Assembly (NCBI GenBank): GCA_005772825.1
Contig: SXIP01000138.1
Span: 1 to 59,312, forward strand
Direction of reading: 5' to 3'
Length of the DNA stretch: 59,312 bases
DNA from: Methylococcaceae bacterium
GTDB lineage: Bacteria; Pseudomonadota; Gammaproteobacteria; Methylococcales; Methylomonadaceae
Shown piece after piece: positions 1 through 59,312 of this stretch. The notes beneath the pieces were generated by a model that was not told where the DNA came from, ran no database searches, and saw only the letters and a list, made by a program, of their open reading frames with translations. Position 1 is the first letter of the stretch, and each line of letters starts with the position of its first letter. Made by a program: the position numbers and the translations under genes.

Positions 1-338
1 AATGTTCCGGTGGCCAGCGCCAGCGTATTTGTATAGCACGCGCTTTGGCGGTGGAGCCCAAATTGATTGTTTGCGATGAGCCGACCAGTGCGCTCGATGT
101 ATCGGTACAGGCGCAGATCATTCAATTGCTGAAAACCTTGCAGCAGCAAAAAGGCGTAAGTTACCTGTTCATTACCCATGATCTTGCCGTCGTTGCAGAA
201 ATAGCCGATGACGTTGCCGTCATGTATCAAGGCAAAATTATCGAGCAGGGCAGTGTGGCGCAGGTACTGTTCAAGCCGGAACATGCTTACACCAAAAAAT
301 TGCTGGCGGCTGTACCGGTATTGGATGTGGTGTGCTGA
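1..338 (+). CDS. Peptide/nickel-type ABC transporter ATP-binding protein, 3' end only
   Basis: The reading frame is open from the window edge and the true start lies upstream, so only about the last 112 residues are seen. The ABC signature SGGQRQR lies at bases 6-26, followed by IARAL, the Walker B motif LIVCDEP, the D-loop SALD and the switch histidine in FITHDL. The tail ([16 protein letters not shown]) is the C-terminal extension of Opp/Dpp-type ATPases, which hydrolyse ATP on the inner face of the membrane to drive uptake of oligopeptides or similar solutes. Matching partners lie elsewhere in the window: a binding protein and permease at 10097-13203 and a second permease at 50480-51838. 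Whether this ATPase serves them is an inference. Confidence 0.9.
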
Positions 339-379
339 TCAAGATCAAGATATAACAAAACCTATAGTGGTGATAAGAC

Positions 380-952
380 ATGGCTACAAAAAACAAACAA
401 CTTTCCGTTTATCAACTTAAAGTTACGTTAAAAGGCTCTAAACCCCCTATCTGGCGAGAACTGCTGGTGCCGAGTAACCTGACCTTGAAACATTTGCATG
501 ATGTATTGCAAGTCGCTATGGGTTGGGAGCATCGTCATTTACATCACTTCGGGCTGGGAGAAAGTTATTACGGTAACACGGATCCCGATTTTGGTTTGGG
601 CGACGATGTTGAAGATGAGCGCTATTTTACCGTGTCACAACTGCTGACCCGGGAAAAGGCGGCCATGATTTATGAGTATGACTTTGGCGACGGTTGGGAG
701 CATAAAATTGAGTTGAAAAAAATCCTGCCCGCCGATGGAAAAGCGCAACAAGCTCGTTGTATAAAGGGAGCAAGGGCTTGTCCGCCGGAAGATTGCGGCG
801 GTATATGGGGATATGCCGATCTTTTGGATATTATAAAAAATCCTGAGCACCCTGAACGCGAGGAAATGCTGGATTGGCTGGGTGATGATTTCGATCCTGA
901 ATACTTTGATATTGATGCGGTTAATGGGTCTCTTGAAAAGTTTTTTAGATAA
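380..952 (+). CDS. pRiA4b ORF-3-like (IS1096 passenger TnpR-like) protein
   Basis: This 190-residue protein carries the plasmid pRiA4b ORF-3 domain through most of its length: YQLKVTLKGSKPPIWRELL near the N-terminus, then a leucine-rich helix, GWEHRHLHHF, YEYDFGDGWEH and a C-terminal ACPPEDCGG region ending with the acidic DWLGDDFDPEYFD. The family is widespread on plasmids and chromosomes and is sometimes carried by IS1096-type elements, where it has been called a resolvase-like passenger; its biochemical role is unknown. No transposase or terminal inverted repeats are visible nearby, so I treat it as a stand-alone chromosomal gene. It starts 41 bases after the ABC ATPase gene on the same strand. 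Confidence 0.85.
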   Translation: MATKNKQLSVYQLKVTLKGSKPPIWRELLVPSNLTLKHLHDVLQVAMGWEHRHLHHFGLGESYYGNTDPDFGLGDDVEDERYFTVSQLLTREKAAMIYEYDFGDGWEHKIELKKILPADGKAQQARCIKGARACPPEDCGGIWGYADLLDIIKNPEHPEREEMLDWLGDDFDPEYFDIDAVNGSLEKFFR

Positions 953-1469
953 GTTCTTATTAAACGCAGGCGATCTTCGTTAGAACTTTCAGGTCAAATT
1001 CTGTGAATTCAGATCAAATACCTCGGCTGGAAAGTAACATTTCCCCAGTCACAACAGTTCAAATGTCCCAACAGCGGGCCCCGGATTGACTGTCAGGAAT
1101 AGTCCGGCTTCATTTTAAAGTATCCAGGCAACTCATCGGCTATGGCGCATAGGATGCCCGGTTCAAACACTTGGCTATAGCGTCGATGCGTTGAGAGCTG
1201 TACTAATCCCATCTCAGAACTTCATGAAGTATTTCTCTTCGATGCAAAATTGAGACGCGTAAGTTCAAATACAAAAAAACAGGATGTTTTGAGACTCATC
1301 TTTCCCGTTTGCTGCTATAGTTAAAACCTGCTTTGTTTGTTGTAGATAACGAGTTTCTGATATTTCAGCCTGATGTGACTTGAATGGACAGGGATTGCCA
1401 GGGTGGCTTGGTAAATTCGAGGATATTTTATCTATTGACTAATAACTAAAACACCCGAGGAGATTATGA
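953..1469. other. Intergenic region, no supported gene
   Basis: 517 bases between the pRiA4b-like gene and the cytochrome gene. The only hint of former coding is a 39-codon minus-strand stretch (1093-1212) whose translation looks protein-like (it contains FEPGI, ADELPGYF) and is preceded by stops in its frame, so it could be the tail of a decayed gene. A purine-rich ribosome site (GAGGAG, 1457-1462) precedes the cytochrome start. Confidence 0.5.
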
Positions 1470-3233
1470 ATGAAAAATAATAAATTAAATCCCGAAAACA
1501 TAGCCGGTCTGGCGCTTGTTTTGGGCCTGTTTGCCTCATTGCCGCTCTCTGCGACGACAGCATCGGCACCTTATACCATTGATCAAGGTAAAAAATGGAC
1601 GCCTGAAGCCAGAAAACAATTTTACAAGCAGGATCAGGGTTCGCAAATCATGCCCTTGAAATGGATGCAGGTGCTAAAGCAATCGAATGGACAACCCTTT
1701 TTGGAAGCAAGTCTCAGTCGCTACGGTTATCTTGTTAATGAAGACAGCACTATACCCGGCTTGCCGGTGGGCTTTACCACCAACGGCAGCGATAATGATA
1801 AAGCGGTCGGCATGACCTGTTCCGCCTGTCATACCCGGCAAATCGAGGTTGCCGGCACGCCGTATCGTATTGACGGCGGCCCCGCCATTGTTAATTTCCA
1901 GGGTTTTCTGAGCGATCTCGATACCGCCGTAGATACGATACTCAAGAATGACAAGGCCTTTGCTGATTTCGCCGTCAAGGTGCTGGGTGCTTCGCCATCG
2001 AAAGATAAAGTGAAACAGTTACATGATGCGGTAAGCGCCTGGTTTTTACGTTATGACACGTTGATGAAAGCCTCGTTACCGGCAGATCCCTGGGGACCGT
2101 CGCGACTCGATGCGGTCACAATGATTTTCAATCGACTGACCGGCCTTGATATAGGAAAACCGCCGAGCTATATCATTGCCGATAATATCAAACGCGCCGA
2201 TGCGCCGGTACGTTATCCGTTTCTTTGGAATGCGCCGATCCAGGACAAAACACAGTGGCCCGGTTTTGCCGACAACGGCGACAAGATTTTGGGATTGTCG
2301 CGCAATTTAGGCGAGGTTTTTGGCGTGTTCGCGGTGTTTCATCCTAAAAAAGACCCCACCCGATTATCAGGCATTGATTATTTAGCCGACAATTCGGCGA
2401 ACTTTGACGGCCTGGAAAAACTGGAAGATTTAATCGAAAAACTGGGGCCGCCGAAATGGCCGTGGGCAGTCGATAAGGATCTGGCCGCCAAGGGCAAGGC
2501 GATTTATACTAAAACCTGCGCCGCGAATTGTCACGAAATCAAGAAGGGCGCATTCCGATCGCTGTTTCATGAAACCTGGGCAACGCCTATCCAGGACGTC
2601 GGCACCGATTCCCGGGAGTATGATGTGCTGGCCGGTATGGTGGACACGGGCGTACTGAATGGAGCCGCTATTCCCTTTATCGGTACGCCGTTGAAGCCGC
2701 AGGACAAAGCGTTCAGTGTTCTGGGTTTGGCGGTTAGCGAATCTATTATCCAACAGGCCGAGTCCATGCTGCCGGGCGGCGGTAAAATGTCCATGCAAGA
2801 GAAGCTGAAAATGAAGCTGGCAAAGATTTTCCTCAGGCCGGAGCTCAAACACCTCAGTTCTTTGAAAGGCGCTTTCAGAATGCCGGCTGCCGGGCCGACT
2901 ACCACGAAGTCTGCAGCGCCTTCTTTTGCTTATGAAGCCCGGGTCATGGAAGGCATCTGGGCGACTGCCCCATACTTGCATAACGGATCGGTGCCGACGC
3001 TGGCCGAATTGTTGAAACCGGCTGCCGAACGGGTGGCTTCGTTCAAGATAGGACCGGCCTATGACACCACCAATCTAGGGCTGGCTGTTGAGCAAACCAA
3101 ATTTGACTACACGCTGAAAACCACCGATTGCAGCGAGCGTAATTCCGGCAACAGTCGTTGCGGACATGAATTCGGCACTACCTTGTCGGCGGAAGATAAA
3201 AAAGCGCTCCTTGAATATCTGAAGATTCTTTAA
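1470..3233 (+). CDS. Exported diheme c-type cytochrome (RoxA-like / diheme peroxidase superfamily)
   Basis: This 587-residue protein has a hydrophobic signal segment (residues 10-30) and should be periplasmic or secreted. The first heme site is CSACH (117-121), canonical CX2CH. The second is CAANCH (350-355), a CX3CH spacing that is rare outside a few cytochrome families. The C-terminal part has the ATAPYLHNGSVPTL motif typical of diheme cytochrome c peroxidase relatives and RoxA/RoxB-like (rubber oxygenase-like) proteins. The length is close to RoxA-type proteins and much longer than bacterial CcpA (about 330). Oxidative cleavage of a substrate or electron transfer is possible; the exact reaction cannot be read from sequence. 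The gene stands alone, with a ribosome site just before an ATG pair. The PhoD-like gene follows 175 bases on. Confidence 0.75.
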   Translation: MKNNKLNPENIAGLALVLGLFASLPLSATTASAPYTIDQGKKWTPEARKQFYKQDQGSQIMPLKWMQVLKQSNGQPFLEASLSRYGYLVNEDSTIPGLPVGFTTNGSDNDKAVGMTCSACHTRQIEVAGTPYRIDGGPAIVNFQGFLSDLDTAVDTILKNDKAFADFAVKVLGASPSKDKVKQLHDAVSAWFLRYDTLMKASLPADPWGPSRLDAVTMIFNRLTGLDIGKPPSYIIADNIKRADAPVRYPFLWNAPIQDKTQWPGFADNGDKILGLSRNLGEVFGVFAVFHPKKDPTRLSGIDYLADNSANFDGLEKLEDLIEKLGPPKWPWAVDKDLAAKGKAIYTKTCAANCHEIKKGAFRSLFHETWATPIQDVGTDSREYDVLAGMVDTGVLNGAAIPFIGTPLKPQDKAFSVLGLAVSESIIQQAESMLPGGGKMSMQEKLKMKLAKIFLRPELKHLSSLKGAFRMPAAGPTTTKSAAPSFAYEARVMEGIWATAPYLHNGSVPTLAELLKPAAERVASFKIGPAYDTTNLGLAVEQTKFDYTLKTTDCSERNSGNSRCGHEFGTTLSAEDKKALLEYLKIL

Positions 3234-3408
3234 CGGCAAAACGGCTCTTGCCTGTCTGGGTTATTGGTGGGTGAGAGCCTCATGCAGTTGCCCGTTTACT
3301 CCAAAATCGGGTTTCTCATTTTGCTTTTTGTTTAAACAGGAATGGATTAAGCTTGCCATTCACACCGATCGAAATGCACACACTAACAATTAAAACGAAG
3401 GTGCAATC

Positions 3409-5496
3409 ATGACTGCAAATCTTCTCGCAGGACCCATTTTACGCCGCGCGACACCCGATCGGGTGTGCGTGTGGGTGGCTACTCAGGAAAAACCTGAAAC
3501 GTTAAAATTACAAGTTATTTCATCAACGAATGAGGTGCTTGGTGAAAGCAAACCTGATGATCTGGTTACACATTGCTTCCAATTAGGTAAAAAACTATTT
3601 ACCTGCCTCCTGCAAGCTCGTTGTAATGCCGAAACAAAATACCCTCGCGATACGCTGTTGTATTACCGGCTGCTGGAAACTTCCGAAAATGGCGATAATA
3701 TTTTCTGGAATTTATCGTCACTGGCTTACGGCGAGGCCGACGATTTAAAGTTGCCCAGTTTTTTTATCCCTGCAAAATTGCAAAAGCTGTTACACGGCAG
3801 TTGTCGTAAACCCCACGGCGGCGAGAATAGTCAGGACGCGCTGAGTTATGGTGATGATTTATTAACCTTGACTTATAAAGACCTGGAGCATCGCCCGGCG
3901 GTTTTGTTGCTGACCGGAGACCAGATTTATGCTGACGACGTTTCGATTGCACTGTTGTCGATGCTGAGAAAACAGGCTGAAGTATTGATCGGCAAACAGG
4001 AGCTTTTGCCTACCGGAAGTCCCGACAAACCGACGATCAACCCACGCACAGAACCCTTGCACAGCCGGATGAGCCTGCTTAAACGCTATAAGTCGGGTTT
4101 CAGTTCCAGAGAATCACAAAATCATTTGCTCAGCTTCGGCGAATTTGCCGCCATGTATATTTATGTATTCGGTAACGCGGCTAACTGGACACCCGAGAAT
4201 GACTGGAACCGACTGGAAATGGAAGGCATTGCGGACATTGAAAAAGCTAAATTGGCATTTACCGCACAACGCGCATCCGTCAACAAATTCCACTCTACCT
4301 TGGGCAAGGTGCGCAAGCTGTTAGCCAATATCCCGACCTATATGATATTTGATGATCATGATGTCACCGATGACTGGAATATTACCAATGACTGGTATGA
4401 CAATGTGCGCAGCTCGGTTTTGGGGCGGCGCGTTGTTGCCAATGCGCTCGCTTCGTATTTGGCCTTTCAGGGCTGGGGCAATGACCCCGACAATTTCGAT
4501 AAAGATTTGTGCTGGACTGTCAGTCAATATTTGTTGAATGTGGATGAGAAAAAGGCAGCCGACATAGGCGAACGTTACGATTTGCATACCTGGAAGCATC
4601 GAGGCTGGGGATTTTCGGTACCGACGGTCCCGCCGATTATCGCCATTGATTCGCGCACTCAACGCACCTCGACAACCGACAGCTATTTACCCGTTTTGCT
4701 GGATCGCTATGTCTGCGACTGGCTTCAAGTGGAATGGCTTACATTAATAACCGATCTTAACGCCACGGCTGTCAATATTGCACCGGAAACTTTCCCGATT
4801 TTGATTGCAACCACACCGGTCATGGGATTTTCCATTTTGGAAAAGACGCAAAAATTACTTTATCGGCTTGCCGAACTGGTGGATAACAATCCCTATGTAA
4901 ACGCTATTGAGGTTTTTTTCGACAAAAAAGGCTATTTGGAGCAAAAAGTTATAGACTTGGCCGATATTGAAGCATGGACATCCAATATGATGAGTCTGGA
5001 AACGTTGATGCAGTGTTTGAGGGAAGACATGAAGATCAAGCAATGTGTGTTTCTTTCCGGCGATGTGCATTATGCTTACAGCGCTATCGGCAAATACAGC
5101 AAAAATACCAAGGACTTTCTGTGCTATCAGTTGGTCAGCTCTTCATTAAAAAACAGCCCGAATAAAAAACAGACTGCGACGTTTAAGATAGCCGAAAAAT
5201 TTAATGACGGCATCACTGAGCATACCACCTTGCTGAACAAATTACTTGCCTGGCTTCCTAATAAACCGCCACAAATTCTGGTGCATCTGCTTGCCCCTGA
5301 AGAGACAAAGATCCGCGTCCATAGAGAATGCAATCTGGGTTTGCTGGCTTTCAATGCAGGTCGGCCTGCACAACACACATTACTGCAAGGTGAAAATTAT
5401 GTTGTTTGGGCATTGCAGCCTGATGACTTTGAAAAAATCGATAATTCACACGTAAACAGTCTTTTTCAAACCATCCGGGAGAAAATAAAAGGCTAA
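3409..5496 (+). CDS. PhoD-like metallophosphatase (alkaline phosphatase D family)
   Basis: This 695-residue protein has the PhoD layout: an N-terminal Fn3-like domain (GPILRRATPDRVCVWV, residues 6-21) followed by a calcineurin-like core. Metal-binding motifs are in order: GSCRKP (about 130), LTGDQIYADD (about 169), FDDHDVTDDWN (about 314) and LSGDVHYAYS (about 549). PhoD enzymes hydrolyse phosphodiesters and monoesters with Fe/Ca in the active site. No Tat or Sec signal precedes the Fn3-like domain, so this copy appears cytoplasmic, unlike classical secreted PhoD. Many bacterial PhoD-like proteins of this size are uncharacterised. A usp gene follows after 28 bases and may be co-transcribed. 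Confidence 0.85.
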   Translation: MTANLLAGPILRRATPDRVCVWVATQEKPETLKLQVISSTNEVLGESKPDDLVTHCFQLGKKLFTCLLQARCNAETKYPRDTLLYYRLLETSENGDNIFWNLSSLAYGEADDLKLPSFFIPAKLQKLLHGSCRKPHGGENSQDALSYGDDLLTLTYKDLEHRPAVLLLTGDQIYADDVSIALLSMLRKQAEVLIGKQELLPTGSPDKPTINPRTEPLHSRMSLLKRYKSGFSSRESQNHLLSFGEFAAMYIYVFGNAANWTPENDWNRLEMEGIADIEKAKLAFTAQRASVNKFHSTLGKVRKLLANIPTYMIFDDHDVTDDWNITNDWYDNVRSSVLGRRVVANALASYLAFQGWGNDPDNFDKDLCWTVSQYLLNVDEKKAADIGERYDLHTWKHRGWGFSVPTVPPIIAIDSRTQRTSTTDSYLPVLLDRYVCDWLQVEWLTLITDLNATAVNIAPETFPILIATTPVMGFSILEKTQKLLYRLAELVDNNPYVNAIEVFFDKKGYLEQKVIDLADIEAWTSNMMSLETLMQCLREDMKIKQCVFLSGDVHYAYSAIGKYSKNTKDFLCYQLVSSSLKNSPNKKQTATFKIAEKFNDGITEHTTLLNKLLAWLPNKPPQILVHLLAPEETKIRVHRECNLGLLAFNAGRPAQHTLLQGENYVVWALQPDDFEKIDNSHVNSLFQTIREKIKG

Positions 5497-5524
5497 ATGA
5501 CCACACTAACAACGAGTATAAACA

Positions 5525-5968
5525 ATGGCTAATTACCAACATATCTTACTGGCAATCGATTATTCGGAACATGGCGATTGGGTCGCCCGAAAAGCAAAGG
5601 CGCTGGCAGAGAAAAACCAGGCTAAACTCAGTATCATCCATGTGCTCGATAATATCCCGATGCCCGATACCAACTACGGTACGGTGATTCCGTTGGATGT
5701 CGATTCATCATACGATTTGCTGGAAGCGGAGAAAATCAGGCTGGTACAGATTGGCGAGCGGCTGGGCGTCGATCGTTCCAGGCTCCGGCTGATCTGGGGT
5801 GTGCCTAAACAGGAAATTGTGCGGATAGCGGAACAGGAACAGGTTGATTTGATTGTGGTCGGTTCGCATGGGCGACACGGTCTGGCGTTGCTGCTGGGTT
5901 CAACGGCAAACGCCGTTCTGCATTATGCAAACTGCGATGTGATGGCGGTGCGCTTGCAGGATAACTAA
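5525..5968 (+). CDS. Universal stress protein (UspA family)
   Basis: This 147-residue single-domain Usp protein opens with YQHILLAIDYSEHG, the first strand and nucleotide-contacting Asp. It ends with GSHGRHGLALLLGSTA (113-128), which fits the G-2X-G-9X-G-S/T ATP-binding signature of the ATP-binding Usp subclass. Such proteins are small cytoplasmic dimers linked to survival under stress. It follows the PhoD-like gene closely on the same strand and is convergent with the LysR gene; a 10-bp-stem hairpin lies between them. Confidence 0.92.
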   Translation: MANYQHILLAIDYSEHGDWVARKAKALAEKNQAKLSIIHVLDNIPMPDTNYGTVIPLDVDSSYDLLEAEKIRLVQIGERLGVDRSRLRLIWGVPKQEIVRIAEQEQVDLIVVGSHGRHGLALLLGSTANAVLHYANCDVMAVRLQDN

Positions 5969-5986
5969 TCCTGAGCCAAATTGGGT

Positions 5987-6014
5987 TAGGGACATCGGCT
6001 GATTGATGTCCCTA
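5987..6014. terminator. Hairpin between convergent genes, likely bidirectional terminator
   Basis: A perfect 10-bp inverted repeat (TAGGGACATC / GATGTCCCTA) with an 8-base loop lies between the convergent usp and LysR genes; its right arm contains the LysR stop codon. There is no strong T-run, so intrinsic termination is plausible rather than certain. Confidence 0.5.
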
Positions 6015-6887
6015 CAAACTACAGCTTAAATTATTAAGCAATGCTTTCAACTCACTTTTCATTGAACCGTGCTGGGCATAAACGGCGTAAATCTGCCGGT
6101 TAATTTCAGGATCGCTCAGGTAGCGGTATTTCACATCATCGGCATCCTTCGGCAGCGAATACTCAGGCATCAGCGCAACGCCGATACCGTTGCGCACCAT
6201 GTGCAGTATCCATTCTTCGCTATTGCTGCGGTAAGTCGCATATAGATTAATTTCCCGGTCCCGGCAAATAGTCTTCAAATTTTCCCGTAATTCACAATTT
6301 AACCGATCCAGATAAGACTCGGCTTGAATCTCTTGCAGATCAATTCGGGTGAGTTGGTTAAAGCGGTGGGTATTGCTGAAAGCAACGACATAGCGTTCCT
6401 GATAAAGCGGCGTTGACTGGTAAGGTGGTCCCAATAATTGGGTGGGGGCGCTGATAACCAGATCCAGCAGGCCCGATTCCAGTTGTTTTAGCAACATGGT
6501 TTCGCAATCGACGAGCAATTCCAATTCAATATGCGGATATTCGTGCTGGTAACGGGCAAAAAACGGGCTTAAACGCTGTGCGCCTATCGTTATCATCAGG
6601 CCGATGCGTAGCGGAATATTATTCAGGCGCGTAAAGCGAATCGCCTCGGCTTTGGTTGCCAGCGTTTCCTTAAATATTTTCCGGAGATTAGGTTCGACCA
6701 GACGGCCCAGCGCCGTTAATTGACAGCCGGAGCGGTCCCTCAGAAATAGCTCGCCACCGAGTTCATCTTCCAGTTTTTTAATCGCCTGTGTTAATGACGG
6801 CTGCGACACATAAGCAAACTGTGCGGCGCGCGTGAAACTATTGTAATCGCAGACAGCCAGGAAATAGCGAATTTGATGCATTTCCAT
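6012..6887 (-). CDS. LysR-family transcriptional regulator
   Basis: The N-terminal winged helix-turn-helix is clear (MEMHQIRYFLAVCDYNSF, then FAYVSQPSLTQAIKKLEDELG), followed by a periplasmic-binding-protein-like effector domain to residue 291. The start at 6887 is preferred to an upstream in-frame ATG at 6911 because a GAGGG ribosome site sits just before it and the protein then begins where LysR proteins normally begin. It is divergent from the EthD/AhpD-like genes at 7073 and 7457 with a 185-base gap, the usual arrangement for a LysR regulator and its target. The effector is unknown. Confidence 0.92.
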   Translation of the reverse strand: MEMHQIRYFLAVCDYNSFTRAAQFAYVSQPSLTQAIKKLEDELGGELFLRDRSGCQLTALGRLVEPNLRKIFKETLATKAEAIRFTRLNNIPLRIGLMITIGAQRLSPFFARYQHEYPHIELELLVDCETMLLKQLESGLLDLVISAPTQLLGPPYQSTPLYQERYVVAFSNTHRFNQLTRIDLQEIQAESYLDRLNCELRENLKTICRDREINLYATYRSNSEEWILHMVRNGIGVALMPEYSLPKDADDVKYRYLSDPEINRQIYAVYAQHGSMKSELKALLNNLSCSL

Positions 6888-7072
6888 AGAGTAGCCCTCA
6901 TGTATAGGCAAAGCCTATTGTTGTATAGAAAGTCGGTATTTTACAAATCCGCCGAACGGCCTGTAATATGCCATCCAACATCAGTAATGATGTGGAATTC
7001 GCTTATTAGTTCAGCTTTTCGATCAGACTAGCTAAGAATGCATATTTTAGCAACTAACCATACGAGAAAACT

Positions 7073-7399
7073 ATGAAAACAGCAAAATTGATTGTCATGT
7101 ATCCAACGCCGACCGACATCGAAACCTTTGAGCAACGCTATGCGCAAGAGCATGTGCCGATGGCGGTAGAAAAACTGGTCGGTAAAACCCGCTTTGTCGC
7201 GTCCTTGATCACATCGAGTCCTGGCAACGAACAAGCGCCTTTCCACCGTATTGCCGAAGTGTATTTCCCTAGCATGCAGGCGTTGGAGACTTGCCTGAAT
7301 TCAGCCGGTGGCCAGGAAACAGCGGCGCATGCCGTTGAAATTTCCAGCGGCGGCGCGCCGGTTTTCCTGACGGCGGAAGTTGAAACCTTTGATTTCTAG
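7073..7399 (+). CDS. EthD-domain protein
   Basis: This 108-residue protein of the dimeric alpha-beta barrel EthD family starts with AKLIVMYPTPTDIETFEQ and has the conserved EHVPMA segment and the IAEVYFPSMQALE strand-helix. EthD was first seen in ethyl-tert-butyl-ether gene clusters; relatives act as small monooxygenase- or isomerase-like enzymes, but most have no assigned reaction. It sits opposite the LysR regulator and 57 bases ahead of an AhpD-like gene, so the two are probably one LysR-controlled unit. Confidence 0.85.
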   Translation: MKTAKLIVMYPTPTDIETFEQRYAQEHVPMAVEKLVGKTRFVASLITSSPGNEQAPFHRIAEVYFPSMQALETCLNSAGGQETAAHAVEISSGGAPVFLTAEVETFDF

Positions 7400-7456
7400 C
7401 AAAAGATAAATCGCTAAGCCTCAACGCTTAACACTTCAATTCATTAAGGAGAAGCT

Positions 7457-7960
7457 GTGTCATACCTGCCATCAAGTCCAGACCTTGCCGATATAGCCGG
7501 TTTGCTGGCGAAATACCCGCGCCGCGGCATATTACTGTTCAAATTATTGGAAGATATAAAAGGCAGCTTTTCTCCTTTAAGCAAAGGCATGCGTGAATTA
7601 ATCATCGCCTATACCTCGGAATTGAATCAATCGGATTTTTGCTTTAACACGCATAAGGCGGTTTCTGTCGGATTGGGGATTGATGAAGCCGTCTATGACC
7701 AGTTAAAAAGCGATATTGACAGCGCTAACATCGATGAGAAATTAAAGCCCATTCTCCGCTTCGTCAGGAAATTAACCCTGACGCCTGAACAAATCACACC
7801 GGCGGATGCGCAGCAAATATTCGATGCCGGGTGGGACGAGCAGGCCTTTCTCGATTCTATTTGCCTGTGCGCCATCGTCAATTGCATGAACCGCTTTGTG
7901 ATGGGTATCGGTGTGGAGGTGCAGGAGGTAAAACCCATGTTGCAAAGTGCGGCTAGATAG
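7457..7960 (+). CDS. AhpD/carboxymuconolactone decarboxylase-like protein, peroxidase-related, one active Cys missing
   Basis: This 167-residue all-helical AhpD-like protein begins at a GTG with a strong AAGGAG site 5 bases before it. The AhpD active-site helix is present (ELIIAYTSELNQSDFCFNTH, about residues 54-73), but the CXXC pair of AhpD is SDFC: the first cysteine is serine while the second Cys and the following His remain. A disulfide-exchanging peroxidase cycle of the AhpD type is therefore unlikely unless another cysteine serves (CLCAIVNC lies at about 136-143). Together with the EthD gene it forms the probable LysR target. The esterase gene follows after 45 bases. Confidence 0.8.
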   Translation: MSYLPSSPDLADIAGLLAKYPRRGILLFKLLEDIKGSFSPLSKGMRELIIAYTSELNQSDFCFNTHKAVSVGLGIDEAVYDQLKSDIDSANIDEKLKPILRFVRKLTLTPEQITPADAQQIFDAGWDEQAFLDSICLCAIVNCMNRFVMGIGVEVQEVKPMLQSAAR

Positions 7961-8005
7961 AGAACTTTTTAGATTGATAGGCGATAAACACCAAGAGGTA
8001 AAGTC

Positions 8006-8986
8006 ATGAGTACTTTGTTGATAATGTTATTCAGGTTGATGATTGTTCTTTCAGTAGTGCTGTTTTTCCTGGGATTATTTAAGCCGGAGTGGCTGCGTTT
8101 CCGGCAAAAGCAGCCGGATCTACTGACCATTATTGCCGCGGCGATGGCTTTGTTTATGCTTGGTTTTACCGGTGCGGGAGAAATGTATAAGGCCGGGCAA
8201 AATATTTCATCGGAAGTGGTCAGTCGCGGCAAAATGCTCAGTGAAACGGTTTATGCCGGCGATGCCGATACCGTGCATTGCGCTGCCGGGACGAAACCGG
8301 GTCGTGCCGGTAAAAGCACTCATGAAAAGACCTCAGCCGGCATCAGCTATAGCGTAAAAACGCCGATCAATTATGATGCGACTATCGCGCATCCGTTGCT
8401 GATGGTTTATGCGCCGATGGGTAGAAGTCGTAGCGAAACCGAAGAGTTCACCTATTTGACGCAGGAAGCTACGGCAGCCGGTTTTATTGTCGCTTATGCC
8501 GATCACCGAGCTATGGCTCCTGAAACCATGGTAGAGCTCGCCGAGGTACCGGTACTTATTCAAAAGAAATGGTGTATTGATGCGAAAAAGATTTTTTTAA
8601 CCGGGCATTCGGATGGTGGGACTATTGCGATGGGCATAGCCTTTATCAACGGCACCAAACATATTCCGTCCGCTATTGCGCCCAGTGCAGTCGGAATTAG
8701 GGGCGATGATTTAGTGGAGCGTAAGTGTCCAAAGCCCCTGCCTGTTATGGTTATGCACAGTAGTCGCGATAACCTTTTTCCGAATTACGGCAAGGAGGCG
8801 GTTGAATGGTGGGCTAAATGTAACGGCTGTGATACCAGTTCCACCGTTGAGGAAGCCGATGGTTGTATCGCCTATACCGGCTGCAAGAATGACGTCAAAA
8901 CGTGGTATTGCGAAGGTACCGGAATCCATTCCGAATGGCCGGGCAAAAATAAAACCATCATAGATTTTTTCAAGGCAGTGAAATAA
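8006..8986 (+). CDS. Membrane-anchored alpha/beta hydrolase, PHB depolymerase/feruloyl esterase-like
   Basis: This 326-residue protein starts with two predicted membrane helices (residues 4-25 and 37-56), followed by an exported esterase domain of the PHB depolymerase (LpqC, CE1-like) type. The nucleophile elbow GHSDGG places the catalytic serine at 202, and the histidine is H308 in GIHSEWPG. Several cysteines near the end (CNGCD, GCIAYTGC, WYC) fit a disulfide-bonded periplasmic protein. It likely cleaves short-chain or aromatic esters. Two membrane helices before such a domain are unusual; most relatives have a simple signal peptide. It may be the last gene of the EthD/AhpD-like unit. Confidence 0.75.
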   Translation: MSTLLIMLFRLMIVLSVVLFFLGLFKPEWLRFRQKQPDLLTIIAAAMALFMLGFTGAGEMYKAGQNISSEVVSRGKMLSETVYAGDADTVHCAAGTKPGRAGKSTHEKTSAGISYSVKTPINYDATIAHPLLMVYAPMGRSRSETEEFTYLTQEATAAGFIVAYADHRAMAPETMVELAEVPVLIQKKWCIDAKKIFLTGHSDGGTIAMGIAFINGTKHIPSAIAPSAVGIRGDDLVERKCPKPLPVMVMHSSRDNLFPNYGKEAVEWWAKCNGCDTSSTVEEADGCIAYTGCKNDVKTWYCEGTGIHSEWPGKNKTIIDFFKAVK

Positions 8987-9065
8987 GGACATAGTAAATG
9001 CTCACTTCCTTTTTCTCTGAGACGCTTGCAGGGACGGAAGTAATTTGCCGGGAGGGGGAAGAGAT

Positions 9066-9689
9066 TTACTCTGCCTGTGGGGCGGCATCCGGGCTTTCCG
9101 GCGCTATTTCCGTCACTTCACAGCCCTTCTGGAAAAAAACAAATGATGGTGGGAAGGCGCGGACATCGAGGATGAGCGTCGTTTCTTTTTGAAAGTTATT
9201 AATTGCATCGGCGGCGGCATTATGAAACTTATCGGCTAATTGATTGGCCAGTTTTTCTTGTGCTTCATCATTTCCCAAGGCAAAAGGATCTTCGGCCAGA
9301 TTCATGTCATCAACGGTCGTCTGCAAAACGTCTGATGAAAAGGTCTGGATTTTATCCTCGAACTCGCTGAAGATTTTTGCGCCCTTTTCACGTTTAATGC
9401 GTTCTATGTCGGCGGTATCGGCATAAACCAGAAAAACACCTTTGGCGCCTTCCAGTTCATTTTTACACACGCCGCCGTCCATTATCCTGACCAGTTTTAA
9501 TGTAAGGCCGTTTTTATCGACGGTCATGGGCGGATTTTGACCGGACAATTGCATGGCGTCATCAGGCAATGGCACTGGTTTCGGTGTTGCCGGTGTGCTT
9601 GCCGTAGTATCTTGCTTGACCTGTTGAGTCGAACAGGCTGCAAATATGGACATTGTCAGTGCGGTTAAAATTTTTAAACCTGGATTCAT
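9066..9689 (-). CDS. Putative lipoprotein of unknown function
   Basis: The 207-residue product has a lipoprotein signal: charged start, hydrophobic core and lipobox FAAC near residue 19, followed by a Thr/Pro/Lys-rich linker. The rest has no domain I recognise; a segment with VCKNELEGAKGVFLVYADT and a C-terminal LILDVRAFPPSFVFF could be short beta strands around a helical middle (KLANQLADKFHNAA). It is probably anchored to the inner or outer membrane and faces the periplasm. It is divergent from the peptide-binding protein gene at 10097. Confidence 0.7.
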   Translation of the reverse strand: MNPGLKILTALTMSIFAACSTQQVKQDTTASTPATPKPVPLPDDAMQLSGQNPPMTVDKNGLTLKLVRIMDGGVCKNELEGAKGVFLVYADTADIERIKREKGAKIFSEFEDKIQTFSSDVLQTTVDDMNLAEDPFALGNDEAQEKLANQLADKFHNAAADAINNFQKETTLILDVRAFPPSFVFFQKGCEVTEIAPESPDAAPQAE

Positions 9690-10096
9690 CGTGGGTCCCT
9701 GGGATTTGAGTGTTAAGGAGAGACGGCTATTATAATCGCTGAGTATCTAAATCAGGTACGCATCGTGCATATTTTCCGGACGGAGAGGGGTAACTGTAGT
9801 ACCGGTCGGTTTTAACGTGCTGACGATTGTTGACTCACGCAATGGTATATCGAGCCGAAAGATTTCTGATATAGAATTAAATAAGCAATGTTAAACTTAA
9901 TGGGAAATTCAACTCAAGGTCATGTCCGGACAATTACATGCTGATCTAAAAGTCGTTACCGTGCAATTACCGCTTAGGAATGCAAGTAAAACAACTTCAC
10001 CTACTCCCTCCGGGACAACTGCACGGACGCAGGAGTGAGTTAATTTCCCCGGCCTGGCGGGTCTTCTTTTGATATCCGGTTTTTTTATTCAAGTAC
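9690..10096. other. Divergent promoter region with a possible dispersed repeat
   Basis: This gap between divergent genes should contain both promoters, but I cannot place them firmly. At about 10013-10033, read on the minus strand, is a 21-base stretch nearly identical (two differences) to one at 25446-25466, CTCCTGC(A/G)TCC(A/G)TGCAGTTGT, which suggests a dispersed repeat. Confidence 0.4.
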
Positions 10097-12226
10097 ATGC
10101 AAATCCGTAAATTTCTAATATTGTTCACTGTATTTTTAACCGCTTGCGATAGCCTGCAACTGAATAATCCCTATACAGAAGACCAGGGCGAACAATCGGT
10201 TTTGTATCAATCCTTTTCAGAGCGCCCCAAACATTTCGATCCGGCGGTGGCTTACAGTGAAAATGAATACGCTTTCATCGCGCAGATTTATGAACCGCCG
10301 CTGCAATATCATTACCTGAACAGGCCGTATCAATTGACGCCACTGACGGCCGACAAAATGCCGGAAGTCACGCATTTGAATCAACAGGGTCAAGCGCTGG
10401 GGCAGGGCGTGCCGGATAGTGAAATCGCCTTTACCGATTATGTGATTACCATCAAGCCCGGTATCCGCTATCAGCCGCATCCGGCTTTGGCTAAAGGCGC
10501 CGACGGTGATTATGCCTATCATCATTTAAGCCCGGCGCAAATTGCACCGTTAACCCGTCTCGCCGATTTTACCGAGACCGGTTCCCGAGAGTTGATCGCC
10601 GAAGATTATGTCTATCAGGTCAAGCGTCTGGCGCACCCGAAAGTGCAGTCGCCGATCGCGGAAATGATGAAAAATTATATCGTCGGTTTTGATGAGTTTT
10701 CCAAACAGGTCGGCGACAAGCCGAGGACCGCGATCAGGGACGTAGCGCTCGCGGGCGCCGAAGTGATCAGCCGTTATCAATACCGCATCCGCATTAAAGG
10801 CAAATACCCGCAATTTTTATTCTGGCTGGCGATGCCGTTTTTTTCGCCAATGCCGTGGGAAGCCGAGGTGTTTTACGGACAGCCGGGTTTAAGCGATAAA
10901 AATATCTCGCTGGATTGGTTTCCTATCGGCACCGGCGCGTATTTTTTAGCCGAAAACAATCCGAACCGACGCATGGTGTTGCTGCGAAATCCCTTGTTTC
11001 ATTTTGAAGCCTACCCGACAGAAGGCGAGCCGGTTGATATAGCCAACGGCTTGCTGCAAGATGCCGGAAAGCCGTTGCCGTTTATCGATAAAGTTATTTT
11101 TATGCTGGAAAAGGAAACCATCCCGTATTGGACCAAATTCCTGCAAGGCTATTACGACGCGTCGGGTATCGCCTCCGACAATTTCGACCAGGCCATACAA
11201 TTTACCGGCAACGGCGGCATGGCCTTAACCGATTCGATGCAGCAAAAAGGCATACGCCTGGAGACCGCCGTACAGCCGTCCAATTTCTATCTTGGTTTTA
11301 ACATGCTTGATCCGACGGTTGGCGGGACCACTGAGCAAGCCAGGAAGTTACGCCAGGCGATTTCAATCGCCATTGATTATGAAGAATTTATCTCGATTTT
11401 TATGAACGAGCGCGGCATTGCCGCCCAGGGATTGTTGCCGCCCGGCATTTACGGCTATGCTGAAGGCAAGGCCGGCATCAATCCTTATGTTTATGATTGG
11501 GTGGACGGTAAGGCCAAGCGCAAGAAAATCGCTGAGGCCAGACAGTTAATGAAGGACGCCGGTTATGCGGACGGCATTGATCCGAAAACCAAAGATGCGC
11601 TGATCTTGTATTTTGATACCGCCGCCAGCAGCATCGATGACAGGCCCCGCTTAAACTGGTACCGCAAACAGTTTGAAAAACTGGGCATCAAGCTGGTCAT
11701 TCGCGCCACCGATTACAACCGTTTCCAGGAAAAAATGCGCGCAGGCAATGCGCAGATTTTCGGTTGGGGCTGGAATGCCGATTATCCCGATCCCGAGAAT
11801 TTCTTTTTCCTGCTGGTCGGCGGCAATTCGAAGGTAAAATTCGGCGGCGAGAATGCCAGTAATTACAGTAATCCGCTTGCCGACCGCTTATTTGAGCAAA
11901 TGCGGAACATGGATAACGGCGAGCCGCGGTACCAAATTATCCAGCAATTACAGGAAATCGTGCGCCGTGACGCGCCGTGGATATTCGGCATGCACCCGAA
12001 GAAATTTTCGCTGTTTCATGGCTGGTACAAGAACCTGAAACCCAATTTAATGGCCAATAACACACTCAAATACCAACGCATCGATAGCACCGCCAGGACC
12101 GAAAAACGACAGGCCTGGAATCGTCCGGTGTTTTGGCCGCTGGTCGCGGGCTGTGTGTTGTTTATCATAATGCTGATCCCGGCGATTAATGCCTATCGCC
12201 GTCGAGCCAAGGAAACCCTGCAATGA
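10097..12226 (+). CDS. Peptide ABC transporter substrate-binding lipoprotein (family 5) with C-terminal membrane anchor
   Basis: This 709-residue protein begins with a lipoprotein signal and lipobox LTAC (Cys17). The body is a family 5 (OppA/DppA/YejA-type) binding protein: KHFDPAVAYSENEYAF near the start, a YVYQVKRL segment, DWFPIGTGAYFL, and the late motif WGWNADYPDPENFFFL. The last 35 residues form a membrane helix (PLVAGCVLFIIMLIPAI) followed by basic residues, so it appears fixed in the inner membrane at both ends, which is unusual for this family. Its stop overlaps the start of the permease gene by 4 bases, showing an operon. The ligand is probably a peptide or a related compound. Confidence 0.88.
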   Translation: MQIRKFLILFTVFLTACDSLQLNNPYTEDQGEQSVLYQSFSERPKHFDPAVAYSENEYAFIAQIYEPPLQYHYLNRPYQLTPLTADKMPEVTHLNQQGQALGQGVPDSEIAFTDYVITIKPGIRYQPHPALAKGADGDYAYHHLSPAQIAPLTRLADFTETGSRELIAEDYVYQVKRLAHPKVQSPIAEMMKNYIVGFDEFSKQVGDKPRTAIRDVALAGAEVISRYQYRIRIKGKYPQFLFWLAMPFFSPMPWEAEVFYGQPGLSDKNISLDWFPIGTGAYFLAENNPNRRMVLLRNPLFHFEAYPTEGEPVDIANGLLQDAGKPLPFIDKVIFMLEKETIPYWTKFLQGYYDASGIASDNFDQAIQFTGNGGMALTDSMQQKGIRLETAVQPSNFYLGFNMLDPTVGGTTEQARKLRQAISIAIDYEEFISIFMNERGIAAQGLLPPGIYGYAEGKAGINPYVYDWVDGKAKRKKIAEARQLMKDAGYADGIDPKTKDALILYFDTAASSIDDRPRLNWYRKQFEKLGIKLVIRATDYNRFQEKMRAGNAQIFGWGWNADYPDPENFFFLLVGGNSKVKFGGENASNYSNPLADRLFEQMRNMDNGEPRYQIIQQLQEIVRRDAPWIFGMHPKKFSLFHGWYKNLKPNLMANNTLKYQRIDSTARTEKRQAWNRPVFWPLVAGCVLFIIMLIPAINAYRRRAKETLQ

Positions 12227-13203
12227 TCAATTACATTATCCGGCGCTTTTTGTATGCTTTCCCGCTGTTGATGGGTGTCAATATCCTGACCTTTGTGCTG
12301 TTCTTCATCGTCAACAGCCCCGATGATATGGCGCGCATGCAACTGGGGCAAAAGCACGTCACCGAACAGTCGATAGCAAACTGGAAACACCAGCGCGGCT
12401 ACGATTTGCCCTTGCTGTGGAACGATAAAGCGCAGGGGCCGGAAAAAGTAACCGACACGGTTTTTTACCAAAAGTCGGTCGGCCTGTTTATGTTTCGTTT
12501 CGGCCTATCCGATAGCGATAACAGGAATATCGGCGCGGACATCAAGGAGCGTATGTGGCCCAGCCTCGCCGTCGCCTTACCTTCATTGCTGGTGGGTCTG
12601 ACGGTCAATATCAGCTTTGCCCTGATGATGGTGTTGTTTCGCAACACCTACCTGGAATTTGGCGGCATTGTCTTGTGTGTGATATTGATGTCGGTTTCAT
12701 CGCTGTTTTACATCATCGGCGGGCAGTTTTTTATCGCAAAATTATTGCGCCTGGTGCCGATCTCCGGTTATGACGAGGGCTTAGCGGCATTCAAGTTTCT
12801 GCTGTTGCCGGTGCTGATCGGCGTATTTTCCGGCATAGGTTCGGGCGTGCGCTGGTACCGGACGCTGTTCCTGGAGGAAATCGGCAAAGATTATGTGCGC
12901 ACCGCGCGGGCAAAAGGCCTGACGGAAACCCAGACCTTGTTCCGCCATGTCTTGCCGAACGCGATGATCCCTATTTTGACCGGCGTTGTGGTCGTGTTGC
13001 CGCTGTTGTTTATGGGCAGCTTGATCATGGAGTCTTTTTTCAGCATTCCGGGTCTCGGCAGCTATACCATCGATGCAATCAACAGCCAGGACTTCGCCAT
13101 TGTCAGGGCGATGGTTTTCTTAGGCTCGGTGCTCTATGTGATAGGGCTGTTGTTGACCGATATTTCCTATACCCTGGTTGATCCGCGAGTGAGGTTGTCG
13201 TGA
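12223..13203 (+). CDS. Peptide ABC transporter permease (OppB/DppB/YejB type)
   Basis: This 326-residue inner-membrane permease has the typical N-terminal MINYIIRRFLYAFPLLMGV, a periplasmic loop, and the cytoplasmic coupling segment RTARAKGL...HVLPNA that contacts the ATPase. It ends with DPRVRLS, the normal end of OppB-type proteins. Its start overlaps the binding-protein gene (ATGA). Its TGA is embedded in TGATG, which would couple it to a next gene, but the ATG there opens only a 41-codon frame. A matching OppC-type permease lies 38 kb away on the other strand (50480-51838). Confidence 0.92.
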   Translation: MINYIIRRFLYAFPLLMGVNILTFVLFFIVNSPDDMARMQLGQKHVTEQSIANWKHQRGYDLPLLWNDKAQGPEKVTDTVFYQKSVGLFMFRFGLSDSDNRNIGADIKERMWPSLAVALPSLLVGLTVNISFALMMVLFRNTYLEFGGIVLCVILMSVSSLFYIIGGQFFIAKLLRLVPISGYDEGLAAFKFLLLPVLIGVFSGIGSGVRWYRTLFLEEIGKDYVRTARAKGLTETQTLFRHVLPNAMIPILTGVVVVLPLLFMGSLIMESFFSIPGLGSYTIDAINSQDFAIVRAMVFLGSVLYVIGLLLTDISYTLVDPRVRLS

Positions 13204-13531
13204 TGGCGTACAGAAAGCAAGCTCGGATGGAGCTTTGCGTACCCTGGGACATAAATAATCAGGGGTTTTCGGGGCTTCGATGCCCCCGTATCCCGTTGCT
13301 TAATCTGGGTTCTGGTATCTTCCGTTAGGCCCTTGTGTTCTAACTGCTCGCTTTATTACAACAATATATTGAATTTCAATCCCTTTTCTCAAATGACCAA
13401 AGGAAGATTTTCGGCTTGTTGGGCATAAGACATTTTGAAGAAAGGAGTTATTGAATCGCTGTTGATTTATAGCACGGTTGGCAAATAACCCAAATTGCAA
13501 AACACATCCTGCAATCTTCGTCGTCGAACCA
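13204..13531. other. Non-coding debris after the permease, with a palindromic element at its start
   Basis: No convincing gene. Bases 13206-13243 form an imperfect palindrome (GCAAGCTC / GAGCTTTGC, flanked by GTAC on both sides), and a GGGGC/GCCCC hairpin follows at about 13275-13290. Minus-strand frames in the region read as short fragments with stops and may continue the decayed gene whose start lies at 13657. Confidence 0.45.
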
Positions 13532-13657
13532 TTAGCGCAAGAGTTCCGCGGTCGTTGGCGTTACCATATCGCTTATATTGGCTAGGCCGTCTTCCAGGCC
13601 GATGCACAACTGTTGGGTCTTGTCGGTCAGCGCATTGGCAAGTTTCAGTTCAGACAT
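13532..13657 (-). pseudogene. 41-codon N-terminal fragment, possibly of a DEAD/DEAH helicase or restriction-type protein
   Basis: A start with a good ribosome site (AGGAAA) opens a frame reading MSELKLANALTDKTQQLC and then TPTTAELLR before a TAA. Directly after the stop the same frame reads WFDDEDCR. The pattern resembles, from memory, the first 60 residues of large type III restriction-like helicases (LTDKT...TAELLRWWF). The rest of the gene is missing. The family assignment is tentative; that the frame is a broken gene start is more secure. Confidence 0.35.
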
Positions 13658-13664
13658 AAGGTTT

Positions 13665-13760
13665 CCTGTTTTGAGTATCCGAATCAACGACCAGTGGCGG
13701 CTGTGCTTCCGTTTTGCGAACGGCGATGCGTTCGAGGTCCAAATTATCGATTATCACTGA
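13665..13760 (+). pseudogene. HigB-type toxin, C-terminal remnant only
   Basis: The frame ending at 13760 reads SIRINDQWRLCFRF, then GDAFEVQIIDYH and a stop: the last ~30 residues of a HigB/RelE-fold ribosome-dependent mRNA interferase. About 60 N-terminal residues are absent; upstream sequence in this frame does not resemble HigB. The break lies near 13660, right beside the start of the minus-strand fragment, so one deletion or insertion joined the two. The antitoxin gene follows after 12 bases and is intact. The remaining piece keeps late core residues but should not fold as an active toxin. Confidence 0.8.
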
Positions 13761-13772
13761 GGAGATAACAGC

Positions 13773-14069
13773 ATGATTACCAATGGTTTGCCGCCCGTCC
13801 ATCCGGGCGAATTTCTGCATGAAATACTCGAAGACTTGAATTTGACCCAAGCCGCCTTTGCCGACGCAATTGGCGTGTCGCCGATGCGAATATCGCATAT
13901 ACTCAAAGGGACTCGCCCAGTCACTGCGGAACTGGCTCTGCGGTTGGGCCGCGCTTTGGGGCAAACACCGCAATATTGGCTCAATTTGCAAAATTGTTAT
14001 GATCTGAAAATAGCGCAGAGCGAATGGCAAGACAGCTTGGCAAACGTGCGGGAAATTACCCACGTTTGA
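13773..14069 (+). CDS. higA: HigA-family antitoxin (XRE helix-turn-helix), intact but orphan
   Basis: The 98-residue protein opens with LPPVHPGEFLHEILEDLNLT, the standard start of chromosomal HigA/VapI antitoxins. The helix-turn-helix is at about residues 25-60 (LTQAAFADAIGVSPMRISHIL, split by the turn), followed by the LALRLGRALGQTPQYWLNLQ helix. HigA neutralises HigB and represses its own promoter. A GGAG ribosome site lies between the HigB stop and this start, preserving the normal toxin-first order. Because only the C-terminal stub of HigB is left, this copy may act as a solitary regulator or an anti-addiction factor. No frameshift or stop is seen. Confidence 0.9.
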   Translation: MITNGLPPVHPGEFLHEILEDLNLTQAAFADAIGVSPMRISHILKGTRPVTAELALRLGRALGQTPQYWLNLQNCYDLKIAQSEWQDSLANVREITHV

Positions 14070-14236
14070 TTTGACGGCGACAACGGCAACATGCCGAACA
14101 GTTGCAAGATTATGATCGATAAGTCGCTGATACAGAATTTGTGGCTCAACGTGGATTTGGCTATCTTGATTTGAAACCGGCAAGTCCCATCAAGGGAAAT
14201 GCCGGATTTAAACAGAGGTTAACGGTCGGCAGGTTT

Positions 14237-14947
14237 TTATTGAGCTATTTTGCCGGAAATCCTGATGTTGACGGTGTCGCCTACATTAATTTTCAACCCT
14301 GCTTTTTCGCAATTCCAAGTAGTGGCGGGCCCGGTTTGACCGCTGCCTTTTATCGTTGTGGTTACCGTTTTGCCGGTGGTTGCGTTTGAACATACCAGAG
14401 TGGCGGTGTGTTCAAGGCGGGGAGCTATGTTTCCGCTTAGCTGTTCGATACCATGCAACTGCACGGCGTCAATTTCTTCCCAGCTACTGCGAATAGCGGT
14501 GTTGATATTGATTTTCACGGCTTTCACAAGGTATGCCGTGCGCGGCCAGGTCAGCAGGAAATTGTTTATCTGGTCAGGTGCGCTGGTATCCGTACCGGAC
14601 CATATAGTATGAGATATATTCCTGGTGTCTATAAGCTCGACGCTGGTGACAAAACCATATCCGTAACTTTCGCGAATGGTAACGCCTGTTGCATAGACAG
14701 GGGTGGTATAGCCCAGGGTCAGATATTCAGCCCCCGTATCTGGCGTAAGTGTTGTCCAGGCAAGTGAATTATCACCATAGGACGTAACGTTGGGCGCTTT
14801 TAACGCCTGTTTCGCGGACCAGCTTGTCGGGCCGTATTCACTGCTAAAACCGATCACCTTTGACGCCCATTGATCAAGCGCATGAGCGGAAATCGGCGCC
14901 AGCAAGAACAGGCTGCTGAAAATTGCTTTAAACGGTATATTTTTCAT
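14237..14947 (-). CDS. Exported protein with discoidin/carbohydrate-binding-like domain
   Basis: This 236-residue protein has a clear Sec signal peptide (cleavage after ISAHA, about residue 23). The mature part looks like a galactose-binding/discoidin-type beta sandwich: FSSEYGPTSWSAKQALKAPN, then EYLTLGYTTPVYATGVTIRE, and SSWEEIDAVQLHG near residue 170. Such modules bind sugars or cell-surface polymers outside the cytoplasm. The last ~60 residues, with two cysteines (TLVCSN and TWNCEK), may form a separate small disulfide-linked domain. It stands alone among broken genes and its role is unknown. Confidence 0.65.
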   Translation of the reverse strand: MKNIPFKAIFSSLFLLAPISAHALDQWASKVIGFSSEYGPTSWSAKQALKAPNVTSYGDNSLAWTTLTPDTGAEYLTLGYTTPVYATGVTIRESYGYGFVTSVELIDTRNISHTIWSGTDTSAPDQINNFLLTWPRTAYLVKAVKININTAIRSSWEEIDAVQLHGIEQLSGNIAPRLEHTATLVCSNATTGKTVTTTIKGSGQTGPATTWNCEKAGLKINVGDTVNIRISGKIAQ

Positions 14948-15243
14948 AAGAATATCTCCAAAAAATGAAACGGGAAAAATGAGAGCGATGGGCCGTCGAT
15001 TATATTGGAAACCGTCAGCGCAATCGACACATGTTCATTGTAGTTGATCCACGTAAACATAAGATTAACTGCTAATAATCGTTGCGGCTTTTTTCAATCC
15101 GGATTTCAATCGGGCAAGAGACGAGTAAAGTGTATTTATGACTATAAACAGTTAATACAAGATACCAGAAGAGACCGCAATTAATAGAGCAACACAACTG
15201 TTTTTAGTTCGCTGCAAGACCTTTCTTAGGTAAATCTTATTTG
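14948..15243. other. Upstream region of the exported protein gene
   Basis: No gene seen. A minus-strand ribosome site (GGAGATA) lies just upstream of the start at 14947; the rest is A/T-rich and presumably holds its promoter. Confidence 0.4.
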
Positions 15244-15459
15244 CTATGAATCAAATTTATAATCGAATCCTACCCAAAATCCGCGCGGTGCGCCGGGACC
15301 GACAAAGGTGCTGTTAAGCCAGTCGTTGGAATTGTAATTCCAGCCGCTGGGGCCTATGGCGCCTCATTCCGACGGTGAAAAGGGGTTTATTCCGAGGCGT
15401 CCCGCGGTGGCGTAACGGCGGTCGAAAAGGTTGTTAACCAGGCCGAATACCGACAAGCC
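15244..15459 (-). pseudogene. TonB-dependent receptor, C-terminal remnant
   Basis: Read on the minus strand, this piece encodes GLSVFGLVNNLFDRRYAT, then an in-frame TGA at 15366-15364, then WNYNSNDWLNSTFVGPGAPR and a terminal GFWVGFDYKFDS before TAG. These are the last beta strands of a TonB-dependent outer-membrane receptor, with the aromatic-rich end needed for barrel insertion. The plug and most of the barrel are missing. The 5' side is fused, in another frame, to the end of the defence-type pseudogene, so a rearrangement joined the two. Confidence 0.85.
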
Positions 15460-17496
15460 CTTGCTACACCTGAACCTACATAAACTAATGAATCAAGCAA
15501 ACTAAATGCTATTTCCTGCTCTTTAGCAATCAACGCATCAATGGCGTCGATACGCTGGTTAATATTTGCGGCAGTCTGAGGTAACCAGGTACGGAATAAA
15601 CCGGTCAAACTGCTCATAGGGGTATTGCCCAAATTACTCGAATATAGCACATGGACCAGTTTTGCCAGAATCAAGGCGACACGGGTAAATTGCTTGGGCG
15701 ACCACGCCAGTGTTTCCAATGCCCATAGTAAACCTGCGTGCCAGCAATTCCCCGTAAAACTTGTACTACTGCTTTCGGTAATCAAGCAGCCTACTGGCGC
15801 GTTGGGTTGCGCCAAGCTCCATTCCTTCGCTTTCAGGAAACTATCCGGCGCAGCTTCTGCCAGGGACGGCAATAAGGACGACAACGACAACCAGCGTGTT
15901 TCATCAGCTTCGTGCAACAGTTCGCGTACCAACCTAGCCACACGGCTTTCGATCTGTGCATCTCGAAGGCTGGGTAATTGGGAGCCATTGACTGCGAGTT
16001 TGACTAAGGTCTCGCACAACGACTCGATCAATAAGCAGGATTGTGGACGAACCTTGCCGTAGATTTGCGCGGCATAGCGTTGGTCATTGGGCAAGTCCAG
16101 TTCTGGAGCAGGCGTAGTGAGAATTTGCCGGGCCAGTTCAAAAAAACGATCCAGTTCATTACTTGTGATGCGTTCAGCAAATAAATCCAGTAAGTCCAGC
16201 GCTGATTTGGCTTTCCATACACTGCCAATTTTTAGCACAGGCGCATCGTTTTGTTGTGATAGATAGCGAAGTTCTTTTTCGACTTCTTCGTAAGTACGGT
16301 CAGCCAGTGAAGATACAAAGTCTTTGTCCGCTTTTTGGTCATCTGACCACGAACCCAGCAAACACAAAGTAGATAGGGAAGTAGCTTGTGGAGCATCCAG
16401 CCAAGCAGGATGACAGATTGCGGAATTTTCGGCAAAACGTCGCCGGTAAACCGACCACGACCGGCCTGTGTTCAAAGCGATACGATGGGCTTCGCCTTCA
16501 CTGAACCCCAAAGTAGCCAAGGCTTTTTCAAATTGGTAAATGTCCGGCCTTTCAATGGTCAAATTGGTGTCGTTTTGTTTAGCATAACTTGGCGAATAAC
16601 CGCCCATGTCGCCAATAGCACAAGGAATAATCACCGTCAGACCATTGCGTCTGGAAGGGTGTTGAGCGATTTCAGGGTGGGCGGCAATGGCAATTTTTAA
16701 GGAAGGATGTTTGTCCACAAATCGCCAACCTGCCGGATTAGTGACCACTAAGCTGGCCGCTGCTAAATCTGCCTGCTCCAGCAAAACTGAACACACAAAA
16801 GCCGTTGCCTCTTCAACACTATCGGCTTTGATGGTGTAAAGATTTAGGCGGTTGGACTCAAGATTTTCTCTAAGTTGGGTGAGCAATTGGTCACGCGAAT
16901 GTTCACGGCTGGCATGAAAGGCTTCAACGGTAATCATCGGCGATGCTTGGCAGTACCATGATTGCCAATAGGTGCCTATGCTTTCAACTTCTGAACCGCT
17001 AATTCCCAGTTCTTCGGCAAATTGCAATGCCACAGAGGGGCATTGTTCCAGCCATTGTTCAAGATCATCGGCGTCGAAAATACGGATAGCTTGCCATTCG
17101 CCTGCTCCAAGTTTGGTTTTGAGCCATTTTTTCTTTTGGCTCCATTTACGGGCGGTGACGATGACTAAGGTGGATTGCTTGCGGGTCGCTTCATCCGTAT
17201 TCAGGTGGTCGGTACGTTTGTCGTAATCTTCATTAACTTTTTGTGTTACATCGTGCCTGCAACTTAATTCCCAATAGCTCTGTCCGTATGGAGACCACGG
17301 TGTATCTTCTTTGCAAAATAATTCACCATCCCAGCCCGGTGAACTGGTGGAATCCCCCCGCAGGAAAATCACAATTGCTGGGGGTAGTTGTAGCGTGAAT
17401 TAATCGCCGAATCAATCTCGGCAAAGATAACTGTGCTTCTTTGGTTTTGGCCCAATCTGCAATTTTAGCGCTTGTGATGTGTTGGTGGTTTTGCAT
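15460..17496 (-). pseudogene. Large defence-type protein, N-terminal part, frameshifted and truncated
   Basis: The original start is probably the ATG at 17496 (ribosome site AAAGGG), reading HITSAKIADWAK and RLIRRLIHATTTPSNCDFPAG. A run of six G on the minus strand (17354-17359) shifts the frame; with five G it continues as DSTSSPGWDGELF, WELSCRHDVTQKVNEDYDK and DADDLEQWLEQCPSVALQ. This start is typical of large (over 1000 residue) proteins with an N-terminal nuclease-like domain found near phage-defence genes. No P-loop is visible in the central region. Past SLVYVGSG the frame runs out of phase into the TonB remnant and stops at 15387, so the C-terminal half is lost. The exact family name is unknown to me. 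Confidence 0.65.
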
Positions 17497-17554
17497 AGCC
17501 CTTTCGTGTGTTGTGTATTTGTTTGGATTAACGAGACAAGTTTGGGTTAGCAAT

Positions 17555-17611
17555 AATGCTTTTTATATCTCAATCGGCCTGTTCCAAGACAACAACATTG
17601 TCGATCTTCAT
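17555..17611 (-). pseudogene. RelE/ParE-type toxin, N-terminal stub
   Basis: The start codon overlaps the antitoxin stop (ATGA), the normal coupling for this antitoxin-toxin pair. The frame reads MKIDNVVVLEQAD, a TGA at 17572-17570, and then DIKS. This matches the beginning of ParE/RelE-like partners of this antitoxin family (DVVxLEQAxEDIxxG). After DIKS the similarity ends and about 75-80 residues are absent. Confidence 0.7.
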
Positions 17612-17811
17612 AACGGGTTGTTTTTTATCTCTTGAATGGAGAGAAACTTGGCTTTCCCCGATTTAATGAGCTGCATTCTTTCGTCAAGAATTTCCTGATG
17701 CCATGCAGGAGAGCTTATTTCCTCGTTTTCGTGGCAAAGGCTATCCCAGATTTCTTCCATTAGCATGAGCCGTTTTTCAATCGGCATGGATTTAATATCG
17801 TTGGTCAACAT
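17608..17811 (-). CDS. Addiction-module antitoxin, RelB/ParD-like (TIGR02574 type), orphan
   Basis: The start at 17811 is chosen over an upstream ATG at 17856 because a GAGGAAC ribosome site precedes it and family members begin here. The 67-residue product reads IKSMPIEKRLMLMEEIWDSL, followed by an acidic segment and WHQEILDERMQLIKSGKAK, a characteristic of the short antitoxins that pair with ParE/RelE-like toxins. The toxin start overlaps its stop but is interrupted after 13 codons, so the antitoxin is orphaned. The protein itself is intact. Confidence 0.85.
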   Translation of the reverse strand: MLTNDIKSMPIEKRLMLMEEIWDSLCHENEEISSPAWHQEILDERMQLIKSGKAKFLSIQEIKNNPL

Positions 17812-17878
17812 TTGAGTTCCTCTTTGGTGTAAATGAACGGGGGGCATAAGCCGCAAAGCCTGCCTGACAATAGCATAG

Positions 17879-18877
17879 TTACACCCTAATATTTACCTTC
17901 CCCGCATACCCCAAACAAATATAAAGAAAAAACTGCACCCCGAAAATCAGGTTGGCCATAAGCAGGTGGATGGGTTGGGCAACGGGAGGAACGCCCAGTC
18001 TGTCCAGCGTGATGCCGGCGATGATGGCGGTTACGACCAATGCAGCCAAGGCGAAACCGGCGCGCAGCAAGACGTTGAAATTGTTTTCAGGGGCGGATTG
18101 CGGACGGGATTGGTGGATTTTCCAGACCAGCCACAGGTTGGTGAATAGAATGATCGACGAGAACGAGCGGTGGACGTAAAAGATGATCGGGAAATCATCG
18201 CGCCAGTACTGGCGGTCGATATAAGCGTGTTCATGAGCGATAAAATCGACGGCTTCCCTGACCTGGGTGCCCATCGCGACTTGCAACAGGGTCATGATCA
18301 TCGCTGCGATCAGCACGGTTTTAAATTTGTCCGGCAGTAAGCGGGTGTCGATCTGGCCGATGAACTCGCGTTGCGAACGGGCGATGGTGTAAATCAACAA
18401 GGCTACGATGAATAAGGCCAGCAGCATGTGCAAGGTAATCATGACCGGCTTGAGGTTACTGGCGACTACGGTTGAACCCAGCCAGCCCTGGAAACCGACC
18501 AGGAAAAAACTGCTCAGCGCCAGATAGAAGATGGTTTTATCGCTTTTCAGGAAAATGCGCGACGACCAGGCGGTCAGGAAAATCAAAAAACCAATCGTGA
18601 CGCCCACCAAGCGGTTGGTGTATTCGGTCCAGGTTTTTACCGGATTAAACTGGGTGTTTTCATAGCCACGTTCGGCGTAAATCTGGTGATAATTGGCGGG
18701 TAGCTGGGATTCGTCGGTGGGAGGGACCCATTGCCCGAAGCAGGTCGGCCAATCCGGGCAACCCATACCGGCCCCGGACGCACGGACAATGCCGCCGACC
18801 AGAATGACAAAATAAACGGCAAAGATGGTCAGTGTGCCCAGACGGCGAAAATGGTTGAGTGCTTGAGTATCCATCAT
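17879..18877 (-). CDS. ctaA: Heme A synthase (CtaA/COX15)
   Basis: This 332-residue inner-membrane protein has about eight helices. It oxidises the C8 methyl of heme O to a formyl group, giving heme A for cytochrome aa3-type oxidase. Landmarks are LVGGIVRASGAGMGCPDWP near the N-terminus, ITLHMLLAL, FYVHRSFSS and AQPIHLLMA, which carry heme-binding histidines. At the place where many homologues have EFIHR, this protein has EYTNR; Asn here also occurs in other CtaA branches (Bacteroidetes). The start overlaps the ygfZ stop by 4 bases, so the two are translationally coupled. No oxidase or ctaB gene is in the window. Confidence 0.92.
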   Translation of the reverse strand: MMDTQALNHFRRLGTLTIFAVYFVILVGGIVRASGAGMGCPDWPTCFGQWVPPTDESQLPANYHQIYAERGYENTQFNPVKTWTEYTNRLVGVTIGFLIFLTAWSSRIFLKSDKTIFYLALSSFFLVGFQGWLGSTVVASNLKPVMITLHMLLALFIVALLIYTIARSQREFIGQIDTRLLPDKFKTVLIAAMIMTLLQVAMGTQVREAVDFIAHEHAYIDRQYWRDDFPIIFYVHRSFSSIILFTNLWLVWKIHQSRPQSAPENNFNVLLRAGFALAALVVTAIIAGITLDRLGVPPVAQPIHLLMANLIFGVQFFLYICLGYAGKVNIRV

Positions 18878-19848
18878 GAATTAAACGGTAAGAGGTTGAC
18901 AGGGGTCTGATATTGGTCATTTAACCGGAGGTTATAGGTATTGGTATCAGACAGTTGGATAACCACGAGCATTTTACAATGCTGTTGCCTGGCCTGCGCC
19001 AGCAATACTCGCCCCGCGCCCTGTTCCGAATCGGCATTGTCATCCAGGATGATTGAATCGGGTGCCGGTGCGATGTCGATCGCGCTTTCGGCGAGAAACA
19101 TCGCCCGCTTCGCCTTGCCCAGGTAATGGGTGCGGGCGACAATTTCCTGTCCGGTATAACAGCCCTTGTTAAAACTGATGCCGCCCAGCTTGTCGAGATT
19201 CAGCATTTGCGGGATGAATTGTTCCGACGTAGGGCTGGTCAGCCAGGGGATGCCTGAAATGATGTCGAGATAACGCCATTGCGCTGAATGATCGGGTTGA
19301 AAGCCCTGGTTTGCTACTTTGTCCGACCACAGCGCAATCGCCTGCTCGGGTTTTGCAATAACCAGATCACGCCTGGAAAAACTGACGGCAATCGTTTCTC
19401 CCAGGCTGGTTGCGAATAATTCTTCCGCCGCTTGCTGATGCGACAGCCCGATCAAACATAATTCATCCGAGCTATCGGTAATTTGTACATCGGAGCGCAA
19501 GATATACATTTGCAGTCTCTTTTTAACGGTTTCCAGCAACTCTACTGGCAAAACCAACAGAAAGGCATCGGCTGTCTTGATCAGTAAAAAAGTCGCGATG
19601 GCCCGGCCTTTGGGATTGCACATAGCGCCCAGGCTGCTTTTGGTTTCGCTGATGTCATTGACATTGCAGGTGATCTGCCCCTGCAATAATTTTGCCGCAT
19701 CCTTGCCGCCGACGGTTAACACCGCCAGATGCGCAATCGGGTAAATACGCTTGTCGTTTTCGGCTGAAAGGCTTGGAAAGACGATGTCGGTATCGCTGGG
19801 AAAGGCTGCATTTTCAGTGGTTAAGAAGTGTTTCCAGTTCGGGTTCAT
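18874..19848 (-). CDS. ygfZ: YgfZ/GcvT-like folate-binding protein (Fe-S cluster maintenance)
   Basis: This 324-residue GcvT-fold protein has the hallmark KGCYTGQEIVART (around residue 228), whose cysteine is needed in YgfZ. YgfZ/IBA57 proteins bind tetrahydrofolate and support assembly or repair of certain [4Fe-4S] proteins, including tRNA-modifying MiaB. The N-terminal part has LAVLTVGGKDAAKLLQGQIT, the usual YgfZ beginning. It is directly upstream of and overlaps ctaA on the minus strand, a logical pairing with respiratory metal-cofactor biogenesis. Confidence 0.92.
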   Translation of the reverse strand: MNPNWKHFLTTENAAFPSDTDIVFPSLSAENDKRIYPIAHLAVLTVGGKDAAKLLQGQITCNVNDISETKSSLGAMCNPKGRAIATFLLIKTADAFLLVLPVELLETVKKRLQMYILRSDVQITDSSDELCLIGLSHQQAAEELFATSLGETIAVSFSRRDLVIAKPEQAIALWSDKVANQGFQPDHSAQWRYLDIISGIPWLTSPTSEQFIPQMLNLDKLGGISFNKGCYTGQEIVARTHYLGKAKRAMFLAESAIDIAPAPDSIILDDNADSEQGAGRVLLAQARQQHCKMLVVIQLSDTNTYNLRLNDQYQTPVNLLPFNS

Positions 19849-20171
19849 AGTAATCAGTCATAGGGGTAAAGCGGGAGTTGATTATATCGAAATATATAAA
19901 ACCGGTAAGATTGATTTTGTGTGGGGTGTATAATCGCAAGCCTTTTATGGGGATCGATTATTTAGCAACACTGTAATCTGCAATAAGTACTCCTCGTAAA
20001 AATTACCAACTGACTAAAAGCGGATTTGGTGCCAGACGCTTTAAAAATGGGATATTTTAATGCTGACGGAGATAAAGAAATCCGCACTGTCTAATAATTG
20101 GGAACGGTAAGTTATGTGCACTACAGGGTCGAATGCATTTACACCATTTATTCTAAGCAGAGGAACTTGTT
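19849..20171. promoter_or_regulatory. Divergent promoter region of ygfZ and the hybrid kinase
   Basis: The gap of 323 bases separates divergent genes. A perfect TATAAT is at 19929-19934 on the + strand, but no good -35 element lies at the right distance, so the promoter call is weak. A GAGGA ribosome site precedes the kinase start. Confidence 0.3.
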
Positions 20172-23100
20172 ATGCTTAAATCCCCCATCCCGATCAACGA
20201 AACTCTGCGATTACAGGCGCTGTATGCCCTGGATATACTCGATACGCCTGCTGAAGAACGCTTCGACCGTTTGACGCGCATCGCGCAATACAGTTTACAG
20301 GCGCCCATTGTGTTGGTTAATTTGGTCGATGCCGAACGGGTGTGGTTCAAATCAATCCAGGGATTGGAATTCACGGAAAGTCCGCGCGAGATTTCGTTTT
20401 GCGGTCACGCTATTTTGGAACCGGAGGCGCTGGTGGTCCAGGATACCTTGGCTGATCCACGCTTCAGTGATAATCCCCTGGTGCTTGAAACGCCGCTGAT
20501 ACGGTTTTATGCCGGGGTTCCGCTCACGCTGAGCAACGGGCTTGCTGTCGGTTCGTTGTGCGTTCTGGATCATCAGCCGCGCCAACTCAGCATTGAGCAG
20601 TTAGCCTTGCTAAGCGACCTGGCGCAATGCGTTATCGAAGAACTGGAGCGGGTTCGGCAGCAACCGCAACTTACTGAAATGGCGCTGGCGCAAGCCAGAT
20701 ATGCCGCCATCATCAATTCATCCGATGACGCCATCATGAGCAAAACTCTGGATGGCATTATCACCAGTTATAATCCCGCTGCTGAAAAGCTGTTTGGTTA
20801 TACGGCTCAGGAAGCGGTCGGGCAACCAATGAGCATGCTTATTCCGCCGGAGCGCGCTGATGAAGAGGGGTTGAATTTATCGCGTATCGGTCATGGCGAG
20901 CGCATCGATCATTTTGAAACCGTCCGTATCAGGAAAGACGGTAGCCCGGTCGAGGTATCCGTCAGAATTTCGCCTATCAAGGATGCGGCAGGCGAAATCG
21001 ACGGCGCATCCTTAATCATACATGACATTTCAGCACGCAAACGGCGGGAACAAGACTTTGCCAAGATCAGTCGCTTCAATCAGGCCGTGATCGACGGCGC
21101 GGATCATTTGATTATCACCGCCGATGCGCGGGGGATAATCCTGTCATTCAATCGCGCCGCCGAAGCGAGTCTGGGTTATAGCGCCGAGGAGTCGGTGGGT
21201 AAATTAAGCCCGGCGCTGTTTCATGACGGCGATGAAATCGCACGCAGGGCACAGGAATTGACCGCAGCCGGTAAGCCGGTTGAACCGGGCTTTGAAGTGC
21301 TCGTTAAATTGGCCCGCAGCCAAAACGGCGGCGATACCCGTGAATGGACCTATGTGCGCAAGGATGGGACGCGTTTTCCCGTATCGCTCACTGTTTCCGC
21401 GTTGCGCGATGCAAGCGGCGCAATAACAGCATTTTTAGGCATTGCCACCGATATTTCAGAACGCCGACAAGCGGCCCAGGCGCAACGTGAAAATGAAATA
21501 CGCTTAAGAGCGATCCTGGATAATATCCTTGACGGCATCATCACGATTGGTGAGCGGGGCATCGTCGAGTCATTCAATAAATCAGCCGAGAAAATTTTCG
21601 GCTATGCCGCCGACGAGGTAATCGGCAACAACGTCAGGATGCTGATGCCAGATTCTTCTCGTAGCGACCAGGACGGCTACCCGCATCATTTCATCACCAG
21701 CAGCAAGAAAAAAATAATCGGCATGGACGGTGAATTGCTTGGACGGCGCAAAGACGGCTCAACCTTTCCGATGGAACTGGCTGTTTCCGAAATGCGCCTG
21801 GCGGATACTTGGATGTCCACCGGTATCGTGCGCGACATTTCCGAACGCAAACAGGTGGAGCGGATGAAAAGAGAATTCGTTTCGACGGTCAGCCATGAAT
21901 TACGCACACCGTTGACATCGATTCGCGGCGCCTTGGGTTTAGTCATCGGTAAATTTTCCGACAGCTTGCCCGCCAAGGCCTTGCAACTTCTGGAAACAGC
22001 CAACCGCAATAGTGAACGCCTGACGTTGCTGATTAATGATATTCTTGATCTGGAAAAAATCGAATCGGGACGCCTGGAGTTTGAGTTCAAAGCGGTTGAC
22101 TTGGTGGACATTGCCGGTCAAGCCATCATCGCCAACGAGAGTTACGGTCAGCAGCACCAAGTTCATCTACGTTTGGCCGAAGCGCCGCAAAGCGCTATTA
22201 TTTGGGCCGATGAACATCGATTATTACAGGTTTTTTCCAACCTGATCTCCAATGCCGTTAAGTTTTCCCCCGCGGGCGGCACGGTGGATATTATGGTGCA
22301 TAGACGCGATAACCGTTTCAGGATCAGTGTCAAGGATAAGGGACGCGGCATTCCGGCAGGGTTCCGCCACCATATCTTCCAACGTTTTGCGCAAGCCGAC
22401 AGTTCGGACACACGCCAAAAAGGCGGTACCGGATTGGGGCTTTCCATCACCAAGGCCATCGTGGAAAGGCATGGCGGCAACATCAATTTTCTTAGCGAGG
22501 AAGGCGCGGGCAGTGAGTTTTTCTTCGATCTGCCGGAATGGCTGGAAGTCATCGAACAGGCGCAGACAGCGGATAACCGTCCGCACATGCTGATTTGCGA
22601 AGATAATCCCGATGTCGCGATGGTGCTCGCCGAACTATTGGCGCATGAAGAGGTCGCCAGTGACCGGGTAGGTACGGCGGGCGCCGCGCTGGATATACTC
22701 AAACGCAAACGCTATTGCGGTATGTTGCTCGATCTTGGCTTGCCGGACATGGATGGGCTGGCCTTAATCCAATGCCTGTATAACAATGAAGCGACCCGCG
22801 ATTTGCCGATCATTGTCGTGACGGGCCGCACTCGCGAGGACTCGGGGGCCTGGAACGGCGAAGTATTGTCGGTAGTGGACTGGCTGCAAAAACCAGTGGA
22901 CCGGGAGCGTTTAGGGCTGGCGCTTAAGCAGATTATGTATCCTTATACACGCCCTCGTATCCTCCATGTGGAAGATGACATAGATTTTTTGCAAGTTACC
23001 GAAGCCATCCTGGCTGATGATTCAGACTATATCTATGCAACGTCTCTGTCCGCCGCGCGCGATGAGCTTGGCCGGAACGACTATGATTTGATCTTGTTGG

Positions 23101-23297
23101 ATCTTAGCTTGCCTGACGGATCCGGTCTCGACTTGCTTGATGTCATTAATCCTGAGACTAAAGTCATCGTGTTTTCCGGGCAGGATGCGGACAAAATTCC
23201 CAAGGAACAAGTTTCGGCGGCCTTGACTAAGGCTAAAACCAGCAACAAACAACTGCTTGCCACTATCAGGCGGGTCATCAACCAAAAGATAAATTAA
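20172..23297 (+). CDS. Hybrid sensor histidine kinase: GAF-PAS-PAS-PAS-HisKA-HATPase-REC-REC
   Basis: A soluble 1041-residue kinase. In order: GAF domain (20-165), three PAS domains (about 176-295, 301-430, 443-560), HisKA with the phosphorylated His575 in STVSHELRTPL, HATPase (about 675-790; ADEHRLLQVFSNLISNAVKF, GGTGLGLSI), receiver 1 (806-920, Asp854 in LLDLGLPDMDG) and receiver 2 (930-1040, Asp977 in LLDLSLPDGSG). It has no membrane helix, so it senses an internal signal. Two receivers in a row plus the downstream CheY-like and Hpt proteins point to a phosphorelay. The next gene starts 4 bases after its stop, so they form an operon. Confidence 0.93.
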   Translation: MLKSPIPINETLRLQALYALDILDTPAEERFDRLTRIAQYSLQAPIVLVNLVDAERVWFKSIQGLEFTESPREISFCGHAILEPEALVVQDTLADPRFSDNPLVLETPLIRFYAGVPLTLSNGLAVGSLCVLDHQPRQLSIEQLALLSDLAQCVIEELERVRQQPQLTEMALAQARYAAIINSSDDAIMSKTLDGIITSYNPAAEKLFGYTAQEAVGQPMSMLIPPERADEEGLNLSRIGHGERIDHFETVRIRKDGSPVEVSVRISPIKDAAGEIDGASLIIHDISARKRREQDFAKISRFNQAVIDGADHLIITADARGIILSFNRAAEASLGYSAEESVGKLSPALFHDGDEIARRAQELTAAGKPVEPGFEVLVKLARSQNGGDTREWTYVRKDGTRFPVSLTVSALRDASGAITAFLGIATDISERRQAAQAQRENEIRLRAILDNILDGIITIGERGIVESFNKSAEKIFGYAADEVIGNNVRMLMPDSSRSDQDGYPHHFITSSKKKIIGMDGELLGRRKDGSTFPMELAVSEMRLADTWMSTGIVRDISERKQVERMKREFVSTVSHELRTPLTSIRGALGLVIGKFSDSLPAKALQLLETANRNSERLTLLINDILDLEKIESGRLEFEFKAVDLVDIAGQAIIANESYGQQHQVHLRLAEAPQSAIIWADEHRLLQVFSNLISNAVKFSPAGGTVDIMVHRRDNRFRISVKDKGRGIPAGFRHHIFQRFAQADSSDTRQKGGTGLGLSITKAIVERHGGNINFLSEEGAGSEFFFDLPEWLEVIEQAQTADNRPHMLICEDNPDVAMVLAELLAHEEVASDRVGTAGAALDILKRKRYCGMLLDLGLPDMDGLALIQCLYNNEATRDLPIIVVTGRTREDSGAWNGEVLSVVDWLQKPVDRERLGLALKQIMYPYTRPRILHVEDDIDFLQVTEAILADDSDYIYATSLSAARDELGRNDYDLILLDLSLPDGSGLDLLDVINPETKVIVFSGQDADKIPKEQVSAALTKAKTSNKQLLATIRRVINQKIN

Positions 23298-23301
23298 GAT
23301 T

Positions 23302-23691
23302 ATGAGTGAACTATTGAAAATTATGTATGTGGATGACGAAGCCGATATCCGCACTATCGTCGAGTTTGCTCTGGAAGACGAAGACGATTTCGAGCTGAAG
23401 ATTTGCGCGTCAGGGCAGGAGGCATTGGACACCGTTGGCGACTATTGCCCTGACTTCATTCTCTTGGATGTGATGATGCCGGGTATGGATGGGCCGACTA
23501 CCTTGCAGCGGCTGCGCGAATTGCCGGATTTTTCATGTTTACCGGTCGTCTTTGTTACCGCCAAGGTGCAGCCGCATGAGGTCGCGCATTTTAAAGCCAT
23601 CGGCGCGACTGATGTAATCGCCAAACCATTCGACCCCATGTTATTGCCCGAACAGGTACGCGACATCTGGAGAAGCATTGTTCATGAATGA
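23302..23691 (+). CDS. Single-domain response regulator (CheY-like)
   Basis: This 129-residue protein is a receiver only: acidic pair in MYVDDEADIR, phosphorylation site in FILLDVMMPGMDG, conserved Thr in VFVTAKV and Lys in IAKPFDP. It has no output domain, so it either shuttles phosphate from the upstream kinase to the Hpt domain encoded next, or binds a target protein. It lies between the hybrid kinase and the Hpt/GGDEF gene, and its last bases overlap the next start. Confidence 0.93.
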   Translation: MSELLKIMYVDDEADIRTIVEFALEDEDDFELKICASGQEALDTVGDYCPDFILLDVMMPGMDGPTTLQRLRELPDFSCLPVVFVTAKVQPHEVAHFKAIGATDVIAKPFDPMLLPEQVRDIWRSIVHE

Positions 23692-25354
23692 AAATGAATA
23701 TTCCGAAAAATTAGCTAAGCTAAGTGCGTTGCGCGCCGACTTTGTCGCCGCACTGCCGGATCGAATAAGCGCTCTCGCGGCCGGGTGGCGGGCTGTACAA
23801 GCCGCCGGTAGTTGGGAAAATGACCACGCTGAATTGACCCGATTGGTCCATTCAATAGTCGGTTCAGCCGGTACCTTCGGTTACCACCGTTTGGGTGAAG
23901 TGGCGCGGGAGCTTGAACAATTGTTGGTTTGGCTGTCTCAGGCGCCTGATGGCCTGTTTTCGCCGAAAAAAACAAGGGTTGACGATTTGATCGGCATAAT
24001 GGGTAATCTGGTTCTGTCGAAAGAGGCTATTTACTGGGGACTATCGGCCGATATTGCAACTAACGGTACGTATGACAATAACAACCACCGTGTCGTATTG
24101 ATTGAAGACGATGCCTTCGTTGCCGAAGATTTGGCAACCCAATTACGTATGTTCGGTTGGGAGGTCAATGCTTTTTGCAATGCCACGGATGCTCTCAGCG
24201 CCATGACTGAGTCGGAACCACCGGCGGTGATTATTGATGTCATGTTGCCGGAAGGCCCGATGGCCGGCATCGAGCTGATACAGCAATTTCAATCCCGCCG
24301 GCACATCACCATACCGCATGTGGTGCTGTCCAGTCGTAATGACTGGGAATCGCGGCTGGCGGCCGCCCGCACAGGAGCTGCCGCCTATTTGGTTAAGCCG
24401 GTCGATATTTCGGCATTGGAAGAGCACCTGGACCGTATCACCAGTCACCGTTCGCCGGAGCCTTACAGAGTCTTAGTGGTGGACGACGACAGCCTGTTGG
24501 CGGAGTATTACGCCGGGATACTGTCGGCGGCGGGCATGGATGTGATTGCAATATCGGAGCCTTGCAAACTGCTTTTCGCTATAGCGGAACACCGTCCGGA
24601 AATTATTCTGATGGATATTTATATGCCGGAATGCAGCGGCATCGAAGCGCTGAAAGTTATCCGTCAAGATTCTCAATTTGACAGCCTGCCGGTTGTCTTC
24701 CTGTCTACAGAATCGGATCGCAGCCAACAGCAAAGCGCGATAAGAACGGGGGCCGAGGATTTTTTGCAAAAACCGGTTTCAGAGTTAGATCTTATAGTGA
24801 CCGTTAGTGTCCGTACCGAGCGTTTCCGTTCCTTGAACAAGCTCATCCGGCAGGACAGCTTGACCGGGCTGCTTAATCACATTGCCTTTAAGTTACGGTT
24901 GGAAGCCGAAATAGACCGGAGCCTGCGTTCACATGAACTGCTGTCTGTGGCGATGCTGGATATCGATAATTTCAAACACATTAATGATACCCATGGGCAT
25001 CCTCAGGGTGATCGCGTCATCAAGAGCCTGGCGCAACTGTTGCATAAACGGCTGCGTAAATCGGACATCATCGGTCGCTACGGCGGTGAGGAATTCGTCA
25101 TCGCCATGCCCACTACATCGCCCTCATTGGCAGTCACTATCATGGACGAATTGCGTGACATGTTTGGAAAATTGCGCTTTGAAACCTCACAAGGTGAATT
25201 TGTCTGCACTTTCAGCGGCGGGGTAAGCAGCATTCCGCCGCAGGTAAGTCCGATAAAGCTGATCAAACAAGCCGATGAAGCGCTCTATCAAGCCAAAAAT
25301 ATGGGCCGAAATCGAATCGAGCTGTATAAAACCACGGAACCGGGTATGCCATGA
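23684..25354 (+). CDS. Hpt-REC-REC-GGDEF diguanylate cyclase
   Basis: The 556-residue protein (ATG at 23684 preferred to an in-frame TTG at 23678) has an Hpt helix bundle with His56 in LVHSIVGSAGTFG, receiver 1 (136-255, IIDVMLPEG), receiver 2 (263-380, ILMDIYMPECSG) and a GGDEF domain (388-550) with the active signature RYGGEEF near 467. RKSD five residues before GGEEF is an RxxD inhibitory site, so product inhibition by c-di-GMP is expected. It should make c-di-GMP in response to phosphorelay input from the kinase upstream. c-di-GMP commonly switches on exopolymer export, and the polymer-type gene cluster starts 191 bases downstream; a link is an inference. Confidence 0.93.
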   Translation: MNENEYSEKLAKLSALRADFVAALPDRISALAAGWRAVQAAGSWENDHAELTRLVHSIVGSAGTFGYHRLGEVARELEQLLVWLSQAPDGLFSPKKTRVDDLIGIMGNLVLSKEAIYWGLSADIATNGTYDNNNHRVVLIEDDAFVAEDLATQLRMFGWEVNAFCNATDALSAMTESEPPAVIIDVMLPEGPMAGIELIQQFQSRRHITIPHVVLSSRNDWESRLAAARTGAAAYLVKPVDISALEEHLDRITSHRSPEPYRVLVVDDDSLLAEYYAGILSAAGMDVIAISEPCKLLFAIAEHRPEIILMDIYMPECSGIEALKVIRQDSQFDSLPVVFLSTESDRSQQQSAIRTGAEDFLQKPVSELDLIVTVSVRTERFRSLNKLIRQDSLTGLLNHIAFKLRLEAEIDRSLRSHELLSVAMLDIDNFKHINDTHGHPQGDRVIKSLAQLLHKRLRKSDIIGRYGGEEFVIAMPTTSPSLAVTIMDELRDMFGKLRFETSQGEFVCTFSGGVSSIPPQVSPIKLIKQADEALYQAKNMGRNRIELYKTTEPGMP

Positions 25355-25545
25355 GATTGCGCTTCGGAGTTGAATTCACGTTCAAGAGCAAGGCGCGGAA
25401 ACAGGCGCATAGTCGTTCGCGGCAACTGCTCCTGTGTTGCCCTACCTCCTGCATCCATGCAGTTGTTGAAAATGAACAAAAATCCTGCCCGATTTGGGTC
25501 TATTCATTCTTGGAAATCGCCTTATTGTGGGGATATCAATGGTAA
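25355..25545. repeat. Intergenic region with possible dispersed repeat
   Basis: The stretch 25446-25466 (CTCCTGCATCC and TGCAGTTGT) matches 10033-10013 on the other strand with two differences. No gene or clear promoter seen; this gap separates the signalling operon from the CapBC-like cluster. Confidence 0.35.
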
Positions 25546-28257
25546 ATGGGTATTAACAATAAACAATATTTAGCATTAATTATTGGCGTAATTATTGTCG
25601 CGTGTGTATGGGTAGCGCAATTTTTCAGTGTCTTTCAATTGCTTAACGGTTCTTCATATGACTATTTAATGCGTAATTACACGAGTACCGGCGCTTCAAA
25701 GCGGTTGATAGTCGTTGATAGCGATAAAAGCTATATCGAGCGCGGCGATGACGTGTGGTTGCCTGTACTAAAAAATCTGCTGGCTCAAGATGTTAAACAG
25801 GTGGTGTTCGGCTTTTTGCCGGAACATGCGTCAGCCGATTTTTATCAAATTGCCGCAGATTCGGGCAAGGTTGTTTTTGGCCGGCAAATTTTAAATACCG
25901 ATCCCTATTCGCCGATACAATTACAACCACTGCCTGAGACCGCGCGGAATAAAAACATTACTGTGGGCTTAATGACATCTGCACCCAGTCAAGGCGGCAT
26001 TTATCGTACACAATACCGCAATGTTAGCATTGACGGGCAGTTGTTTCCGGCGCTTGAATACCTTGCAGCACAACAGGCGCAAGGCAAATCGCCGGTATCG
26101 GCAACATCGGAATACCGCATTAATTTTATCGGCGGGACAGCCAGAATACCTAAAGTCAAATTGGCTCAAGCCCTCTCGGGTAGCCTGGTTAGCGAACTAC
26201 TCGCCGGGCGCACCGTGTTGATAGGGCTTTACGGTCTGGACCCGATAGCGGCTTACTTTACACCGTTATCGACCGCTGCCGGGCAAACTTCAGATTTGCT
26301 TTACCATGCGTTTGCTCTCGATTCATTACTGTCAGAACGCACTATTCAGGTGTTGCCCGGTTGGGCGTTGTTGCTGATTGTTACCGGTATCACGGCGGCG
26401 GCGCTTGTTTTTTGTCAGTATTTGACATTTCAACATTCATTTGTAGTCGCCGCGTTATTGACGCTGTGTTATGTATTAGCCTGCTGGCTGGTATTGCAGG
26501 GTTTGTTTTTGTGGGTGCCTTTGATTGAATTGATACTGGCGCAATGGCTGACCTTTACCCTGGTCTGGCGTTATCGTATTGTCCGGGAAAGCCATGTCCT
26601 CGACACGACGCTGTTTAACCTGTCCGTGAATATGCAAGAAAAAGCTTTCCCGGTCAGTTTTTATCATTCCGAAGACCCCTGGGCGAAATTAATTGTCATG
26701 ATTAATCAGTCCTTAAACTTAAATCGCATGATTTTCCTGGAGCGTGTACCCAATAAACACCGCTTGAAAGAAATCAAGGCATATAAATGCAGTATCGATG
26801 ACGTGGTCGATCAGCGGCGCGATTATGAGCGCGTGCCCTACAGTAGGGTAATCCAGGAACATATGCCCCTATTGCAGGGAAAGCCTTATTTAAAACCCTT
26901 GCCGATTGAGGAACAGCAGTATTTGGCCCCGTTGATTTTTGCCGGTGAAGTGTTAGGTTTTTGGGCTTTCACCATCGAGCCCGGCACGGAGCAGCAACGT
27001 CTCGAATATCTTGCCTTAACAACAATATACATGGAGCAAATCAGTGAGATGCTCTATTATCGTCAAGAATGGCAAAAACATGCGGCGTGGGAAAACAATA
27101 AACTCTGGATGTATTTAAGTTTTAATACAGGCGCGAAATCGTATCAGGTGCTCAATGAGTCCGTCGCCTTGCTGGATCGGCGTATCGCCGAATTACAGCA
27201 AATGTTTAATAGCATGAATACGGGCAGCGTCTTGTATGACTTATTCGGGCGGGTATTATTGCTGAACAAGTCGATGGAAAATCTGGCGCGATCGGTGGAT
27301 TTAAAGCTGTATACGATGACAGCGCTGGATTTCATAATAGCGGTGACAGGTTATGAGGCGGTTGACGCCCAAACGATTATGCGGAAAGCCATCCTTAAGC
27401 ATGAAGCAATCTCAGTGCCGATTGCGCATTTTAAAGCCGAGCGCGATTTTATCCTGCATATTCGGCCCTTGAAGATACTGGATCATAAACACCCGTCTCA
27501 AGATTCAGCGCCGATATTTCAATTCACAGGCGTTTTATGTGAGTTGGAAGATGTTACCGAATTAAAGGCAATGTACCGATTGAAAGAACAAATGTTCGAA
27601 CGGTTCAGTTTTCAAATGCGTAATGACTTGGCGACGATGGTTTTTGCCTTGTCGATATTGGAAGACACCACTACGTCGACCGAAGAAAAAGTCCTGGCGC
27701 TCAACAGCATACAAGGAAAAATTGAAGAGACTCTGGACACGCTGAAATCGGTCGATGAACAGATGAACATTCAGATCGAGAACCTTGTAAACAGCCTGGG
27801 CCGTTATCCAATCGACGGGCAACAAAGCATCAAAAAAGCGGTTGCCGCACTTGACGGCTATGCCCGGCTAAGAGCGATCAAACTGCACCTGAAAATGCCG
27901 GGTTTACTGAGTCTGGTATTCGCCTCGCCTGCCGAACTTTATTCAGTATTGCATAAATTATTAACGATGATGATTGACGACAGTTTTGAAGGGGCCGGCG
28001 TATGGATTGAAGTTGAAGAACAAAACGAATGGGTGCATTATCATTTCCGTAACCACGGCATCGGTATCGCGCACAGCAAACTGGAAGAAGTCGGTAAAGA
28101 TAAGGCGTTATTGTCGGCAGACAAGTTGAAAATGGAAGAAGTCGCCCAGTGCGTCAAACGCTGGGACGGACATATTGAATTTTCCAGTCAGGTCGGAATA
28201 GGCTCAACAGTCACATTATCCTTGAAACGTTTTTTAACCAGCAACTATGTAGAATGA
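25546..28257 (+). CDS. CHASE2-domain membrane sensor with GAF/PAS-like domains and degenerate histidine-kinase core
   Basis: This 903-residue protein has an N-terminal helix (8-29), a periplasmic CHASE2-type domain (30-265), and three helices (about 270-350), then a GAF-like domain (380-490), a PAS-like domain (about 545-660) and a kinase-like end. Where the phosphoacceptor His of HisKA would be, the helix reads FSFQMRNDLATM: His is replaced by Gln690. The ATPase-like part keeps traces of the G1 (NHGIGIA) and G2 (GIGSTVTL) boxes but lacks a normal N box. It is probably a pseudokinase that senses an envelope signal and talks to the receiver encoded next, whose start overlaps its stop (ATGA). 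It is the first gene of the CapBC-like cluster. Confidence 0.7.
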   Translation: MGINNKQYLALIIGVIIVACVWVAQFFSVFQLLNGSSYDYLMRNYTSTGASKRLIVVDSDKSYIERGDDVWLPVLKNLLAQDVKQVVFGFLPEHASADFYQIAADSGKVVFGRQILNTDPYSPIQLQPLPETARNKNITVGLMTSAPSQGGIYRTQYRNVSIDGQLFPALEYLAAQQAQGKSPVSATSEYRINFIGGTARIPKVKLAQALSGSLVSELLAGRTVLIGLYGLDPIAAYFTPLSTAAGQTSDLLYHAFALDSLLSERTIQVLPGWALLLIVTGITAAALVFCQYLTFQHSFVVAALLTLCYVLACWLVLQGLFLWVPLIELILAQWLTFTLVWRYRIVRESHVLDTTLFNLSVNMQEKAFPVSFYHSEDPWAKLIVMINQSLNLNRMIFLERVPNKHRLKEIKAYKCSIDDVVDQRRDYERVPYSRVIQEHMPLLQGKPYLKPLPIEEQQYLAPLIFAGEVLGFWAFTIEPGTEQQRLEYLALTTIYMEQISEMLYYRQEWQKHAAWENNKLWMYLSFNTGAKSYQVLNESVALLDRRIAELQQMFNSMNTGSVLYDLFGRVLLLNKSMENLARSVDLKLYTMTALDFIIAVTGYEAVDAQTIMRKAILKHEAISVPIAHFKAERDFILHIRPLKILDHKHPSQDSAPIFQFTGVLCELEDVTELKAMYRLKEQMFERFSFQMRNDLATMVFALSILEDTTTSTEEKVLALNSIQGKIEETLDTLKSVDEQMNIQIENLVNSLGRYPIDGQQSIKKAVAALDGYARLRAIKLHLKMPGLLSLVFASPAELYSVLHKLLTMMIDDSFEGAGVWIEVEEQNEWVHYHFRNHGIGIAHSKLEEVGKDKALLSADKLKMEEVAQCVKRWDGHIEFSSQVGIGSTVTLSLKRFLTSNYVE

Positions 28258-28640
28258 TTGGGACAGATAATCAACAAAGACGGATATTGCTTATTGACGA
28301 TGATATCTTCATGATTCGCTTGCTGACATTGTTTTTAGAGAAATCGGCATACCGGATTATTACCGCCGGCAACGGTAAAGACGGCATGCGTATTCTTGAA
28401 GAACAGCCGATTGACCTGATTGTTCTTGATTTGATGATGCCGGAAATGGACGGCCTGGTGTTTTTACGGTGGCTGCGTCAGGAAGCCAAGGCCACGTTGC
28501 CGACATTGGTTTTGACGAGCATGACCGAGAACGGTATTGAACAACAAGTCCTGGCGACAGGGGCGACCGCTATCCTCTATAAGCCGATTAAGCCTGCTGC
28601 TTTAGTCGCTAAAATCGAACAATTATTACACGACGCATGA
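28254..28640 (+). CDS. Single-domain response regulator of the CapBC-like cluster
   Basis: This 128-residue CheY-like receiver has the acidic cluster ILLIDDDIFM, phosphorylation site IVLDLMMPEMDG, and switch/Lys residues in VLTSMT and LYKPIKP. It has no output domain. Its start overlaps the sensor stop by 4 bases and its own stop is one base before the GTG start of the CapC-like gene, so all are one transcript. It probably relays the sensor's state by binding a partner, such as the export machinery. Confidence 0.92.
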   Translation: MIGTDNQQRRILLIDDDIFMIRLLTLFLEKSAYRIITAGNGKDGMRILEEQPIDLIVLDLMMPEMDGLVFLRWLRQEAKATLPTLVLTSMTENGIEQQVLATGATAILYKPIKPAALVAKIEQLLHDA

Positions 28641-28641
28641 C

Positions 28642-31600
28642 GTGGATTTATTTCCCCTAGCTATTTTTCCGCAAGGCAGTTTATCCGATTCCATCATCCC
28701 GGTGGTTTGGGTGGGCATGTCGGTGGTGTGTTTTTTTAACCTGCGCTTGGGTTGGGTATTGTCCGGCCTGGTTGTCCCCGGTTATCTGGTGCCGTTGATA
28801 TTGATAAAACCCTGGGCGGCCGGGGTGATTCTGATCGAAGGTTTTCTAACCTATTTTCTGGTCTGGTTTTTATCCGAATATTTATCGCGCCGGGCGCAGT
28901 GGTGTAATTTTTTTGGCCGTGACCGTTTTTTTGCGTTGGTGTTGTGCAGTATCGTCGTGCGCTTGGTCTTTGACGGCTGGCTGCTGCCGGAATTCGGCGC
29001 CTGGGCGACCGCCTATTGGCGCATTGCTTTCGATTACCGCAATAACCTGCACAGTTTCGGCCTCATCATTGTCTCGTTGATTGCCAACCAATTCTGGAAG
29101 ACGGGCTGGGTCAAAGGCTTGATACCGTTAATTGTCACGTTGACCGTGACCTTGCTGATCGTGCGTTTGGGCCTTATGACGCTGACCAATTTCAACCTGA
29201 GCAGTATCAGCTATTTATACGAGGAAATGGCCACCTCGATTCTGGCGTCCCCTAAAGCCTATATCATCCTGGTGCTAACCTCGTTTTTGGCGTCGCGCAT
29301 GAATTTGTATTACGGCTGGGATTTTAACGGTATCCTGATTCCGTCACTGCTGGCCTTGCAATGGTATCAGCCGGTAAAAATAGCCGCGACGGTAGTGGAA
29401 TCCTGCCTTATTTTAGGATTGGCGACATTGCTGCTGAAAACGCCGTTTTTAAGCAAAATGACGATAGAAGGCGCGCGAAAATTGCTGTTATTTTTTAATG
29501 TCAGTTTTGCTTACAAAATTCTGTTGGGTTATGTCATCGTGATGTGGCTTCCCACATTAAAGGTCACTGACTATTTTGGTTTTGGTTATTTGTTGTCCAC
29601 ATTGATGGCTGTCAAAATCCATGACAAAGCGATTTTCGCCCGATTAACCCGCGCCACGCTGCAAACTTCATTAACCGCCGTCATCGTCGCCAATCTGCTG
29701 GGTTTTGGTCTGACGCTGGTGCCGGTTTCCAAGCTCTTCAGCGAATCGGAAGTGGCGCTTAAGCCGGGTGCGCTATCGAGGCCCAATGCTGCAGAACAAG
29801 AGGATTTAGAATCCCTTTTGCGCCAGGAACAGATGGAACTCTACCAAACTAAATTAACCGATCAATTCGTTCCGCTTTTACCCGCCGAAATTGACCTGTT
29901 TACTCGCGCCTTGGTACAGATTCAGGATTATTTAAACACGCGCGATGAACAAAAGTTACAAGACGCCGCCGCTTATTTGGAAAAGGTCAATTATCGACTG
30001 GAGCTGGTCAATAACAAGCGATATATATACCTGCACGAGCAACTGCCGTTGCGCGGTTGGGGTGTTTATGTCTTTGATACCGAGGCTCCGTTCGGAGCTT
30101 GCATTGGAAATTCCGGAGCCATTGGATGAGCCGGGCGTTTTTGATGCCGGGGTGGGTTTGTTCAACAGCTTCGCGACGCGCAGTTTAGCCATTTCGGGCA
30201 GCGGTCATAAAGAAAGCTACATGGAGTCATCCAGGGACGTGTTAAAAAACCAGCATACATTTTTTCAGGTATTCCATCGCGTCATTAATCGGCATAACTG
30301 TTTACAACTTCGCCTGTTTACAGCTGAAATGGCGCGGCAACTGACAGGAATTCGCCGTGAAGGAGACGCCCTGGCTATCAACAACCTGACGTCCGGCTTA
30401 TGGATTAAAGAGCATTTGCCCGAAGGACTGGATTTGTCCCAATTAAAACAAGTGTTAAACCATTACGAAATCAATTGGACGGAGCCACCGTTTCCTAATC
30501 TGCAAAGGGAGTCCTCTCGCTATGGCTTTGCCGAATTAATTCTGACCCAGCAAGATTTACGGAAAGTATTGTTCAGCCCGTTGCTGTTGACTTCAAAATT
30601 GACGGTGCAGACCATTGCGCAGACCTTAAGTATTGAAGGTTATTTACAGGAATGGCTTTTAAACCGTAAGCAATCCATTGCGCCTAAGGGCAGTCGGCTT
30701 TATCAGCCGCCAAAGCAAGAGCAACTGTTGTTTTTCGACGAACAGGTACTGACGCCTTTACTGAACGTGATTCGCCGCGCCACCCTCGACTCGTCCGGTA
30801 TATCCGGCGATAGCGAAGAGTTGCTAAGGATTGTGCAGGCCGCCGATATTGTCGGCTATCAGTTAGTCAAATATCGCGACGAACTGACCCGTAGGGAGTA
30901 TCTGGTGCTTGCCGAAAAGGACGACAAACCGCTTAAGTATTGGGGCATTTACGTGTTCAGGTTGGGAGAAGGACGACCTTATGTGGTGCAGGTGCCCCGT
31001 CCCTTATTTGAAGTCAACAGCTTTGAATATGGCGTCGCCTTGTTTGAACGCTTGCAAGCCCGGGCTTTAATGATAGGAACCACGCATCCTCAGGCCAATT
31101 TTGACGGCAGCGCCGACTTGATTAATCCCAATAATAAATTCAGTCTCTTTAACTTAGTCAGTCAAGCGTTATTACGCGAAGCACACGATGCCGAATTGAT
31201 GCTGGTCAATACCCGTGCTTTTGCCTATAAGGCGGATAAGCCCGCTTCGGAAGCGGACGTAATTTTTTCTTCGTCAGAGGGCGTGGTTTCGCGCGGGCAA
31301 TTGGGACGATTGCCGCAGGAATTGCTGACCAAGCTCGAAAATGACGGCATGTCGGTGCAGTTAATCGACGGTTCCGAGCAAACCAGCGGCTATGAAGTCG
31401 GCAGCACCGCACAAGCCTCCTATCTGGCGGCTACGGCAAATAAAAGCTTTGCGATTTTATGGTTGTCGCCATCGGTCAGGTCGGCCTTCAGGCAACAGAG
31501 CGAGAATCTGTTGCAAGCCGCGCAGTTCAACGCCTTTACTATTCCCAGCGTAGAACAGGATTTAGGCGTCTATCTGCAACAGCATCGGGCATTCCGCTCC

Positions 31601-31909
31601 AAGGTTGGTTTGGATGATCATTTTCGCACCTTGCTGACGCACTATATAGCCGAGCAGGATGTGTTGCGTTTGCAGCAGGTGGTGGACAGTGCCGCCGATA
31701 ACCGCTACTCATTGCTGCGGCTGATTGACCGTAACAGTAAACAGGCGCTGCTGCTAATCCATGATGCAGCCGGTATTCCGCTGGCGGTGGCTAATCTTAC
31801 CGCGAAAAATCAGGCCACCCGTGAGGTCGACTTGACCGTGCCGTTGCCAAAACAAGCCATCGATTTCATTAATCAACGCAAGGCCTGGTGGTACAGGCGG
31901 GCGGGTTGA
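28642..31909 (+). pseudogene. Tandem CapC/PgsC-like membrane protein fused to two inactive amidohydrolase-like domains; one frameshift
   Basis: Starts at a GTG directly after the receiver gene. CapC copy 1 (about 10-180) has GLVVPGYL, GRDRFFALVL and SLIANQFWKTG, a close match to Bacillus CapC/PgsC, the membrane partner of poly-gamma-glutamate synthesis. CapC copy 2 (about 190-365) has ILIPSLLALQWYQP and DYFGFGYLLS. Two related domains of about 280 residues follow (WGVYVF and WGIYVF mark the same place in each), resembling the hydrolase encoded downstream but without its catalytic residues. The frame breaks near 30091: dropping one T from CCGTTCGG joins FDTEAPSELALEIPEP and gives a single protein of about 1088 residues. 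The shift may be a sequence error, programmed, or a real lesion. Without it the gene ends at 30129. Confidence 0.8.
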
Positions 31910-34386
31910 TGCGGCGATACCGGCGGATTGTTTGGCTGTTGCTTGTGCTTGGGACCGGTTTATGGCTGTCCTTGCCTGTTTTTTTTGCACATGTACAGCA
32001 ATGGCTTAAGCATTTGCAAACCGATGACTGGAATACCTTATCGGCAACCGTGCGCAATAGTTTGAGCTATCCTGTTACAGATCGGCAATGGCTGAGCTTT
32101 GCGATTCCGGAAGGCAGCCAACAACTGCGCATCATCACGAATGCCCATATTCAGCCGTCGCAGGCCCTGACCCCAAACCCCGACTGGACTTATGCGCTGC
32201 GTTACGAATTGCTTGACCATAACGGTGTCGTGTTGACCAACGGCCTGTATCGCCACCATAGCACGTTAACCGCTTACAAGGATCAGAGCGGCAAACTTGT
32301 TTACAATAATTATTATGCCAATCGGAATATACTGCCTTTAGACGGTCGCTTGATATTGCTGGGGATGCAACCCGTCAAGGCGGCGCGTTTTTTGCGCGTT
32401 CGCTTGGAAGCCGGGGACGGTGTTATTAAAGAGGCGGCGTTGCGCGTCTATATCCCCACTAAAATATCCGAACATCAACTGGCCAATGTGTGGCTGCGCA
32501 TGAGTCAGGAGCAAAAGGACAATTTGGCTGGAAACAGCATTTATCCCGCTTCGTTACTGTCGGATGAAGAAAAGGCCAATCTTTTGAAGCATCAATGGCA
32601 AGCTGTCGGGCCTCAAGGTATTGACGGCAAAGACTACCAAACCATGACGTTATATACGCGCGATGATAAAGAGATCGGCGCTTTCGGAGATGATAAACCC
32701 CTGTTGGCTGCCGGTTTACAGGCCGATGCCATGCACTACGGCGTCATTGCACTGCCTGAAGGGGGAGGGCGGTTAAGTCTGGCTTTTAAGGCATTGGACG
32801 GCTCGGCATTAACTAGCGCCGTGGCTGCCGACCTGCAATGGTTTGGCCGCGGCTCAGACCGGCGCTGGCGGCACAACGCCGTTTGGACGGCAAGCTCAAT
32901 CCGTCTGGATTACCGTCTGGACGGCGGCCTGCTGGTGATTAAACCGACATCGCCGATTATCATTAATGCCTATCTAAGCACGGCTACAGAAGCCGAGCGC
33001 GATATTAGCGATGCTTCGACAGCGATTAAAACCTATCTTGCGGACGCCGGCGTTGACTATAACATTGTCCATTACCAACAGCAGCCCACCGCATTGCGCG
33101 TCGATGTGCGCAGGCTTCTGATTGCCGGGGCAACGCCGTTACCGCAAAGCCTTCACTACCAATGCTTAAACGCCCGGCAGCAAGTCGTTGCCGATGGCGA
33201 ATTAAGCGCGTTGGCGCAAGCGTCGCTGTTTGATCGCGTCGGCGCTATCATCGAGCCGCAAAACATCAGCGATCCGGTCAGTTATTATTTTAACTTACCT
33301 GCCGGGGTTACCGGATTTCGCCTGCTGGCCAATACGCCCGATTTTCTGGTTAACGCTTATAATCAACCGGTTGGTTTTACAAAACGGCAGAAGGTGCCGG
33401 AAGATGCCTATATCGCCACTGACACGCAAGACGCACGATTGACGTGGTTTCCTTTGCGGGCGCAAAATGATGACAGCCTGGCAAGACAATTGCGAGTACA
33501 GTGGCTAAACGGGCAATACCGTCCGCCTGAAGACGATCCTGACGTGTTGGCGGGGCGGTATGTCTGGCGGGATTATATTCCACAGGGTGAGACGGCGGCG
33601 CGTTACCTGTTGACCGAATACAGCGGCGATGCGCCGCGTACCGATGCGTTGGCGAGTGTGTATTGCGCTTTGCCCGTCAACCAGGATCTCTCCGTGTCGC
33701 TTGCGGCATTAACCGGATTACGCAGCGTGTCGCCGGAACTCATTTATTTGCGTGACGATGGCGGCCCGTTTAGTGCCGAACTGTGGATGCACCGGCACAA
33801 GGTGCTGGCTTTGAACTTAATGGGGCGGCAAGGAATTATACGTTTGCCTGAAACGGCTTTGGGTTATCGGTCGCTACGCTTGAACACGGATAGCGGAGGG
33901 CGTTGGTTGATGAATTATCAGGCCCAATGTCATGGACAGCGTTACTTGAAACGGCGCGTGTTTGCCCTGAATGCCGGGGCCGGTCTGGATTTTGTTGTAC
34001 AGCACGGCGCTATTGATGAAGTATTGTCGGCGCGCTGGTATTCTCCGCTTAATACCGTCGAGCGCTCGCAAATTCAAGTGGACATAGACGCGATGACAAC
34101 CGTCCCGCCTGCGGTCGTGTCGACAACCTGGACAAACCGAAAACAGCTATACGACATCCGGCCCTTGCCGAGCAAAGCCATGCCTGTTCTGCACACTCAG
34201 GGACAAGCATTGAGCAATGGCGAACTGTTTGCCATCCCTCTTAACAGTGATTTGCCTGCCGGTGACTACCGTATACACATTGCTCTGGCTAAAGGGTCGC
34301 CGGGCTATGTCATGTTATCGCAGACCTTGCCGGGCGTACACGATCAACGCCGTTTTTATCTGGAGAGTGGGCTTGAAATACAATAA
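31909..34386 (+). CDS. Membrane-anchored periplasmic beta-rich protein of the CapBC-like cluster
   Basis: Start at 31909, where ATG overlaps the upstream TGA; an in-frame ATG 21 bases earlier lies inside the previous gene. The 825-residue product has one N-terminal helix (IVWLLLVLGTGLWLSLPVFF) and is otherwise periplasmic. It is rich in predicted beta strands and repeats a module with the pattern FxxPxGxxxLRL: SFAIPEGSQQLRI (about 65) and YFNLPAGVTGFRLL (about 464). The same pattern occurs in the 1102-residue and outer-membrane proteins of this cluster, hinting at a shared beta sandwich. I do not recognise a named family. A role in carrying or guiding the polymer through the periplasm is an inference. 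Confidence 0.65.
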   Translation: MRRYRRIVWLLLVLGTGLWLSLPVFFAHVQQWLKHLQTDDWNTLSATVRNSLSYPVTDRQWLSFAIPEGSQQLRIITNAHIQPSQALTPNPDWTYALRYELLDHNGVVLTNGLYRHHSTLTAYKDQSGKLVYNNYYANRNILPLDGRLILLGMQPVKAARFLRVRLEAGDGVIKEAALRVYIPTKISEHQLANVWLRMSQEQKDNLAGNSIYPASLLSDEEKANLLKHQWQAVGPQGIDGKDYQTMTLYTRDDKEIGAFGDDKPLLAAGLQADAMHYGVIALPEGGGRLSLAFKALDGSALTSAVAADLQWFGRGSDRRWRHNAVWTASSIRLDYRLDGGLLVIKPTSPIIINAYLSTATEAERDISDASTAIKTYLADAGVDYNIVHYQQQPTALRVDVRRLLIAGATPLPQSLHYQCLNARQQVVADGELSALAQASLFDRVGAIIEPQNISDPVSYYFNLPAGVTGFRLLANTPDFLVNAYNQPVGFTKRQKVPEDAYIATDTQDARLTWFPLRAQNDDSLARQLRVQWLNGQYRPPEDDPDVLAGRYVWRDYIPQGETAARYLLTEYSGDAPRTDALASVYCALPVNQDLSVSLAALTGLRSVSPELIYLRDDGGPFSAELWMHRHKVLALNLMGRQGIIRLPETALGYRSLRLNTDSGGRWLMNYQAQCHGQRYLKRRVFALNAGAGLDFVVQHGAIDEVLSARWYSPLNTVERSQIQVDIDAMTTVPPAVVSTTWTNRKQLYDIRPLPSKAMPVLHTQGQALSNGELFAIPLNSDLPAGDYRIHIALAKGSPGYVMLSQTLPGVHDQRRFYLESGLEIQ

Positions 34387-35191
34387 ATGGTGTTTTTTAC
34401 CGGTGATATGGATGATAGGGTCGGTACAGGCTAATGATTTGGATACCGGACTGAAACGTGCGTCCGGCAAAGCGCTTGTCCATACAGCGACAGCGGACGA
34501 ATTACAAGCGTTTGAAGACGCGCTGGAGACTGTCTTCAAGGGCGTCGGTACCGCCGATTGGCAGCGCTTGGGGATGCAGGCGTCCAGCCTTCAGGATTTC
34601 ACCATCCTGCAAGAACTGCCGACCGCAAAACAAGGGCGCGGTTTTTTTGCCGTCAATTCGCGTGCGTCTCACAACCGGTTATTACAGGCTCCTCATGCCG
34701 ATTCGGATTTGTACACAGGCAAGATTGCCAGTCGTTTGTTTTTGGAAGGCGGGTTCAAAGCTGCGCAATGGAACACAGTCAAGCGTGACATCAGCGATAT
34801 GGCGCATACTCCCAATACTTATTGGCAAGCCTTTACACAGGCTTTCGCCAGACAGTATCCCGACGGCAAAATTATCCAGTTGCACGGTTTTGAGCAAGAC
34901 CGGCGCAAAACCAATGCAGGCGAAGCCAGCGACATGATTTTGAGCGCCGGGCATAATTTGCCGCCGTTGTGGCTGCAACAAACCGCTGCTTGCTTAAAAC
35001 AGCGCTTTCCCGCACGCGTGAGCTTGTATCAGTTGGATGTCAAAGAATTGGGCGGCACCACCAATGTACAAGGACAATTGTTGCGTAGCCTCGGACATGA
35101 CGGTTTTCTGCATATTGAAATGAGTAAAAATATGCGTAAAGAATTGCTTGATAATGCCGATGCACGAAAGCTTTTTATGACCTGTTTATGA
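34373..35191 (+). CDS. Exported amidohydrolase-like protein (N-formylglutamate amidohydrolase / poly-glutamate hydrolase fold)
   Basis: TTG at 34373 is preferred: GGAG lies 7 bases before it and a signal peptide follows at once (KYNKWCFLPVIWMIGSVQA). The 272-residue product is thus periplasmic. Likely metal or catalytic residues sit in three motifs: PHADSD (His108, Asp110, Asp112), IIQLHGFE (His171) and GFLHIEMS (His247, Glu249), followed by NMRKEL, as in N-formylglutamate amidohydrolase and phage poly-gamma-glutamate hydrolase relatives. Two inactive copies appear at the end of the CapC-like protein. A plausible role is trimming or releasing a gamma-glutamyl-type polymer, like CapD/PgdS in Gram-positives or AlgL in alginate export. 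It overlaps both neighbouring genes. Confidence 0.6.
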   Translation: MKYNKWCFLPVIWMIGSVQANDLDTGLKRASGKALVHTATADELQAFEDALETVFKGVGTADWQRLGMQASSLQDFTILQELPTAKQGRGFFAVNSRASHNRLLQAPHADSDLYTGKIASRLFLEGGFKAAQWNTVKRDISDMAHTPNTYWQAFTQAFARQYPDGKIIQLHGFEQDRRKTNAGEASDMILSAGHNLPPLWLQQTAACLKQRFPARVSLYQLDVKELGGTTNVQGQLLRSLGHDGFLHIEMSKNMRKELLDNADARKLFMTCL

Positions 35192-38100
35192 GCCTTGTCC
35201 GCAACCCAAACAGCCCGGCTATAAAGTCCCAAAACGGCGGGGCGCGGAGCAAAACCACCGTTGCCGTGGCTGCGATGATAGTGAGTCTCCGCTTCATGAC
35301 TCCGGCCTGCGCCGACATCGACGCCATGCAGTTGCGCTTGTTGGATGCCTACAGCCAGGATTTGCGCTGGTACAATATCGAATCCGATCCCGAATGGCTC
35401 AATGGCGTTAAGCCCGATTACGATAAAGACTGGCGCATGCACCGGGTTATTCTGGCTCCGCGCCAGCAAACCACCGTTATCCTGCCCGCCTATGAAAGTT
35501 TGCGTTTGCACAATCCGAAACAACGCTTAAGCGGTGACGAGCTGGATGTCTTGGTTTCCAACGGCACCGGCTTGGCGGTCAAACAAGCCCTGCGACAATC
35601 CTCTGACGGGCATTCATTAGTGTTATCGCCCAACTCGGCAACACCGTTGCTGGTTCATATTGACCGGCCGGGTTTTTACACAGGCAATTTCGCCATTGCG
35701 CTATTTGTCTCGCGCATGGTGCCGTTAAACACTATTGCGCCGTACCGTATCCTGCTGGGATCGTCTGCGCCCCGGTGTTTGCTGGCGCAAAAACCGTTTG
35801 TTTTACCTGAACTCTATCAGCAATTGTCAGCCTGGGAAAAGCAAAGCTTTGAGGTAACGGGACCGGTACGGCTGATGCTGAAAAACCGCTTGCACTATGA
35901 ATCTAAAGCGGGCGAGCCGACCCAGGATTACCGTATCCGGTATTGGCTGGATGACGCCAAAGCCCAAGCGCTGGATTTTTCCACCAGCGTCGAAACCAGG
36001 CGCATCATTACAGTGAATGCGGACATCGTGGTGACCGGACGTGAAGAACGGGGCTACCTGGAAATTCCCGCCGGACGGCATAAACTGGTATTACAGGCGG
36101 ATAGGGATGTGTATCTGCAAGTGTTGGCGCAAACCGAACAGGATTATTTGTTCGGCAATTTGAACAAGCCTCGAGTCAGCGTTGATGAGATTCGCAGGCA
36201 AGGCTTGCTGCCGACCACTGAATTGCCGTTGCAAGCAAAAACGGCAGTGCGAACGGCTCATGACAATCGCCGTCAGGCAGGCGGCATGGCGGCGAGTAAC
36301 AGCTTCCGCGAGGCCGCTTTACAGCGCAGGGACTATCCCGCAGGCTTGGCGGAGACCGAACAATTGCAGAGCTTGAGCAGTTTTTATCGCGATTTGTTAC
36401 CCGGTAAAAAAGCTTCCCCAGTCGCACAATTTATGGCGTATTTTTTAGCGGAGACGTTAGCCGATGTTAACCGGACGCAAGGCAATGCTGTGCTAGCCGA
36501 TCAGCATTTATCAGCCGCCTTAAAGCGAGTCAGCAGCGCCTACTTTACCGTCCTGCCCGGCACAAAGGCAGTGGAGGCCAATGAATACACCTTGCCGACA
36601 CAACAAAGCACGGGGCAATTGCGCCTGATCATCGACAAGCGCGACTGCGTAGAACGTGTGTTGCGTATACAAATTGACCGTCAACCGGCCGGAGAGATTC
36701 GCTTGCGTTGCGATATCGCGCTTAATCCCGAAGCATTTGCGTCCTCAATGGCCAAAACCGCCTTGCTTGGCTTGCAACAAGAGCACGATGCATTGAAGGT
36801 CGGTCTGCCGCCGTTTTTTTTCGGGCTCAATCAAGCCCCGGCGCCGTTTATCGCGGCGGCGGTTTACGAATTGCCTGTTCCTAAAGACGCGCGCACTGTC
36901 ACGCTCCGCCAAGTAGCCGGGCCCGATGCTCCGCCTGTCAATGCAGCGCTACAGTATCGCGCCGCGAAAGCCTTTGTATCGTCCGAACACAGTTATCTGG
37001 CGCGCTTACTCGAAGCGCGGGACAAGCGCCCGTTTGCAACGTTTCTCCAAAACCTGGCTGCGGGGACGGATAGTCCGATTCAGCTAAAGGTGCTCGGTTC
37101 ACCTTCTGAACCGCTTCCAAACGAATGGGTGCCTTTACAACGCTTATTACAAAGCGAATACCGCTTGTATAAGGCCTCAGTAATCGCCGATCCAACGGAA
37201 CAGGCGACATTAGCGGGCGATGTACAGGTCGTGGACGATGAAATCGCCCTGGCCGACAGCGCGGAAAAACGCGGGCAATGGCTGGAAGCGTTGGAACACC
37301 GGGCGAAGGTCGTCAACTCTTCAAGCGGACCTGCGCGTCACCGGGCGCAATTGGCGCAGGCCAATGATTTAAGCAAGTTGGGTGAAGATTATTTAGCGGA
37401 AACCCTACGCCGGTATTTGTCTCTGTATGCCGATGCTGGCGTGGCGGAATCGGCCGTTATTCAGTTAAGCGAACAATATCGGGCGCAAAACAATAACGCG
37501 GCCTTGCAAACGCTCGCTGCGGCGATGCTCGTCCATCGTCCCACGGTTGAACACCGTCGTTTATTGTTAAATGCCTTAATGAAAAACGGTGAATACCGTT
37601 TTGCCCTATTGTTGGGTTTGAGTTTTTTCGAACCGGCTGCCGAACAAGCTATTGAACGAGTGCCGCTGGAGGCGATGTTAACAGCCGCCTATCAATTGGA
37701 ATGGTGGGAAACTTATGACCGGCTACAGAACCAATTACCGCCTGCCCGACGCGCCTTCTGGCAGGGCTTGAAAGCCCAGCAACACGGCGATTATAAGGCC
37801 GCTCTGAAGGCGTGGTCGGCAGTTGAATTACAGCCCTGGCATGATTATTTACAACAAGGTTTACAGTTACGCGATCGCTTGATGCAGGTTACCGAGCAAA
37901 ACGCGGTGTCGATCTATAAACAATGGTCTGACTGGCAACAACGATATCCCGGCTCAACAACCTGGCAAAATGCTTTATGGCATGTTAAGGATTACGCGGG
38001 CGGCGATAGCTATTATGCGGTCGAGCGCGATGTTTATTCGCAGGCCGTTAGGGCCACTGTAGAGCGGCCTGTGGTTTTGGGTGTCATGGGGCCGGTCACG

Positions 38101-38496
38101 TTGAATTTGCAAATACGGCCGTTACATCGATCCTCACAAGCGGATTCCGCAATCGACGGTTGGCTGCAAATTAACGATAATAATGACACCACCCGTTATC
38201 CATTCAGTAATAACCTGCCCGCACAAGGGCTTAGGGTAACCGGCGCCGATGACTTACAAGTCGGCAATGTCGTCAGCCTTGTTTATCAGGTTGGGCAAGG
38301 CTGGCATGAAGTGCATCTGAGTTCCGAGCAAGCGCCGTTGTCTATCGGCATTCAGGAGCAACGCCCTGAATTGGCGTTAAGCGTACTGCCGGTGTTACAC
38401 CCGGACAGTTTTGCCGGGATGACCTCTATCGGTCGGGCCGAGAAGGTGCATACCGCTGATAAATCCGTTTTTAAATGGCTTAGCGCATGGAAATAA
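35188..38496 (+). CDS. Very large periplasmic TPR-like protein of the CapBC-like cluster
   Basis: This 1102-residue protein has an N-terminal signal (basic stretch, TTVAVAAMIVSLRF, cleavage after TPACA). Residues 45-350 are beta-rich and include LEIPAGRHKLVLQADR (about 290), the module shared with two other cluster proteins. The middle is mixed. Residues about 690-960 are helical repeats that look TPR-like (LAETLRRYLSLYADAG, LQTLAAAMLVHRP, LLLNALMKNGEYRFAL, KAQQHGDYKAALKAW). TPR periplasmic proteins such as AlgK or the TPR half of PgaA scaffold polysaccharide export, which suggests a scaffold role here. It overlaps the hydrolase gene by 4 bases and the barrel gene by 10. Confidence 0.65.
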   Translation: MSLVRNPNSPAIKSQNGGARSKTTVAVAAMIVSLRFMTPACADIDAMQLRLLDAYSQDLRWYNIESDPEWLNGVKPDYDKDWRMHRVILAPRQQTTVILPAYESLRLHNPKQRLSGDELDVLVSNGTGLAVKQALRQSSDGHSLVLSPNSATPLLVHIDRPGFYTGNFAIALFVSRMVPLNTIAPYRILLGSSAPRCLLAQKPFVLPELYQQLSAWEKQSFEVTGPVRLMLKNRLHYESKAGEPTQDYRIRYWLDDAKAQALDFSTSVETRRIITVNADIVVTGREERGYLEIPAGRHKLVLQADRDVYLQVLAQTEQDYLFGNLNKPRVSVDEIRRQGLLPTTELPLQAKTAVRTAHDNRRQAGGMAASNSFREAALQRRDYPAGLAETEQLQSLSSFYRDLLPGKKASPVAQFMAYFLAETLADVNRTQGNAVLADQHLSAALKRVSSAYFTVLPGTKAVEANEYTLPTQQSTGQLRLIIDKRDCVERVLRIQIDRQPAGEIRLRCDIALNPEAFASSMAKTALLGLQQEHDALKVGLPPFFFGLNQAPAPFIAAAVYELPVPKDARTVTLRQVAGPDAPPVNAALQYRAAKAFVSSEHSYLARLLEARDKRPFATFLQNLAAGTDSPIQLKVLGSPSEPLPNEWVPLQRLLQSEYRLYKASVIADPTEQATLAGDVQVVDDEIALADSAEKRGQWLEALEHRAKVVNSSSGPARHRAQLAQANDLSKLGEDYLAETLRRYLSLYADAGVAESAVIQLSEQYRAQNNNAALQTLAAAMLVHRPTVEHRRLLLNALMKNGEYRFALLLGLSFFEPAAEQAIERVPLEAMLTAAYQLEWWETYDRLQNQLPPARRAFWQGLKAQQHGDYKAALKAWSAVELQPWHDYLQQGLQLRDRLMQVTEQNAVSIYKQWSDWQQRYPGSTTWQNALWHVKDYAGGDSYYAVERDVYSQAVRATVERPVVLGVMGPVTLNLQIRPLHRSSQADSAIDGWLQINDNNDTTRYPFSNNLPAQGLRVTGADDLQVGNVVSLVYQVGQGWHEVHLSSEQAPLSIGIQEQRPELALSVLPVLHPDSFAGMTSIGRAEKVHTADKSVFKWLSAWK

Positions 38497-40691
38497 CGCC
38501 TGCCCGAACCGGGACGCCTTGCCGTCAAATAGCCACCCTGTTGACAATGCCGCTATTACTGGTCGGTTGTTCCGTTTATGATTTTAAGCAAGCGCTTGCT
38601 CCGGCCAATAGCGCTTTATTGATACATCAGGACGGCCCGCATAATAGGCTGAGCATGCCTGTTGTGCTTGACTCGGCGCCACAGTATTTGAGCGGCGTAC
38701 GCGTTAACCCCGAACAAATTCCGGTAACGCCTTCCCGCTCATTGGCTGTAGCAACGGATTTAAGTGAATCTCTTACGCCGGTTAGCAGCCTGGAACAGGC
38801 GCAGAAAACGCTGATTCGCTACCTGGCGGCTGTCGAAGAACAGCCCGAACGGGTTGAAAAACTGATAGCCGATGCCGAGCAGTTGGCGCAACGCTATAGC
38901 GATGACGCATTGATGCAATCCTTGTTGCAACGCTTGTTGCGCTACAGCGACTGGCAACCGGTGAATTCGATTATCAATAATGCGGGCATTGATTTTGTCA
39001 GTTTTAACAGTTGGCAACCGGAAAGCCCGTTTATCCGAACCCGTCGTGCTTTATTACCGCCGGTGGCGGATAATGAGCATGTGATCTTTGGCGATCAGCG
39101 CCTGGTTTTACTGATGACCAACACCGCAGCGGTCGCGCTGTCCATAGGTGCCCGCCTGGATGATATACCTTTTTTGCCTGCATCGCCGACGACCCTGATC
39201 TATCAATTGGATGGCGGCGTCGGTCGGCAGGTCGAACTGGTTGATAATGCCGATTGGCTGCGCTTTACCGTCATCGTTCCGGCAGGCGAACATGCGCTCC
39301 GACTTTATCAGCAACAGCCGGTCGGTAATCAGTACGTAAAATTGAAATTTGATGAAAATTCGACCGATTTGGCCGTAGCGCAGGAGCGCCCTTATTTTAT
39401 CAGTACGGCGGCCGCCCCGTTGACGTTTTACAGCCAGGGGCCGTCGAGTTTGCGCATTGATGAACTGGACGACGGGCTTGTCTCCTATCGCTATCAGAAT
39501 GTTCCCGAGGGTTGGCATACCATCAGTTTGCCGCCGCCCGCAGGAAAACCGCGCAGTTTGTTGCGCGTCAGTCAGCGGATTGCCAACTTGCAACCGAAAC
39601 CACTGCGTAACCGGATCATACAGCGCAGCTTATTTCCCGTTCCGCCTGCTGTATCGGTGCCTAAAGCGCATACCGTCAGCGACAAGGTAGAGCTGGTCGA
39701 TGCCTTTGCATTAGGTCGGCAAGAAGACGGCACTTGGAGTTCGGGTATTGATTATATGCGTCGAAATAACAAGCAGGAAAGCGGCTCAACGTTGCCTTTA
39801 GAGCAATTTGCCCAGTATCGGATGAATTACCGCTATTTCGACGAACCGCACGCCGCATACTGGAATTCGCAGGGTCTGTTTCGTATTCGGGAATATGGCG
39901 GCCCTACCTTTGGCTTCAATGAATCGGTTTATTACAACCCCGAGTGGTTGCCGTTTAATGTGCATTCCAGCGCCAAAGTGTTCACACAAGCGCCGCATGA
40001 TGATTGGGAAGCCTTGGCGCAGTGGGATATATCCATTGCCCAGGCTTACAATCTGCATCCGAAAACGCGCATCATTCCCGGATTATCCTTCTTTGCACGG
40101 GTGATGACTCTGCACGACAGCCCATTGGACTCAAGTGCCCCCGATTTTAACGTCAGAGCCCGGGAAATCGATCAAGATGTTTATACACCCTATAAGGCGC
40201 AACACTCGGCGGGATTGACCCCGGCATTATCGCTGGAGCACCGGCCCTGGCTGGATACGGTTTGGTCGGTTAAAGGTGCGGTGCAGTCTTATGAAGACCT
40301 CAATTTTACCAATCCCGATCACTATAGAAGCGAATTCCATTGGCAACAATTACTGGGTAGTGTGGTGTTGGATGCGTCTTATCGCACGGCATTTTACCAG
40401 GCAAACGGGGTCGACAGGCCGCATGCCGTTACCCGCAGTTTCGCTGAACTGGAATTGAATTGGCAACACTGGACCCGTCATCAAAACCGCATCGAGGTCT
40501 CCGCGCAGTACGGCTACGACATGCAACGCGACGCCCACCTTGCCACGTTGTCATTGACCTATCACTTTGGCGAAGGACGCGGACTCAGGGATTTTGCCCC
40601 CCATGAAATTGATTTTCGCGATATTCGGCAACGACAGTCCGGCAACGCCGATAATAATGTGATGCGCGATGCCGGTGCTTCCGCGCAGTAA
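38487..40691 (+). CDS. Outer-membrane lipoprotein with C-terminal beta-barrel, putative polymer exit channel
   Basis: This 734-residue protein starts with a lipoprotein signal and lipobox LVGC (Cys28). Residues 100-160 are helical (AQKTLIRYLAAVEEQPERVE). Residues 240-370 carry the FTVIVPAGEHALRL module shared with other cluster proteins. From about 420 on, alternating hydrophobic and polar strands rich in Tyr/Trp appear (QYRMNYRYFDEPHAAYW, FGFNESVYYNPEW, LATLSLTYHFGEG), typical of an outer-membrane barrel of 10 or more strands; 40 polar residues follow the last strand. Position and build suggest the outer-membrane exit for the polymer, comparable to AlgE or PgaA. The family is not one I can name. 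Confidence 0.65.
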   Translation: MEITPARTGTPCRQIATLLTMPLLLVGCSVYDFKQALAPANSALLIHQDGPHNRLSMPVVLDSAPQYLSGVRVNPEQIPVTPSRSLAVATDLSESLTPVSSLEQAQKTLIRYLAAVEEQPERVEKLIADAEQLAQRYSDDALMQSLLQRLLRYSDWQPVNSIINNAGIDFVSFNSWQPESPFIRTRRALLPPVADNEHVIFGDQRLVLLMTNTAAVALSIGARLDDIPFLPASPTTLIYQLDGGVGRQVELVDNADWLRFTVIVPAGEHALRLYQQQPVGNQYVKLKFDENSTDLAVAQERPYFISTAAAPLTFYSQGPSSLRIDELDDGLVSYRYQNVPEGWHTISLPPPAGKPRSLLRVSQRIANLQPKPLRNRIIQRSLFPVPPAVSVPKAHTVSDKVELVDAFALGRQEDGTWSSGIDYMRRNNKQESGSTLPLEQFAQYRMNYRYFDEPHAAYWNSQGLFRIREYGGPTFGFNESVYYNPEWLPFNVHSSAKVFTQAPHDDWEALAQWDISIAQAYNLHPKTRIIPGLSFFARVMTLHDSPLDSSAPDFNVRAREIDQDVYTPYKAQHSAGLTPALSLEHRPWLDTVWSVKGAVQSYEDLNFTNPDHYRSEFHWQQLLGSVVLDASYRTAFYQANGVDRPHAVTRSFAELELNWQHWTRHQNRIEVSAQYGYDMQRDAHLATLSLTYHFGEGRGLRDFAPHEIDFRDIRQRQSGNADNNVMRDAGASAQ

Positions 40692-40716
40692 TGGCTAACA
40701 GTGCAATGAGACAATC

Positions 40717-43700
40717 ATGAGCGCGCAAATCTTCAGCCTTAGCCGTCAAGAAATAATCGACTTGCTGGTACGTGGACAGAATCGCTATTGGCAGCAACTG
40801 AATGCCGATTTGCTTGAGCGGTTATGCGCCGACTTTGAATACTGGCCGGAGGCGACTTTTGCCGAATCGGAACAAGACCGCAGTGAGTTAGGGCGAAAGG
40901 CCCAGCATCTGGTCAGTTTTATGCGCTACGATATCGGCCAGATTGTCGCCGGTTTGGCAACCCTGGAAAATCAATTCGGCACCTACAGTAATCGCTATAC
41001 CAAAGCCCGGACTGACGAGGATAAAAAACTGCACATTCTGGATTACGCCAAGACATTAGGCGCCACCGATCACGAGTTGCGTCAAGACGAGCGGGCCTTT
41101 AAACGCTGGTTTGGACATGATGCCGTCAGCGACCGCTACCAACGTCGGCACTTGGAAACAGAGCGCTATTTGAGTTTTATTTTGCAGTGCCTAGGTCGAA
41201 TGGCCGCGTTGGTGCTCGCCGAAGACGGCGATATTGTCGGCTATCGGCGCTTATGGCAACGCTTGGCCCTGGAGCCGGTGTTGCAACCTTTATTGGAATA
41301 CAAAGGCGACAAGCGCGTGGTGATCAGTGCGTTTAATGCCTTGTCCGTCGCCTTGCTTGCTGTACCGAAAGATCTACAGCACAGTAGCGTTTCCGAGGCC
41401 GGCTTACGGTTTATTTATCACGCCTGCTTTAAAGGCAGCCAGTCGATCTGGGTGCAATGCGAAGCCTTGAGTTTATTACAAAGCGCATCGCCGCAATCTT
41501 TAAAGGTGGTGCTAGGCAAGCGCCTTAGCTATCCTAAAAACACTGAAGATTTGTTTGTGCGCCGCAAAGTCGTGCAAATCATCGCCGAGCAACTCGCGGT
41601 CGAACCCGAACTGGCAGACTTATATGAATTAGTGCTACAGGACCCTTGTCCGTCGGTGCGGCAAAAGCTGGCCGACATGCTGCCGGAAACCGGTCAGGCC
41701 GTGATGAAGCGCTATTATCCGGCGCTGTTGTTTACCGATGTCGCACCGCCGGTTCGCGCTTCCGCCTTGCTAAGTTTGTTGCCGTTGCTGCAACGCGAGG
41801 AGGGTTTTGATTTGGCCCTGGCGTATTTACAACAAAGCCTGACAACCGAAAAAGAGCGTTTTGTGTTGCGGGTGGGCTTGCATGTCTGCCGCACCGGACT
41901 GGACAAGCTGTTAGCCGCCAACCGGCCTTTCCCCAAAGAGACCTATGTAAACAGTTTATTGCCGGCGCTTAAGGAACTGCACGAAAATCAGGCGTCGCTG
42001 GCGGTGAGACGTTACGCCGCGCAAACCAGCGAATATTTATTGTGTCACGCCGACGAAGACAAACACCGGCGTATTACCAGCCTGGCCCGATTCCTCGATA
42101 CTGTTCCGCCCGGTAAAACCCGGCGCATTCCGAAGTCGCTTTTGACATCGGACGATGCCGAATTAGGACGCTTATTGTCGGTGCTTGCTCAGAACGATTT
42201 CGGTTTCGACATAGAAAATAACCTGTTTGGGCGTTTCGTCACCCGAGGTCATGCTTTCGGATTTCGCATCTGGCGATTTTTGCACGAGTTCCGGCATCCG
42301 TCGCCTGATAAACGCCAGGCCTTCAATCATACGATTGGCCGCTTATTCTGGGGCGACATGCGAGTGCCTTCGGCGATTTTATCCGAGCTTGCCGAAACCA
42401 AAGTGCCCGGTGAACCGTTGTTTATGGATACCGAGGACGGCTGGCGCGGTTATTTGCCGTTAGTTGACGAAGTGATTTCGGCGTTGGCCTTAGGTCGTCA
42501 AAGCAGCTATTTTTACCACAGTGAAGGCATTACCCGACTGCAACCGCCGCGCAATGTATTTACGCGCTGGCGGGCAAGCTGGACGATTACCTGGCGCTTT
42601 GCCGACTATGCACGTCTTAGAAATTGGCAGGAAAAAAGCCAGCAACCGGCGCAAAGTTATCTGAACGCGCTGGCCGAGTTGGGTATTAAAGTGACATTTA
42701 CCGGGTACGAAACCGAAAATCCCCGTTTTCAGTCCGTCGATCCGGCGGTGTTGCGGTTTTTTCCGGCATTTTTCCCGGCGCTGCCCGGCGCGGACCAGGC
42801 GTCATCGCTGTGGACCGATTTTAAAGATTACTTCGTTTCCGTGTATGAAAATTCACTGTATGAATTGGCGATTTTTATGATGGCGGCTGTCGGCTATTTC
42901 ATGGGCAGGAATATTTACCTCTATCGGAAAATAGTCGATGCCAGAAACCGGCTGCCGCTAGTGTTGGGCGGCTGGGGAACCCGCGGCAAGTCCGGTACCG
43001 AGCGCATCAAGGCCGCGTTAATCAATGCCTTGGGACACAGCATCGTGTCCAAAACCACCGGCTGTGAAGCGATGTTTTTGCATGCCCATCCGTTTGGGAC
43101 GCTACGGGAGATGTTTTTATTCAGGCCCTACGACAAAGCGACGATTTGGGAGCAGCACGCGCTGGTTTGTTTAGCCGATAAATTACACTGCGAAGTGTTT
43201 TTATGGGAATGTATGGGTTTAACGCCCTCCTACGTCGACATCCTGCAACGGCAATGGATGCGCGATGACATATCCACTATTACCAACACCTACCCGGATC
43301 ATGAAGATATTCAGGGCCCGGCAGGCGTTAATATTCCGCAAGTAATGACCAATTTTATTCCGCATAACGGCTCGTTGCTGACTACCGAAGAGCAAATGCG
43401 CCCGATTCTGCAAACAGCGGCACGGCAGCGCAACACGCGCTTTAAACCGGTGGGTTGGCTGGAAGCCGGTTTATTGGCGGAAGACGTGTTGGCGCGCTTT
43501 CCCTACGACGAACACCCATTTAATATCGCCCTGGTGCTGGCGTTAGGTGAAGAGTTGGGTATTGATCGCGATTTTGCGATAAAAGAAATGGCCGACCGCG
43601 TGGTTGCCGACATCGGTGTATTGAAAACCTTTCCTCCCGCGCCCTGGCGTAGTCGGCGCCTGGAATTCGTCAACGGCATGTCGGCCAATGAACGCTTCGG

Positions 43701-44895
43701 GTGTTTAAGTAATTGGCAACGTTGCGGTTTCGACCAAATAACGCCGGAACAACATCCCGGCACCTGGATCACCATTGTGGTCAACAATCGCGCCGACCGC
43801 ATTGCGCGCTCGCGGGTGTTTGCCAGCATTATCGTCAAAGACATCAGCTATGACCGTTGCGTGCTGATCGGCAATAATCTGACGGGCTTGGTCAGTTATA
43901 TCAAAGAAGCCTGGGCCGAATGGCGGGACACCATCAGCCTGCAGGCGCTTGACGAAAGCCCCGCCGCTATTGCGCTACGCATGGCGCGACGCTTTCGCAT
44001 CCCGTACACGCAAGCATTGCTGCAGCAACGATTGGGCATCATGTTGAAAGCTCAAAATGAAGCCGTCGATATGGCGGCCGTGCTGGCGTTGAAGGATCAA
44101 CCCGAGGCGTTACGGGCTTATTTATTAGCGGAAAACATTGCCCACCACCAGACCATTATTAACTGTTTTCAGCAAGACACGGCGTTGTTGGCCGGTTATG
44201 AAAATTTCATCAAACAAATCGGTCAGGCAAACGACCAGGTTACGGAAAGCCTGGAAAAAGACTTTCACAACTTGCTCTGGCAATGGTTCGAGCAAAAACT
44301 GGTCGTGGTTGAAGACTATTACGCTACCGGCAATCAAGTCATAGAAACCATAGGCCACGCCACCCCGCCGGGGTTCTATAACAAGATCATGGGTATTCAA
44401 AACATCAAAGGAACAGGGCTGGATTTTGTCTATCGATGGCAAGCATGGGAAACCTGTAGTAAAGCCTGCCGGCAACTCCTCGATCCATCCGCCGCGGAAT
44501 CGGCGCGAGGACTGCGCGCTCTGGCCGCATTTCAGGAACACGGCGTCTTGACCGAAGAAACCGTAACAACAACGTTAACTCAAATGTTTGACTCGTTGAT
44601 TGCCCAAAATGAATATTACCAAGCTGAATTGCGACTGATTAAAGCCACTTTGGAACAGGCTTTAACGCGTTTGGCTAACCAAAATAACCCAAAAACCTCC
44701 GGCAACTCATGGCTAAGTTCTGTTACCAATGTTTTGGAAGCTTTTTTGGATGCCGGAGACGCCGTTAAACGCCGCAAAACCGCCGATCAAATCTATAAAG
44801 ATCTTATTACCGAGCGCATCAGCCACGAACGCGCGGCACTCGAATTACAACGCATCAATAAACGCCAAAAAGGCGGGTGGCTTCAAAAACAATAA
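40717..44895 (+). CDS. CapB/PgsB-type Mur ligase fused to a long helical N-terminal region
   Basis: The 1392-residue protein has three parts. Residues 1-700 are alpha-helical and look HEAT-like in 150-470 (AFNALSVALLAVPK, VLQDPCPSVRQKLADM). One membrane helix follows (713-733). Residues 745-1160 are a CapB/PgsB domain: P-loop GGWGTRGKSG (about 750), VFLWECMGLTPSY, TNTYPDHEDIQGP and FVNGMSANERF...NNRADRIAR, each with a direct counterpart in Bacillus CapB, the ATP-dependent ligase that polymerises glutamate through gamma-amide bonds. Residues 1180-1392 are a helical, coiled-coil-like tail. CapB alone is about 400-460 residues, so two thirds of this protein is new. It is the last gene of the cluster and a terminator follows. 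Confidence 0.88.
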   Translation: MSAQIFSLSRQEIIDLLVRGQNRYWQQLNADLLERLCADFEYWPEATFAESEQDRSELGRKAQHLVSFMRYDIGQIVAGLATLENQFGTYSNRYTKARTDEDKKLHILDYAKTLGATDHELRQDERAFKRWFGHDAVSDRYQRRHLETERYLSFILQCLGRMAALVLAEDGDIVGYRRLWQRLALEPVLQPLLEYKGDKRVVISAFNALSVALLAVPKDLQHSSVSEAGLRFIYHACFKGSQSIWVQCEALSLLQSASPQSLKVVLGKRLSYPKNTEDLFVRRKVVQIIAEQLAVEPELADLYELVLQDPCPSVRQKLADMLPETGQAVMKRYYPALLFTDVAPPVRASALLSLLPLLQREEGFDLALAYLQQSLTTEKERFVLRVGLHVCRTGLDKLLAANRPFPKETYVNSLLPALKELHENQASLAVRRYAAQTSEYLLCHADEDKHRRITSLARFLDTVPPGKTRRIPKSLLTSDDAELGRLLSVLAQNDFGFDIENNLFGRFVTRGHAFGFRIWRFLHEFRHPSPDKRQAFNHTIGRLFWGDMRVPSAILSELAETKVPGEPLFMDTEDGWRGYLPLVDEVISALALGRQSSYFYHSEGITRLQPPRNVFTRWRASWTITWRFADYARLRNWQEKSQQPAQSYLNALAELGIKVTFTGYETENPRFQSVDPAVLRFFPAFFPALPGADQASSLWTDFKDYFVSVYENSLYELAIFMMAAVGYFMGRNIYLYRKIVDARNRLPLVLGGWGTRGKSGTERIKAALINALGHSIVSKTTGCEAMFLHAHPFGTLREMFLFRPYDKATIWEQHALVCLADKLHCEVFLWECMGLTPSYVDILQRQWMRDDISTITNTYPDHEDIQGPAGVNIPQVMTNFIPHNGSLLTTEEQMRPILQTAARQRNTRFKPVGWLEAGLLAEDVLARFPYDEHPFNIALVLALGEELGIDRDFAIKEMADRVVADIGVLKTFPPAPWRSRRLEFVNGMSANERFGCLSNWQRCGFDQITPEQHPGTWITIVVNNRADRIARSRVFASIIVKDISYDRCVLIGNNLTGLVSYIKEAWAEWRDTISLQALDESPAAIALRMARRFRIPYTQALLQQRLGIMLKAQNEAVDMAAVLALKDQPEALRAYLLAENIAHHQTIINCFQQDTALLAGYENFIKQIGQANDQVTESLEKDFHNLLWQWFEQKLVVVEDYYATGNQVIETIGHATPPGFYNKIMGIQNIKGTGLDFVYRWQAWETCSKACRQLLDPSAAESARGLRALAAFQEHGVLTEETVTTTLTQMFDSLIAQNEYYQAELRLIKATLEQALTRLANQNNPKTSGNSWLSSVTNVLEAFLDAGDAVKRRKTADQIYKDLITERISHERAALELQRINKRQKGGWLQKQ

Positions 44896-44912
44896 ACGGG
44901 CGTTACTCAGTC

Positions 44913-44934
44913 AAACCCAAATCTGCTGGGTTTT
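44913..44934. terminator. Bidirectional intrinsic terminator between the CapB-like gene and cobT
   Basis: A 7-bp stem (AAACCCA / TGGGTTT) with a 7-base loop is followed by a T-run on the + strand and by A/T on the other. It sits in the 60-base gap between the convergent CapB-like and cobT genes. Confidence 0.6.
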
Positions 44935-44955
44935 AGTGCATCGCCACGAACGGTA

Positions 44956-46002
44956 TTAATGATCAACCCCCGCATCATCAAACGTAGCCATTTCATTCAA
45001 AAATCCTAGCGCTGATTGCAGTAACGGAAAAGCGATGGCGACGCCGGAGCCTTCGCCGAGGCGTAGTTCCATAGCCAGCAAGGCCTTGGCGTTAAAGTGG
45101 TTTAATAAGGCTTGGTGGCCTTGTTCGCTGGAGACATGGCTGAACACGCAATAATCCAGCACTTCCGGGTATAGTTTAGCGGCGACCAACAGCGCCGCGC
45201 TGGCTATAAAGCCATCGACCATAATCAGCATGCCCAGTTCGGCGGCTTTCAGATAAGCGCCGACCATCATGGCGATTTCGAAGCCACCGAAGGTTGCCAG
45301 TACCGATAACGGTGCTGTGGTGTTGTCATGGTGTGCAATGGCCTGTTGTAATACGGTCAACTTGTTCTGTAGCTGCTGATCGTTTACGCCGGTACCGCGA
45401 CCGACGCATTGTTCCAGTGGGATAGCCGTCAAGGCGTGCATCAGCAAGGCCGCAGACGAGGTATTGCCGATGCCCATTTCACCGAAACCGGCGCAGTTGC
45501 AGCCCTTTTCATATTGCCGCCTTACGATGTCCGATCCGGCGCGGACAGCTTTCAGACAATCGGCTTCGGTCATGGCCGGATGGCTCAGGAAATTGCGGGT
45601 GCCTTTGCCGATTTTTGCATCGATCAATGCCGGGTGAGTGTCCAGGTCGGCGTTTACTCCGGCATCGACAATCAGCAATTCCAGTTGGTGTTGCCGGGCA
45701 AAAACATTAATCGCAGCGCCTCCGGCCAGGAAATTCGCCACCATTTGCGCGGTAACGATTTGCGGGTAAGCGCTGACGCCCGCTTCGACGATGCCGTGGT
45801 CGCCAGCAAAAATGATGATGCAGGGTTTGTTTAAACTCGGTGTCAGCGTGTTTTGACAGCGACCGATTTGCAAGGCCAGCGCTTCCAGTTGGCCTAAAGA
45901 GCCCAACGGTTTGGTTTTCTGGTCGATTTTGGCTTGTAATGCGGGCGTCAGTGTTGATTTCAGCGGGTGTATAACAAAGTCTAGCGGCACGGTGTATTCC
46001 AT
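44956..46002 (-). CDS. cobT: Nicotinate-nucleotide-dimethylbenzimidazole phosphoribosyltransferase
   Basis: The 348-residue CobT transfers ribose phosphate from nicotinate mononucleotide to 5,6-dimethylbenzimidazole, giving alpha-ribazole phosphate for the lower ligand of cobalamin. Family motifs are KTKPLGSLGQLEALALQ near residue 28, FAGDHGIVEAGVSAYP, GEMGIGNTSSAALL, and the C-terminal LRLGEGSGVA with the catalytic glutamate. The length is normal. The start overlaps the end of bluB by 22 bases, so the enzyme that makes dimethylbenzimidazole and the one that uses it are translated together. No cobalamin riboswitch is evident upstream. Confidence 0.95.
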   Translation of the reverse strand: MEYTVPLDFVIHPLKSTLTPALQAKIDQKTKPLGSLGQLEALALQIGRCQNTLTPSLNKPCIIIFAGDHGIVEAGVSAYPQIVTAQMVANFLAGGAAINVFARQHQLELLIVDAGVNADLDTHPALIDAKIGKGTRNFLSHPAMTEADCLKAVRAGSDIVRRQYEKGCNCAGFGEMGIGNTSSAALLMHALTAIPLEQCVGRGTGVNDQQLQNKLTVLQQAIAHHDNTTAPLSVLATFGGFEIAMMVGAYLKAAELGMLIMVDGFIASAALLVAAKLYPEVLDYCVFSHVSSEQGHQALLNHFNAKALLAMELRLGEGSGVAIAFPLLQSALGFLNEMATFDDAGVDH

Positions 46003-46634
46003 TGGTTTTCAAATAACAAGTTTTTCAGGTCTTTACGATCGGCCCATTGGCTCTGTTCCAGCATCGGTTTATCGTAAAATTTTTCCACATGACCCAGGCA
46101 AAGAACGGCGACGGGTTGACTGTCTTCGGGCATCTGTAACAGCGTTCTCAAGGCTTCGGGTTCAAACAGCGACACCCAGCCTAACCCTAAGCCTTCAGCC
46201 CTTGCCGCCAGCCACATATTTTGAATCGCGCAGGCCAGCGAAGCCAAGTCCATCTCCGGCAAGGTGCGCCGACCGAAAATATGTTGTTGCCGTTGCTCGC
46301 ATAATGCCGCGACCAGCACGACACCGCAGTCCAGAATGCCTTCTACTTTCAGCTTCATGAATTCGTCCTCGCGCTCGTTCAGCGCTTTGGCGGTGAGGAT
46401 GCGTTCCTGCTCGACGAGACCGTGAATTGCTTTGCGCAAGTCGGGGCAGGTGATGCGAATGAACCGCCACGGCTGCATAAATCCGACGCTGGGCGCATGA
46501 TGGGCGGCATCGAGCAAGCGATTCAACAGCTCGGGATCAATCGGATCAGGCAAAAAATGGCGCATATCCCGGCGTTCGTAAATGGCGCGATAAACGGCGG
46601 CACGGTCGGCGTCCGGGTAAGGGGATTGAGGCAT
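45981..46634 (-). CDS. bluB: 5,6-dimethylbenzimidazole synthase
   Basis: This 217-residue nitroreductase-fold flavoprotein cannibalises reduced FMN with O2 to give 5,6-dimethylbenzimidazole. Diagnostic features are YERRDMRHFLPDPIDP (FMN contact region), HHAPSVGFMQPWRFI, and LGWVSLFEPEALRTLLQMP near the end, which separate BluB from general nitroreductases. It is the first gene of a two-gene unit with cobT. Together they allow an aerobic cell to build the lower ligand of B12; other cobalamin genes are not in the window. Confidence 0.94.
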   Translation of the reverse strand: MPQSPYPDADRAAVYRAIYERRDMRHFLPDPIDPELLNRLLDAAHHAPSVGFMQPWRFIRITCPDLRKAIHGLVEQERILTAKALNEREDEFMKLKVEGILDCGVVLVAALCEQRQQHIFGRRTLPEMDLASLACAIQNMWLAARAEGLGLGWVSLFEPEALRTLLQMPEDSQPVAVLCLGHVEKFYDKPMLEQSQWADRKDLKNLLFENQWNTPCR

Positions 46635-46748
46635 GATGAGCTTGATTGGTAATGGAATATCAACATTTAGCGTGCCTTAATGCTAATGGACAGTCGGCTA
46701 AATGGGCGTGTATTATTCTAATAAATTATCGTCAACGAAGGAGTTTAT

Positions 46749-47312
46749 ATGGCCAATCTAGCCTTGGTTCTACCAGAGCAGCCGGTTACGCCCGAAGCGT
46801 ATCTGCTGATGGAAAACGACAATAACATCGGTATCCGCCATGAGTATGTTAACGGTCTCGTCTACGCCATGACCGGGGCAAGCCGTAATCATAACAGAGT
46901 AACTCGCCGCCTTATGAGGCTTTTAGATCAACATTTGCAAGGGTCCTCTTGCGAGCCGTTTCAATCGGATATGAAAGTAAAAATCCAGCGCGGCGACGAT
47001 GTGCGTTTTTACTACCCGGATGTGCAAGTGACTTGCGAGGAGGAAACCGATCGCTATTATAACGAACACCCTTGCTTGATTATGGAAGTTTTGTCCGAGA
47101 CCACGCAGCGCGTTGACCGTACAGAAAAACGCCTGGCCTATCAAATGATCGAACGATTACAGGAGTACGTTCTGCTATCGCAGGATTCCTCCTATCTGGA
47201 AATTTATCGCCGCCGGACCGAGTGGCGGCGTGAGAGTTTTAGCGGAAGCGACAGTATTACGCTGGAATCGGTTGGTTTAACTTTTCGGGTGGAAGAACTT
47301 TACGAAATATAG
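46749..47312 (+). CDS. Uma2-family (DUF820) putative endonuclease
   Basis: The 187-residue protein is a Uma2/DUF820 member: TPEAYLLMENDNNIGIRHEYVNG at the start (split by family variation), GASRNHNRVTRRL, FYYPDVQVTC and LIMEVLSETTQRVDR, the PD-(D/E)XK nuclease-like residues Asp and Glu being in the last two motifs. Uma2 proteins are abundant in cyanobacteria and some proteobacteria, sometimes with transposons; no biological role is established. A second, different copy lies just downstream on the other strand. Confidence 0.88.
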   Translation: MANLALVLPEQPVTPEAYLLMENDNNIGIRHEYVNGLVYAMTGASRNHNRVTRRLMRLLDQHLQGSSCEPFQSDMKVKIQRGDDVRFYYPDVQVTCEEETDRYYNEHPCLIMEVLSETTQRVDRTEKRLAYQMIERLQEYVLLSQDSSYLEIYRRRTEWRRESFSGSDSITLESVGLTFRVEELYEI

Positions 47313-47332
47313 CAAAGTTTACTTGCTCAGCT

Positions 47333-47917
47333 TTAATCTTCATGAACCAAATCGACTTTATCGTAAATATCGCTCAAGGCCAGTGTTTCGCCCAGTTGGG
47401 CAATGGGCAAGTTATCGGTCAGGGCGCTGTATTCGGTTAACAACCATTGCTTGGGCGCTTGTTTGACAAAATGCTCGACATGGACTTTATCCTGGCTGAT
47501 CAGTATATAGTCCTGCAAATCGGGTAGATGACGATAAATTTCAAATTTTCCGCCACGGTCGTAATCTTTGGTGCTGTCGGACAGGACTTCAATCAGCAAT
47601 TGCGCGTTACAAACCGTGTCGCGGCGGTTTTGCCAGTAGTCAGGTTGGCCTTTTATCACCAGGATGTCGGGGTAGGTGAAAGATTCGGTGTCGGGGATCT
47701 GGAGTTTTACATCGCTTGCCAATACACGGTAATCGCGTTTTTTAAACGCAATACCTAAAATGATGCACAGGTTGATAACAATTTGGTTGTGATTAATGGT
47801 GCCGCCTGCCATTGGAAAAACCTCCCCTGCATAATATTCGCTTTTAAATTCGGCGACTTCTTCCGCCGCCAAATAATCTTCAATCGAGTAATGTTTTAAT
47901 ACGGGTACTGTGTTCAT
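47333..47917 (-). CDS. Uma2-family (DUF820) putative endonuclease
   Basis: The 194-residue product starts at 47917 (MNTVPVLKHYSIEDYLAAEE), because the longer in-frame start at 48259 would run far into the reductase gene and reads as non-protein. Motifs are FKSEYYAGEVFPMAGGTINH, FTYPDILVIKG and LLIEVLSDSTKDYDRGGK. It converges with the other Uma2 gene with a 20-base gap; the two share the fold but differ in sequence, so this is not a recent duplication. Confidence 0.9.
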   Translation of the reverse strand: MNTVPVLKHYSIEDYLAAEEVAEFKSEYYAGEVFPMAGGTINHNQIVINLCIILGIAFKKRDYRVLASDVKLQIPDTESFTYPDILVIKGQPDYWQNRRDTVCNAQLLIEVLSDSTKDYDRGGKFEIYRHLPDLQDYILISQDKVHVEHFVKQAPKQWLLTEYSALTDNLPIAQLGETLALSDIYDKVDLVHED

Positions 47918-47960
47918 TGTGTTGACCTGTTGTTTGGCATCTGAGGCAATGGCTTCCTGA

Positions 47961-48974
47961 CTAAACCGCGTATGGATGCACTGCCTCAAACCCATGCACC
48001 TTGGCTTTGGTGGTAAACACAGGCGGCGTCCAGCTTTGTTGTTCCTGCCCCGCGATATAGCCGGCCAGCCAGTTTGCCTGACTGCGTATCGGTAGTACGA
48101 AGGCGTAGAGTTTTCCGTTCGGTAATTCCGCGACATCGCCCAAGGCATAGATGTCTTCATCACTGGTTTGCAGATACTGGTTGACCTTGATGCCTCTGCC
48201 GACTTCCAGACCGGCTTGTTCGGCCAGTTCGGTATGCGGCTTGAAACCGCACGCGACAATCAGCGCATCAAATTCGCTGGTCACATCGGTTTTTACGCAG
48301 ACTTTTTCCTCCTGCTTGATAAAGCCCTGCACCGCCTGATTCAACAACACCTTGACGCCGGAATCCTGTAACACTTTATGCAACAAGGCTGAATCTTCGG
48401 GTTGTAACTGACGTTCCATCAATCGGTCCATGGCATGAAACAGCGTGACTTTATCGCCGACAACGGCGAGGTCGGAAGCGACTTCACAACCGATCAAGCC
48501 TCCGCCGATGATGGCCCACTCAGGTTTCCGGTTTTTATTTACAAGCCCTGTACGAAACTTGCGCAAGGCTTTTAAATCAACCAGGCTGTTCAAACAGAAA
48601 AACAGTTGGCTATAGGGCCTGAAGGGAGGCGGGATGAACGCCGCAGAACCGGGCGCCAGGATCAATTTGTCGTAATTGAGCGATTTTTCCTGACAGGAGC
48701 CTTCAATGGCAATGGTTTTGTTGCTTCGATCAATCGCCGTTATGTCGGCACCGCTGATGACGTTGATGTTATTTTCGCGCAGCTTATCGAAGGTTTTCAG
48801 GATAATGGTTTGTTCGATGGTGTCCTTGCTGAAGCCGCGGGAAAGCAGAGGCCGTGAATAATAGCCGTCATTTTCCCTGGTTATCAACGTAATTTCCGCG
48901 TCTTCGGAGTGTGACCGATATTTTTCCGCGAAACTGACACCGGCTACACCGGAACCTATTATTACGATTTCCAT
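47961..48974 (-). CDS. Rubredoxin-NAD+ reductase-like FAD oxidoreductase
   Basis: This 337-residue flavoprotein has an N-terminal FAD Rossmann fold (IVIIGSGVAGVSFAEKYR), a second NAD fold (PEWAIIGGGLIGCEVASDLA, about 155) and the closing DEDIYALGDVAEL. The length and absence of redox-active CXXC fit a rubredoxin reductase, passing electrons from NAD(P)H to rubredoxin. The rubredoxin gene lies 46 bases upstream on the same strand, which supports this function. Possible end acceptors are an oxygen-reducing or peroxide-reducing enzyme or a hydroxylase, not seen here. Confidence 0.88.
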   Translation of the reverse strand: MEIVIIGSGVAGVSFAEKYRSHSEDAEITLITRENDGYYSRPLLSRGFSKDTIEQTIILKTFDKLRENNINVISGADITAIDRSNKTIAIEGSCQEKSLNYDKLILAPGSAAFIPPPFRPYSQLFFCLNSLVDLKALRKFRTGLVNKNRKPEWAIIGGGLIGCEVASDLAVVGDKVTLFHAMDRLMERQLQPEDSALLHKVLQDSGVKVLLNQAVQGFIKQEEKVCVKTDVTSEFDALIVACGFKPHTELAEQAGLEVGRGIKVNQYLQTSDEDIYALGDVAELPNGKLYAFVLPIRSQANWLAGYIAGQEQQSWTPPVFTTKAKVHGFEAVHPYAV

Positions 48975-49020
48975 ACTGCTCTCCTCTGTACCGGCTGTAG
49001 CCGGTCAAACCATAACCAAA

Positions 49021-49197
49021 TTAAATCATTAATTCAAATTCGCTTTTGTCTACGCCGCATTCAGGACAACGCCAATCATCCGGTATTTCTTCCCAACGCG
49101 TACCGGCTTCAATGCCGGAATCAGGATCGCCTTCCGCTTCATCATAAATATGACCGCAAACGCCGCACTGGTATTTTTTATAATCTGACATCATCAT
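49021..49197 (-). CDS. Rubredoxin
   Basis: A small gene (56-58 residues) below the size usually reported automatically. The translation contains [17 protein letters not shown], then [17 protein letters not shown], giving the two CXXCG iron knuckles of rubredoxin with normal spacing. Three successive ATG codons (49197, 49194, 49191) make the exact start uncertain; an AGAG ribosome site lies just upstream. It is the one-electron partner of the reductase gene downstream. Confidence 0.95.
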
Positions 49198-49300
49198 TGT
49201 TCTCTTTTAAAGTGTTTATTCAGTATATATTCTACTTTTTGGGATGACCCCTTAAAGTGGGCCTGACTGTAACAGTTCTATTGTAATTTTCAATGCAAAT

Positions 49301-50428
49301 TTATTTAAACGGCAGGTAAGAGGCTGCATCCTGTTTATAGATTTGGATGGCTTGTTGTTCCCTCGCTAAAAATTGTTCGATCGCTTTTGCAAACCGGGCG
49401 TCTTTAAGCCAATGCGCCGAATAGGTCGACACCGGCTCAAATCCACGGGAAATTTTATGTTCGCCCTGCGCACCGGAATCGAAGCGCTGCAAGCCGTGTT
49501 CAAGACAATAATCCAGGCCCTGGTAATAGCAGGCTTCAAAGTGCAGGGCGTTATACTCTTCATAACAACCCCAATAGCGGCCATACAGGGTATCGTTGCC
49601 GATAAAGCTCAGCGCGGCGCCGACATAGCGCTTGTCTTTGACGGCCAGCACCAGCAATAACCTATCACCCATCGTTGCCGCAAGTTGCTGAAAAAACGCT
49701 TCATTTAAGTAGGGCTGCGAGCCTTTTTTTAAGTAGGTCATGGTATAAAATTGGAAAAACACCTGCCATTGCTGTGCGCTGGCGGCTTTCCCGGTAATGC
49801 GCAACAGTTCGACACCTTGCTCATCGACCTTGCGCCGTTCCCGTTTGATCATTTTGCGCTTGGCTGCGTTTAATGTATCCAGAAAATCATTAAAATCCCG
49901 GTAGCCTTTGTTAAACCACTGAAACTGCACGCCCTCGCGTATTCCCAATCCCAATGAACGCAACAATTCGGTTTGTTGCAAGTCGGGAAACAGGCAATGC
50001 CATGAAGAAGCGTCCTGTTGTTCGGACAGTTGTTTGATAAATGCCAGCAACAGACGGGTAATTTCAAGCCGATCACCCGTGTCTTTGACACAGAGGCGCG
50101 CGCCTTGACAAGGCGTAAAGGGGATGGCGGTCAGCCATTTGGGATAATAGTCCAGCCCGGACTGGTGATAGGCATGCGCCCATTGATGGTCGAAAACGTA
50201 TTCGCCGCGTGAATGGCTTTTAAGATACAGCGGCATGAAAGCAAGCAATTCATCGTCTTTCATCACCAGTAGGTGCGCAGGCAACCAGCCGGTTTGCTCC
50301 GATACCGAGCCGCTTTGCTCCAGTGCCGATAAAAACTCATGACGCAGAAAGGGATAAGCCTCACCGGCAAGATGATTCCACGCTAGCCTATCTACCTGCG
50401 CCATGCTGTTGATCATTTTTATTTGCAT
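49301..50428 (-). CDS. GNAT/FemAB-like acyltransferase (COG3146 family)
   Basis: The 375-residue protein belongs to the COG3146 group: LAGEAYPFLRHEFLSALE near the start, EYVFDHQWAHAY, IPFTPCQGARL, a basic KRKMIKRERRKV linker, and GRYWGCYEEYNALHFEACYY with FDSGAQGEHKISRG at the end. The fold has two GNAT-like halves related to the FemAB peptidyl transferases; the substrate is not known. It is downstream of the permease gene on the minus strand with a 51-base gap. Confidence 0.85.
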   Translation of the reverse strand: MQIKMINSMAQVDRLAWNHLAGEAYPFLRHEFLSALEQSGSVSEQTGWLPAHLLVMKDDELLAFMPLYLKSHSRGEYVFDHQWAHAYHQSGLDYYPKWLTAIPFTPCQGARLCVKDTGDRLEITRLLLAFIKQLSEQQDASSWHCLFPDLQQTELLRSLGLGIREGVQFQWFNKGYRDFNDFLDTLNAAKRKMIKRERRKVDEQGVELLRITGKAASAQQWQVFFQFYTMTYLKKGSQPYLNEAFFQQLAATMGDRLLLVLAVKDKRYVGAALSFIGNDTLYGRYWGCYEEYNALHFEACYYQGLDYCLEHGLQRFDSGAQGEHKISRGFEPVSTYSAHWLKDARFAKAIEQFLAREQQAIQIYKQDAASYLPFK

Positions 50429-50479
50429 GAAAAACTGTTGGCTATTTTTAGTGCTTTTCGTGAGCAGCGATCATGGGCA

Positions 50480-51838
50480 TTATTCGTTAATACTACGCCG
50501 CGGATCAAAAGCATCCTGCACGGTATCGGCAAACAGGTTGGCGGCCAGCACCAGCGCGAACATAAACACAAAAGCGGCGGACAAGGACCACCAAACTACC
50601 GGTTCTCGGGCCATTTCCAGACGCGCGCCGTTAATCATGTTGCCCCAACTGTAAGTGGTCGGATCGACGCCGATATTGATATAGGACAACACGGCTTCGG
50701 CCAGGACCAGCGAACTGAAATCCAGCACTACCGAAATTAACACGATGTGCATGACATTGGGCAGGATGTGGCGTAGCAAAATCCGGCCCTGTTTGACGCC
50801 CAGGGCATGGGCCGCCTGCACGTATTCCATTTCCCGAAGCTTCAGGGTTTCCGCCCTGAGCAATCGGCACAAGCCGGTCCAACTGGTTACACCGAGAATC
50901 AGGCAAAGAAACAGCAGGCGCATATCCGCGCGCACCACGACGCTGGTGAAATCGGCTTCGTGATTGGCCATATAAACCTGAACGACCAGGATAGATGCGG
51001 CTATCAACAACACGCCGGGAATGGAATTTAACGTCGTGTAGATATATTGAATGACATCGTCCACCCAGCCGCGGAAAAAACCGGCGAGGATGCCGAAAAT
51101 GATCGCCATCGGCAACATGATCAAGGTTGTCAACGTGCCGATAACCAGGCCGGTGCGTATGCTTTTTACGGCTTGATAAAACACGTCTTCGCCGACTTTG
51201 TCCGTGCCCAGGACGTGGTAATAGGCGGATAAATCGATCAGCGTGTAAGCGAGCGTGATAATAATAAAGATGACCGCCCAAATGGTGACGGCTGATTCGC
51301 TGCTTTTGGTATTTGCGTTAGCCGACATGTTGCGGGTAAGCCGGACCGCACCGTTTACACCCAGATACACGAGCAAAAACAAGCCGACACCTTTTGCAAA
51401 ACCCAGTCCGGTTTTTTGCAACACATCAGGCAGATGCTGGGTGTCCGGATCATCCAGATGCCTGCCGCCGAACTCCAGGCGCGGATAGCCCCATTGCATG
51501 GTGCCGTCTGCTGTCGCCATCATTTCTTTGCTGTAAAGCGTTGTTGCAAAAGGCGCCGAATAGGTTTTTTCGCCATGCTCCCGGAGCGGTGTCGCCCAAT
51601 CATCCAGAAGGCTGATAATTTCATTGCCTTTATCATTGGCAGGCTTGAAATGCACGGAATCCAGCAAGCCGATCAGCACAAAGAATACCAGCACCACCAG
51701 CGACACCATGCCGGTTTTATTACCCGCTATTTGTTGCAAGGGGCGCTTAATGTGTTCCTGACCGCAGAGATAAAATCCCAAGCCCAGCATGGTCAGAATC
51801 AGCGAAAAAATCAGCGCGTCAGTCCATAAAATAATCAT
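50480..51838 (-). CDS. Peptide ABC transporter permease (OppC/DppC/YejE type)
   Basis: The 452-residue inner-membrane permease has an N-terminal half with two helices and a periplasmic domain (DGTMQWGYPRLEFGG), a spacer with two helices, and a C-terminal transport core (about 250-440) with the coupling motif AHALGVKQGRILLRHILPNV. The end, NLFADTVQDAFDPR, is typical of OppC-type proteins. It should pair with an OppB-type permease, the best candidate being at 12223-13203. The start overlaps the end of the antitoxin gene by 20 bases, an odd neighbour for a transporter. Confidence 0.9.
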   Translation of the reverse strand: MIILWTDALIFSLILTMLGLGFYLCGQEHIKRPLQQIAGNKTGMVSLVVLVFFVLIGLLDSVHFKPANDKGNEIISLLDDWATPLREHGEKTYSAPFATTLYSKEMMATADGTMQWGYPRLEFGGRHLDDPDTQHLPDVLQKTGLGFAKGVGLFLLVYLGVNGAVRLTRNMSANANTKSSESAVTIWAVIFIIITLAYTLIDLSAYYHVLGTDKVGEDVFYQAVKSIRTGLVIGTLTTLIMLPMAIIFGILAGFFRGWVDDVIQYIYTTLNSIPGVLLIAASILVVQVYMANHEADFTSVVVRADMRLLFLCLILGVTSWTGLCRLLRAETLKLREMEYVQAAHALGVKQGRILLRHILPNVMHIVLISVVLDFSSLVLAEAVLSYINIGVDPTTYSWGNMINGARLEMAREPVVWWSLSAAFVFMFALVLAANLFADTVQDAFDPRRSINE

Positions 51839-52124
51839 TACGAAAACCTATAGCGGTAATTTTTTTATACGTTAACGCTGCTTTTTTCATTCGTTCCGTC
51901 GGTTCCGGCGGATTATCCAGCAGGGCAAAAAACATCTGCCAATCATTGCTGTCGAAGCGGGTTTTTTCATGTTCTGCAATAACAGTCTGTGCCTTTTCAC
52001 GAATACTTTGTCTGATAAATTTACTTTTGTCCAAATTGGCATAGCTTCTCGCTTGTTCAAGGACCTGCAATGTCACCGCATCGATCCGAATTTTTAATAC
52101 CGCCTGCTTATTGGTTGCTGTCAT
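51819..52124 (-). CDS. DUF1778/TacA-like ribbon-helix-helix antitoxin, orphan
   Basis: The 101-residue protein has an RHH-type N-terminus (AVLKIRIDAVTLQVLEQA, KSKFIRQSIREKAQ) and the DUF1778 toxin-neutralising segment TRFDSNDWQMFFALLDNPPE. These antitoxins are normally followed at once by a GNAT toxin (TacT/AtaT) that acetylates charged tRNA. Here the next gene is an ABC permease, and the last ~15 residues (YKKITAIGFRNDYFMD) are unlike the family, overlapping the permease start. So the operon was broken and the antitoxin end replaced. Confidence 0.85.
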   Translation of the reverse strand: MTATNKQAVLKIRIDAVTLQVLEQARSYANLDKSKFIRQSIREKAQTVIAEHEKTRFDSNDWQMFFALLDNPPEPTERMKKAALTYKKITAIGFRNDYFMD

Positions 52125-52435
52125 AATTTACCTCGCTTTGTGTCCCTGAATTTATAATAAATCGGCCCATTGTACCCACAAACTGCAAGAGCACCCACTT
52201 CTACTTTCACGGTGATCCCGCTATGCCAAATAAGCTGTCATTCCGGCATACCCTCAGGCGGACAAGTGGATTGCCGGAGCCGATAGATCGCTTTTTACGA
52301 TGTTTGCAAAAATTTATCTGATTTATCTGCGGGACGGCGCACTATTGTCGTAACAGATGATCAAAATAATTAAAAAAGGCGGGTTGAAAAAGCTATACTC
52401 AACAGACTTCCACAGGTAGCGATAAGAGAGACCAA
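52125..52435. promoter_or_regulatory. Divergent promoter region of the antitoxin and the STAS gene
   Basis: This gap of 311 bases holds no gene. A 6-bp inverted repeat (TATGCC / GGCATA) is at about 52223-52251. The region just before the STAS gene is A/T-rich with a ribosome site (AAGAGAG). No clear promoter hexamers at good spacing. Confidence 0.3.
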
Positions 52436-52774
52436 ATGAATTTGAATCTGGAAAAAATAAACGGTGTCAGCGTACTTTTTGTTCAGGAAGAAAGAATAGA
52501 CGCGCATAATTCGAGTGAATTAAAGGAAGCACTACTGCATATGATAGAACAGGGTGATGTCACTATTATTGTTCAGTTAGAGCAGGTGCGTTTTATCGAT
52601 AGCTCGGGATTGGGCGCGTTGCTGTCGGGTTATAAAAATGCGGCGGCAAAATCAGGCAAGCTTGCTTTGGCCTGTTGCAGGCAACAGGTATTATCGATGT
52701 TTGAGCTAACCCGGTTGAATAGGGTCTTTGAGATTTATGCTGATTTGAACGAAGCTTTTGACAATGAAACCTAG
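52436..52774 (+). CDS. STAS-domain anti-sigma-factor antagonist
   Basis: The 112-residue protein is a single STAS domain like SpoIIAA/RsbV. The phosphorylatable site is in FIDSSGLGALLSGY, preceded by strand VTIIVQLEQV. It should bind the ATPase-type kinase encoded next; its phosphorylation state switches a partner. The two genes are separated by 9 bases. In Gram-negatives such pairs often control biofilm or surface functions instead of a sigma factor; no sigma factor or PP2C phosphatase gene is nearby. Confidence 0.92.
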   Translation: MNLNLEKINGVSVLFVQEERIDAHNSSELKEALLHMIEQGDVTIIVQLEQVRFIDSSGLGALLSGYKNAAAKSGKLALACCRQQVLSMFELTRLNRVFEIYADLNEAFDNET

Positions 52775-52783
52775 AGGTCGTGT

Positions 52784-53206
52784 ATGTGCGTTTCGACGAT
52801 TCAGATAGATGTTATTATCCCGACACAAACCAAATACCTGAATTTGATCGGGAGTATTGGTGAGCGTATAGCCAAGGAACTGGATCATTATGCCGGTGAC
52901 CGGGAGGCCTTGGCTTACCATCTAAACCTGGTATTGACGGAAGCGACCGCAAACGCCATCAAACATGCCAATTATGATAACCCGAAAGACACGGTCAGAA
53001 TCCTGATTCATATTCAGGATAATGAACTGAATATCAAGGTTTATGATCACGGACAGGGCTTTGATCTGGAATCGGTGCCGCTGCCCGATTTTGAACATCC
53101 GAGAGAAGGTGGCATGGGTTTATATCTCATTCGGACATTAATGGATTCAGTCACCTATACCAAACTGGATGATTGCAATGTCCTGGAAATCATCAAATAT
53201 CTGTAG
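52784..53206 (+). CDS. RsbW/SpoIIAB-like serine kinase (HATPase)
   Basis: This 140-residue GHKL ATPase has the N box LTEATANAIKHAN, G1 VYDHGQGFD and G2 GGMGLYLIRTLMD, as in RsbW-type anti-sigma kinases. It lacks membrane and dimerisation domains of a sensor kinase. Paired with the STAS gene just upstream, it forms a partner-switching module that phosphorylates the STAS protein and may bind a further target. The glutamate dehydrogenase gene starts 12 bases later, apparently in the same transcript. Confidence 0.92.
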   Translation: MCVSTIQIDVIIPTQTKYLNLIGSIGERIAKELDHYAGDREALAYHLNLVLTEATANAIKHANYDNPKDTVRILIHIQDNELNIKVYDHGQGFDLESVPLPDFEHPREGGMGLYLIRTLMDSVTYTKLDDCNVLEIIKYL

Positions 53207-53218
53207 CGAGGGCGGGCT

Positions 53219-56200
53219 TTGAATAGGTTAACGACAACAACTGATAATAGCGTCAACGGTACCTGGGATGTAAGGTTCCGGGAATTGGCGACAAGGGCTT
53301 TGGGAGTGGAATCCGCTGATGGTTTGCGGCGGAAATACCATGCGGCGTTGTCGGCTGAATACCAGGCTTTGGTGTCGCCGCGTTATGCCTTGCAGGATCT
53401 GCTGCATCTTGAACGGCTGACCGAATCGGAGCATCAATGCGTCAGTCTGATCAATCCATGTCAGAACGTCGAGCATTACCGCCTGCATTTTTACAGTCGG
53501 CAGGAACGTTTCCTCGATGAATATATTCCTCTCCTCGAGAATATGGGCCTCAGGGCGATGGACCAGGTTCAGTTTGCCATGGTGATTGACAGCACCCCGC
53601 TGTTTATTAAAAGTTTCACCATTAAATCGGCAAAGGGCCAGTGCGCCGCATTTCCGGTATTAAGACGCCGGATGCTGGATACCATTCAAATGATGATGGA
53701 TGGCAAAGTGGAAAATGATGCGCTCAACAAACTGTGCGTACTCATAGGCATGAGCTGGCAGGCTATTGATGTGCTCCGTGCTTACCGTAATTATTATCTG
53801 CAAGTAGCGCATCACACCACCCGAATTAGTGTCCACCATGCCTTGATTAATAATCCGCACGTCGCGCTTTGCCTGTTTAACTACTTTGAAGCCCGCTTCA
53901 GGCCAGATCCCGATTGGGATGATCTGATGCTCAGGGAGGAACAGGCGCTGTTTCCGTTGCGTTTGCAATTGCTGGAAAGCATGTCATCGGTTGCCAATAT
54001 TAATGATGACCGGATTTTACGCACGTTTTTTAACCTGATTGATGCGACGATGCGCAGTAATTTTCATCTGCGCAGGGACTTGGCTGATTATTTCATCGCT
54101 TTTAAAATCAACAGCCTGGGTGTTATCGATATGCCCGCTCCCAAGCCGCAAAACGAGATTTATGTGCATGCCGTGGATATGGAAGGCATTCATCTTCGCG
54201 CCGGTAAAATTTCCCGCGGCGGTATTCGCTGGTCCGATCGTTTCGATGATTTCAGGACTGAAATACTGGGCTTGATGCAAACGCAGATCAGTAAAAATGC
54301 CCTGATTATCCCGACCGGCGCGAAAGGTGGTTTTGTCGTCAAACCAACAACACCGAGCGGTAAGGCGCTGCTGCAATCGGCTGCGGAACGGGAGAGAGAC
54401 GCCGGAAAAAAAGCCTACCTGACCTTGATGCACGGCTTGCTGGATTTAACCGACAATTACAGCGGCGATGAAGTTGTCAGAGTTCGGAACCTGATTGCCT
54501 ATGATGACCCGGACCCGTACCTGGTGGTCGCTGCCGATAAAGGCACGGCGAAATTTTCGGATATCGCCAACGGAGTCGCTGCCGAATACCGTTTCTGGCT
54601 CGATGACGCGTTCGCCAGTGGCGGCTCTCACGGCTATGACCATAAGGCCTTGGGTATCACCGCGCGCGGTGCCTGGGAATGCGTCAAACGGCATTTCCGG
54701 GAACTGGGCAAGGATATTCAAAACGAAGCCTTTACGGTCGTCGGGATCGGCAGTATGGACGGCGACGTGTTCGGCAACGGCATGTTGTTGTCGCCTTGTA
54801 CCCGCTTACTGGCGGCGTTCAGCGGTCAGCACATTTTTATTGATCCGAACCCGTCCGATAATCTTGCCGCATTTAACGAACGCAAACGCTTGTTTGAATT
54901 GCCGGGATCAAGCTGGAATGATTATGACCGGACCCTCATTTCCGAAGGCGGCGGCGTTTATCTTCGCTCGGCGAAAGACATACCGATTTCTCCCGAACTG
55001 AAAAAATGGTTGGGTGTTCGCTACAAATCGCTGGATGGCGAATCCCTGATCCGTTACCTGTTGGCGGCGCCGGTCGAATTACTCTGGCTGGGCGGTATCG
55101 GAACCTATATCAAAGCCGGTACGGAAAAGCACGAAGATGTCGGCGACAGAAGCAATGATAACGTGCGCATGGATGCCGCCAATCTAGGGGCGATTGTGGT
55201 CGGTGAGGGCGCTAATCTGGGCTTTACCCAAAAAGCGCGCATTGAATACAGCTTACGCGGCGGACGTATTAATACCGATGCGGTTGATAATTCCGCCGGG
55301 GTCGATACTTCCGATCATGAAGTAAATTTAAAAATCCTGCTGACCGGTCTGCAAAAGAAAAAACTCATCGACGATTATCAGTCGTTATTTATCGACATGA
55401 CGGAAGCCGTCTGCCGATTGGTATTGGCGAATAATTATGCGCAAAGCCTCTGTCTTTCCCTGGAGCAATTACGCAGCAAGGAAAATCCGGCGGCATTTTT
55501 ACAACTCGCCGAACAACTGGAATCGGTTGGCTTTCTGGACAGGGTCGTGGAGTCTTTTCCTTCCACCAAGGAAGTTCTGGCGCGTCCCGAGCAAAGATTA
55601 ACCCGCCCCGAGCTTGCCGTATTGATGGCATCCGGCAAAATGTACTTGACCCAGCAAATACAAAACCAGTCCGCCTTACTGCATGATGAGTGCTGTGAAC
55701 CTTATTTGCAGGCTTATTTCCCTGAACAGCTCAGCAGCCGTTATAAAAGCCACTTTGCCGCGCATCCCTTATCCAGGGAAATTAAAGCCACCATGATCAG
55801 CAACCTGATCATTAATCAGGCGGGCTGCGGTTTTTTAAACCTGGACATCGATAGCGAAAATAGCCGCATTCTGGATCATGTCAGTTGCTACCTGACATTT
55901 GACCGGGTACTGGAAGGTGACGCGCTCAGGCGGGCGATTTATGCGCTGGATAATAAAATTCCGGCAGACAAGCAATATGATTGCCTGATGCAACTCGAAG
56001 AAACGCTGGCCGGTTTTTGCCGGTGGGAATTGGCGCATGATCTTAAAATACGCCCGGATGCGCAAACGATCAGCACCTATAGCCGGTATTTGAATGAATA
56101 TAGCGCTTACTTTAGCGACAAATGCTCGCCTTGCGAGATCCGTATCGATGTCAAGGGCATCAGCGCCGACGAAGGGGTCTATTTTAAAAATCAACGTGAG

Positions 56201-56656
56201 CACTATTTGCAGGCAGGTATTCCTGAGGCGCTTGCCCAAAAACTGGCCTTGATCAGCAGCTTGAGGGATTTTCCGTTGATCGTTTCCTTGTCCATTGAAA
56301 CGGCCTGTGATTTTATCGCTGTCCTGAATCTCTTCAAGGAGATCACCTGCTATCTGGGTTTACATAAAATCTATGAGCGTCTGGCGCTTATGCCCGGTTA
56401 TGATTATTGGGAGCGCAAGGTATCGACCGATTTACAGGCTGAGATGAAACACGCGACAGGCCGTCTGGTCCGGATTATTCTGTCAAGCGAAGCCGCAAGC
56501 TGTTCCGCTTATTTTGAGTCCGCCGATAAAAAACAAAAACTGAATCGATACCGGCATGTCTATCAGGAAATCGGCGCGCTATCATCACAGACCTTGTTAC
56601 CGTACATTGCTCTGGGTAAAGAGTTGGATGCCTTGCTTGAAAGGCTGCAAAGCTGA
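53219..56656 (+). CDS. Large NAD-specific glutamate dehydrogenase (about 115-130 kDa class)
   Basis: This 1145-residue enzyme oxidises glutamate to 2-oxoglutarate and ammonium with NAD. It starts with TTG after GAGGGCGGGC. Catalytic and nucleotide motifs are present: KISRGGIRWSDRFDDFRTE, PTGAKGGFVVK, VGIGSMDGDVFGNGML and IFIDPNPSDNLAAF. The 180-kDa class (1600 residues, GdhB-type) has longer ends; the length here fits the shorter 115-kDa class. It follows the STAS/RsbW-like pair so closely that partner switching may control its expression or activity, which would be unusual. If the CapBC-like system makes polyglutamate, a glutamate-metabolising gene in the same region is of interest. Confidence 0.93.
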   Translation: MNRLTTTTDNSVNGTWDVRFRELATRALGVESADGLRRKYHAALSAEYQALVSPRYALQDLLHLERLTESEHQCVSLINPCQNVEHYRLHFYSRQERFLDEYIPLLENMGLRAMDQVQFAMVIDSTPLFIKSFTIKSAKGQCAAFPVLRRRMLDTIQMMMDGKVENDALNKLCVLIGMSWQAIDVLRAYRNYYLQVAHHTTRISVHHALINNPHVALCLFNYFEARFRPDPDWDDLMLREEQALFPLRLQLLESMSSVANINDDRILRTFFNLIDATMRSNFHLRRDLADYFIAFKINSLGVIDMPAPKPQNEIYVHAVDMEGIHLRAGKISRGGIRWSDRFDDFRTEILGLMQTQISKNALIIPTGAKGGFVVKPTTPSGKALLQSAAERERDAGKKAYLTLMHGLLDLTDNYSGDEVVRVRNLIAYDDPDPYLVVAADKGTAKFSDIANGVAAEYRFWLDDAFASGGSHGYDHKALGITARGAWECVKRHFRELGKDIQNEAFTVVGIGSMDGDVFGNGMLLSPCTRLLAAFSGQHIFIDPNPSDNLAAFNERKRLFELPGSSWNDYDRTLISEGGGVYLRSAKDIPISPELKKWLGVRYKSLDGESLIRYLLAAPVELLWLGGIGTYIKAGTEKHEDVGDRSNDNVRMDAANLGAIVVGEGANLGFTQKARIEYSLRGGRINTDAVDNSAGVDTSDHEVNLKILLTGLQKKKLIDDYQSLFIDMTEAVCRLVLANNYAQSLCLSLEQLRSKENPAAFLQLAEQLESVGFLDRVVESFPSTKEVLARPEQRLTRPELAVLMASGKMYLTQQIQNQSALLHDECCEPYLQAYFPEQLSSRYKSHFAAHPLSREIKATMISNLIINQAGCGFLNLDIDSENSRILDHVSCYLTFDRVLEGDALRRAIYALDNKIPADKQYDCLMQLEETLAGFCRWELAHDLKIRPDAQTISTYSRYLNEYSAYFSDKCSPCEIRIDVKGISADEGVYFKNQREHYLQAGIPEALAQKLALISSLRDFPLIVSLSIETACDFIAVLNLFKEITCYLGLHKIYERLALMPGYDYWERKVSTDLQAEMKHATGRLVRIILSSEAASCSAYFESADKKQKLNRYRHVYQEIGALSSQTLLPYIALGKELDALLERLQS

Positions 56657-56734
56657 AATTGATCGGCATTTGCAGAATCGTTTTATACTGCAATACTATC
56701 CCGGTCAGAATCCATTACCCTTCAGGTCATCAGA

Positions 56735-57376
56735 ATGAATCAACGCAGTTTTTTCGCTAACCGCATCCAGGGCATCCTGTCTGCGGCCTTGATTTTTTGC
56801 CCGCTTGAGGCGTTTGCCGTCAATGCCTGGAGCTATCATCAGGAAAGCGACCGGTTAACCAACTTGACTTATAGTTTCGCCCAATCGCCGATGCCGAAGC
56901 GCGGGGCTTATGACGATATGCGGCTGGAGATTGTTTGCCGGGATAATAAATTACAGGTGGTTATTGACGCCGACAGTTTGATTACGTCGCAGGGCAGCGC
57001 TTTTGATGTTGAGTACCAGATCGATAAAAAACCGCCAGTGAACATTCAAATGCGCACTTTCCCGGACTCGAAGCGAAAAGGCTATTCAGACCAGGATGCC
57101 AAGCGCATCAGCGACGATATTCTGACCGGGCAGGCCATTTTTATCCGGGTCAATACCATCATCAAGGAAGTACTGTCCAGTTCGATCTCCCTGCAAGATG
57201 CCGCCAAGCCGATACAGCAGGTCTATGCCGATTGCGGTCTAGCTCTGTCCGGTGACTCTGATGCCGAGCCGGTTTATAGCTTGGCTGATTTTGAACGGGA
57301 TTTCGGCAAGCTTTCCACCGAACAGCAACAGCAGGTGCTGGATAAAATCAAAAAAATAATCATGGAAATACCTTAA
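56735..57376 (+). CDS. Exported protein of unknown function
   Basis: The 213-residue protein has a Sec signal peptide (hydrophobic GILSAALIFCPLEAFA, cleavage near residue 29). The mature part starts with AWSYHQESDRLTNLTYSFAQ, followed by a beta-rich region with MRLEIVCRDNKLQVVIDADS; the end is helical (LADFERDFGKLSTEQQQQVL). I do not recognise the family. The stop overlaps the next start (TAATG), so it is coupled to the CorA-like gene and may be a periplasmic accessory. Confidence 0.7.
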   Translation: MNQRSFFANRIQGILSAALIFCPLEAFAVNAWSYHQESDRLTNLTYSFAQSPMPKRGAYDDMRLEIVCRDNKLQVVIDADSLITSQGSAFDVEYQIDKKPPVNIQMRTFPDSKRKGYSDQDAKRISDDILTGQAIFIRVNTIIKEVLSSSISLQDAAKPIQQVYADCGLALSGDSDAEPVYSLADFERDFGKLSTEQQQQVLDKIKKIIMEIP

Positions 57377-58326
57377 TGTTGAGACTATTCACTACCGAAA
57401 GCGGCACGCTGAAAGAACAGACGCCGCCTGAAAAGCCGCTCAATCAGGCGACCAACGCAGCCTGGATCGATGCCCACGATCCCAGTGACGAGGAGCGTGC
57501 CGAGTTGCAGTCGTTTTTGCGTACGTCTCTGCCGGAATCCGATGATGTCGAGGAGATTGAATCTTCGGCGCGTTACTTTTCCGATAATATCGGTATCCAT
57601 GTGCGTTCGTTGTTTCTTGCACAAAGCGAGGGGCGGCATCATACCGCTTCGGTGGCTTTCATTTTGCAGGATGAGCGGTTGATCACGTTGCGTGAAGGCG
57701 CTCTAGCCGATTTTCGCCTGTTGCGCATGCGCATCCGCCGCGGACAGGTGTCGGCTAGTTCGTCGCAGGAGTTGCTGGTTGTCATCTTTGAGCAGAAGGT
57801 TGAAAACCTTGCTGACGCTATCGAAGACATTCATCGCAAGCTGGAAGATGTCAGTTACCTGGTGCTGGAAGAAATCGGCTCCGACCTGGAGTCGGCGATT
57901 GACCAGCTCGCCATGCTGGAGGACAGCAACGGCAAGATACGTTTATGCCTGATGGATACGCAACGCTCTATCGCTTTTCTGCAAAGGCATTTGCGTAGCC
58001 ATCCCGAATTACAGGAAATGGCGAGGGAAATCATGCGCGATGTCGATACGTTGATGTCGCATACGACATTCCTGTTCGACAAGATCAATTTCTTGATGGA
58101 TTCGACACAAGGCTTCATCAATATCGCCCAGAACAAGATTATAAAGATCTTTTCCATTGCCGCCGTGGTATTTCTGCCGCCTACTTTGGTGGCGAGTATT
58201 TACGGCATGAATTTTCAGTATATGCCGGAACTCAACTTGCAGATGGGCTATCCCGGCGCATTGGCAGTGATGCTGTTGGCGGGTATCGCGCCTTATTGGA
58301 TTTTCAAGCGGAAAGGGTGGTTGTAA
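57376..58326 (+). CDS. CorA-like divalent-metal transporter
   Basis: This 316-residue protein has a long cytoplasmic domain and two C-terminal membrane helices (about 255-275 and 290-310) with the YGMNFQYMPEL motif between them (around 277), the signature of CorA Mg2+/Co2+/Zn2+ channels. The cytoplasmic part contains a long helix (EQKVENLADAIEDIHRKLED). The start overlaps the previous stop by one base. A large inverted repeat follows the gene. Confidence 0.9.
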   Translation: MLRLFTTESGTLKEQTPPEKPLNQATNAAWIDAHDPSDEERAELQSFLRTSLPESDDVEEIESSARYFSDNIGIHVRSLFLAQSEGRHHTASVAFILQDERLITLREGALADFRLLRMRIRRGQVSASSSQELLVVIFEQKVENLADAIEDIHRKLEDVSYLVLEEIGSDLESAIDQLAMLEDSNGKIRLCLMDTQRSIAFLQRHLRSHPELQEMAREIMRDVDTLMSHTTFLFDKINFLMDSTQGFINIAQNKIIKIFSIAAVVFLPPTLVASIYGMNFQYMPELNLQMGYPGALAVMLLAGIAPYWIFKRKGWL

Positions 58327-58341
58327 GTTTGATTAATTTTA

Positions 58342-58411
58342 TTCACCACGAAGACACGAAGGGCACTAAGTTTTATAGCTTTCTTCGTGCCCTTCGTGTC
58401 TTCGTGGTGAA
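58342..58411. repeat. 25-bp perfect inverted repeat (dispersed palindromic element)
   Basis: The arms 58342-58366 and 58387-58411 are perfect reverse complements (TTCACCACGAAGACACGAAG...) around a 20-base loop. The arm sequence itself is internally repetitive (ACGAAG units) and resembles a palindromic element that I recall from many unrelated bacterial genomes. It lies after the CorA-like gene and could also act as a transcription stop. Confidence 0.8.
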
Positions 58412-58419
58412 AAACCTAG

Positions 58420-58456
58420 CGTCAAACGGGACGAGAAATCCCCGTCTCGTTTGACG
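58420..58456. terminator. Hairpin after ftsZ
   Basis: An inverted repeat CGTCAAACG-GACG / CGTC-CGTTTGACG with one mismatch lies 12 bases beyond the ftsZ stop. On the minus strand it is preceded by A/T-rich sequence, but no strong U-run follows, so termination efficiency is uncertain. Confidence 0.5.
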
Positions 58457-58468
58457 TTTATGTTTCAA

Positions 58469-59312
58469 TCAATCAGCCTGACGTCTTAAAAAAGCGGGAA
58501 TATCCAGGTAATCCAGGTCAACGTCTTTTTTGGCCTGTGCGCCGAAACGTGTTTCGCGGTTTTCGTTCTTGCCGCCTTGACGCATGACAGTGGGTTTATC
58601 CAACTCGTCATAATTGGTCAACCCGGCAGTCTGTTTCGGCATCATTTTAACCGGTGCTTTAACCGCTACAGCCGGTGTGCCCATACCTGTCGCCACGACG
58701 GTGACTTTGATTTCATCACCCAGGGTTGGATCAATCGCGGTGCCGATTTTGATAATGGCGTCTTCCGAGGCGAATTCATGAACGATATTGCCGACTTCAT
58801 TGAATTCCGCAATACCCATATCAGCGGCGGAAATATTGACCAGGATACCGCGTGCTCCCATTAAGTTGATGTCTTCCAGCAACGGGCAGGCAATGGCTTT
58901 TTCAGCCGCTTCCCGCGCACGGTGTTCGCCTGATGCCGAACCGGTGCCCATAATGGCTGCGCCCATGCCTGACATGACGGTCCTGACGTCGGCAAAATCG
59001 ACGTTAATCATGCCCGGATGAACAATCAGTTCGGTAATACCCTGAACGGCATCCAGCAAGACATCGTTAGCGGCCTTAAATGCGTTCATCAACGACACAT
59101 TATTACCGAGTACCGGCAATAATTTCTGGTTAGGAATGGTAATCAACGAATCAACGAATTTTTCCAGTTCCACGATGCCTTGTTCGGCAACCGCCTGTTT
59201 CTTTTTACCTTCGAACAGAAACGGCTTGGTGACGACGGCAACAGTTAGTATACCCATTTCTTTGGCAATCGCCGCAATAACAGGAATCGCACCGGTGCCG
59301 GTACCGCCGCCC
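58469..59312 (-). CDS. ftsZ: Cell division protein FtsZ, start beyond the window
   Basis: The frame is open to the edge. Near the edge it encodes GGGTGTGAIPVIA, the tubulin/FtsZ GTP-binding signature. Then follow LEKFVDSLITIPNQKLLPV, GITELIVHPGMINVDFADV, GMGAAIMGTG and the variable linker. The last residues LDIPAFLRRQAD are the conserved tail that binds FtsA and ZipA. FtsZ polymerises with GTP into the division ring at mid-cell. About 281 of some 385 residues are visible. The ATG at 59257 lies inside the protein and is not its start. Confidence 0.97.
   Translation of the reverse strand, partial: GGGTGTGAIPVIAAIAKEMGILTVAVVTKPFLFEGKKKQAVAEQGIVELEKFVDSLITIPNQKLLPVLGNNVSLMNAFKAANDVLLDAVQGITELIVHPGMINVDFADVRTVMSGMGAAIMGTGSASGEHRAREAAEKAIACPLLEDINLMGARGILVNISAADMGIAEFNEVGNIVHEFASEDAIIKIGTAIDPTLGDEIKVTVVATGMGTPAVAVKAPVKMMPKQTAGLTNYDELDKPTVMRQGGKNENRETRFGAQAKKDVDLDYLDIPAFLRRQAD

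Follow-up and report, generated by a model that had tools for sequence, protein, structure and literature searches.

A threefold-extended CapB ligase and its conserved operon suggest a trans-envelope polyglutamate machine in Gram-negative bacteria

Genes and features of the operon

The window analysed here, a stretch of 59,312 nucleotides from a Methylococcaceae bacterium, carries an operon in which neighbouring genes overlap or almost touch and which includes a long ligase of the CapB/PgsB type. Its features are the following:

25546-28257, forward strand: CHASE2 sensor with a degenerate histidine-kinase region
28254-28640, forward strand: stand-alone receiver domain, acidic pocket intact
28642-31909, forward strand: CapC-like membrane protein, two PF14102 stretches and a C-terminal extension; a single 1082-aa ORF in relatives
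29959-30574 (approximate; includes a frame change), forward strand: first degenerate hydrolase-like copy in the CapC extension (hhalign E 2e-10)
30668-31489 (approximate), forward strand: second degenerate hydrolase-like copy in the CapC extension (hhalign E 2e-11)
31909-34386, forward strand: protein of about 825-832 aa with an N-terminal membrane anchor and no Pfam family, in the class sample only alongside long CapB
34217-35191 (start uncertain, 34217-34373), forward strand: exported protein of about 280 aa, probable zinc poly-gamma-glutamate hydrolase by its invariant residues and the PghL/PF05908 motif order
35188-38496, forward strand: 1102-aa protein whose N-terminus resembles a signal; most relatives have it fused to the barrel protein
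38487-40691, forward strand: 734-aa protein with a lipobox-like signal, a beta-sandwich and an outer-membrane beta-barrel (AlphaFold2 model, Foldseek)
40717-44895, forward strand: long CapB/PgsB-like ligase, whole ORF of 1392 aa, uninterrupted from ATG to stop; 70 complete relatives, median 1398 aa

Of the operon proteins, only CapC and the sensor/receiver pair matched a Pfam family above its cut-off, and the Pfam scans gave no match to CapA/PgsA (PGA_cap) among them. The CapC-like protein matched PF14102 with an E of 1.3e-42 and TIGR04011 with 64 bits, below the cut-off of that model. In the present assembly a frame change near 30089-30096 interrupts capC; because the frame is broken here, the system may be inactive in this organism, or the assembly may be wrong. 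The two hydrolase-like domains of CapC, degenerate copies of the domain that makes up the neighbouring 280-aa protein, are probably inactive.

The 280-aa protein has four residues (H112, D116, H175 and E253) that are invariant in its family and follow the same order as the zinc ligands and catalytic Glu of PghL, where the counterparts are H41, E46, H102 and E165. None of 17 family members gave a match to PF05908 or another significant Pfam match, and the profile-profile comparison of the family with PF05908 was marginal (E 0.013), with a score equalled by one of 200 shuffles. This pattern of residues makes a zinc gamma-PGA hydrolase the probable identity. N-formylglutamate amidohydrolase was considered for the same protein and rejected, as no profile match was obtained with an alignment of three sequences, one of them divergent.

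Together the 1102-aa and 734-aa proteins correspond to the barrel-ended protein of about 1740 aa found in relatives, which is split in the window. The model of the 734-aa protein (pLDDT 82.5) was matched by Foldseek to OmpG, ranked first, and to PelB and AlgE. Pfam TPR repeats were found in neither of two fused barrel proteins, and a single weak TPR_14 match was obtained among 48 barrel-region proteins.

Architecture of the long CapB

The first-pass annotation had described this gene as a CapB ligase extended about threefold, and this was borne out: the ORF is intact and encodes 1392 residues, about 930 of them in addition to the Mur-ligase core, against about 405-462 aa for the whole of the short CapB of the same class. 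Residues 740-1076 matched TIGR04012, the NCBIfam model of PgsB, with 191.3 bits (E 2e-56), a score below the curated (equivalog) cut-off of 222.7, which was reached in none of 398 genomes of the phylum; in the Pfam scan no family reached its cut-off on the long CapB. Comparison of long with short CapB by hhalign gave an E of 3e-40, Foldseek matched the ligase core to MurC, cyanophycin synthetase (E 1.5e-6), FolC and MurT, and the catalytic motifs are invariant or nearly so in an alignment of 69-70 long CapB proteins. Two traits of CapB/PgsB, the compact size of about 390-460 aa and the hydrophobic N-terminal helix, are not shared by the long form. Matches in the PDB sequence search to viral capsid proteins (residues 958-1061, E 0.17) were set aside as chance. 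An AlphaFold2 model (pLDDT 86.5, with residues 1-192 left out) was used together with the alignment of relatives, and the protein is composed as follows:

40717-41310, forward strand: residues 1-198, N-terminus, poorly conserved over 1-90 and better conserved over 91-200 (conservation by region)
41311-42096, forward strand: residues 199-460, HEAT-like alpha-solenoid (AlphaFold2 model; weak HEAT_2/HEAT matches in relatives)
42118-42702, forward strand: residues 468-662, alpha/beta domain, conserved and rich in invariant residues, with no family assigned (model and alignment)
42769-42855, forward strand: residues 685-713, flexible linker modelled at low confidence (pLDDT < 50)
42856-42951, forward strand: residues 714-745, long weakly hydrophobic helix, where short CapB has its N-terminal membrane helix (model, hydropathy)
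42958-43956, forward strand: residues 748-1080, ATPase domain of the Mur ligase together with the greater part of its C-terminal domain, bearing the GTRGKS P-loop, WECM, NTYPDHED, EHPxNIAL and NNRADR
43957-44301, forward strand: residues 1081-1195, helical insertion within the ligase C-terminal domain (model, alignment, short-CapB comparison)
44302-44436, forward strand: residues 1196-1240, final ligase portion with a strand and the QNIKGxG motif (model, alignment, short-CapB comparison)
44437-44895, forward strand: residues 1241-1392, conserved helical tail, GDAVxRRK...RQKGGW (model and alignment)

The ligase thus spans about residues 748-1240 and is split by the 115-residue helical insert at 1081-1195. 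It had been placed at about 745-1160, a boundary that we revise to about 1240 because the last Rossmann-like strand (1221-1226) and the NIKG motif lie beyond the insert. The helical stretch expected after the ligase, some 200 residues, is indeed modelled as long helices, but it begins after about 1240 and amounts to about 150 residues. Similarly, of the roughly 700 residues of helical repeats proposed ahead of the ligase, the model retains a solenoid at 199-460, whereas 468-662 forms a separate alpha/beta domain; the mean identity among relatives over residues 480-700 is 50%. The solenoid is matched below threshold by Pfam HEAT/HEAT_2 (12.2 bits against a cut-off of 27.7), a weak HEAT_2 match being present in nine of ten aligned members, and Pfam, NCBIfam and PDB sequence searches with the added parts returned no informative family.

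A membrane helix had also been expected just ahead of the ligase. A helix is modelled there, at 714-745, but it is weakly hydrophobic (over 19 residues its median Kyte-Doolittle value is 1.67, where short CapB has 2.3-3.0), and cysteine density is equal on its two sides. Since both observations point the same way, the regions flanking the helix are probably both cytosolic; a periplasmic N-terminal part, joined by one membrane helix to a cytosolic ligase, was considered and rejected on these grounds.

Distribution of the long CapB and its neighbours

We found 70 complete relatives of near-constant architecture in many diderm groups, and 345 candidate loci in GTDB. The distance from the P-loop to the ligase end is 323-325 aa in all long CapB relatives, followed by 157 +/- 11 from the ligase end to NIKG and a tail of 172 +/- 9. 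With 70 complete proteins of this form, a gene-fusion or assembly artefact was rejected, as was a form unique to the present genome, relatives being found elsewhere. In the sample of Gammaproteobacteria the long and short forms are similarly common (six and five of 369 genomes, respectively), and the long form is also present in a Thiodiazotropha lucinid symbiont (L061). Plasmid records gave partial PgsB matches over the ligase only, and no annotated long form was found among them. The first-pass annotation had asked whether this is a common and already described CapB architecture; common it is, but it falls below the NCBIfam cut-off, and neither Pfam nor the openly licensed papers searched (preprints excluded) yielded a description.

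The neighbours are conserved as well. Among 50 loci having at least 9 kb upstream, the 832-aa family is present in 47, and the exact order CapC, 832-aa protein, 280-aa protein, barrel protein and CapB is kept in 33; the barrel protein is missing nearby in some alphaproteobacterial and acidobacterial loci. Across the 369 genomes of the class, the six that carry long CapB are exactly those in which the 832-aa and barrel families occur; both families are absent from the five with short CapB and from the remaining 358 (Fisher p 3e-13, a value that ignores shared ancestry).

A proposed machine, its rivals and known systems

The conserved neighbours comprise a partner in the inner membrane, an enzyme that probably cuts the polymer and a pore in the outer membrane; they suggest that the long CapB operon is an undescribed machine that makes polyglutamate and moves the polymer across both Gram-negative membranes. 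We judge it fairly likely that long CapB is the synthase subunit of a diderm trans-envelope machine for the synthesis and export of a polyamide, most likely poly-gamma-glutamate, and the polymer could be some other polyamide. What is made, which way it travels, which proteins touch and what each added part of CapB does are inferred as follows. In the cytosol the Mur-ligase core would extend the chain by glutamate at the expense of ATP, and the HEAT solenoid, the alpha/beta domain, the ligase insert and the tail would form a scaffold seated on CapC and the regulators, so that the growing chain would pass directly into the channel. Once in the periplasm, the chain would be held and guided by the anchored 832-aa protein and by the two hydrolase-like CapC domains, and cut or freed by the 280-aa zinc hydrolase; the 1102-aa and 734-aa protein, usually fused, would export it through the outer-membrane beta-barrel. 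A coupling of the ligase to export through these additions had been proposed from the first reading; the genomic data are consistent with this, since long CapB is tied to envelope proteins that are missing with short CapB.

The additions may instead be mainly regulatory within the same machine, with the CHASE2 sensor, the receiver or a second messenger switching synthesis rather than the additions docking on CapC. A CHASE2-type sensor gene adjoins capB or capC in several carriers, some of them distant and often with a receiver, the receiver keeps its acidic pocket, and a receiver-GGDEF protein lies directly upstream in the window. However, CapC and the 832-aa protein accompany long CapB more regularly than the sensor and receiver do, in a comparison where many loci stop short of the expected sensor position. 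The phospho-acceptor histidine of the sensor is absent from every relative aligned over the region, and in two genomes the sensor has no kinase part at all, so that the proposed docking of CapB on this pair becomes less likely as a plain phosphorelay. We regard the regulatory alternative as unlikely.

More doubtful still is a Mur-ligase relative that joins another amino acid, or that modifies peptidoglycan or another envelope polymer. It would agree with a core scoring below the PgsB cut-off and with the Foldseek result, which places MurC and cyanophycin synthetase together, but homologues of CapC (PF14102), one of which is the operon partner here, come to our knowledge from polyglutamate systems only, and the hydrolase encoded nearby is similar to gamma-PGA hydrolases. 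We give very little weight to a polymer retained by the cell, inside it or on its surface, for storage or osmotic purposes, with envelope genes that serve another function: long CapB is always accompanied by the 832-aa and barrel families in the class sample, and hydrolase-like domains are built into CapC itself. This idea draws on a 2024 study of lucinid symbionts, in which CapB/CapC were classed under storage compounds (PMC11168628), and on the long form carried by Thiodiazotropha.

Returning to the synthesis and export machine, we lean slightly towards a broader proposal, in which long CapB marks an undescribed class of trans-envelope polyamide synthases that is widespread in diderms and would do for a polypeptide what the cellulose and PNAG secretion systems do for their polymers. 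CapC with its two inactivated hydrolase domains would supply polymer-holding modules, an active copy would trim the polymer and a dedicated barrel would export it. Poly-gamma-glutamate synthesis has been studied nearly always in Bacillus, a genus that lacks an outer membrane, and our search of openly licensed papers (preprints excluded) found no Gram-negative outer-membrane export route for polyglutamate. The operon supplies testable parts for the crossing of two membranes by a polymer: a synthase scaffold, a CapC with hydrolase-like domains, a hydrolase and a barrel. It also points to an annotation gap, as long CapB falls below the NCBIfam cut-off and most operon proteins have no Pfam family above cut-off.

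Among known systems, the Bacillus-type PgsBCA(E) shares the Mur-ligase core with all main motifs, a helix just ahead of it, NI(K/H)G at the core end and CapC in the operon. It differs in that long CapB has about 700 residues ahead of the core, a C-terminal domain interrupted by an insert, a 150-residue tail and a weakly hydrophobic helix, CapC measures about 1080 aa instead of about 150, and the present operon shows no CapA and has a hydrolase, an anchored protein and an outer-membrane barrel in addition. Synthase-dependent exopolysaccharide secretion (BcsABZC, PgaABCD, AlgK/E, PelB/C) would follow a similar logic, with an inner-membrane synthase or channel, a periplasmic hydrolase and a periplasmic part fused to a barrel, whereas the synthase here is a Mur ligase for an amide polymer and not a glycosyltransferase; the likeness to the PelB and AlgE barrels is a general fold match by Foldseek, with OmpG ahead of them, rather than demonstrated sequence homology. 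PghP/PghL (PF05908) resemble the 280-aa protein in the order H, acid, H, N, E..R and in similar spacing, but the latter forms its own family and has two degenerate copies inside the present CapC. Finally, cyanophycin synthetase is likewise a large synthase that forms a polymer and contains a Mur-ligase domain; it has an ATP-grasp domain and comes without CapC or envelope genes, whereas long CapB has HEAT-like and alpha/beta parts.

Architecture and conservation of the long CapB

The long CapB, a CapB/PgsB-like Mur ligase, is encoded by a single gene copy in the genome. A structure model of residues 193-1392, built from 69 sequences (mean pLDDT 86.5, pTM 0.84), resolved the protein into the following parts:

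40717-44895, + strand: long CapB, intact ORF of 1392 aa
residues 199-460: alpha-solenoid
residues 468-662: alpha/beta domain
residues 685-713: low-confidence linker
residues 714-745: long helix
C-terminal to the 714-745 helix: Mur-ligase domains
residues ~1081-1195: helical insertion
residues 1221-1226: last strand of the C-terminal domain, with the QNIKGxG motif
C-terminal end: helical tail

The Pfam scan of this protein returned no family at or above its cut-off, and the NCBIfam PgsB profile TIGR04012 matched residues 740-1076 (E 2e-56) with 191.3 bits, below the curated 222.7. Foldseek comparison of the model with the PDB retrieved MurC, cyanophycin synthetase, folylpolyglutamate synthetase, pseudomurein ligase and MurT. 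The core aligns with the short CapB of the same class (E 3e-40), and a second, weaker alignment places the C-terminal NI(K/H)G end of the short protein on residues past the insertion. This end and the last modelled strand put the ligase boundary near residue 1240; residue 1160, the end proposed by the first-pass annotation, falls inside the insertion.

The mean identity between the window protein, used as reference, and 69 relatives was 68% in the ligase core, 59% in residues 1201-1260, 50% in 480-700, 46% in the tail, 43% in 91-200, 35% in the solenoid, 29% in the ligase insertion and 20% in residues 1-90. This ranking singles out the alpha/beta domain, whose invariant residues include R485, W519, R520, E524, K532, R533, P564, E566 and P567, as the best candidate region beyond the ligase for a functional interface.

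The helix that precedes the ligase is strongly hydrophobic in short CapB (Kyte-Doolittle 2.3-3.0 over 19 residues); in the long form its median is 1.67, slightly above the best other segment in the same proteins (1.51). Long CapB carries 1.03 cysteines per 100 aa N-terminal to the helix and 1.07 C-terminal to it, and the exported barrel and 832-aa proteins of the operon carry 0.13-0.21. The weak hydrophobicity and the similar cysteine density on both sides suggest that both parts are cytosolic, and the helix would lie in or on the membrane or pack on CapC, rather than form a lone membrane crossing.

Distribution and gene neighbourhood

Full-length long CapB was found in six of 61 neighbourhood genomes, the window's own and five relatives with 61-77% identity. 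The class sample (369 genomes) contains the long form in six genomes, the window's included, and the short form in five. All seven strong PgsB matches in the phylum sample (398 genomes) lie in long frames of 1109-1431 aa, and none of the seven reached the NCBIfam PgsB cut-off. The GTDB scan of 84,980 species yielded 345 candidate loci encoding a relative. According to record titles, among which certain MAG labels may be mistaken, the best 80 of the 345, retained for inspection, belong to Methylococcales, Thiomargarita/Parabeggiatoa, Nitrosomonas, Thiodiazotropha, Halomonas/Vreelandella, Marinobacter, Legionella, Ramlibacter, Alphaproteobacteria and Zetaproteobacteria, and further to Desulfobacterota, Nitrospirota, Planctomycetota, Acidobacteriota and others. 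The median length of 70 complete proteins, the window's included, was 1398 aa. The GTDB, class and phylum counts show that the long architecture is common in diderm bacteria. The first-pass annotation had allowed for an architecture both common and already described: common it is, with 345 candidate GTDB loci, and no description of it or of its envelope partners was found in the libraries and open literature searched.

In the window the operon begins with these genes:

25546-28257: CHASE2 sensor, first gene of the operon
28254-28640: receiver, after the sensor
28642-31909: CapC-like gene, after the receiver

Genes for the 832-aa, ~280-aa, 1102-aa and 734-aa proteins and CapB follow, and from CapC to CapB neighbouring genes overlap or are at most 25 bases apart. 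The 1102-aa and 734-aa parts form one barrel protein of ~1680-1950 aa in most relatives. Fifty loci extend at least 9 kb upstream, and 33 of them have the exact order CapC-832-280-barrel protein (fused or split)-CapB; the 832-aa family lies within the locus in 47, CapC in 42, the barrel protein in 42 and the 280-aa family in 41. Profile searches with the 832-aa and barrel families in the 369 class genomes matched exactly the six long-CapB genomes, spread over four taxonomic families, and none of the five short-CapB genomes (Fisher p 3e-13, which overstates independence since the genomes are related). This co-occurrence is the strongest sign that long CapB belongs with the envelope proteins.

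In Legionella londiniensis and L. yabuuchiae (L111, L114) the order is CapC-832-280-1102-734-CapB, and the barrel protein is divided in two, as it is in the window. The system is shortened in Alteripontixanthobacter and Altericroceibacterium (L096, L104): CapC has ~822 aa, a fragment of 251-258 aa represents the 832-aa protein, and no barrel protein lies nearby. The order is altered to CapB-sensor-receiver-CapC-832 in Sulfidibacter, Acanthopleuribacter and Holophagae (L091, L115, L116), with neither the 280-aa nor the barrel protein nearby.

Envelope partners and regulatory genes

The model of the 734-aa protein (pLDDT 82.5) shows a beta-sandwich and a beta-barrel (~299-694). Foldseek placed OmpG on top and also matched PelB and AlgE, a general outer-membrane barrel likeness. 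The 734-aa protein starts with a lipobox-like LLLVGC.

In the 280-aa family H112, D116, H175 and E253 are invariant, and a pair of cysteines is conserved. The four invariant residues follow the order, and similar spacing, of His41, Glu46, His102 and Glu165, which the gamma-PGA hydrolase PghL uses (PMC6506827). The PF05908 profile match is marginal (E 0.013, equalled by 1 of 200 column shuffles), and the protein is therefore graded as a probable gamma-PGA hydrolase related to PF05908.

CapC carries the 280-aa domain twice in its last 600 residues (hhalign E 2e-11 and 2e-10; about 97%). Both copies lack the zinc-site PH pair, which suggests a role in binding instead of cleavage. The copies (~29959-31489) are degenerate versions of the neighbouring hydrolase-like domain at 34217-35191, and the comparison suggests duplication and loss of catalysis, giving polymer-binding modules. 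The CapC-like gene of the window (28642-31909) lies in two frames with a break near 30089-30096, while relatives have one ORF of ~1080 aa; the frame change coincides with a short perfect inverted repeat, GCTCCG TT CGGAGC, and is either an assembly error or a true break.

In the relatives aligned over the kinase region of the CHASE2 sensor, the histidine expected at the phospho-acceptor site is missing, and in two genomes the sensor is a 679-aa protein without the kinase part; an ordinary phosphorelay from this sensor is thus doubtful. In the receiver, the acidic residues and the lysine are retained. Directly upstream of the operon (23302-25354) are two further genes, one for a receiver and one for a receiver-GGDEF (PleD-like) protein, a possible link to cyclic di-GMP.

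Proposed route and known systems

What was computed is the architecture, its conservation, the co-occurrence and the barrel fold; for product, transport and contacts we infer the following route. CapB would polymerise in the cytosol on a CapC platform, CapC and the 832-aa protein would hold the polymer in the periplasm, the putative 280-aa hydrolase would trim it, and it would leave through the barrel. As to the coupling proposed in the first-pass annotation, the CapB additions most likely dock the ligase to CapC, and perhaps also to the receiver.

PgsB/PgsC homologues were earlier listed in many bacterial genomes (250 species, 58 genera; PMC4497714), and a study of lucinid symbionts recorded CapB/CapC and placed them among storage compounds (PMC11168628). 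The extended CapC (28642-31909) and the long CapB (40717-44895) both score under the curated cut-offs of TIGR04011 and TIGR04012, so automatic annotation may overlook the system. We class it as a CapB/CapC-type synthase that may work like a synthase-dependent secretion system but does not belong to the polysaccharide families of that kind.
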